This document shows, piece after piece, positions 1-35,308 of a DNA stretch of 35,308 nucleotides. The stretch is taken from the IMG/VR virus record IMGVR_UViG_3300030329_003950, positions 1 to 35,308 of that record, one strand, 5' to 3'. Within the stretch, counting starts at the first letter, position 1; each line of letters starts with the position of its first letter. Source of the DNA: a virus. The notes beneath the pieces are model-generated. The model worked only from the letters and a program-made list of their open reading frames with translations, searched no databases and was not told where the DNA came from. Made by a program: the position numbers and the translations under genes.

Positions 1-3000
1 TTTCCTTCACCAACTCTTTCTATTAACTCAGAAGCTTCAACATTTATTTTTAAACCAGCTCGTCGTTGTAACATCATGTCTGAATTCCAAATTTTAGCAA
101 AATCTTTCCAGTATTGAGGTTGATTAGCAAAAGCTTGAGCTGCTCTTAAAGGGTTATTAAATGTTCCGTTAACATAATTCAATGTTGATATAGTTTGTAA
201 TACAGCTGATTTTTGGTTAAAGAACATTATAGTACCAGTAGCATTATTCATCCAGTTCATCCATCTATTAACGTTAGAATCTTTACCAACCGTTCTATTA
301 GTACCTTTTTCCATTCTCCAAACCATATTTTCTAAAGCCTCTCTATGTTTTGGTCCTAAAATAGATTCTATTTTGTTCATATTTTCACCAACTAACCTTC
401 CCTTTTCCCACTTGCCAAATATAACCTCTCTATTTTCTATAAATTCAGATAAAGCTTCTTTTCTATATACACGATCTACAACGTTATTCATGTCCATAGT
501 TATATTCTCACCTAACCAAAAAGTTTCAGGTTTTAAATAACCTTCTTTTAAACCTGTTATTTTACTTAAATTTTCAGCGAATGCAACTAGTTGAGAATCT
601 TTACCAACGTAATCTACTAATGTTTTTAAATCCCTTTTAGATAGTCCAGGTACTTCATATCCAGCTTTATTCCATAAATACACTCTAATAGCTTGATCAA
701 CAGTGTAAATTCCATCAACCTTTTCATTTAACCTCTTTCTAACTTCAGGCATTTGTTTTCTTAATGTTTTATAATCATTAGAAATGTTTTGCTTTCTAGC
801 GTGAATATCGTTATAAGCTCTATTAAATGGCTTGTGAAGATTATCCTCAAAGAATTTTTTATGTGCTTCTCCTTTTTTACCTTTACCAGCAAAAGCGTAA
901 GTTACTAAACCAGCAAGATCTTCAGCTCCCCAACCTTTTACAAAAGGAACGTTCCATACTTTTCCACCTTCTATTTTACCTTTAGCCTCACTGTAAGTTT
1001 TCTTTGTTTCAACACCGTAAGATTCTTCAATTATCTTATTGAATTCTAAACTTAAATTTTTACTATTAAGAGATCTAACTATTTGTACGTCAGATTTAAT
1101 GTCTAACTGATTTAAAACATCTTTAACTGCCTTTACATTTGGTAAAGCATCGTCAACAAAATACATGTCATTGTATCCTTCTGCAAACTTTTCTAACATC
1201 CATAACGCCTTAGCCTCTCCAGTGCTATTACCTAAACCAGTTATATTTTCTAATGGTAATTTTACATCTTGTGTTTTTAACCACTCGTGAATTGCTTTAG
1301 CACTCTCTGGTGCTCTAGCTGTTAATATAAAAACATTTTCAGGACCAAACTTTTCTATTTGTTTTTTAAGCTTTTCCATTAACGGTCCTGGTTTACCTTT
1401 TGTAACTCTATTAAAATCAGTGAAATCCATCTTCCAACCTTCTTTAACCATTTTATCACCAACAAAAGGCCATTTATCTGAAGCTATCTTTTTTACTTCT
1501 TTACCTCTTCTAGCTATAACATAATTTTCACTAACACCAACAGTTTCATCGAAATCAAAAGTACTCATACCTCTCTTTTTCTTTTTTGATTTTCTACCTT
1601 CAGCCAAAGCTTTGTCTATGTTAGATAAGTGCTCTAGATTTTTTGAATTAAGTGATGAAGCACCTTTACGAAATCTTTCTGGAAATAGCTTTTTTATATT
1701 TTTTCCAACTTCTTTTCCTAATTGTTGCTTTTGTTTCATGGATAAGTTAGGGTGAAGATCATAAACCGTACCAGCCCTATGTCCAGCAAAAGCCCTTAAT
1801 CCAAAATTAAAATTAGACGAATGAGCAGCTTCGTAATAACGGGATTGAAGTGGATCCATTCCTGGTAAATGAGCTGATGGTAATTCTGATTGCAAAATTT
1901 TATTTACCATTTTATCGTATGTTCTCGGTATAAAGGTAGTATGATAATCTCTAAGAGTTAAATCCATAGCTTCTTTTATAGATTTTTCTCCACCAGAAAG
2001 TATATAATCATAAATTCTAGCTTTAACATTGTTAGCCGGTGTTGTATGTTCTAATACCCATTTAGCTGGATTGTTACCAAATTTACTCATTAATTCTTTT
2101 ACAGTGAGATTTGGTGCTACCGCTAAAGAGGCTGATTTCTTAATAAGTCCAAACATATTTCCAGAATGCATTTCAACCCATTGTCTAACTGTTCTATAAC
2201 TAATATCACCTTTTTCATAAGACTCTCTAACAAATTCTACAACATCTTTTAATAGGTCTTTATTTTTCTCTCCAAATTCATATTCAACCTTAGCCTTAGC
2301 CTCATTAAATTTTCCACCTTTAACAAAGTTAACTATTTCCATTAACTTTCTTTTATCACTTTGCCTATAAGATTCAGACGAAGTCATGTCTTTATATTTT
2401 TCTAATTTCTCAACTGTAGTATTTTTTTCTCTAGCAATTTCAGCATATACAGATTCTATCATATCATAAGAATCCATCTCAGATCTTTTATCTTTATTTA
2501 TATTCCTTGATCTCCAAATAGCATATCTTATCTTATGCATTATACCAGCATCCATATCTTTTATGCTTCTAAAAGCACCTATCCCTCCACCGCTAGACGT
2601 TCCATCTTGTAAAAATACTTCGTAAGCCCCAACTCCAAATTTTTCAGTTAAATATTTAGCTAAAGCTCTATCAAATACTTGTCCGTCAACTATGTCACCT
2701 CTATTATCAAAAACTTCTTGTAATTCTAAAATCTTCAATCCATGCTTACCCTCAACACCAGCTGTAGAGCTAGGAAGTTTTACGGCTTTTTCAGCTTTAG
2801 TAATAATAACCTCAGGCGTAACTCTAGCAGTAAATTTAAACTCTTTATAAAGTTGATTACTTATTTTCTTTAAATTTTCTTTACTAATAGTAAACTCTTT
2901 ATCTATATTTTTATATGATTCAAAATGGTTTACAATAGTTTTTTCTAATGCTTGTTTAAGATTATTTACACCCTTAACAGATTTAATAGTATAAGTACCG

Positions 3001-6000
3001 TCTTTTTCACGGGTCATATTATTTAAATAAGCCTTAAGAAACTCTTTAGATCTAATTTGCTCTAAAAACTTTCCTTTATTATAAGCTGTTTCAAGTTCTA
3101 AAACTTTAGAGAAAAATGAATTAGACTTACCACCCTTAAGATTAACTATCATATTAGCCGTTAAATCCATTGATTCAGTCATTGTTTGCTCTGAAATATG
3201 TCTTCCTTCTTCACTTATTATACGTCTTATTTTACCGCCTAAAGATCTATCTTCTTTTAAAGTTTTGTAAGATCCATCTTTTTTCTTTCCAACAAACTCT
3301 TTAACGTTTTCACCTGTTAATTTTTCACCTTTAGCTTTTCCTTTTATATATATTCTACCACCAGGTCCCGTTGCTGCTCTCCAATATCCTTCCGCATGTG
3401 GTTTTGGATTAACCTCAAATCCTAATTGTTTAAGTTCTGCTCTAGTATAATTTTTTGGAGTTGCTAAATGGTATAATTCTCCCAATGTACCTAATCTAGG
3501 GAAAGCGGATCTACCTACTAATAAATCACTAACACCTTTATCAAACTTAACTGTTCCTTGTGGAAGACCATCTGCTATTCTATCGGCGTTTTTAACTTTT
3601 CTAGTTGCAGGAACACCTTTTTCGTCAAGTTTTTGTCTCATTTCAACTTGACCTTTCTTATTAATGCTTTCTTCCATGATGTTACGGTAAAAGCTTCCAT
3701 CTATAAATTCTTGTGCTGACTTTCTATTTTTTTCTCCAGCTATATCATTAGGTCTCTTCCTTTGAGCATCGTTAAGTTTTACACCATACATTTCTTCTGT
3801 AAATTTAGGTGCATAATCTACTATATCCCTATAACCCATTTTTTCAATAACCTCAATTTTAGGGGTGTTTTTCAATATAGTTTCTTTCCAACCTCCTTTT
3901 TCTTCAAAAACTTTTTTATCTACAGGTATTTCGTTTTTAACTTTTCTTTGTCCTTCTACTTCAAAAACCTCTTTAAATTCACCTCTTTTATTCTTTACCC
4001 ATTCTTTTGTTAAATCTTCAGTTTCAAAAGTTTCTGTTCTAAAGTCTTTATCTGCTATTAATCTATCACCAATAGTTTTTCCTTTACCTGCTGGAGCATC
4101 TATAGGTTTTGCTATTGGATTTTTCTCGTACCACTTAAATATTTCACCTCTTCTGAATTGGTATTCAGAATTAACCCATCCTGATAAACTTTCGTTTTGT
4201 TCTAGTGTACCCCATTTTCCTTCGTTAAATCTTTCTATTATACCTTTAATGCCTTTGCTAACAAAAGTTGTTACATCTTCTCCAGTTACTTTATCTTTTC
4301 TTCCCTTACCCTCAACACCAAGCGAAACATCTTCTATCCAAGTCTCTCTTGATCTACCTTCTATAGGAAAAGAAACACCTCTTGTAATTAATTTTACAAA
4401 AGCTCCATCTTCTTTATATAGTTCTTCTAATGCTTTGTCTTTTCCACCACCTCTAGCGTTCCACTGTTTCTCGGTCATGAGTTTACCGTCTTTTCTAGCA
4501 AAATCATTTATAACTTTACCTTCTTTAGTTTCTCCTTTTACAACATCTGGTGGTATATTCTTAAGATTCTTTCTCATAATAGCGAGATCATCTTGAATCT
4601 TTTTAGTTTTTTCTTTATATTCTTCTATTGTAATTTCTTTATCTTTATATTGCTGTAAAGCTGGATGTAATTTTAATTCTTTTTCTTTATCAACAATTTT
4701 CTTTTTTAAATCTAATACTCTACTCGCTTGCGTACCGTCTGTTGACTTACCGTTTAAAGCTTCCCATTGTTCTCTTAATTGTCGCTGCTTTTTAGTTTGT
4801 CCTCTTGAAACAAATTGCTCTAAATGTTTCATTAATGGTTCTACAGATTTACCTTGTTTTATAGTTTCTGTATATTTTAAAAACCATAAAGCAACTTCTT
4901 TCTGTGTGTTAAACTCACCTTCAAGTCCAAATTTAATTCTTGATGAGTTACCTAAGAAGTCAGCAAGTTTATCAAAGCCATATGATTCTACAATAGCATC
5001 ATAATTACCTTTATTAGTTAAAAATTCTGATATATACCCAAATAATTCTTGTTCTTTCACACGAGCTGCATCCCACGTGCCTTTCCAAACACCAGCTTCT
5101 TCCATAGCTTGATAAAGTGATCTACCATCTGGGGTTTTTATAGTTTTTGCAACCTCTACCATTCCGTTAACCCATTCAGATTTAAACATAATATCTTTAC
5201 CAAACTTTTCGTAATGAAGTATATGTAATAATTCATGTGGCGCTAATCCTGGATTTAGTAACTTAGGATTATATGTGAGTTCATAAATAGTATTCTTAGT
5301 ATTATTTATTTTAGGAGTTCCATCTGAGTTTAAGTCGTATTTAAACTTTTCACCAGGTTCCACAGGATTAACATCTGCTCTTTCTTTTTGGTTTTCGTCA
5401 TATCTAACCCTAGTTCTATTCAACTGGTCATTAGTTAGTGTGTTTCTAAAATCATTATGAAACTTTAAAGCCCCTGCGATAGGGTCTAAATATTGTCTCG
5501 TATCTCTAATATTATGTAAACGCATGTCAACTAACTCTATTAAATCGTCTAGTTTTTCTACGTTTTCTATTGTTTTGTCCTTTTTTAATACAATTTCACC
5601 AAGTTCATTTCTATCATATTCATATCTTCTTCTAATATTAACTTCTTCTACTGGATCTTTCTTTACAACTTTACCTTTTGGCGTGTCTATAATATCTTCG
5701 GTAGTTGGATCTTTTTCTCTAGTTATTTTTTCTTCAACCCACTTACCTTCATACAACTCTGCTTTCTCATCTCTTTTATTATCTTTAAATTTCTGAAGTC
5801 TACCTTCTGACATAAAATCAAACTTAGTAAAATGACCCATTCTCATAGCAAAACCAGTAATTAACTCAGTAATAATATGTTTTGTTACTTCATCAGAATC
5901 TCCATAATGTTCTTCTAAAAAATTATTCCAAGTTTTATTACCCATAAAGTCTTCGGCTAAAGCGTTTGCAAAGCCACCCATAGTAGAACCAGCTAAGAAA

Positions 6001-8969
6001 TTAACAGGGGTTGCCACTGTATAATCATATATTCCCTTTCCTAATCCCGCTTTTGATCCACCAAGTTTTGTAAATGCTTTTGTCCAAGGTATAATACCAT
6101 TAAAAAAACCAAACCCAACCCCTGTTGCAAAAGTTCCAAACCCTTCTTCTTCATAAGGATCTCTTCCTAATCCCATTTGAGAAGTAAGACCACCGCCACC
6201 CATAGCTAAGTGCATCTTAATACCTTCTTGAAGCATTCCTAATATATGTGCTTTACCTCTATTTACTATGCTAGCAGATTTAATAGATCCTCCTACGTCA
6301 TCTAAATATTTAGCTATTGCCGCGGGTGAGTTGTGTTTTAATCCTTTGTATGTAAAAATTACTTCTTCCCAAGCTTTATCTTTTTTTACTGTTTTTGTTT
6401 TTGATACATTTTTTATTTTATTTACAAGCTTACTTTTAGTCATTGGTTTAAAACCTGGAACAGCATAACGCGATCTAGTTAAGTACGTTCTTAAAGTATT
6501 AAAATATTTAGTAACTTTCATCACTGATAAAGCTTTGTTGGCAATTGCAAAATCAAGCACTACTTTAGGTAAGCTACCTACTGCATCACCCGACATTTCC
6601 CATCCAGTTTGACTCACATGTGCTAATTCTTTATTAGTAAGTGATATATTATTATCTCTATAAACGTCCGCTACGGTTTGTCTATATTCAAAATCTTTAA
6701 TACCATGTTGAAAATCATAATGTTTACCATCAAAGCTTCTATTTAACTCTGCCCAAGCAGACGTTACAAAGTTTGATTTTTTAGTTGTTATAACAGATTC
6801 ATTTTGTCCATAAATTTGATCATAAGCCCTTTCTTGACTTTTTAGATTTATACCGTATTCCATTCGGGAGTTGTGATTTATATCACCCTCTCCACCTTTA
6901 GAAGACCCAAGGTATTGAAATATATATGGGTTAGCTCTAGCCTCTGCGTCAGTAGCCATTACATAATGTCTAAGTTCATAACCAGTGTGTGTAGACGCTT
7001 TTACTTTTTTTGTATAATACTTATATGGAAAACCTTTAGTTCCTTGAGCTCTCATTATACCTTCAGTAGCAATAATTCTAAACTCACGTTTTTCACCTTC
7101 CCATTCATCCATAAATTGATCATGTGCTAAGTGAGTTTCAACCCATCCAGCTTTTAATTCATCTCTAGTAAGTGTTGATTCTTCTAACTGTTTTACTTTT
7201 CTTTTAGTTTCTTCTTCTAAACTAATTTGTTCAGCGTTTTCTAAACCTTCACCTGGAGAGAAATCTACTACTTTCTCGTTCTCTATAGTTAGAGTTCTTT
7301 GCATAGTAGTAGGATCTATAACGTATTTTGTTTCGTCTAAATCTTGATTTTTTAACTCTCTAACTTCGTTTAATTTTTTATATAATTCTTCAATTTTATC
7401 ATCATCCCCCGCCACAACAGCTTCATCTAATTGTTTACCTAGTTCAGCTATTGTAAGTTTATAGCCACTAAGCGAAGACACATATTGATTATACACGTAA
7501 TCACCTAGTGTTTTTCCATCTGTTACTATTCCAGATTCCATTAATTGATTAGCTTCAGTTTTAGCGTATGTGTGTTTGTTTATCTTAAAAGCTTCATCTA
7601 CTAAGTCGGACACCCTATTCTCTATAAGTCTATCCTGTTGATCTGAAGTTAAGTCTTTAAACGTTCTATTGTCCTTAAAAAACCCACCAAGATTTAATTC
7701 TTTTCTTAACGCCTTTTTAACTTTCTTTATATCATTTTGACTAGTTAATGTGTTTATTAAATTTGGTCCTTTAGCTTCTTTTTTATGTATTTCGTATTTT
7801 TCTTTTTCCTTAGAAGACAAATTATTATATTCTTTTTCACTTATAATTTTTTTTCCTAATTCTTTGCCACTAGGAGTTGTTATTTGACCTTTTTTAGATA
7901 TATATTCTATTTTTTTATCTGAAGCTAAATCATCAAGAAGTTCTCTTCCTGTTTTAATATTTTCTAAACTACTAGGATCTCCAAGAAGATATTTATCTAA
8001 AATAGGATTTATTACTTCATTAATTTTATTAAGTTCTTTGTTATAAGCTTCTGTATGTGTGTAATTTCTAGGGTTAGATTCTATAAATCTAATGATTCTA
8101 GCAGCTGTTTCATTCCGACCATCCTCGTCCCCGTCGTAGTTAGCATAAAAAAGTTGTTTACTATCATTAGGTAACTTAACCTCTATAGCTTGATTAAACA
8201 TTTCTCTTGCTGTAAACTCGTAACCCTCTCCTAAGTCTAAATTAGTTAAAATTTCAGCAACATTATCATCACCTTCATGCCAAGGTCTATTAGTAAAAGC
8301 TTTATGTATATCTGTCTTTGTTGTTTCGCCAAGAGATTTACCGTCAAGACGTTGGTTTGTACGGTCTTCTATATACTCAACTAAATTTACATAATCATTT
8401 TTAAATTTTGCGTATTCACTACCACCACCAATTCCAAGAAAACCCGCTTGTTGACCTCCACCTGCTCCAACCCCTTCTAAATCGAAATATCTTCCACTAT
8501 CATTTCCAGGTAATATAACTTCTATTCTATTACCCATTCCTCTTTCTTTAAATTTTATTCCAGATAAATTACCATTTTTATCGTACTTATATTGATTTTC
8601 AAGTAATTTTCGCATGTTTTCTTCTCTAGAAAACCAACTATCGTCTGCTACGTCTAGATATTGCGCCTCTGTAATATGATTATATTTATTTTCAACTAAT
8701 CTAGGTTTATCCCAAGATATATCTTCTTTAAATTTCTTTTTAAAATCCTCAAGTTTATCCTTGTGAACAGTATACTGTTGGTCACCAACCCAAAGCTTTT
8801 CATGATCAGGCATATCAACCACCTCAGTATCATCTACTATTGATTCATCTGGAGTTATAGATGTATCGTCTGTAATGAGAACAGCATCTGGATGATCTGA
8901 TAAGAACTCTTCCCTACGCTTCTCACTTACAGTGTATGTTTGCCCGTTTGGTAACTTATATTTATACAT
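1..8969 (-). CDS. Giant polyvalent internal-virion protein with zincin and HAD domains (partial, C-terminus off window)
   Basis: An uninterrupted minus-strand frame runs from the ATG at 8967-8969 to the window edge: at least 2989 residues, no stop seen. The start lies 30 bp after the previous stop, behind an A/T leader. Visible parts: a Lys/Glu-rich N-terminal half; a Gly-rich hydrophobic stretch near residues 910-990 that could touch membrane; HELLHILHYEKFG at 1245-1257, a zinc-metallopeptidase HExxH signature; and a HAD-type phosphatase module with DFDET at 2472-2476, ILTAR near 2550 and VDD at 2605-2607. The last ~110 residues, with FFNQKSAVLQTIS, resemble a segment I associate with very large phage internal proteins. 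Being last of three candidate ejection genes (263, 886, >2989 aa), it is probably packaged in the head and injected, analogous to T7 gp16. It could instead be called a polyvalent protein. The open frame and motifs are seen; the virion role is inferred. Confidence 0.85.
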   Translation of the reverse strand, partial: MYKYKLPNGQTYTVSEKRREEFLSDHPDAVLITDDTSITPDESIVDDTEVVDMPDHEKLWVGDQQYTVHKDKLEDFKKKFKEDISWDKPRLVENKYNHITEAQYLDVADDSWFSREENMRKLLENQYKYDKNGNLSGIKFKERGMGNRIEVILPGNDSGRYFDLEGVGAGGGQQAGFLGIGGGSEYAKFKNDYVNLVEYIEDRTNQRLDGKSLGETTKTDIHKAFTNRPWHEGDDNVAEILTNLDLGEGYEFTAREMFNQAIEVKLPNDSKQLFYANYDGDEDGRNETAARIIRFIESNPRNYTHTEAYNKELNKINEVINPILDKYLLGDPSSLENIKTGRELLDDLASDKKIEYISKKGQITTPSGKELGKKIISEKEYNNLSSKEKEKYEIHKKEAKGPNLINTLTSQNDIKKVKKALRKELNLGGFFKDNRTFKDLTSDQQDRLIENRVSDLVDEAFKINKHTYAKTEANQLMESGIVTDGKTLGDYVYNQYVSSLSGYKLTIAELGKQLDEAVVAGDDDKIEELYKKLNEVRELKNQDLDETKYVIDPTTMQRTLTIENEKVVDFSPGEGLENAEQISLEEETKRKVKQLEESTLTRDELKAGWVETHLAHDQFMDEWEGEKREFRIIATEGIMRAQGTKGFPYKYYTKKVKASTHTGYELRHYVMATDAEARANPYIFQYLGSSKGGEGDINHNSRMEYGINLKSQERAYDQIYGQNESVITTKKSNFVTSAWAELNRSFDGKHYDFQHGIKDFEYRQTVADVYRDNNISLTNKELAHVSQTGWEMSGDAVGSLPKVVLDFAIANKALSVMKVTKYFNTLRTYLTRSRYAVPGFKPMTKSKLVNKIKNVSKTKTVKKDKAWEEVIFTYKGLKHNSPAAIAKYLDDVGGSIKSASIVNRGKAHILGMLQEGIKMHLAMGGGGLTSQMGLGRDPYEEEGFGTFATGVGFGFFNGIIPWTKAFTKLGGSKAGLGKGIYDYTVATPVNFLAGSTMGGFANALAEDFMGNKTWNNFLEEHYGDSDEVTKHIITELITGFAMRMGHFTKFDFMSEGRLQKFKDNKRDEKAELYEGKWVEEKITREKDPTTEDIIDTPKGKVVKKDPVEEVNIRRRYEYDRNELGEIVLKKDKTIENVEKLDDLIELVDMRLHNIRDTRQYLDPIAGALKFHNDFRNTLTNDQLNRTRVRYDENQKERADVNPVEPGEKFKYDLNSDGTPKINNTKNTIYELTYNPKLLNPGLAPHELLHILHYEKFGKDIMFKSEWVNGMVEVAKTIKTPDGRSLYQAMEEAGVWKGTWDAARVKEQELFGYISEFLTNKGNYDAIVESYGFDKLADFLGNSSRIKFGLEGEFNTQKEVALWFLKYTETIKQGKSVEPLMKHLEQFVSRGQTKKQRQLREQWEALNGKSTDGTQASRVLDLKKKIVDKEKELKLHPALQQYKDKEITIEEYKEKTKKIQDDLAIMRKNLKNIPPDVVKGETKEGKVINDFARKDGKLMTEKQWNARGGGKDKALEELYKEDGAFVKLITRGVSFPIEGRSRETWIEDVSLGVEGKGRKDKVTGEDVTTFVSKGIKGIIERFNEGKWGTLEQNESLSGWVNSEYQFRRGEIFKWYEKNPIAKPIDAPAGKGKTIGDRLIADKDFRTETFETEDLTKEWVKNKRGEFKEVFEVEGQRKVKNEIPVDKKVFEEKGGWKETILKNTPKIEVIEKMGYRDIVDYAPKFTEEMYGVKLNDAQRKRPNDIAGEKNRKSAQEFIDGSFYRNIMEESINKKGQVEMRQKLDEKGVPATRKVKNADRIADGLPQGTVKFDKGVSDLLVGRSAFPRLGTLGELYHLATPKNYTRAELKQLGFEVNPKPHAEGYWRAATGPGGRIYIKGKAKGEKLTGENVKEFVGKKKDGSYKTLKEDRSLGGKIRRIISEEGRHISEQTMTESMDLTANMIVNLKGGKSNSFFSKVLELETAYNKGKFLEQIRSKEFLKAYLNNMTREKDGTYTIKSVKGVNNLKQALEKTIVNHFESYKNIDKEFTISKENLKKISNQLYKEFKFTARVTPEVIITKAEKAVKLPSSTAGVEGKHGLKILELQEVFDNRGDIVDGQVFDRALAKYLTEKFGVGAYEVFLQDGTSSGGGIGAFRSIKDMDAGIMHKIRYAIWRSRNINKDKRSEMDSYDMIESVYAEIAREKNTTVEKLEKYKDMTSSESYRQSDKRKLMEIVNFVKGGKFNEAKAKVEYEFGEKNKDLLKDVVEFVRESYEKGDISYRTVRQWVEMHSGNMFGLIKKSASLAVAPNLTVKELMSKFGNNPAKWVLEHTTPANNVKARIYDYILSGGEKSIKEAMDLTLRDYHTTFIPRTYDKMVNKILQSELPSAHLPGMDPLQSRYYEAAHSSNFNFGLRAFAGHRAGTVYDLHPNLSMKQKQQLGKEVGKNIKKLFPERFRKGASSLNSKNLEHLSNIDKALAEGRKSKKKKRGMSTFDFDETVGVSENYVIARRGKEVKKIASDKWPFVGDKMVKEGWKMDFTDFNRVTKGKPGPLMEKLKKQIEKFGPENVFILTARAPESAKAIHEWLKTQDVKLPLENITGLGNSTGEAKALWMLEKFAEGYNDMYFVDDALPNVKAVKDVLNQLDIKSDVQIVRSLNSKNLSLEFNKIIEESYGVETKKTYSEAKGKIEGGKVWNVPFVKGWGAEDLAGLVTYAFAGKGKKGEAHKKFFEDNLHKPFNRAYNDIHARKQNISNDYKTLRKQMPEVRKRLNEKVDGIYTVDQAIRVYLWNKAGYEVPGLSKRDLKTLVDYVGKDSQLVAFAENLSKITGLKEGYLKPETFWLGENITMDMNNVVDRVYRKEALSEFIENREVIFGKWEKGRLVGENMNKIESILGPKHREALENMVWRMEKGTNRTVGKDSNVNRWMNWMNNATGTIMFFNQKSAVLQTISTLNYVNGTFNNPLRAAQAFANQPQYWKDFAKIWNSDMMLQRRAGLKINVEASELIERVGEG

Positions 8970-8999
8970 TGTCTAAATATTTAATATTAAATTTCATTT

Positions 9000-11660
9000 T
9001 TAGGAATAATCCAAATTTGAACCATCTATCTTACTAATCTTTTGTTTGTCCTGCCAATCCATTTTTCCATATTCCTTTATTAGCCAGTTAATTAATCTAG
9101 TTTCATCTTCTTTACGACCTATCCACTTTTGGCCAATAAAATCTTTACCACCTTTTTCGTAAGCTCTATCAGTCATAAATGTGTACCAAACACCCGGATT
9201 GTTAGTTAAGTGTACTTTAATCTTATCCGTACGACCAAACCAATCTTCATCATGTACAGCGAAAGTAAATCCTAGATCACCATATCTTTCATTTAATTCC
9301 TTCACAACAAAATCTTCATCGTCAGAATCGAGTAAGTATTCTTTCACGTTATGCCTAGCTGCGGTTGAATATCTATCTGTTGGTTTTCTAATAGACTCAA
9401 AATTATCAAACAAAGTTTTAGTATTTGGATTTTTTTCTTTATATATCTGAGCATTAGTTTTGGTAGTATATTCTACTCCCGGTTTAATATCAACGTTTTT
9501 ATAAGCTGTATTTATATTTTTTATTAAAGCATTATACATTTCTCTCTCAACGTTTGTATCAGCATCTGCATTTATTTGAGACTCAAACCATTTTTTCTTT
9601 TTAGAATCGTAAAAATATAATACACCGTCTTTTATTTTATAATCAGTATCCATTGCTTTTTTATAACCAGATAACGTTGTTAAGTCTTTAGAACTTAAAC
9701 CTATTTCTCCAGTTTTAAGTTTAAGATTATGTTTTGGTGTTTTATTTCCGTAAGAAGTTGTATATTTATTTTCATCATTTAAACTATAAATAGAACTAGA
9801 GTTTGTTAGATTTAATTTACTTTTATCTTTACTATCTCTATCTTTTGGTGTTTTAGGTGGTTTATATGCTGATCCTATATCCCTCATTTCTTGTAAGTAA
9901 AAATCTTTAAAATGTTGTGATAAAGTTGATTGCTTACCGTTTAAAGTGTACATTCCAAGCATACCATCTCCCTTTTTTAAGTTTAGCATTTCATTCATTC
10001 TTTGTTCATCGGTCATTCCATTCCAAATATCTTTACCAAATTTCTCTGATAATATATCGTTTAAAAAAGTATTAACGTCTAATGCCTCCTCATCTTTACC
10101 AACTCTATTTATTCCATCAAAAAGTAAAGAAGCTTGCCCATCAATGTCTAATGCATCAAAAGAATCCTCAACCGCAACCATAGTCATGTTAAATAAATTT
10201 CTTTGATTTACATCTCCATTAGGATCAGCTCCAGCTGCTCTTGCTGTAACAACTTTATCTATTATATTTAAATGTCCTCTAAAAGCAACTCCATCTTTCA
10301 TTCTAGGTCCATCTCCAATAGTAGATAAATCTATATCATTATATGTATCAACAGGTTTAGAAGCATATTCATCTGTTTTTAAATAACTTTCTGTAGATTC
10401 TTTAACCAACTTATCTCTATCTTCTAAATAACGTCTTTCAGCATCTTGAGAATTAGGTCCAAAAATACCGTCAGCAGCATCACTTCCATCTGCGTTCTTT
10501 TTATCTAAATAACCTAAATTAATTAAAAACCTCTGTTTACTTTTGATTACAGCACTTTTACTATCTTCTTCCTTTGAAACTCTTCTCCACATCTTATACT
10601 CTCCTTGTTCACTTGGAGATAAAGCATCATATTCTGCTTGAGTTATAATATTGTTAGGATCATAACCATCCGCAGATGACCAAACAGTTCCCCCCTCGTG
10701 TTTACCTCCAGCTTGCCAAACAAATCCTCTTTCAACCTGTTCATCTTTAATTTCGCCTTCTCCAGCTAAATGTAATTCACTTAAATTTTCGTATCTACCA
10801 CTACCGTCACCTTCAAAGTGTTCACTTAAATCTTGTATTACGTTAGTTGTTTTACCTAACTCAGTAGAAGACATCATGTCGACTATAGCATTATCTCCTA
10901 ATGCTGCTTCTGGATCAATCCACATTAATTTACCATCGACTATTCTTATATTTTCCCCATTGCTATTATAAATATCCATCCACATTCTTCTCTCGTTCTC
11001 AGGTATAGACGCACTCCAATCTTTTTCATTATTATTACCTAACTTTATCTCACTACCATCCTCGTTTGTACCTATATCATTTCTTATAGCTAGTAACTTT
11101 TGATTGATTTTATCAAACTCTAAAATAAGATCTTGATCTTTTTCTACCTTTTTTCTAAGTTCATCATATCTAGGGTCATTAATATTTAAACGGGATAATT
11201 CTCTTAAATCAGCTTTTATAGACGTGCTAATGTTTTTAATTTCATCAACAACTGGCATGGCGGTTTTATTTGGACCTTGTTCTCCAAATATTTTAGAATC
11301 ATCAAACTCTGGCATTTGCTGTTTAAGTAATTGATATTTTGCGTCAGCGGCAGCTACTCTTTCGTTATATAAATTTATTGCAGGCATGAAAAAAGACTCA
11401 ACATCTGTTTGCATACGTAAAACATCTGCCTCTCCTTTTTGACGATAATAAGCTGCTTGCTTACTAAGAGGATCTGTACTAGTAGGTGTTTCTATTTTAG
11501 ATATATAATCTTGTACAGCGCTTTGATCTATTTCTTTAGGTTTCTTAACTGTTGTAAAAGGATCAGTTTCAAAGATGGTATCTCTAAATAAATCACTTTG
11601 CATAAGGTTTTCGTCTAAACCTTCTTCTAAATTTTCTTCTTTTTCTTCGTTTTCTGCCAT
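9000..11660 (-). CDS. Candidate ejection / internal virion protein with peptidoglycan-binding-like segment (886 aa)
   Basis: A long, acidic, hydrophilic protein without signal peptide or membrane helix. The first ~60 residues are Glu/Asp-rich, and residues ~85-195 look alpha-helical and coiled-coil-prone. Residues about 374-412 (KQRFLINLGYL, then DGIFGPNSQDAERRY) match the pattern of a PG_binding_1 repeat (LQ..L..LGY....DGIFGPNT..AV..FQ), with Ser for the usual Thr and an Asp/Ala-rich insert. The remainder, including the Lys-rich 600-720 region, is not recognised. It lies 10 bp after the 263-aa gene and 30 bp before the giant gene. This position, middle of three genes of rising size after the tail proteins, parallels T7 gp15. 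The ejection role is inferred from order and composition; the PG-binding call rests on a short motif. Confidence 0.7.
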   Translation of the reverse strand: MAENEEKEENLEEGLDENLMQSDLFRDTIFETDPFTTVKKPKEIDQSAVQDYISKIETPTSTDPLSKQAAYYRQKGEADVLRMQTDVESFFMPAINLYNERVAAADAKYQLLKQQMPEFDDSKIFGEQGPNKTAMPVVDEIKNISTSIKADLRELSRLNINDPRYDELRKKVEKDQDLILEFDKINQKLLAIRNDIGTNEDGSEIKLGNNNEKDWSASIPENERRMWMDIYNSNGENIRIVDGKLMWIDPEAALGDNAIVDMMSSTELGKTTNVIQDLSEHFEGDGSGRYENLSELHLAGEGEIKDEQVERGFVWQAGGKHEGGTVWSSADGYDPNNIITQAEYDALSPSEQGEYKMWRRVSKEEDSKSAVIKSKQRFLINLGYLDKKNADGSDAADGIFGPNSQDAERRYLEDRDKLVKESTESYLKTDEYASKPVDTYNDIDLSTIGDGPRMKDGVAFRGHLNIIDKVVTARAAGADPNGDVNQRNLFNMTMVAVEDSFDALDIDGQASLLFDGINRVGKDEEALDVNTFLNDILSEKFGKDIWNGMTDEQRMNEMLNLKKGDGMLGMYTLNGKQSTLSQHFKDFYLQEMRDIGSAYKPPKTPKDRDSKDKSKLNLTNSSSIYSLNDENKYTTSYGNKTPKHNLKLKTGEIGLSSKDLTTLSGYKKAMDTDYKIKDGVLYFYDSKKKKWFESQINADADTNVEREMYNALIKNINTAYKNVDIKPGVEYTTKTNAQIYKEKNPNTKTLFDNFESIRKPTDRYSTAARHNVKEYLLDSDDEDFVVKELNERYGDLGFTFAVHDEDWFGRTDKIKVHLTNNPGVWYTFMTDRAYEKGGKDFIGQKWIGRKEDETRLINWLIKEYGKMDWQDKQKISKIDGSNLDYS

Positions 11661-11670
11661 AATTTATATT

Positions 11671-12462
11671 TTATTTATTTGGATCCCAAATTCCACGTTG
11701 TTGAGCCCAATTTCCAATATTAGATCTAAGTTTAAACATGTCATCATCAAAGTGACCATATCCCATGCCACCTGGCATATAATGGCCACCTACAGCCCCA
11801 ACCGCTTGTCCTAATCCACTCCAAGCATCTGATCTAGCTGTTGATCTAGCTTTATCAGCTGCTGATAATCTATCTAAACCTAATCCGTACATTTTTTCCA
11901 TTCTCGCTTGTTCTTTTTCTACGACATATTTTTGTTGAGCTTGTCTTTTAGCTACATCAACATCAAACGCTCCTTTTCTTCTTTGTTGTTCACCCTTTAA
12001 CGCTAACATTTGATTTTGTCTCACTTGCTGTGATATTGAAGCTGCCCCTTGTTGCGCTTGTCTAGCCCCTACATTAGCCATTGATTGTGCAAGTCCAGCT
12101 ATACCAGAAGCGCCAGCGGCACCTCTTAATCCCTGCATTATATTAGCTTGTTGTTGTTGTTGTTGTTGTCTTAAATAATCCGCACTTTGAGTGTCTACAG
12201 TTAAATCTTCATACAAGTTTTCAGCATAGGGATTTTGTATTCCCTCTAATGGATTTGTAAACTTCATGTCCATATAAGCTTTTTTTGCTTCCGCCATTTC
12301 CGCTCTAGCCGCTCTTTGTTCACGTATTCTCTTTTTTCTACCAATTAAACTTCCAGCAGCTTTTATAATACCTGGGGCAGCTAAAGCGGCTATTTGCCAC
12401 CATTTATGAGGTGAAGATTTTTTATAAAAAGGAGATTTATATCCCACTGGTTTCTTTGCCAT
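11671..12462 (-). CDS. Candidate small ejection / internal virion protein, poly-Gln (263 aa)
   Basis: The protein starts with a Lys-rich stretch followed by a hydrophobic or amphipathic segment (WWQIAALAAPGIIKAAGSLIG, residues ~21-41). Then come a charged helix rich in Arg/Ala/Glu, a run of seven Gln near residue 100, a Gly/Ala-rich section (GLRGAAGASGIAGLAQSMA), a second Gln/Arg-rich helical region, and a Gly/Tyr-rich C-terminus. This composition (one hydrophobic segment, Ala/Gln-rich helices, no enzyme motif) is usual for T7 gp14-like ejection proteins, and the gene precedes two larger candidates of the same class. The leader is A/T only (AAATATAATAATATG), with no Shine-Dalgarno. The function is inferred from composition and order; no domain was recognised outright. 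Confidence 0.6.
   Translation of the reverse strand: MAKKPVGYKSPFYKKSSPHKWWQIAALAAPGIIKAAGSLIGRKKRIREQRAARAEMAEAKKAYMDMKFTNPLEGIQNPYAENLYEDLTVDTQSADYLRQQQQQQQANIMQGLRGAAGASGIAGLAQSMANVGARQAQQGAASISQQVRQNQMLALKGEQQRRKGAFDVDVAKRQAQQKYVVEKEQARMEKMYGLGLDRLSAADKARSTARSDAWSGLGQAVGAVGGHYMPGGMGYGHFDDDMFKLRSNIGNWAQQRGIWDPNK
12148..12168 (-). repeat. (CAA)7 trinucleotide repeat encoding poly-Gln
   Basis: Seven perfect TTG units on the plus strand, read as CAA on the coding strand, lie inside the 263-aa gene. They encode seven consecutive Gln. The tract could change copy number by slippage without shifting the frame. Confidence 0.9.
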
Positions 12463-12503
12463 ATTATTATATTTTATCTATTTATAGTTACAGTTTTTGT
12501 CAT

Positions 12504-13643
12504 TTATTTACTACTCATAGTTATTTCAGAGCCAATCATAAATAATTCTCGTTTTTCACTAGAGTTATTTGTTAGTGTTGCTTCTGCATAATATCCATTT
12601 AGACTAGCTATATTTTGATCAGAAGGTTTTTTAAACATAAAGAATAGCTCTTCAAAAGTAGACGGATCAATAATGGAAATATTATCTATAACACAATTTT
12701 TATTGTTACCTTTAAATATTCTTATTTTATCAAGATTAATACTGTTTTGAGTCCATTCGGCTGTACCTTTATTAGGGATTACACTAGTATCAATATTTAC
12801 AGTAACATTGGCGTATCCAGTTCCATACGTATAAGGTCCTACGTTAGCTAAAATTATATCACCATTATTGCTAATAACATCCATTTCTATTTTATAAGTT
12901 TCGCCTTCGACAAAATTTGATGTTAAGCTTCCATCTAAAAAACCACCAGTTCCAGTATGTTCAGCTTGTTCGCCGTTAATCGTCCATCCGTCTCCTGTAT
13001 CCCAACCTTGAAGTGAAATTTCTTTAACAGAAAAATTATCTATAATAGCCTCTACCGTACTATTATTACCTTCTTCAAATTTAATATAAATATTTGCATC
13101 TTGATCTGTATTAAACGTAGTTGTGTATGTGCCAGTTTCCACTGTAGTAAAATAATTTTGTTGCATGTTTGCACCACCTGTAACCTGAGCTTTAAATTCA
13201 AGTGCTCCTGATATGATTTCATAATCAAATGATATTTGATATTGAGAGTTAGGAGTTAAATTATCTATATTTTGGGTTGCGGCATTGTAATTACTACTAG
13301 TTGCGTTATCAAAATACATATAACCATTTCCATTTATATCTTGCTCCCAAATTATATCGCTAACAATACTATCCCAACCACTAAGATCAGTATCAAAAGT
13401 TCCATTAGTAGCCTCTTCATTACCTAAACTAATTTGAAAACTAGGATTAATTAGAAAATTACCACTACCAGTACTAAAAGGAGCGGCGTCAACTTGCACC
13501 CAATTGTCTCCAATATCAGTTATAGTGCCTGATGAAAAAAGAGGTGTTGTAGGGGCTTGATTGACAATATTTGAATACCATAATTCATCTCCAATCTGAA
13601 CTGAAGTATTTATTTTATTTTTAAACATTATTTTATCTGCCAT
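12504..13643 (-). CDS. Virion/tail protein with two inserted carbohydrate-binding-like jelly-roll domains (379 aa)
   Basis: The N-terminal ~62 residues (MADKIMFKNKINTSVQIGDE...) and the C-terminal ~50 (ELFFMFKKPSDQNIASLNGYYAEATL...) look like the two halves of a small conserved phage structural protein. Between them sit two beta-sandwich domains. The first (~78-208) opens with NGTFDTDLSGW and closes with AIIDNFSVKEI. The second (~211-326) opens with a GWDTGDGW stretch and closes with CVIDNISIID. The opening N..F.....W and closing IDN[FI]S[VI] patterns are typical of CBM4/9-like lectin modules on bacterial and phage surface proteins. The gene begins 1 bp after the fibre-like 417-aa gene (stop TGA). 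Likely role: a tail-tip or capsid-exposed adhesin binding host glycans. The domain architecture is moderately supported; the ligand is unknown. Confidence 0.65.
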   Translation of the reverse strand: MADKIMFKNKINTSVQIGDELWYSNIVNQAPTTPLFSSGTITDIGDNWVQVDAAPFSTGSGNFLINPSFQISLGNEEATNGTFDTDLSGWDSIVSDIIWEQDINGNGYMYFDNATSSNYNAATQNIDNLTPNSQYQISFDYEIISGALEFKAQVTGGANMQQNYFTTVETGTYTTTFNTDQDANIYIKFEEGNNSTVEAIIDNFSVKEISLQGWDTGDGWTINGEQAEHTGTGGFLDGSLTSNFVEGETYKIEMDVISNNGDIILANVGPYTYGTGYANVTVNIDTSVIPNKGTAEWTQNSINLDKIRIFKGNNKNCVIDNISIIDPSTFEELFFMFKKPSDQNIASLNGYYAEATLTNNSSEKRELFMIGSEITMSSK

Positions 13644-13644
13644 A

Positions 13645-14898
13645 TCATGATGTTGTTTGTACTCCTGGAGTTATGAAATTATCTAAGTTTAAGTATACTG
13701 TTTGGTTGCTAGATGGATGAGAGTTTATAGTAATATTATTTGATAGTGTTATTGTGTTTGTAGATCCTTCAAATGTTAACACAATACCTTCTTTTGAAAC
13801 TTGCGCAACTTGAACTATTATTTCTCCAGCTGATGCCGAAGCCGTTGCTGTACTACCATTTGTTCTATTTGTTTGTACTGTATTAGTAGAACTGTTTTCC
13901 CAATTATTACCACTAACAGTTACAAAACCGCCTCCAGATATCCCACGAGTACCATTTAATGGTATAGTTGTAGAGCCACTAACCGTTCCTCTAACTGTTT
14001 TTGTAAGAGCAGCTGATGTAGCTGAAGTTGTTGACGAGTTCCAAGCACTAAAATCTACACTTCCACCAATAGCGCTTGATATATCTGAAGAACCAAACGC
14101 TCGAAGTTTCATAGTTTCACCATTTTCAAAAGCAACATTACTAGAAAATGATATCGTTTTTGCTGAAGTATTTATATTAGTTATAGTAGTATCACTACTT
14201 GGAGCTGTTGTTCCTTTATGATAAACTAAAGTCATTCCTTCTACTATATTAGTTAAACTAGCTACCGTAACTGTACTATTACTAACTCCATCACCAGCTG
14301 GATTTGTAACTATAGCTAAATCTTTTTCAAAATACCAATCTGAATCTACTGGTTGTCTTATTAACCTTAATCCATATCCTTGAGCATCACTATCTGTATT
14401 TTTTACATCCCAATCTATATCTTTTATAATAACACTTGTTGATGTTGGACTTGCTGTTGAAGTTACATTAGCAGCGCCTGTTGATGAAAACGTTTGATAA
14501 CTAGCAGCGTGACTAGTTGTAGCAGGGGATATTGTTAGTGTAGTATTACCTAATTGAGATATAGTTGTACTATATGAATTTTTTCCATATCCAAAATTTA
14601 ACTCAGTACTGTTATATGCGCTAGTAGTAATTAATATAGTATATGTGTCTCCACTACCATTTGCTGGAAAGTTAATATTACTAACAAACGTATTAGAGTT
14701 CATTTTAACTTTAAGGTGTTTATCAGTAATAAAACCAGCGGAGAAAGTGTTGGTTTTAAAATTATAAAACTGCTGAGAAGAGTTAAATACTTGCATGTCA
14801 AATTCTGCACCTATCTCGCCAATTATTCTATATTGTTTAGAAGATGCTATTGCTGCTAAATTAGATTTATCAATTATAAATTCTTTAATATATTTCAT
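13645..14898 (-). CDS. Probable tail fibre/spike-like beta-rich virion protein (417 aa)
   Basis: A Ser/Thr/Asn/Gly-rich protein with alternating beta-strand-like segments and no predicted membrane helix or enzyme motif. The N-terminal ~120 residues (MKYIKEFIIDKSNLAAIASS..., then GEIGAEFDMQVFNSS) form a compact, less repetitive domain that may attach to the particle. The remainder is low-complexity beta structure. A segment around residues 205-265 (TVTVASLTNIVEGMTLVYHK, later AKTISFSSNVAFENGETM) has the strand pattern of small beta modules common in phage fibres and recurs in the 2041-aa neighbour. It sits between the large stabilisation protein and the lectin-domain protein, 2 bp or less from each, which supports a tail-associated role. 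No family was recognised with certainty. Confidence 0.6.
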   Translation of the reverse strand: MKYIKEFIIDKSNLAAIASSKQYRIIGEIGAEFDMQVFNSSQQFYNFKTNTFSAGFITDKHLKVKMNSNTFVSNINFPANGSGDTYTILITTSAYNSTELNFGYGKNSYSTTISQLGNTTLTISPATTSHAASYQTFSSTGAANVTSTASPTSTSVIIKDIDWDVKNTDSDAQGYGLRLIRQPVDSDWYFEKDLAIVTNPAGDGVSNSTVTVASLTNIVEGMTLVYHKGTTAPSSDTTITNINTSAKTISFSSNVAFENGETMKLRAFGSSDISSAIGGSVDFSAWNSSTTSATSAALTKTVRGTVSGSTTIPLNGTRGISGGGFVTVSGNNWENSSTNTVQTNRTNGSTATASASAGEIIVQVAQVSKEGIVLTFEGSTNTITLSNNITINSHPSSNQTVYLNLDNFITPGVQTTS

Positions 14899-14900
14899 AG

Positions 14901-17900
14901 TTATACGTTGTATATTATTGTATCTGCTGTCCCTATACCTTGAAAATTAAACGCGCTTGTATCTAAAGGCGCATTATTATCTCCTTTTATGTAATTAAAC
15001 CATTTTCCTTCTTTTTCTATAAACCCTGTAACAGTTCCACTTTGTTGATCTGTAAATATACTACTACATACCCAATCTTCGTCACCATCATAATTTAATG
15101 TGTTAAAATTCTTAACAACAGAAGGAGATTCGTTAAATATAAATGTTATAGAAGAATCAGTTATACTATCACCATAAAAAATATTCCTGTTATTATTATC
15201 ATGGTGTTTCCAACACTTACCCTCGTAAAAAGTATAATAATCACCTCCCATACTAACTCCTGATTCCTGTATAAATGATTTAAAACTAACCCATCCTTTT
15301 ACATCTTCGCTATAAGTTACAGTTTGTGAATCAGTAACCCCATATGTTTTACTACCTCTATCAAATGTTAAATTATAATCGCTTTTACGCGTGTCATAAC
15401 TACCTATAATATTAAAGTGATCTCTCTTAAACTCATCTTTAAACCAATCAGACATCCCAGCATTAGATATAGGTGTTAAACCATCCATTGACAATCTAAG
15501 TATAGCCCCTCTTTGTTTGTCTGTAAAATAAGCTCTATAACTATCTTTAGCAAATGATTCTGGATTTTTAGATATACCATAATCTCCTACAAAAGGATTA
15601 GCGTCTCCTAACACAGCATTTGTTGACACTAATTGTGGATTTCCATCTGCATTATATAAAGCGTTTTTATTAGCTGTTACCCCAACAATTCTATCTTCAC
15701 AAAAAGCAATTAAACTTACTCTTCTTGAAAATAATTTTTGAATGCTACCGTAAGTAGGATTTAAATCTTTAGTAATTTTTTCAGCCATTATAAACTGATT
15801 TAAATCATTAATTCCAGATGTTGAATTATATAAACCTGAATATATTAAACCATTTTCTCTATGTTCCTCTTCATAAGGCCTATCTAATGTTGAACTTGCT
15901 CTTACACCGTTAGATATAGTCATAGAATTAAAATCGTCTCTAATTCTATCTGACTCAACACCGTTTCCAAACATAAAGCAATTATACCAATTAAGACCAA
16001 CTTCTATATCGTTATCATTTGAAGCTGTTGGTGTAGAACTAACCATTTTAAATTTAGTTTTATATACTCCAGCAGTTTCAGATGGTGGTGTAGAATCTAA
16101 TAACGTCGTAATATAACTACCATCATCATTAAAAAATCTTATTTTAGCATTACTATAATCAACTGGAGTTGATCCGTCGTCTTCGTAATAATTAAAACCA
16201 GGAGATAACGTAAACTCCGTTGCTTCAGCAGAATCATAACTGGTTAAAAATACATTTTCTAATATATTAATATCGCCTTGTCTTGCGCTTGGTAAGTCTA
16301 AAATTTCAACTCTATTACCTACTTGAGCAAAAAGTTCCCTTGTTTTTTTAGTTATATTAATAGGATATGCTTGACTAGCTTCATAATAAATGTCTAAATC
16401 AACATTGTCTTTAGGTTCTGTTTCCCATATGGCTGGTACTTGAGATACTTTACCAGCACTTAACTGCGCGTCTGGTTCTATAAATTCTATAGCATCATAT
16501 GTTACAGAATTTATATTTACTCCATCAATAATAGGAAAATCAGAACTCAAGCTAGGATCTTCATCTAGTTCTAATATATAAACAAGTCTTCTATTGTTAG
16601 TTTCTCCAAAAGATTTTATTCTATTTTTTAATCTATCATGCCACATTTCATCTTCATGACCAGTACTGTCCCAGTTTGGAGCCTGACCTGTCGCGTCACA
16701 TCTACTTGAATATCCTAAAGCGGCAAATTCAACAGCTTTACCACTAGGTCTAAGATTATTATTGCTAGTAGGATCAGAGTTATATGAAAATTTCCAATCA
16801 GTATGATTATATACTTTTTTAGTTTTTACACTTTTTATTTTGTATAATGTACCTGATGGATCCCCGTTAAATCTAAACTTCCTACCAGCTTTTAACTTAT
16901 TTATAAAATCGGCTATTTTATTACCAGGGTCAGTTGGATAAGTTGGATCCCATTGTTTTTCATGCGCTTCTTGATACGCGGGATCATAACCGCTAATTGG
17001 AATACTACAATTATTACCATTTTGATCAACACTACTAAAATGTTGATGAGTTGTCCCAGAGCCATCCACCTTTTCCATAAGTATAGCGGTGGGATTAGTA
17101 CCAGCACTATTATAAGGGCTACTTGGTCCACCACCAACTTTATATTCCGGGGACAGGTAATGAGCATATCCATATAGACTTTGATATAATGAGGTAAATA
17201 CTCCCCCACCATATATACCTTGTAATTCCGCATGAAGATTATTAATATTTATAGGTTCGGTAAGATTACCATCGTGTAAATCTACACCTGGACCTAAAAA
17301 GGAAATATGTAAAAAATGTTTACCAATAGCCCCACCATAAACATCATCTAAATTATTATCAAAATTACTAGTTCTCCATCTTCTTAATCCGTTTTGACCA
17401 ACGTGCATATCAGTAGTTGTAGTCATACCATCTAAACCATTTATCCTATTTGTGTTTGGTAAGGAAGCGCCGGAATTATTATGGTTAGCCCAAATCAAAA
17501 GATTATCTTCTTTTTCCCAACTCATAGCCGCTAAAGTAGTTGGATCTTGCCAATATGATCCAGCTGTGTCTCTATTAGATGGAACTTGTGATACGTCACA
17601 ATGAAAATCTATATCGCTTATAACATTAGGTTCTCCACCATAAAAACCCATATGAGTACTTTCTCTAGCATATTGGCCGTGTTGAACTCCAGAAACATAC
17701 ATATTATCTATAAAGAATCTAGTACTACCATTAGTATCCATATAACTTTCTAAGTTCTTCCAAGCACTATGAGTCCAAGTAACATTTAACCCCTGTTCAA
17801 GAACTCCAGTAGTAGAATTAGTTGCTCCATGCGCGTCGAATGTTTGAAAACCATCAGACGGATACGTCCCATTATAAACTTGATTAAATAAACCACCGTT

Positions 17901-20900
17901 TTGTGTATCTGTTTCGTAATCTTTATTATCAGTTGTGTTATTTACATCTGTATGCCAATAAATATTTTGAGATGCATCAACTACATAATTTATTAGTTCA
18001 CCCGCTGTTTCTGTAACTGTTAATTCACTTTTAATTAGACTACTAGCTAGTATTTTAACAAAAAATCTTCCAGAAAAAGATTCCATATCCTTCAGTATTT
18101 TTTTCTCAAATTTGACTGTTGTTTTATCATGAAAAGTTGTTCCCGAGGAAAAACACATCGCATCATCTACGTCAGTTATCGCCCTGTCTAATGATATCTT
18201 ATAATTAGGACTTGAACCGGTAGGATCAAGAAGTTCAACTTGTGTTATTTTGTATTTTTCTGAATATTGTACATCATTAGCGCTGTTTGTTTTGAAGAAA
18301 GAATAGTATAGTCCTGAAAAAGTTTCTGATTGGTGATCTACTACTTCACCATCGATAAGTTTATTGCCACCAACAGTATTACTCCAAGTGTCTATTCTCA
18401 TTTTAAAAGTATTATCCTTGGTGTTATTTTTGGATGGCATCCAAGCATTATCTTTAAATAAATTTGTGTTTAAATTAGTAGCGACATCGTCTTTACTAGC
18501 TTCTCCCATGTGAACAAACTTATATTTAATAGCATCAGGAGCTTCGTTTTTAACATCTAAAACTCTAAACTTATTATCTTCTGAAATTTGATTATCTGAA
18601 TCTATCCTTCTTTTTAATATTATATAATCATCTTTAGATATTTTATTTCTTTCAGACGATGGAAATGATAACCACACGTGATCTTCTTTTTTCAATTCAT
18701 CTATAGTTGGAGTATAAAGCGTATCCATAACTAAATTGTAATATTCACCAGAAGTTTCTTTAACATAAAACTTATAATATTCAGCCCAACCATCCCCTGG
18801 ATGATTTGATTTAATACTAGTTTTTAATTGAAGCGGATAACTAGCTAATGGATTTACTAAATTTACATCATCGAAAGGTATTACTAAAGAAGAATTTGAA
18901 GATGTAAACACTGGAGTTTCTCTTCCATATTTATCTCCATATACTATACCTAACTGATAGTTTCTTTGGGATTTTACAGATGGTAAACCTCCTTCTCTTA
19001 TATAAATATTATTATCTTCTGGTGTAGAAACTTGTGTTACAACCACATTGTCTATACTACCTTGAAAATTATCACTTTGTATCCAAAAGTAACCATTCCA
19101 ACTCTCATTGTTACCACTATTATTAGTTGTAGTAAGAGTTTTTTGAAAACTTACATGATTAACCGAACCTGAACCTGTTGACCAACCAGTATTATCAACA
19201 GTGTGTTTTAAAAAAGCGCCTTTAGGTAATATACCCGAGTAACCATTATGAATTCTTACCCTAACAGTTCCTTGATCATAATCTTTTACATCAAAAGAAA
19301 TTTCATAAGTTGTTCCCTCTGGTCCCCAACCACCAGAATTATCATAAATCATTTTATAAAGCGATATAACAGGATAACCAAATGAACCATAGGTCACCCA
19401 ACCGTTTGTTTGATCCCACCAAACTTCTGGATCAGCAGTTTCATTGGGATCACCATATTGAAGCGTCCATGGAGATGAAGAATTATCAAAATCATAATTA
19501 CTTATCAAGTTCCCATAAAGTTCAGGTTGAAATGTGGTTTCGTGAACGTTTCTTACTGTGTAATTAGATGATAGTTTAGGAAAAAAATTATCTGTATAAT
19601 TTTGTGTATAATTACCATATATTAATCTATTACCACTTATTTCTTGAGCTTTAGCATTTTTAGGGACGTTATCCCAATGTCTTAATAATTGATTTTCAGG
19701 TAGTGCAGCGTATATATTTTCACTTTTAACAGTAAAACTACCTTTATAACTAGAACTAGGTGAATAACCAAGAGATTGCCAAGATGTATTAGAGCTATCG
19801 TTTGCTCTAAGAACTTCCATAACATAAATAACAGGAGAATCTTCTTGTTTGTATAAAAGATCTATTTGTACAACATCTTCTGGCATATCTGGAGATACAA
19901 AATCAAATAATTCTATTGAATCTATCATATTTATCATACCCACGTTATACGGTTCTTTATCAGTATAAGCACTTTTAGCGTCATGGGTTTCTCCTTCTTG
20001 ATCTAAAGGATATTTAGAATTAAAGACTACTTTGGTAAATGGAGCATAAGTAGAGTATTCTCCATCAGCATATCTATATCTATAAGAAAATCTTGGGAAT
20101 ATTTTTTTGAATAGAGGATTTTTGTTTGAAGGATCTGCCGAGTTTATTTTATAATTTAATGGTTTTTTAGGGTTTTTACGTATAACAGTTATATGTTCCT
20201 CTGAAACGTCTACGTGCCCATGAAATACCGCTATACTACCTGTATCCCATGTACCACTAGAAAAAATAGTATCACTTAATGTAACTGTGTTGCCTGTGAT
20301 ATCTGTAACATAAATTAGATTTGGCGTAGCTGGATCATTTATAAAGTCCCAAATTCCTCCACCAGTTACCGTTAAAGTCATTAATTGATCTCCAACTTTT
20401 AAATCTCCAACACTATTAAAGGTTATTGTATCGCTATTACTACCACCACTAGTTGTTGTTAACTCTTCTGGGTTTTTAAACACTCTCTCTCCTCCAACAA
20501 CTAATTGAGTATGTATTCCAAGACTACTTGAAGTTGGACCAAAATTAGAGCCCTGCTTACTTCTTTCTATATTTATTTTTTTAGGTTCACCTTTTCCATC
20601 TGTCCAGAATAAAAGATCACCTATAATATTAATACCAGTTATAATACTACCAACTTCAAAACCAAGAACACTATTATCTGTTGTTGTATCAACAAAAACT
20701 GGAGTAATATCACCATTTTCAGCATATTCTAATATCGCGCATCTACCACCATCTCTAGTGATAAAGTAATATAACGTATTCTTTTTTTCGTCTGCTATAG
20801 AACCCACACACTCCCAGCCACCACCAACAACTTCCGTATCACCTGATACTGAGTTTTCATTAAATAAAGTATTACCAAGTATATTTTGCACAGCCCCAAT

Positions 20901-21026
20901 ATCTGAGTCGTCAGAAGTAGATACTTGTACGTTTAAAGCATCTCTATATTGTCCATTTGGAATTATTCTCTCGTCAAGGTCTTTATTCATTTTACCTTGA
21001 GTAAAAGTATTTTTAATCTCTGGCAT
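14901..21026 (-). CDS. Stabilisation / tail tubular protein (T7 gp12- or crAss-like), 2041 aa with inserted domains
   Basis: The N-terminus (NKDLDERIIPNGQYRDALN, residues 14-32, then DIGAVQNILGN) is the hallmark of phage stabilisation/tail-tube proteins. I know it from crAss-like phages, and it is functionally comparable to T7 gp12. The conserved core reappears through the protein (FSYRYRYADGEYSTYAPFT near 310; a late region around ISKNPESFAKDSYRAYFTDKQRGAILRLSMDG). Inserted into it are a small beta module (~190-255); a lectin-like jelly roll (~507-668) that starts NYDFDNSSSPW and ends SIDNVVVTQV; and a large unrecognised central region (~980-1400) rich in Trp, His and Gly. It is three to four times the size of simple gp12 homologues, so most of its length is insertion. 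It is translated 3 bp after the preceding connector gene. Likely role: closing the neck and forming the tail nozzle while presenting receptor-binding domains. Confidence 0.75.
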   Translation of the reverse strand: MPEIKNTFTQGKMNKDLDERIIPNGQYRDALNVQVSTSDDSDIGAVQNILGNTLFNENSVSGDTEVVGGGWECVGSIADEKKNTLYYFITRDGGRCAILEYAENGDITPVFVDTTTDNSVLGFEVGSIITGINIIGDLLFWTDGKGEPKKINIERSKQGSNFGPTSSSLGIHTQLVVGGERVFKNPEELTTTSGGSNSDTITFNSVGDLKVGDQLMTLTVTGGGIWDFINDPATPNLIYVTDITGNTVTLSDTIFSSGTWDTGSIAVFHGHVDVSEEHITVIRKNPKKPLNYKINSADPSNKNPLFKKIFPRFSYRYRYADGEYSTYAPFTKVVFNSKYPLDQEGETHDAKSAYTDKEPYNVGMINMIDSIELFDFVSPDMPEDVVQIDLLYKQEDSPVIYVMEVLRANDSSNTSWQSLGYSPSSSYKGSFTVKSENIYAALPENQLLRHWDNVPKNAKAQEISGNRLIYGNYTQNYTDNFFPKLSSNYTVRNVHETTFQPELYGNLISNYDFDNSSSPWTLQYGDPNETADPEVWWDQTNGWVTYGSFGYPVISLYKMIYDNSGGWGPEGTTYEISFDVKDYDQGTVRVRIHNGYSGILPKGAFLKHTVDNTGWSTGSGSVNHVSFQKTLTTTNNSGNNESWNGYFWIQSDNFQGSIDNVVVTQVSTPEDNNIYIREGGLPSVKSQRNYQLGIVYGDKYGRETPVFTSSNSSLVIPFDDVNLVNPLASYPLQLKTSIKSNHPGDGWAEYYKFYVKETSGEYYNLVMDTLYTPTIDELKKEDHVWLSFPSSERNKISKDDYIILKRRIDSDNQISEDNKFRVLDVKNEAPDAIKYKFVHMGEASKDDVATNLNTNLFKDNAWMPSKNNTKDNTFKMRIDTWSNTVGGNKLIDGEVVDHQSETFSGLYYSFFKTNSANDVQYSEKYKITQVELLDPTGSSPNYKISLDRAITDVDDAMCFSSGTTFHDKTTVKFEKKILKDMESFSGRFFVKILASSLIKSELTVTETAGELINYVVDASQNIYWHTDVNNTTDNKDYETDTQNGGLFNQVYNGTYPSDGFQTFDAHGATNSTTGVLEQGLNVTWTHSAWKNLESYMDTNGSTRFFIDNMYVSGVQHGQYARESTHMGFYGGEPNVISDIDFHCDVSQVPSNRDTAGSYWQDPTTLAAMSWEKEDNLLIWANHNNSGASLPNTNRINGLDGMTTTTDMHVGQNGLRRWRTSNFDNNLDDVYGGAIGKHFLHISFLGPGVDLHDGNLTEPININNLHAELQGIYGGGVFTSLYQSLYGYAHYLSPEYKVGGGPSSPYNSAGTNPTAILMEKVDGSGTTHQHFSSVDQNGNNCSIPISGYDPAYQEAHEKQWDPTYPTDPGNKIADFINKLKAGRKFRFNGDPSGTLYKIKSVKTKKVYNHTDWKFSYNSDPTSNNNLRPSGKAVEFAALGYSSRCDATGQAPNWDSTGHEDEMWHDRLKNRIKSFGETNNRRLVYILELDEDPSLSSDFPIIDGVNINSVTYDAIEFIEPDAQLSAGKVSQVPAIWETEPKDNVDLDIYYEASQAYPINITKKTRELFAQVGNRVEILDLPSARQGDINILENVFLTSYDSAEATEFTLSPGFNYYEDDGSTPVDYSNAKIRFFNDDGSYITTLLDSTPPSETAGVYKTKFKMVSSTPTASNDNDIEVGLNWYNCFMFGNGVESDRIRDDFNSMTISNGVRASSTLDRPYEEEHRENGLIYSGLYNSTSGINDLNQFIMAEKITKDLNPTYGSIQKLFSRRVSLIAFCEDRIVGVTANKNALYNADGNPQLVSTNAVLGDANPFVGDYGISKNPESFAKDSYRAYFTDKQRGAILRLSMDGLTPISNAGMSDWFKDEFKRDHFNIIGSYDTRKSDYNLTFDRGSKTYGVTDSQTVTYSEDVKGWVSFKSFIQESGVSMGGDYYTFYEGKCWKHHDNNNRNIFYGDSITDSSITFIFNESPSVVKNFNTLNYDGDEDWVCSSIFTDQQSGTVTGFIEKEGKWFNYIKGDNNAPLDTSAFNFQGIGTADTIIYNV

Positions 21027-21029
21027 ATA

Positions 21030-22586
21030 TTAGTGTTTTATATGTTTCGATTTACCTCTCAATATTTGTGTTAATTCTTCTAATTTGAAATTAGATAATC
21101 TTAATTTAGCTTTTCTTGTAGCGGCGAATTTTTCTTTTTGATACCTTCTAACTATATATTCTGGAGTGTTTGCTCTTGTAGATAATATTGCATACATAAT
21201 CCATTTGTACATTGCTTCTTCTGCAAATTTATGTACTTTCATTTCACTTTCAGTCCCTAAACTATCACTTATATAATCAAGTATAACATTTTTACCGCTA
21301 ATGTTAGAACTAAAATGTATTAAACCGCTTAAATCATCTATATAGTAAGATCCATTTACTTGCGCATGTGAAGGCTCTAAACCATATCTTTCTCCCTGCC
21401 AAGTCCAATAAGTATCATCTCTATAATCATCATTATTATTCTCTGATGGAGTTGTTGATTTGTAATTACCCCACGTTGCAGACTCATCTTCTCTTTGTAG
21501 GTTACTAACCGCTTGATCACCGGTAACTAAAATACTATCAACGGTGTTTGTACTAGCAGTCGCAGCATTATCCGAAGCAGGTGAAAAATTACTAACAGTA
21601 CTTGTAATAAATATATAAGCGTATTTATTACCATCACCATCTTCATCTATATTTGTTGTATCAATATTTGTTAGTGTTAAAGTCTCTTGACTGCCAGCAT
21701 CAAAATCCATATAAGATGGGTTTCCATCACCATCTGTTAAATTAAATATTAACGGATCAAATGTCGCGCATTCATAATATCCATTAATGTCACTTGTTGC
21801 TAACGGGTTGGTAATATTAACATTAAATTTCACCCCAAACTCATTTGAATGGGTTGGTTCTAAAGAAGTAACACCTATTCTTACTACACCAGTTCCTTTC
21901 ACTCCCGCGCTAGCAGCTGCGGAAGTAGCGGTTGCCTCTACGTCAATTGATGTATTACCTGTTAATAATATCTTTTGCCAAACAGAGTATATTCTAGCAG
22001 ATGGTACACCGGTAAAACTTTTAGATCCATGAGTAAACGTTAATTTATTATTCGATATTTTCATATCATCAATTACTGGATTTCCATAAGGACCTTTTCT
22101 CACCCATTGATTAAGTGAAGTAGAAGAATCATTAGGTGGTAAATAACTATTAGTAAAATCATAATTAGTTAAAAATCCAGATGATACAGACACGTCAAAA
22201 TCGTATCCACCATCATCTTGTTGTAACACAGGAAAAGGATTTGAAGTATGTCTAGTTGGATATAAAGGATGCTTTATACCAGCGTCATCACTCCAACTAA
22301 TTTTAGTATAATTAACATAATCATGCGGAAGCATCATCGTGTTTGTTGCTGGTAATGTTATTTCTTGAGATTTTATAGATTTAAAAGTATCAAAAGATAA
22401 TTCTGCTAAAGCTCTTTGCGCGTGAAATAAAACATCTGTTCTTCTAGCTTTACCAATTATTTTTTCTTCACCAACATAAGCTATTAAAAATTGATTCACA
22501 ATATCTTCTAAAGATACAAATTGATAACTACCTAAGTTATCACTACCATAATATTGTGCTTGTGATATATTATCTAATAATCCCAT
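21030..22586 (-). CDS. Connector / ring-like tail tubular protein with inserted beta-sandwich (518 aa)
   Basis: Residues 1-~130 (YQFVSLEDIVNQFLIAYVGE, RRTDVLFHAQRALAELSFDT, later PHDYVNYTKISW) and ~365-518 (GLIHFSSNISGKNVILDYIS, HKFAEEAMYKWIMYAILS, then a basic helical tail) form the two halves of a helical neck/tail-tube subunit of the T7 gp11 or crAss ring-protein type. Between them, residues ~135-360 are Ser/Thr/Asn-rich beta structure that starts LTNYDFTNSYLPP...W and ends TVDSILVTGDQ, the same opening and closing pattern as the lectin-like domains in two downstream genes. The gene is 4 bp after the 225-aa gene and 3 bp before the stabilisation gene. The connector role is inferred from position and the helical ends; the insertion is visible in the sequence. 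Confidence 0.6.
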   Translation of the reverse strand: MGLLDNISQAQYYGSDNLGSYQFVSLEDIVNQFLIAYVGEEKIIGKARRTDVLFHAQRALAELSFDTFKSIKSQEITLPATNTMMLPHDYVNYTKISWSDDAGIKHPLYPTRHTSNPFPVLQQDDGGYDFDVSVSSGFLTNYDFTNSYLPPNDSSTSLNQWVRKGPYGNPVIDDMKISNNKLTFTHGSKSFTGVPSARIYSVWQKILLTGNTSIDVEATATSAAASAGVKGTGVVRIGVTSLEPTHSNEFGVKFNVNITNPLATSDINGYYECATFDPLIFNLTDGDGNPSYMDFDAGSQETLTLTNIDTTNIDEDGDGNKYAYIFITSTVSNFSPASDNAATASTNTVDSILVTGDQAVSNLQREDESATWGNYKSTTPSENNNDDYRDDTYWTWQGERYGLEPSHAQVNGSYYIDDLSGLIHFSSNISGKNVILDYISDSLGTESEMKVHKFAEEAMYKWIMYAILSTRANTPEYIVRRYQKEKFAATRKAKLRLSNFKLEELTQILRGKSKHIKH

Positions 22587-22590
22587 TTAT

Positions 22591-23268
22591 TTATGATTTT
22601 TCTTGTTGAATATTTTTATTGTCTTCTGCCCCTGCTATTTGATATAGTGCAGGATCTTTTAAAGTTATTCCGGCTAATCCTAATATTTTTATAACTAATC
22701 TAGTTTCTTCTGATTGATGTAATTCAAAATCAGTACTTGCAGCATCATTATATTGAAGAGCACCGCTTATATCGTAACCATTCCAGTTTACATCAACTGG
22801 CCTTCTAATAAAATTACATTGGGCGTTTTCACCAGGAAGAACACCATCAAAGTATATTTTACCATCTCTTCTCCAATAAACAGGTCGATTTGCGTTTGGT
22901 CTTAACAATGGAGATTGCTTAATTTTTTGATAATCTTCAAATCTTACCTCTCTTACTATTTTACCTTGATAACTCACGTCAGTAAGTTTATACCAAGAAA
23001 AGTGTACAACTTGTCCATTATTTCTATTTTGAGGTCCACTTTTAAAAATACTTATCTTTTCCTCAAGAGTATCTACCATATCAGAATACCGAGTGTCATT
23101 ACCCGGTAGTCTTCTAAATTGGTTTAAGTCGTAAAAATATTGTTCAAATATATCCATTTGAACTTGGTTGGCATATAGATTAAATTCTTGAGGCGTTATA
23201 TAACCTCTCTGTTCTTTATTAGCTAAAGCTAAAACTCTTTGATATACCGTGTCTACACTTACTGCCAT
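22591..23268 (-). CDS. Head-tail connector / ring-like virion protein (225 aa)
   Basis: A predicted mixed alpha/beta protein: an N-terminal helical part (VDTVYQRVLALANKEQRGYI, FNLYANQVQMDIFEQYFYDL) followed by a beta-rich part (VYWRRDGKIYFDG, CNFIRRPVDVNW) and a C-terminal helix (ETRLVIKILGLAGITLKDP). This matches the pattern of small neck proteins encoded between the capsid and tail-tube genes in short-tailed Bacteroidota phages. It starts 2 bp after the 52-aa Cys peptide and is followed after 4 bp by another connector-like gene. I recognise the general family but not a named member; the connector/ring role is inferred from position. Confidence 0.55.
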   Translation of the reverse strand: MAVSVDTVYQRVLALANKEQRGYITPQEFNLYANQVQMDIFEQYFYDLNQFRRLPGNDTRYSDMVDTLEEKISIFKSGPQNRNNGQVVHFSWYKLTDVSYQGKIVREVRFEDYQKIKQSPLLRPNANRPVYWRRDGKIYFDGVLPGENAQCNFIRRPVDVNWNGYDISGALQYNDAASTDFELHQSEETRLVIKILGLAGITLKDPALYQIAGAEDNKNIQQEKS

Positions 23269-23270
23269 AT

Positions 23271-23429
23271 TTATTTATTTTTATAAGGAAAAACCTTATT
23301 TAATTTTTGTTTTCTTTTATTACAACCACAATCATCTCCTGCTATTTTATGAACAAACTTTTTTATACCAGTAGCAGTTGTTATTTTTTCTATTGTATCT
23401 CCTAAGCCTTTTGATTTATTTGATTTCAT
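23271..23429 (-). CDS. Small Cys-containing conserved-looking peptide (52 aa)
   Basis: The ATG at 23427-23429 opens a 52-codon frame ending in TAA at 23271-23273, filling the gap between the 270-aa and 225-aa genes. The peptide has a Lys-rich start, then GLGDTIEKITTATGIKKFVH, then DDCGCNKRKQKLNKVFPY. The CxC pair inside a GDDCGCxKR context, the amphipathic middle helix and the FPY end look like a short protein I associate with phages of Bacteroidota. The leader is A/T-rich (ATTTAAATAATATG), as for its neighbours, and the stop is 2 bp before the next start. The two Cys could bind metal or form a disulphide; the function is unknown. Position suggests a neck or assembly role. Confidence 0.75.
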   Translation of the reverse strand: MKSNKSKGLGDTIEKITTATGIKKFVHKIAGDDCGCNKRKQKLNKVFPYKNK

Positions 23430-23449
23430 ATTATTTAAATTGTAGTTAC

Positions 23450-23469
23450 GATCGCCCCATAGGGCGACC
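23450..23469 (-). promoter_or_regulatory. GC-rich hairpin between the 270-aa and 52-aa genes
   Basis: The coding strand reads GGTCGCCC-TATG-GGGCGATC: an 8-bp stem (one G-T wobble) with a 4-base loop, starting about 15 bases after the 270-aa stop and 20 bases before the 52-aa start. It is much richer in G+C than its surroundings. No T-run follows, so it is not a standard intrinsic terminator. An mRNA-processing, stability or translation-control element is possible. Confidence 0.55.
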
Positions 23470-23483
23470 GCTCTACAGTTTGA

Positions 23484-24296
23484 TTAATTATTTAATCTTT
23501 TTTCTATACTTTTGAACACTTCCATACCTTCATCAGTTTTAAACCAATGTGCTAAGGCTGTATATGGATGTTCGTCGAATGGTATAGTCATTATCTTTCT
23601 GTCATTAGATCCCCATAAAAAGTCTCTTTGATTTCTAGATAATTTTAATACTCCTTCTTCAACCGCTCTAATACCAATGTTTCTTAGTGTTACATTATCA
23701 TCATTTAGTAGTTCTAAGAATAAATTAGGATTTCTTCTTGCAAACAGTAATAAGTCACGTTTAAGTTCCTTAGAACTCATCTCTGATACTTTAGAGCCAA
23801 CTTCTACACGCATAATAGCTTCAGCCATATCAATATCGATATTTCTAGCAGCTATAATAGCATCTGCTTCCAGTTCTAAAATATCTATTTGTTGCTCAGC
23901 TATTTCAGCAGGTTTGTGTTCGTAAAAAACCTGGTTTCTATGTGGGTGATACAACGAAAGTAGTTTTTGTAAAATTGTTTTTTCTTTTGGCACATATAAA
24001 GAACCAGATCGAAAAATAATATGAGACAATCTTTGTTGACCTTTCATTTCATCTACAAAAGGAGTTTGTTGATTTTCACAATACTTTAGTTCTCTTTCAA
24101 ATCCTTTACTTTCATCAAACCAGTATATACCAGTTGATTTAATCATTTTTGATAATGGTTTTTTACCACCTTTTAAATAATATAATCTATCTTTAATTTC
24201 CCATTCAGATTTTTTTGGTTTTTTTGTTTCAACTACTGGAGTTTCAACAACAGGTACCTCTACCTCCTCTTTTTTTGTTTCTTGTTTTTTTGCCAT
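23484..24296 (-). CDS. Conserved-looking virion-module protein downstream of the capsid gene (270 aa)
   Basis: A Lys/Glu/Pro/Val-rich N-terminal tail (~1-30) is followed by a compact domain with ordered, conserved-looking stretches: DRLYYLKGGKKPLSKMIKST, FERELKYCENQQTPFVDEMK, QKLLSLYHPHRN, MAEAIMRVEVGSKVSEM, FARRNPNLFLELL and HPYTALAHWFKTDEGMEV. No enzyme motif or membrane helix is visible. The gene lies just beyond the post-capsid terminator and before the neck genes, so a neck, head-completion or assembly role is likely. I recognise it only as a protein of phage morphogenesis modules, not as a named family. Leader TTATATATTATATTATG, no Shine-Dalgarno. Confidence 0.6.
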   Translation of the reverse strand: MAKKQETKKEEVEVPVVETPVVETKKPKKSEWEIKDRLYYLKGGKKPLSKMIKSTGIYWFDESKGFERELKYCENQQTPFVDEMKGQQRLSHIIFRSGSLYVPKEKTILQKLLSLYHPHRNQVFYEHKPAEIAEQQIDILELEADAIIAARNIDIDMAEAIMRVEVGSKVSEMSSKELKRDLLLFARRNPNLFLELLNDDNVTLRNIGIRAVEEGVLKLSRNQRDFLWGSNDRKIMTIPFDEHPYTALAHWFKTDEGMEVFKSIEKRLNN

Positions 24297-24320
24297 AATA
24301 TAATATATAATAAAATTAAT

Positions 24321-24355
24321 AAAATAAAAGGCCGAGGCCGAAGCCCCGGTCTTTT
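24321..24355 (-). terminator. Intrinsic terminator after the major capsid gene
   Basis: The coding strand reads AAAAGACCGGGGC-TTCG-GCCTCGGCCTTTT and then ATTTTA. The arms pair over 13 positions with one A-C mismatch and one G-T wobble around a UUCG tetraloop. The U-rich tail makes this a classic Rho-independent terminator. It starts 15 bp after the capsid stop, in the largest intergenic gap of the window (73 bp). It probably reduces, rather than blocks, readthrough into the neck/tail genes. Confidence 0.9.
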
Positions 24356-24369
24356 AATATAATGAGTGC

Positions 24370-25917
24370 TTAGTTCATTAACATGAAGTTATTAGCACCT
24401 TGTGTAACTAAACATCTTTCAGATAACATGTGAATAGACATTGCATCTAAAGCAGATGTAGCAGCACCAACAGAACCAGTAACCCAAGTTTTCATTCTTC
24501 GGTCATCAGTTTGTGAAGCTCTATATCTAACATGTAAGAAAGGACGCTTCATACTCTGTCCAACAGTTTGATCATAAACTGAAGAAGTACCAGCAGGGAT
24601 TATAACCCCTCTAATAGCACTAGCGCTGTTAGCAGAGTTAATACCACCTCTAGTAGCTTTATCATTTAGGTATCTAAAGTCAGACTTATAAAAATCATAA
24701 GATCCACGTCTGAAACCAGAGAAACCTAAATTAAGTGCCATATCTTCAGAGTTGTTAAATACTCCGTAAGAAGTACCACCAGCTCCATAAGAATTCATAG
24801 AAGCTAACATATCGTCAATAGCTAAAGATGTAGCTCTATTTACGAACATCATGTTTTCTTCAATAGCACCTTGATTATCAAATTCAGCTAAAATCGCATC
24901 GAATTCAGCTAAATCAGAACCACCACCAGTAATACCAGAAGTAACATTACCTCTAGTCTCAATAGCATCAAATAAACCTTGAGTACCAGTAGCTGTATCA
25001 GCAGTTAAATCGAAAGCGTCGTCAGTTAAGTCAGCCGCGGATACAACTGGATGACCAGTAGCACCAGCATTAGAACCACCTCCCATTTTCGCTTCTAACA
25101 TTGACATTTCTAAGTAATCTGTAAATCTAGCTCTTGTATCAGCTTCGGCTTTTAAGTACCATAAGTAACCTGATCCTCCGTTTTCAGTTGAAATTTCAAC
25201 CCAACCAATTCTAGATGCATCAGAACCTGATACTTCATAGTAATCTTTTAAGATAATTGGTTTATTCATGAACGACTTGAAAGACGGCTCGTTAGAACCT
25301 CTACGATCAGTAGCAGTACCATCGTTACCAACATTAGCATTAGTATTGTAGCTTCTACCTTTTTGGAATTCAGAACCATAAACTAATATAGTAACTGATT
25401 GACTAGCTGTTTCAGTAATACCAGCAGCGTTTAATGATGCAACTCCATAAGGAGCAACGTCGATTTCACCGGCAGTAACATTAGATTCAGCTACTAAAGC
25501 TTTAACAACCCCACTAGCACTAGCTATAATAACAGTATCATTTACTCTAATACCATCCTCACCGTCAGTAACAGCATTACCATCGATATCATGAGTAATT
25601 TCAATAATACCACCACTTACTAAACCACCAGCAGCGCTTGCTGATTTTACATTTCCTTTATAAGATAAGTGTAACCTACCTTGTTCAGACCATACAACTT
25701 GATCAGCTGTCATAGCCTCTTCAGCCCCAACTTGTGAAAGAAAACCAGATATAGTCCTAGGACCAAATACCTCAGCTTCTTTCTCCATTAAGTCTGGTAC
25801 ATATTGTTGAGCCCAACCTTGATTAGCGGTTGTAGCTAAGTCTAAATAACTAGATGCTGTCGCTTGTTTAGTAGGCGACGGCGTGCTATTTAGAACACTT
25901 CCTGCAGTAATTGCCAT
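24370..25917 (-). CDS. Major capsid protein (515 aa)
   Basis: Predicted shell protein, inferred to have the HK97 fold. Support: its position directly after portal and scaffold-like genes; the N-terminal helix-rich arm ending in the region WAQQYVPDLMEKEAEVFGPR; a central domain with many Gly/Ala/Ser and Asp residues; and a C-terminal section (IRGVIIPAGTSSVYDQTVGQ, then RPFLHVRYRASQTDDRRMKT). About 500 residues is the size usual for capsid proteins of crAss-like and related phages. It is followed at once by a strong terminator, as expected for the most abundant transcript. Leader AATTTAAAATTATG, 16 bp after the scaffold stop. The structural call is strong from context; the fold is not directly visible. 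Confidence 0.85.
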   Translation of the reverse strand: MAITAGSVLNSTPSPTKQATASSYLDLATTANQGWAQQYVPDLMEKEAEVFGPRTISGFLSQVGAEEAMTADQVVWSEQGRLHLSYKGNVKSASAAGGLVSGGIIEITHDIDGNAVTDGEDGIRVNDTVIIASASGVVKALVAESNVTAGEIDVAPYGVASLNAAGITETASQSVTILVYGSEFQKGRSYNTNANVGNDGTATDRRGSNEPSFKSFMNKPIILKDYYEVSGSDASRIGWVEISTENGGSGYLWYLKAEADTRARFTDYLEMSMLEAKMGGGSNAGATGHPVVSAADLTDDAFDLTADTATGTQGLFDAIETRGNVTSGITGGGSDLAEFDAILAEFDNQGAIEENMMFVNRATSLAIDDMLASMNSYGAGGTSYGVFNNSEDMALNLGFSGFRRGSYDFYKSDFRYLNDKATRGGINSANSASAIRGVIIPAGTSSVYDQTVGQSMKRPFLHVRYRASQTDDRRMKTWVTGSVGAATSALDAMSIHMLSERCLVTQGANNFMLMN

Positions 25918-25933
25918 AATTTTAAATTTTTAA

Positions 25934-27145
25934 TTATTTATTGTTTTTAATTTTAAATTTGAAATCATTAGAATTATCACCTAATACTCTTACTTTGATA
26001 CCACCATCTTCTACACCAGTGTATTGTTGACGGGGATCCATATTTATATTTTTAGATTTAGCCATACTTTCTTTTAAAGCATCTGCTTTACCTTGCTCAT
26101 AAAAATGATTTGCAATAGTATCAGGATTCATAGCTGTAAACATTGATTTGTGATAACCCTTAGCATCTTCCATTTCATTACTTTTATTCAAAAACTTTTT
26201 GACAAAATTATTAATGTCGCTTTGCGTTTCTTTTACATCACCAACATTTTTAACATTAAATCTAAATTTCTTTTCTCCAACATTATATTCAAAACCTTTG
26301 AACTCCTTGTTGAATAATTGATTTGTTTTGTTTAAAAATGTACGGTGTTGTTTTTCCGCTGTTTCTTGCTGTTCCTTTGATTCCTTGTTGTACCTGTTGA
26401 AGAAATCAATTGCCTTCTGTTGCTCACCCGTGAGCTTAGAACCATATTGAATATCTTCGTAATATTTAGACTTTGCACTGTCCAAGTGTTGCTTTGCTTG
26501 AGCAACTTGCTCCTTCAAAGCTAATTTCTTTCTTTTTATATCTCTTTCCTCATCTACATCTTCATCATAAGCAAAGTAATCTTCCATCATAAAATCTATT
26601 TCGTCTGAATCTAAATGTGGTTTAGTTTGCGTATAATATTCTTTTAACAATGTATGATTATCCATTTCAGAATAATCTTGATTAAGCTTTACGTAATCCT
26701 CTAAACCACCGCCAGTTTCCTCCATAAAATCTACTAATTTTTGGATATTTTCGGGAAGTGGTTTACCAGTTTCCATGTTATCTTTAATAGCTTCTTCTGC
26801 TTCAGTAGCGAGTTCTTCTTTTTTATCATCAACCTCTTCTACAACTTCTTCTAATACTGGCACCTCCTTTTTCTCTTCGGTGTTTTGCTCTTCAGAAGAA
26901 GCATCAACAATCTCTTCTATAGTTTCGCTTGGTTTCTCTTCACTTGTTTCTTGAGGTTTACTTAAATCAACCTTAGTTATAGTTTCTTTATCCATATCTA
27001 TAGGTTTCATTTTCATTTTAGCTTGAACTTTTGTTACGTCACCTTTTGTTTCGTTTCCTTTAGGTTGTTGTTCTTTTTTTTCTTTTACTTTTAGTTTACC
27101 AATCTCATTATCAACGACTGGTTCTTCTTTTGCTTTTTTTGCCAT
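25934..27145 (-). CDS. Probable capsid scaffolding protein (403 aa)
   Basis: A highly charged protein. Residues 1-~130 are low complexity, rich in Lys, Glu, Val and Thr, and probably disordered. Residues ~130-320 are acidic and helical with coiled-coil character (DIKRKKLALKEQVAQAKQHL, FNRYNKESKEQQETAEKQHR). The C-terminal part is basic and ends in FKFKIKNNK. There are no Cys residues in the stretches examined and no catalytic motif. Scaffolds are typically charged, helical and encoded between portal and capsid genes, which is exactly its place (31 bp after portal, 16 bp before capsid). Part of the charged N-terminus may be removed on maturation, but no protease gene is evident nearby. Confidence 0.7.
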   Translation of the reverse strand: MAKKAKEEPVVDNEIGKLKVKEKKEQQPKGNETKGDVTKVQAKMKMKPIDMDKETITKVDLSKPQETSEEKPSETIEEIVDASSEEQNTEEKKEVPVLEEVVEEVDDKKEELATEAEEAIKDNMETGKPLPENIQKLVDFMEETGGGLEDYVKLNQDYSEMDNHTLLKEYYTQTKPHLDSDEIDFMMEDYFAYDEDVDEERDIKRKKLALKEQVAQAKQHLDSAKSKYYEDIQYGSKLTGEQQKAIDFFNRYNKESKEQQETAEKQHRTFLNKTNQLFNKEFKGFEYNVGEKKFRFNVKNVGDVKETQSDINNFVKKFLNKSNEMEDAKGYHKSMFTAMNPDTIANHFYEQGKADALKESMAKSKNINMDPRQQYTGVEDGGIKVRVLGDNSNDFKFKIKNNK

Positions 27146-27176
27146 AATATAATATTATATAATTAATAAAATTTGT

Positions 27177-29600
27177 TTATTTAGGTTCAAATGCGCCTAA
27201 ATCAAAACCACCACTTACTATATCATTACCTGAAGACTCAAAGTTTTTAGGTGGTTTTTCGTTTTTTCTTTGATCAATTAACTCACTTTGTTGAGTTGCT
27301 TGTATTTTTGTTCTATTATCTTTTCTATCTTCTTTTTGTGTTTCTCTCTCTTTTAATGTTTGCATGTCTATTTGCCTTAACTGCATGTTATATTGAAACT
27401 CTTGCTCCATGAGTTGTGCTTTTATCTGCGCTTCTTGCTGGAGTTTTTGAGCATCCATCTGCGCTTTCATTTGCTCTAATTGAGCCTGCGCTTGAGAAAC
27501 GGCTTGTTGTTTTTGTATTTCTAATTGTGCAGCCGCTTGTTGTGCTTGTATATTAGCTTCGTTTTGAGCCTGAATATTCTCTTGTTGAACTTGTTGATCT
27601 TTTTCTTGCTTTTTCTTTCTTCTAATTTTTAATAGTTGATTTGCTAATTTAACATTTTTAATTTCTCTAAGATCAATAGCATCTTCTAGATCAATACCTT
27701 GTTGCGCAACAGCTACTTGTATATTGTTTTCTAACATCATTTTCTCTTCTTCATCAGGTGCTAATTCTATAAATATACCAAAATCATATAAGTGTAGATT
27801 AGACATTTCTTCTAGCGTAGCAACATTATGAACACCTATAGCTTGTATAAACGCGTCCTTAGTTGGTGAATACTCTATAATGTCAGATATTCTTAAAGAT
27901 AAACATTCAGCTGTTTCAGCTGTTAAATATAACCCAGCATTTAATATATGTCTTGTTGCTGTATTTGAATTAGCTGCTGCTAGCTTTTGAACACCTACTA
28001 ATGCTTTAGCATCAGGCGTGCTACCATCTCTAGCTTCATTAAGACCGGTTACATCTCTTATCATTTGCAAATAATAGTTATAATTACCTATAAGAGCTTG
28101 CATTTTATTTCCACCTGAACCAGATTGTATTTCTTGAATAGGTACTTTACCTGGGTTCATATCACCTTCACTTGTAAAACTCCTACCAATAACAGATCCA
28201 GTTTGGAAAAACATATTTAAAGCTTCTTGTGGACTATAATTAGTTCCATTACCTAAATCTATTTCAGCTAAACCATCAGCGTCAAGATAAACACCGTCTG
28301 GTACCATACGTGACATAACTTGTTGTAACTTTAAATGAGTAAGTTGAATCATATCTGCAAAACCTGTAATACGTTTTACTAATGAATCAATTTTACCTTT
28401 GTACATTCTAGGTGCTACAATAGCATAATTTGTTTTTACTTTAGTAAAATCACTTTTAGGACGCATCATGTTTTTAGCCATTTCCCATTTAAGTAATTTA
28501 TTAGTACCTAAAACTATAGCCCCATCATATAAACACTCTATGGATCTATGTAATCTCTCATATTCACCCTCTTTATCTTTTGGTGGATCAAATGTGTCTG
28601 GTTTTTTAATAGCTTTATCCCCACCATTACTAGTTTCTTTCATTTTATAAACCTCATTCATATAGGTTTTGTAATTAAAGTATAATACTTGAACAGAGTT
28701 ATTATCTAATTCTTTAGAAGTACCAGAAACGTGGTGATGATTAGTTTTATATGTAGATTTATTTTTAATTATTTCATCTAAATCATCATGTTCTAAATGT
28801 GGAAATTGTTTTGCTAACTCGTTTACATGAACAGTTTTGACTTCTCCAACATAATATATGTCTTCAAAATAAGGAGATTCAGTATAAGAATAAACTAAAT
28901 CAGCTGGATCAACATAATCTATAGTAACACCTTCTGATGTATTAAAGCCAGTTTTAACAGCGCCAATACCTAATACAGTTAAATCTCTATAAAATCTTTT
29001 TCTAATTAATTCATAGTTATTACCAGCCATTAAAACATTTATAGCTTGTTCTTCAGCTAATTCTACAGATTGTTTATAGGTTAACTGCATGTGAAGTTCT
29101 AACTCTTCTTCTGTTTCTGGTAAAGTATCAGGATCGTTTTCGTATAGATTTACACCAAAAGAATTTTGCACAAAATCATTCATTTCTTGTGTAGCCATAT
29201 CTCCAAGTATAGACTCCATATACTCAGTTCTCTTTGCTACACCATAAGGATCTTGTGAATATGCTTTTACATCATAAGTTCTTTCCGCAATACCATTTAC
29301 AACTATATCAACGAACTTAGATATGATTGGAACTGGAGTCCAATCTAAATTGAGATAAGATAAATCACCATTAATAGATAATTCATCTTTATATTTTTGA
29401 ATTGATTGATTTCCACTAGCATATAATCTTAAATTATGAAAATTATTTTGGTTAATAACATATCTAGTATATCCTCTATCTTTGTGAAACCATTCAGATT
29501 CAATTGCTTTTGCAACTTTTAAACCATAGTCATAACTTAGTTTCTCAGCGTCACTAACAACTTGACTAGGAAAATGATTATTTACAACAGACTCTGCCAT
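27177..29600 (-). CDS. Portal protein (807 aa)
   Basis: Dodecameric ring at the capsid vertex through which DNA enters and leaves. Support: location directly after the large terminase (2 bp gap) and before scaffold and capsid; size near 800 aa as in crAss-like and other short-tailed phages; an N-terminal half with LRLYASGNQSIQKYKDEL and PVPIISKFVDIVVNGIAERT; a mid-region with YAIVAPRMYKGKIDSLVKRI and helical RHILNAGLYLTAETAECLSL; and a long Gln/Ala/Glu-rich coiled-coil C-terminus (~665-770) ending in a flexible Gly/Pro tail. Such Gln-rich barrels and tails are common in these portals. No Shine-Dalgarno (AAACAATAAATATG). Confidence comes from the combination of neighbours, length and architecture. 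Confidence 0.85.
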   Translation of the reverse strand: MAESVVNNHFPSQVVSDAEKLSYDYGLKVAKAIESEWFHKDRGYTRYVINQNNFHNLRLYASGNQSIQKYKDELSINGDLSYLNLDWTPVPIISKFVDIVVNGIAERTYDVKAYSQDPYGVAKRTEYMESILGDMATQEMNDFVQNSFGVNLYENDPDTLPETEEELELHMQLTYKQSVELAEEQAINVLMAGNNYELIRKRFYRDLTVLGIGAVKTGFNTSEGVTIDYVDPADLVYSYTESPYFEDIYYVGEVKTVHVNELAKQFPHLEHDDLDEIIKNKSTYKTNHHHVSGTSKELDNNSVQVLYFNYKTYMNEVYKMKETSNGGDKAIKKPDTFDPPKDKEGEYERLHRSIECLYDGAIVLGTNKLLKWEMAKNMMRPKSDFTKVKTNYAIVAPRMYKGKIDSLVKRITGFADMIQLTHLKLQQVMSRMVPDGVYLDADGLAEIDLGNGTNYSPQEALNMFFQTGSVIGRSFTSEGDMNPGKVPIQEIQSGSGGNKMQALIGNYNYYLQMIRDVTGLNEARDGSTPDAKALVGVQKLAAANSNTATRHILNAGLYLTAETAECLSLRISDIIEYSPTKDAFIQAIGVHNVATLEEMSNLHLYDFGIFIELAPDEEEKMMLENNIQVAVAQQGIDLEDAIDLREIKNVKLANQLLKIRRKKKQEKDQQVQQENIQAQNEANIQAQQAAAQLEIQKQQAVSQAQAQLEQMKAQMDAQKLQQEAQIKAQLMEQEFQYNMQLRQIDMQTLKERETQKEDRKDNRTKIQATQQSELIDQRKNEKPPKNFESSGNDIVSGGFDLGAFEPK

Positions 29601-29602
29601 AT

Positions 29603-31819
29603 TTATTGTTTAATTATTTTTGATATATTACCGCTTTGTCTATACTTAGCGATATTTATATTTAATTTTGGTTTTTCAATTTTTGCGTTTGGTGCATATA
29701 AATGTCTATTACAAGCCATTATAGCTAAACCGGAACTTATAGTCGCATCAAATTTTGTTCTTTTAGTTATGTCGAATCTACCCCAATCATTTAATGTTTC
29801 ATTGAAATATATATTCCCATAATTTCCATCTCCTAAATGACCAACGTGATTTTGTATATACATCTCAATAGCCGCGGCATGCGCTTGCTTTATGTCTTCA
29901 CTTGAATTTGGTATACCACCTATTTCTTTTTCCGCGATAGATAGTTTGTTCCACGTTTTATCTGGTCTATTCATAGAGTAACCTCTATACCCTCTTCTTC
30001 TTAAATAGTATAAAAGTCTAGGTTTATTATTCTCACATAATAATGGCATACCATAAAATACTAATGCCATTAACACGTCTTCAAAAAATATTTCAGCAGT
30101 TTGTGGTCTAGCTATATATTCTAAAAACATATGATTAGGTGGACAATCTTCCATGCTAAACTTAGTGAGACCGTGCAAAGCACCATTTGATCCTTTACCA
30201 TCTACTGTTCCAGATATATCGTAACTATCACAACCAAAAGCACCCATATGTTCGTTAGCTGGATATTTTATACCTTTCTTCATTAGAATTTTATTCTGCA
30301 TGTGTGAGGGCGGAAACCAACTAATTTTAAATCTTCCTTTTGGATCTGGGTAAAATATAACTTGTGTATCTTTAATTCCATTAACCCATTGAAAATTCCC
30401 TGTTGATACAACTGCAGAATTACCAATACCTTCGTTGTAATCTATTTGTTCGTATATTTTAACTAAGTTAAATATACTGTTTTTTGCTTCATCTCTAAAC
30501 GCGTGCTCTTCAGTTCTTGGAAACTGCCTGTAAAACTCATTTAAACCGTCATGATCTGATTTTAAACCTTCAGCTTCATTGTTCCAATGTTCTATTATTC
30601 CTACATCTATTAATTCGCCGTCTGGGTCGAATACATCATCGCTAGGATTGTCAAATACTGGAAATCCGAACTCATCAATAAATCCTTCGTAGTTCCATTC
30701 CATTGGGATAAACAAAGAGTATAAACCAGATTTTGTCTGACCATTTCTATTTCTTTGAGTGACATCCGAGGCGTAATATAGTTTTTTGAAGTTGTCTCCA
30801 CCTTTGTCTAATGCGTTTGATGTTGAGCCCATCATACACTTACCAACTATCCTACTACCTAATCGTAAGCATGTTTTTGTAACTCTCCAGTTGTTTAATA
30901 TATTATCGGGTCTTTCCCATTTACCACTTTCATCATGAACTAATAGATTTAGTTTTTCTCCATCATAACTATTGTCTCCTGTGTTCTTCCAATCAATAGT
31001 AGTATCTAATCCTTCTAACTCCTCTAATTGTTCGTTTGATGTTATCTTTTTTCTAGTAAATTTACTAGCTGGTACTCTATACGCTAATTCTGTTTTAGGT
31101 CGATCCATACCATCTTGAATCGGTTTAAAAAAGAATGGATAGTTAACGCTAATTGGAACAACTTTGTCAGTAAACATCTTTTTAGCATCTGCACCTGTTT
31201 TGGAGAGTATTCCATATCTAGCATCACTTGATATAGTAGCTAAATTAACTGTTTCAGCTGATGACATGAAAGAGAATCCAGATCTACGGTTTTTTAGATA
31301 AGCCATACCATAACATCTTTTATCCGCTTTACATGCTTCCCAAAATATATAGAATAGTCTATTTGCTTCTCTATAATCTGGAGATCCAACATCAATTTTA
31401 CTCCATTGTAAATACATATAGTGCGTACCGGTTATCCAGGTTGGTTTACCATTGTTCATAAACCAGAAACCCTCTTCTCGACGTTTAAATTCCTCGTCTA
31501 TATAATCGTACCATTTTTCTTTACTGCTTTCCGGATAACCCCTCCAATCGAATATGTTTTTGATCCTTTGGAGCTCTTTAGGATATTCCTGCTTAACCCA
31601 CTTATTCTTTGGATGTTTATATACTTCTTTAGGTGGTTTCGGTAGCGCTATAATTAAATTTTGTATCTCTATGATTTCGCCTATAACTCCATTATGAGAC
31701 AATACAATTAAATCGTGTTCTTTATTATACCCGTATTTCCATTTCTTTCCGCGGTTCATACGGGTAACAGTAGTCCTTTTTATGGGCTCTACAGTTTTAA
31801 CTAATGTTTGCTCGTACAT
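29603..31819 (-). CDS. terL: Terminase large subunit (738 aa)
   Basis: ATP-driven packaging motor with a C-terminal nuclease. A variant P-loop, YLKNRRSGFSF (residues ~174-184), lacks the canonical GK[ST], as in several phage terminases. Walker B is NLLVHDESGKW (~291-301), with D296 and E297 as likely catalytic residues, followed by a GSTSNALDKGG coupling motif (~331-341). The RNase H-like nuclease shows FGCDSYD (D531/D534), an acidic ENN cluster near 596 and the late FDATISSGLA (D691). At 738 aa it is longer than T4-type enzymes but close to crAss-like TerL. The start codon overlaps the upstream stop by one base (TAATG), implying coupled translation with the putative small subunit. Confidence 0.92.
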   Translation of the reverse strand: MYEQTLVKTVEPIKRTTVTRMNRGKKWKYGYNKEHDLIVLSHNGVIGEIIEIQNLIIALPKPPKEVYKHPKNKWVKQEYPKELQRIKNIFDWRGYPESSKEKWYDYIDEEFKRREEGFWFMNNGKPTWITGTHYMYLQWSKIDVGSPDYREANRLFYIFWEACKADKRCYGMAYLKNRRSGFSFMSSAETVNLATISSDARYGILSKTGADAKKMFTDKVVPISVNYPFFFKPIQDGMDRPKTELAYRVPASKFTRKKITSNEQLEELEGLDTTIDWKNTGDNSYDGEKLNLLVHDESGKWERPDNILNNWRVTKTCLRLGSRIVGKCMMGSTSNALDKGGDNFKKLYYASDVTQRNRNGQTKSGLYSLFIPMEWNYEGFIDEFGFPVFDNPSDDVFDPDGELIDVGIIEHWNNEAEGLKSDHDGLNEFYRQFPRTEEHAFRDEAKNSIFNLVKIYEQIDYNEGIGNSAVVSTGNFQWVNGIKDTQVIFYPDPKGRFKISWFPPSHMQNKILMKKGIKYPANEHMGAFGCDSYDISGTVDGKGSNGALHGLTKFSMEDCPPNHMFLEYIARPQTAEIFFEDVLMALVFYGMPLLCENNKPRLLYYLRRRGYRGYSMNRPDKTWNKLSIAEKEIGGIPNSSEDIKQAHAAAIEMYIQNHVGHLGDGNYGNIYFNETLNDWGRFDITKRTKFDATISSGLAIMACNRHLYAPNAKIEKPKLNINIAKYRQSGNISKIIKQ

Positions 31820-32094
31820 TATTTTGATCTTCCTTCTGCAAATCCTTTAAAGACTCTTTCTTTTTTTTCTTCAGGTTCTTTACCCTCGATAATATTCTCT
31901 TCTTCTTGGATTCTATTGAGTATTTCAAAAGCGTCAAAAATGGCCAGTTTTTTGGTGGCAGCAGCGTTTTTAAGTCTGTCAGCTGTAATATCGTCTCCAC
32001 TATCGACAATAGCTTCTTTTGCAACTTTAATAAGTTCATCAACAGCTTTGTGCCCAGCTTGGATTATACGCTTCTTCGTTTCCTTGATATTCAT
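31819..32094 (-). CDS. Putative terminase small subunit (91 aa)
   Basis: A short, helical, highly charged protein directly upstream of and translationally coupled to TerL (TAATG junction at 31817-31821). The N-terminal helices (KKRIIQAGHKAVDELIKVAK), the DDITADRLKNAAATKKLAIF stretch, and an acidic then basic C-terminus (EEKKERVFKGFAEGRSK) suit a small DNA-recognition/oligomerisation subunit. No helix-turn-helix was identified with certainty. There is only one ATG in the frame; using it gives a 56-bp overlap with the upstream GroES-like gene, unusually long here. The call rests mainly on position, size and composition. Confidence 0.6.
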   Translation of the reverse strand: MNIKETKKRIIQAGHKAVDELIKVAKEAIVDSGDDITADRLKNAAATKKLAIFDAFEILNRIQEEENIIEGKEPEEKKERVFKGFAEGRSK

Positions 32095-32629
32095 ATTTAA
32101 TTGTAATAAATTTAGTCATAACTCTATATAATCTTTTTCCATCGATAACGAACTCATAAGTAGAGAAAGGTGTAAAACCTACAAGATCTTCTTTTTTATA
32201 AGAACCATCAGTATATTTAACTATACCAATACACGCTTCTTCTTTATCGATACTTAAATGGTTTCTTTCTTTTATAGGTTGTATAAAACAATAGCCATTT
32301 AAAGGTTTCCATTCTTTATCTCTTTTATATAAAAATATTTGATCTTCTTTTATAATATAAGTATTTTCGTTGAAATAACTTCTACTATTCTTTTCGTTAC
32401 CCCTAACATCATGCCAACGTCTAAAAACATTATGGTGTACAATTACTGTATCTCCAATTTTTATCTTTGTTTCAAAAGCTGTAGGAATAGATTTAACAAT
32501 AGCTTCTCTATTTACAAATTGATGATTAAATATCTCTGTATTTAATATAAGATCTTTGTCACCAACTTTTGTCGTATTGTTATATCTATTTCCTTTTGGC
32601 TCTATAATAAAGTCAAAAGGTGCTTTCAT
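32039..32629 (-). CDS. GroES/Cpn10-like protein, probably duplicated fold (196 aa)
   Basis: Residues ~5-103 follow the layout of a co-chaperonin beta-barrel: an opening FIIEPKGNR strand, then VKSIPTAFETKIKIGDTVIV (like G.V...G.....VK.GD.V.F), and a closing IIKEDQIFLYKR strand (like I.ESDILA). Residues ~113-178 appear to repeat it: GYCFIQPIKER, CIGIVKYTDGS, EDLVGFTPFSTYEFVIDGK. If correct, it could cooperate with a host GroEL to fold capsid or tail proteins, as T4 gp31 does, or merely use the fold. Its start overlaps the upstream stop (TAATG) and its end overlaps the putative TerS by 56 bp. The fold assignment is pattern-based; no mobile-loop motif is obvious. Confidence 0.5.
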   Translation of the reverse strand: MKAPFDFIIEPKGNRYNNTTKVGDKDLILNTEIFNHQFVNREAIVKSIPTAFETKIKIGDTVIVHHNVFRRWHDVRGNEKNSRSYFNENTYIIKEDQIFLYKRDKEWKPLNGYCFIQPIKERNHLSIDKEEACIGIVKYTDGSYKKEDLVGFTPFSTYEFVIDGKRLYRVMTKFITIKYEYQGNEEAYNPSWAQSC

Positions 32630-32850
32630 TAATACTCTAAATTATATTCTATAGATACCGCCATGTTTTTATTAAAGTCTTTCCAAGGTAGAACATCTTT
32701 ATTTTTTTTAATATATATAGAATATTTTTCATCTTCTTCTATTATATCACAAATAGTATGTCCACCATAAACTTCTTGACCAACTGCATAATGCATAGCG
32801 TTTTCCTTATAATCTTTACCTACGGTAATTTTTCTAATCAGTTTTGACAT
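32629..32850 (-). CDS. Small hypothetical protein (73 aa)
   Basis: Not assigned to a family. A basic N-terminus (MSKLIRKITVGKDYKENAMH) is followed by HYAVGQEVYGGHTICDIIEE, which looks like a small beta-strand pair around a Gly-Gly turn, then a charged section with YSIYIKKNKDVLPW. It overlaps the coiled-coil gene upstream by 17 bp and shares a TAATG junction with the GroES-like gene downstream, so the three are probably co-translated. The overlaps on both sides favour a real gene. Confidence 0.65.
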   Translation of the reverse strand: MSKLIRKITVGKDYKENAMHYAVGQEVYGGHTICDIIEEDEKYSIYIKKNKDVLPWKDFNKNMAVSIEYNLEY

Positions 32851-33124
32851 CTTCTTTTGAGTGATTTATAGTACCATCTTGGATATTAATATCAGCAGTT
32901 CCATATATCTTTACAAGTTCAGTTTGTAATTCACCTAGTTTTTCCTGTGATTGTGCTACGTGATGTAGAAGATTATGTTTTTTACTTTCAAAGCTACCAA
33001 TTTCCAATTGCGCTCTATTAATCTCGTTAATTATAGATTGTACTTTATTTAATTCTTCATTTGTAATTTTAGAAGGTTTTTCCTTCTTTACTTCTTTAAT
33101 TTTCTTAGTTGTATTTTTTGCCAT
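32834..33124 (-). CDS. Small coiled-coil protein (96 aa)
   Basis: A Lys-rich start (AKNTTKKIKEVKKEK) is followed by a long heptad-like helix from about residue 20 to 70 (LNKVQSIINEINRAQLEIGS, KHNLLHHVAQSQEKLGELQT), then a short end (YGTADINIQDGTINHSKED). It resembles small coiled-coil proteins common in phage genomes from aquatic bacteria, of unknown function. The stop is TAG, showing that amber is read normally here. Leader TTAAATTAAATAAAATG, without Shine-Dalgarno, 29 bp after the 280-aa stop. Confidence 0.65.
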   Translation of the reverse strand: MAKNTTKKIKEVKKEKPSKITNEELNKVQSIINEINRAQLEIGSFESKKHNLLHHVAQSQEKLGELQTELVKIYGTADINIQDGTINHSKEDVKTD

Positions 33125-33153
33125 TTTATTTAATTTAAGTTAATTTATTTGTT

Positions 33154-33996
33154 TTATTTCTCGAAATGTAATATTATTTTTATAGGATTTACATTATAAA
33201 GTTCATCTCCATCTGCTAAATCACCAGCTGTACCAGATCCATTTTGCGTAACAAAAGCGGCTAAATTAGCTGGAACCGTATAATTAGTTTCGCTTCTTGT
33301 TTCTTCACCATTAAATTTAAATGTTACCGCGCTAGCAGCAACAGTATCTATTTCACCTATAATTATATCATCCGCAGCGTGTATGACGTCTCCTGGAGCA
33401 AACACTAAATTAAGCGCTGTTCCCTCTACATCAGCGTCAACAAAACTACCCGTATTGTCTGCTATAGTTATAGCTCTACTTATTTCAGCCGCTGTACTAA
33501 AATCAAAACCTCCTGTGCTATCATTTACTATCATTCCAACATATAATTTATCATATCCAACGTTTGTTCCACTACCAGGCTCACATTCTAAAACCATATC
33601 TACACTATCAGAATCAGCGCCGCCTTGTGATGCGGAGGCGATTGAAACACCATTATCAAGTATATCAGCCATATAATCTTTTGCTATAAATGTGGTTTTA
33701 CCAATTACGTTGTTATAATATCCAGTTCCATCTGCCGTAGCATTACTAGTACCCAAAGAACTAGGAGCCGTATTATTTATTGATTTTGCATATATTAAAT
33801 CAAATGCAAACTCTTGCCCCGCATTACCATGTTTTTGTCGAAATATAGCTGTAGCACCTAATAATTTAGCCGCACCTCTAGGTATATCAACAGCGTGCCA
33901 ATCAAATACTACATCTTGAGTAGTATAAACACCAGAATTAGCTGCTTGTTCACTAGCTTTTATTGTTGGTTTTACTATTGTGTTAAAATATCCCAT
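33154..33996 (-). CDS. Probable virion structural protein, beta-rich (280 aa)
   Basis: A Gly/Ala/Asp/Thr/Ser-rich soluble protein with no signal peptide or enzyme motif. Ordered features include VFDWHAVDIPRGAAKLLGAT near the N-terminus, NAGQEFAFDLIYAKS, ALNLVFAPGDVIHAADDIII and a final IKIILHFEK strand. The even distribution of short beta-strands and small residues is typical of head-decoration or tail-associated proteins. It lies between the holin and the pre-terminase small genes, separated from the holin by 4 bp. Decoration, head-fibre or minor tail protein are all possible; I do not recognise a specific family. Confidence 0.5.
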   Translation of the reverse strand: MGYFNTIVKPTIKASEQAANSGVYTTQDVVFDWHAVDIPRGAAKLLGATAIFRQKHGNAGQEFAFDLIYAKSINNTAPSSLGTSNATADGTGYYNNVIGKTTFIAKDYMADILDNGVSIASASQGGADSDSVDMVLECEPGSGTNVGYDKLYVGMIVNDSTGGFDFSTAAEISRAITIADNTGSFVDADVEGTALNLVFAPGDVIHAADDIIIGEIDTVAASAVTFKFNGEETRSETNYTVPANLAAFVTQNGSGTAGDLADGDELYNVNPIKIILHFEK

Positions 33997-34000
33997 ATTT

Positions 34001-34393
34001 TTATTTTTTTACTTTTTCTAGTGATCTACCACCGAAATAGGCACCGATCACGGTTATTAATACTAGTTGTAATAAATCAACCCATGTATCTTTTACTTCA
34101 AACGTTAACATACCAGCATCAATAAATATCATTAATACTGTTGCTACAACTAGAAATATAAGAACCATAGGTCGTATATTTTTTGAAAGCCATGAATCTG
34201 AATTCATGTCAACTTTCCATCTTTCTGTTATTGTTTTCTCCATTTCTACTTCGTAGTTGGATACTAACTCTTTTATTTTTTGATTAGCTTCTAATTTTTC
34301 TTCTTCAGAAGTGTGTAAGCTATCTATAACTCCACCTACACCCTTTACTAAATCTTTTGCTCCTCCGCCCGTAAGCATTCCTAATATATTCAT
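34001..34393 (-). CDS. Holin of the 3TM / gene-transfer-agent type (130 aa)
   Basis: Residues 1-60 form a charged helical part (KLEANQKIKELVSNYEVEME). Then comes the signature TERWKVDMNSDSWLSKNIRP, followed by two strong transmembrane helices at ~73-92 (RPMVLIFLVVATVLMIFIDA) and ~104-122 (WVDLLQLVLITVIGAYFGG), and a basic tail. The WxxDMxSDSxLxxxIRP lead-in to the first helix matches the family named for gene-transfer-agent release holins. It would form the inner-membrane lesion that times lysis. No endolysin gene is recognised nearby. Confidence 0.8.
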   Translation of the reverse strand: MNILGMLTGGGAKDLVKGVGGVIDSLHTSEEEKLEANQKIKELVSNYEVEMEKTITERWKVDMNSDSWLSKNIRPMVLIFLVVATVLMIFIDAGMLTFEVKDTWVDLLQLVLITVIGAYFGGRSLEKVKK

Positions 34394-34403
34394 ATTTTAT
34401 TTT

Positions 34404-34835
34404 TTATACTATTGAGTGACCATTATTTGCATCATGTTCCCATGGAAAACCATCATCTCCAGCTTCTTTCCACTCTCCATCTACTAATATCATATCTTTA
34501 CCATTTCTTGTTTCTCTAGGGTATTTTTCCCCATCATACATTACATAATCATCCGTATATCCTGTTTTACCTATTTTCATATCTGTAGCATGTACCATTT
34601 CATGGTTAATCACTTGTCTCATTTCAAGACTATTTGGATCTAACGATTTACTAACATATATGCTTCCATCCATATTAGCTTCACCTAAAATTCCAGGTGC
34701 TAATTTTTTTCTAATAACAGGTGTTCCAGGTACAGATAAATCTGCATCACCAGCTTCTTTATGAAATCTCATTTTACTTCTGATTTCACCACTAGTAATT
34801 TCTACTTTTTTTGCAGATCCTAATTTAAATCCCAT
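34404..34835 (-). CDS. Small zincin-like metallopeptidase-fold protein (143 aa)
   Basis: HEMVHATD at residues 78-85 is an HExxH zinc-metallopeptidase motif followed by Asp three residues on, a pattern of aspzincin-like or minimal phage zincins. Flanking order: a predicted beta-strand IYVSKSLD, the active-site helix EMRQVINHEMVHATDMKI, then a loop with TDDYVMYDGEKYP. A C-terminal PWEHDANNGH could supply another ligand. No signal peptide. It begins 1 bp after the 64-aa gene and ends 10 bp before the holin. Candidate roles are processing of a virion protein or attack on cell-wall peptides during lysis; neither is proven. Confidence 0.6.
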   Translation of the reverse strand: MGFKLGSAKKVEITSGEIRSKMRFHKEAGDADLSVPGTPVIRKKLAPGILGEANMDGSIYVSKSLDPNSLEMRQVINHEMVHATDMKIGKTGYTDDYVMYDGEKYPRETRNGKDMILVDGEWKEAGDDGFPWEHDANNGHSIV

Positions 34836-34836
34836 G

Positions 34837-35031
34837 TTACTTTTTCTTTTTTCTTAGCCACTTTCTTCTTGGACCTTTTGTTATATTCGAACCTCCAGTA
34901 ACTAAGTTTCTTGTTCTTTTTCTATTAAATATTTTATCAAAAGTTCTACCAAGCCAAGTACCTGGTTTATTTTTCATTTTATAAGCGGCTTTAACTTCTA
35001 AACCCCCACCTTTTTTACTTCCTCCTGGCAT
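34837..35031 (-). CDS. Small strongly basic protein (64 aa)
   Basis: Lys/Arg/Gly-rich throughout: MPGGSKKGGGLEVKAAYKMK at the start, GTWLGRTFDKIFNRKRTRN in the middle and RRKWLRKKKK at the end. It is unlike any enzyme and lacks a hydrophobic segment. Such peptides in phage morphogenesis regions may bind DNA or negatively charged partners. It is 2 bp after the upstream gene and 1 bp before the zincin gene, so it is tightly embedded in the operon. No family recognised. Confidence 0.6.
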   Translation of the reverse strand: MPGGSKKGGGLEVKAAYKMKNKPGTWLGRTFDKIFNRKRTRNLVTGGSNITKGPRRKWLRKKKK

Positions 35032-35033
35032 AA

Positions 35034-35300
35034 TTATCTATTTTTGTCTTTTATCATATCATCTATAGCTTTATTATAAACTTTATCTGTATATGATTTA
35101 TTATTAAAAAATATACTTCTTTCTGAAACCGGTAAATCTTCTTCACCTAGAAGTACTCTATATATTCTACTTATTAATTGAGAACATTTGAATGATGTTT
35201 TGAAAACAGAATACTTTATAGTAGTACGATTCCTATGTCTCCAAACTTCTATCCAACCTTCTCTTCTGAGTCTCTCCCAACGGTTCTTATCCCAACTCAT
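35034..35300 (-). CDS. Small hypothetical protein, possibly winged-helix-like (88 aa)
   Basis: A basic, aromatic-rich protein. WERLRREGWIEVWRHRNRTT could be a helix plus wing of a DNA-binding fold, and FKTSFKCSQLISRIYRVLLG a second helix. The C-terminus is charged (VYNKAIDDMIKDKNR). These are shape guesses only; no family was recognised. Its start is 8 bp from the window edge, so upstream context is unknown. The A/T-rich leader of the following gene and its tight spacing support reality. Confidence 0.55.
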   Translation of the reverse strand: MSWDKNRWERLRREGWIEVWRHRNRTTIKYSVFKTSFKCSQLISRIYRVLLGEEDLPVSERSIFFNNKSYTDKVYNKAIDDMIKDKNR

Positions 35301-35308
35301 AGTGTAAA

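Follow-up and report, generated by a model that had tools for sequence, protein, structure and literature searches.

T4 polynucleotide kinase/phosphatase (Pnkp) removes 3'-phosphates and phosphorylates 5'-hydroxyls, after which ligases can seal the ends; the known enzymes of phage RNA repair, T4 PseT and RnlA among them, are small and stand-alone, and are produced inside the infected cell. In jumbo phages, PNK-HAD and "Swiss-army-knife" haloacid dehalogenase (HAD) phosphatases are usually fused to RNA-repair genes or accompany them (PMC7824862). Large polyvalent proteins form a class defined by Iyer (2017), in which the zincin peptidase is the commonest domain and is thought to process the proteins that carry it; haloacid dehalogenase/phosphatase domains go unmentioned in the main text of that survey (PMC5512222). 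Giant proteins that lie in a structural gene cluster and contain HExxH include those of the Flavobacterium elemo phages (3694 aa), of MW202828 (3859 aa), and of Tenacibaculum phage Gundel_1 (gp074, 2482 aa; Pachyviridae). These three have little or no BLAST-level similarity to the protein described here, and no HAD was found in any of them; the zincin region of the elemo protein matches the profile of our family (32 bits), as does the distal C-terminal region of Gundel_1 gp074, which is annotated as a structural protein (35.6 bits).

The stretch of DNA analyzed here (the window; 35,308 nt) is the entire IMG/VR record IMGVR_UViG_3300030329_003950 (Table 1). An earlier note on this DNA described a single frame of at least 2989 codons that is still open at the window edge, and re-reading of the minus strand from 8969 to 3 recovered it: one open frame, 2,989 codons long, that begins with ATG and reaches the contig edge without a stop. 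The same note proposed recovering the 3' end from the assembly; because the window is already the whole record, there is no further sequence from which this could be done. Complete relatives run 832–996 residues beyond HAD motif I, compared with 517 in the window protein, so that the latter probably lacks its last ~320–430 residues. One full-length relative (L002, 3355 aa) shares 36% identity with the window protein across residues 709–2989. BLASTP with composition adjustment missed this strong C-terminal similarity, which without adjustment extends over 2392 columns (1211 bits); single-sequence BLAST negatives for the giant protein are therefore weak.

Table 1. Position of the giant gene, its parts, and neighboring virion genes in the window (residue numbers refer to the giant protein).
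Feature	Residues	Position	Strand	Remarks
Giant ORF		3..8969	minus	≥2989 aa; 3' end cut off by contig edge
Start of constant C-terminal region	2661-2989	3..989	minus	Rest lost at contig edge
HAD phosphatase domain (predicted)	2464-2660	990..1580	minus	Conservation, model, Pnkp fold match, DUF2608, phrog_415
HAD motif I, DFDET	2472-2476	1542..1556	minus	P-loop kinase inserted after this site in relatives
HAD motif II, LTAR	2549-2552	1314..1325	minus	T2550 and R2552 invariant
HAD motif III, K2587	2587	1209..1211	minus	Invariant
HAD motif IV, D2606-D2607	2606-2607	1149..1154	minus	Invariant
Zincin (gluzincin-type metallopeptidase) region	1095-1420	4710..5687	minus	As aligned and modeled
HELLH	1245-1249	5223..5237	minus	Motif and conservation
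E1308, predicted third zinc ligand	1308	5046..5048	minus	Invariant in zincin alignment
886-aa protein		9000..11660	minus	Directly upstream of giant gene; possible companion ejection protein, by position; few sequence relatives
263-aa protein		11671..12462	minus	Near giant gene in 71 loci; possible small ejection/internal virion protein
Tail protein (2041 aa); C-terminal domain of crassvirus muzzle type		14901..21026	minus	crAss_MUZ_C 34 bits; phrog_14478
Probable major capsid protein		24370..25917	minus	phrog_13704 virion structural protein; MCP named from position
Portal protein		27177..29600	minus	phrog_6547
Terminase large subunit		29603..31819	minus	

Within this frame, the earlier note had read a complete set of HAD motifs (DFDET at 2472, T2550, and VDD at 2606) and a HELLH zincin motif at 1245–1249. 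Both are there, with the valine of VDD at residue 2605. Such motifs are weak by themselves, a strict HAD motif I arising in 2.6% and HExxH in 5.8% of shuffled copies of the giant protein; it is because the catalytic residues are conserved across relatives that the motifs are not attributed to chance. D2472, D2474, T2550 (within ILTAR), K2587, D2606, and D2607 (within VDDA) are the same in every one of the 79 relatives, which thus all carry motifs I (DxDxT), II (S/T), III (K), and IV (DD), although the presence of a HAD among these 79 is by selection, as they were found through it. K2587, which had not been named previously, completes the set as motif III. Agreement with the window protein in the same relatives is 50–73% over the HAD and at most 20% over the N-terminal two thirds, and dN/dS values of ~0.01–0.2 in the HAD and C-terminal region (ten pairs) denote strong purifying selection. 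A chance motif, a frameshift chimera, or a pseudogene was ruled out by this conservation together with dN/dS. Judged by conservation, the HAD motifs are a real, if predicted, phosphatase active site.

For the zincin, the only invariant columns in an alignment of 73 diverse sequences (14% mean column identity) are H1245, E1246, H1249, and E1308, that is, exactly the HExxH residues and the downstream glutamate expected of a gluzincin (ligands and base), with E1308 lying 59 residues past HELLH; as sequences were admitted to the alignment for having HExxH, what it adds independently is the distal glutamate alone. The HExxH residues are nevertheless kept in 74–77 of the 79 giant frames, a set not selected for HExxH. 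The fold check gave a mixed outcome. The AlphaFold model of the region (pLDDT 73) has zincins as its top three VIA matches (6mdw, Z 5.5; 6mdx, Z 5.4; 3e11, Z 5.0), but these are weak and span only 72–95 residues, and Foldseek of the model against PDB gave no significant match. These matches, to SPRTN (the best, Z 5.5) and another zincin, are weak alone but agree with the ligand pattern. On conservation, HELLH is likewise taken as a real, predicted metallopeptidase active site. A second HExxH (HEMVH) occurs in a 143-aa protein (34404–34835, minus strand) that adjoins a holin gene and is possibly a small lysis-region metallopeptidase.

That a giant phage protein combines a zincin with a HAD is borne out by conservation, by the fold models, and by where the gene lies, and the earlier label of a large polyvalent protein fits the class of Iyer (2017; PMC5512222), both in the zincin and in the location of a giant multidomain polypeptide among late virion genes, here after the portal, capsid, and tail genes. 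Two distinct domains, with conserved and modeled catalytic sites, are present. Among LPD domain models, none matches the window protein, and LPD14 matches 2 of 15 relatives (best 9.7e-6). A multidomain, polyvalent late protein with a zincin is of an already known kind. The HAD/kinase slot described below is a variant of it: compared with the proteins of the survey, the HAD of this family, with or without an inserted kinase, sits in a fixed position, and its C-terminal neighbor is constant across the clade. The protein is laid out as variable N-terminal two thirds with an intact gluzincin site, a phosphotransfer slot, and a constant helical C-terminal region.

Four states of the slot occur in relatives: a HAD by itself, a HAD interrupted after motif I by a P-loop kinase, a kinase by itself, and neither. 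The C-terminal region is common to HAD, kinase, and empty-slot relatives; it is mainly helical, and its model is largely of high confidence. Two records have terminases 78% identical to that of the window; in both, a P-loop domain of ~200 residues inserted directly after HAD motif I divides the HAD match within one frame, and this nested form is matched essentially end to end by 17 IMG/VR loci. The in-frame nesting can be read in L254 (5601–6728, minus strand), L255, and L256, and in L259–L275. The inserted P-loop domains score 43–44 bits against AAA_33 (Pfam cut-off 27) and 33–38 bits against Zeta_toxin. One relative (L258) has a kinase without HAD (AAA_33, 50 bits) and another (L257) has neither, the same C-terminal region being present in both. 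A scan that started from the C-terminal region instead of the HAD yielded 78 classifiable loci, comprising 47 with HAD, 6 with HAD and P-loop, 9 with P-loop, and 16 with neither; these are not population frequencies, since the P-loop was called by motif and the ranking favored empty-slot relatives, one of which headed the query. The new finding is that the HAD occupies an exchangeable slot ahead of a constant C-terminal region. In the open-access literature searched, no paper came up that reports a kinase embedded in a HAD within such a protein. The zincin-bearing N-terminal part seems to behave as a cassette of its own, exchanged independently of the HAD and C-terminal region: between L078 and L081, identity is 91% in the HAD and 96% in the adjacent C-terminal region, compared with 31% in the zincin, and L024 and L025 have zincins ~30% identical and a HAD and C-terminal region within 80–96%.

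The slot also bears on whether the HAD might be a structural or regulatory virion element, or a phosphoprotein phosphatase, such that what is conserved is catalysis in assembly rather than delivery. The marked difference in conservation between HAD and N-terminal part would be unusual for a patchy counter-defense domain, and SCP1-type protein phosphatases do appear lower in the Foldseek list for the HAD model. The slot is, however, empty or kinase-only in close relatives, so that assembly as such can do without the HAD, and every HAD catalytic residue is invariant; we regard an assembly role as improbable.

As to the substrate, the AlphaFold model of residues 2290–2989 (pLDDT 80–94 over the HAD core) matches HADs through most of its list of structural matches over model residues 175–340, and thereby shows a Rossmannoid HAD fold. 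The best match is the T4 polynucleotide 3'-phosphatase (Z 11.8 over 122 residues, 2.5 Å), and three T4 Pnkp entries rank first (Z 11.8, 10.7, and 10.3), with all others at 10.0 and below. In a viral structure library, the close full matches are uncharacterized proteins of uncultured viruses; named matches further down are PseT of Vibrio phage phi-pp2, a Swiss-army-knife RNA-repair HAD, and a Streptomyces phage polynucleotide kinase. Searches of Pfam, PHROGs, and NCBIfam with the window giant protein alone gave nothing credible, and a profile search of PDB with the HAD and zincin alignments found no true relative by sequence. Among 58 HAD relatives, 57 match Pfam DUF2608 and 44 match phrog_415 "polynucleotide kinase" (best 1.1e-7), the window's own copy being unmatched. 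The earlier note had offered nucleotides, nucleic-acid ends, or phosphoproteins as substrates; the fold and PHROG matches to polynucleotide kinase/phosphatase and the kinase in relatives favor nucleic-acid ends. That the HAD fold is common to many substrate classes is a point against assigning polynucleotide ends. Foldseek alone places nucleotide-bound class C acid phosphatases first among HADs (prob 0.97, E 0.11) and also lists the deoxyribonucleotidase-like 3bwv, as might be expected if a delivered polyvalent protein used its HAD to act on a nucleotide-based second messenger or on nucleotides themselves, either blocking host defense signaling or feeding nucleotide metabolism. We consider this unlikely, given that structural comparison and PHROGs both place polynucleotide phosphatases first and that the HAD is paired with a Pnk/zeta-type kinase.

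The kinase itself allows a further reading, in which a zeta-toxin-like kinase, with the HAD as its counterpart, modifies, at entry, a sugar phosphate such as a precursor of the cell wall. Slot kinases exceed the Pfam Zeta_toxin cut-off (33–42 bits vs. 22.3), and one UniProt relative is named UDP-N-acetylglucosamine kinase, UniProt relatives in general being uncharacterized or named by kinase similarity. AAA_33 outscores Zeta_toxin in all three kinase domains tested, though, and the HAD fold is nearest to T4 Pnkp, which leaves a sugar-phosphate substrate distinctly improbable. The kinase also has weak matches to PNK-3'Pase and bacterial Pnkp models, and its profile scores 19.7 bits against the kinase half of T4 PseT (best of 2,000 shuffles, 7.3), a score that marks membership of the broad Pnk/zeta class and is not proof of a Pnk.

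Healing of nucleic-acid ends, the reading we prefer, draws on a likeness to T4 Pnkp that is partial in detail. By motif spacing, T4 D165, D167, S211, R213, K258, D277, and D278 have counterparts in the window HAD; R176 and D254, which we take to be essential phosphatase residues of T4 Pnkp, have none, and the cap between motifs I and II is longer in our family. The HAD profile search did not find T4 PseT by sequence, and hhalign of the HAD alignment against the T4 phosphatase aligned motif I alone. A kinase domain, as in Pnkp, is absent from the window protein. In relatives it is an insert or the sole occupant of the slot, and is of the same broad class as the T4 kinase, but where both are present it is nested inside the HAD, whereas in T4 Pnkp it lies N-terminal to it; and the window HAD is part of a giant late protein, whereas T4 Pnkp is a small separate enzyme. 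Among 23 HAD phages, whose records are incomplete, an RNA ligase was detectable in only 3 and a separate AAA_33 kinase in none.

The giant gene closes a virion cluster, with portal, probable capsid, tail, and crassvirus-muzzle-like genes upstream on the same strand. Apparent shared lectin- or carbohydrate-binding-like segments (N-x-x-F...W) were seen by eye in products of this cluster (12504–13643, 14901–21026, and 21030–22586, all minus strand), and a GroES-like co-chaperonin (phrog_13932; 32039–32629, minus strand) is encoded upstream of the terminase. The succession of small, mid-size, and giant proteins that ends the cluster resembles T7 gp14, gp15, and gp16, an analogy of position only. 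Most complete relatives have a hydrophobic segment 600–700 residues past the HAD, which in the window protein lies within the missing part. From this gene order, the hydrophobic segment, and the distant likeness to flavophage "structural proteins," we infer virion packaging and injection, as we infer the substrate and any part in counter-defense. It might be objected that these flavophage labels are annotations, and that the giant protein is a late product working inside the cell and never packaged. Against this, it is the last tail-cluster gene in the window and in the closest named relatives, it adjoins a conserved small virion-type protein, and its distal C-terminal region is shared with the annotated Gundel_1 structural protein, so that an unpackaged protein seems highly improbable.

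The window terminase is 64% identical to that of MW202828 (Manatee Spring) and ~46% identical to those of Flavobacterium elemo phages. In 27 of 27 HAD-carrying records tested, the terminase is 72–90% and the portal 60–80% identical to those of the window (one short piece of the split terminase in G003 is 70% identical), which indicates one coherent uncultured clade, of marine podovirus-like phages. The portal has one in-frame TAA in G002 (L012) and is split in G010 (L066), and the terminase is split in G003 (L014); these are possibly assembly errors. The HAD is carried by at least 591 IMG/VR loci. Searches of 50,697 deposited phage records with the full-length protein and the HAD segment found no close relative; the HAD of L008 had one doubtful match there, to a 462-kb uncultured phage (26.7%, E 2e-3). 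A prophage or cellular origin was rejected, as relatives turned up in only 2 of 84,980 genomes, both of them MAGs, one on a phage-sized 63-kb contig and the other on a 6.6-kb contig. One HAD-carrying record (L090; JAAXIF010000025.1, G027) lies in a Sphingobacteriales MAG, two contigs of which carry the terminase and portal of this phage. Because of this record, and because named relatives infect Flavobacteriia, the host is likely a member of Bacteroidota.

Taken together, we favor, with confidence falling somewhat short of even, a polyvalent-type protein that probably forms part of the particle and leaves it together with the DNA, and whose HAD heals nucleic-acid ends in the manner of T4 Pnkp. 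The giant protein, last in the virion cluster, would be packed in the particle and then ejected with the genome, the C-terminal region serving as the delivery part; once inside, the zincin would release the individual domains, or it would cut a host protein. Like the phosphatase half of T4 Pnkp, the HAD would take 3'-phosphates off DNA or RNA ends, such that breaks from entry or from host defense nucleases could then be sealed. In relatives, the Pnk/zeta-type P-loop kinase would supply the 5'-kinase half, and its presence within or in place of the HAD suggests a delivered nucleic-acid repair enzyme. The wider proposal that this widespread clade as a whole ejects such an end-healing enzyme, with the kinase nested in the 3'-phosphatase in some members, and that breaks in the incoming genome, or in host tRNA cleaved by defense nucleases, are repaired before phage gene expression, is more tentative and on balance doubtful.

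If the favored reading is right, phosphatase/kinase end-healing would join the activities that are brought in with phage DNA and act before transcription. The four states of the slot (phosphatase, phosphatase with nested kinase, kinase, and empty) in phages with closely related terminases amount to a natural experiment on the role of a delivered enzyme, and a large uncultured marine clade gains a marker protein and a testable function.
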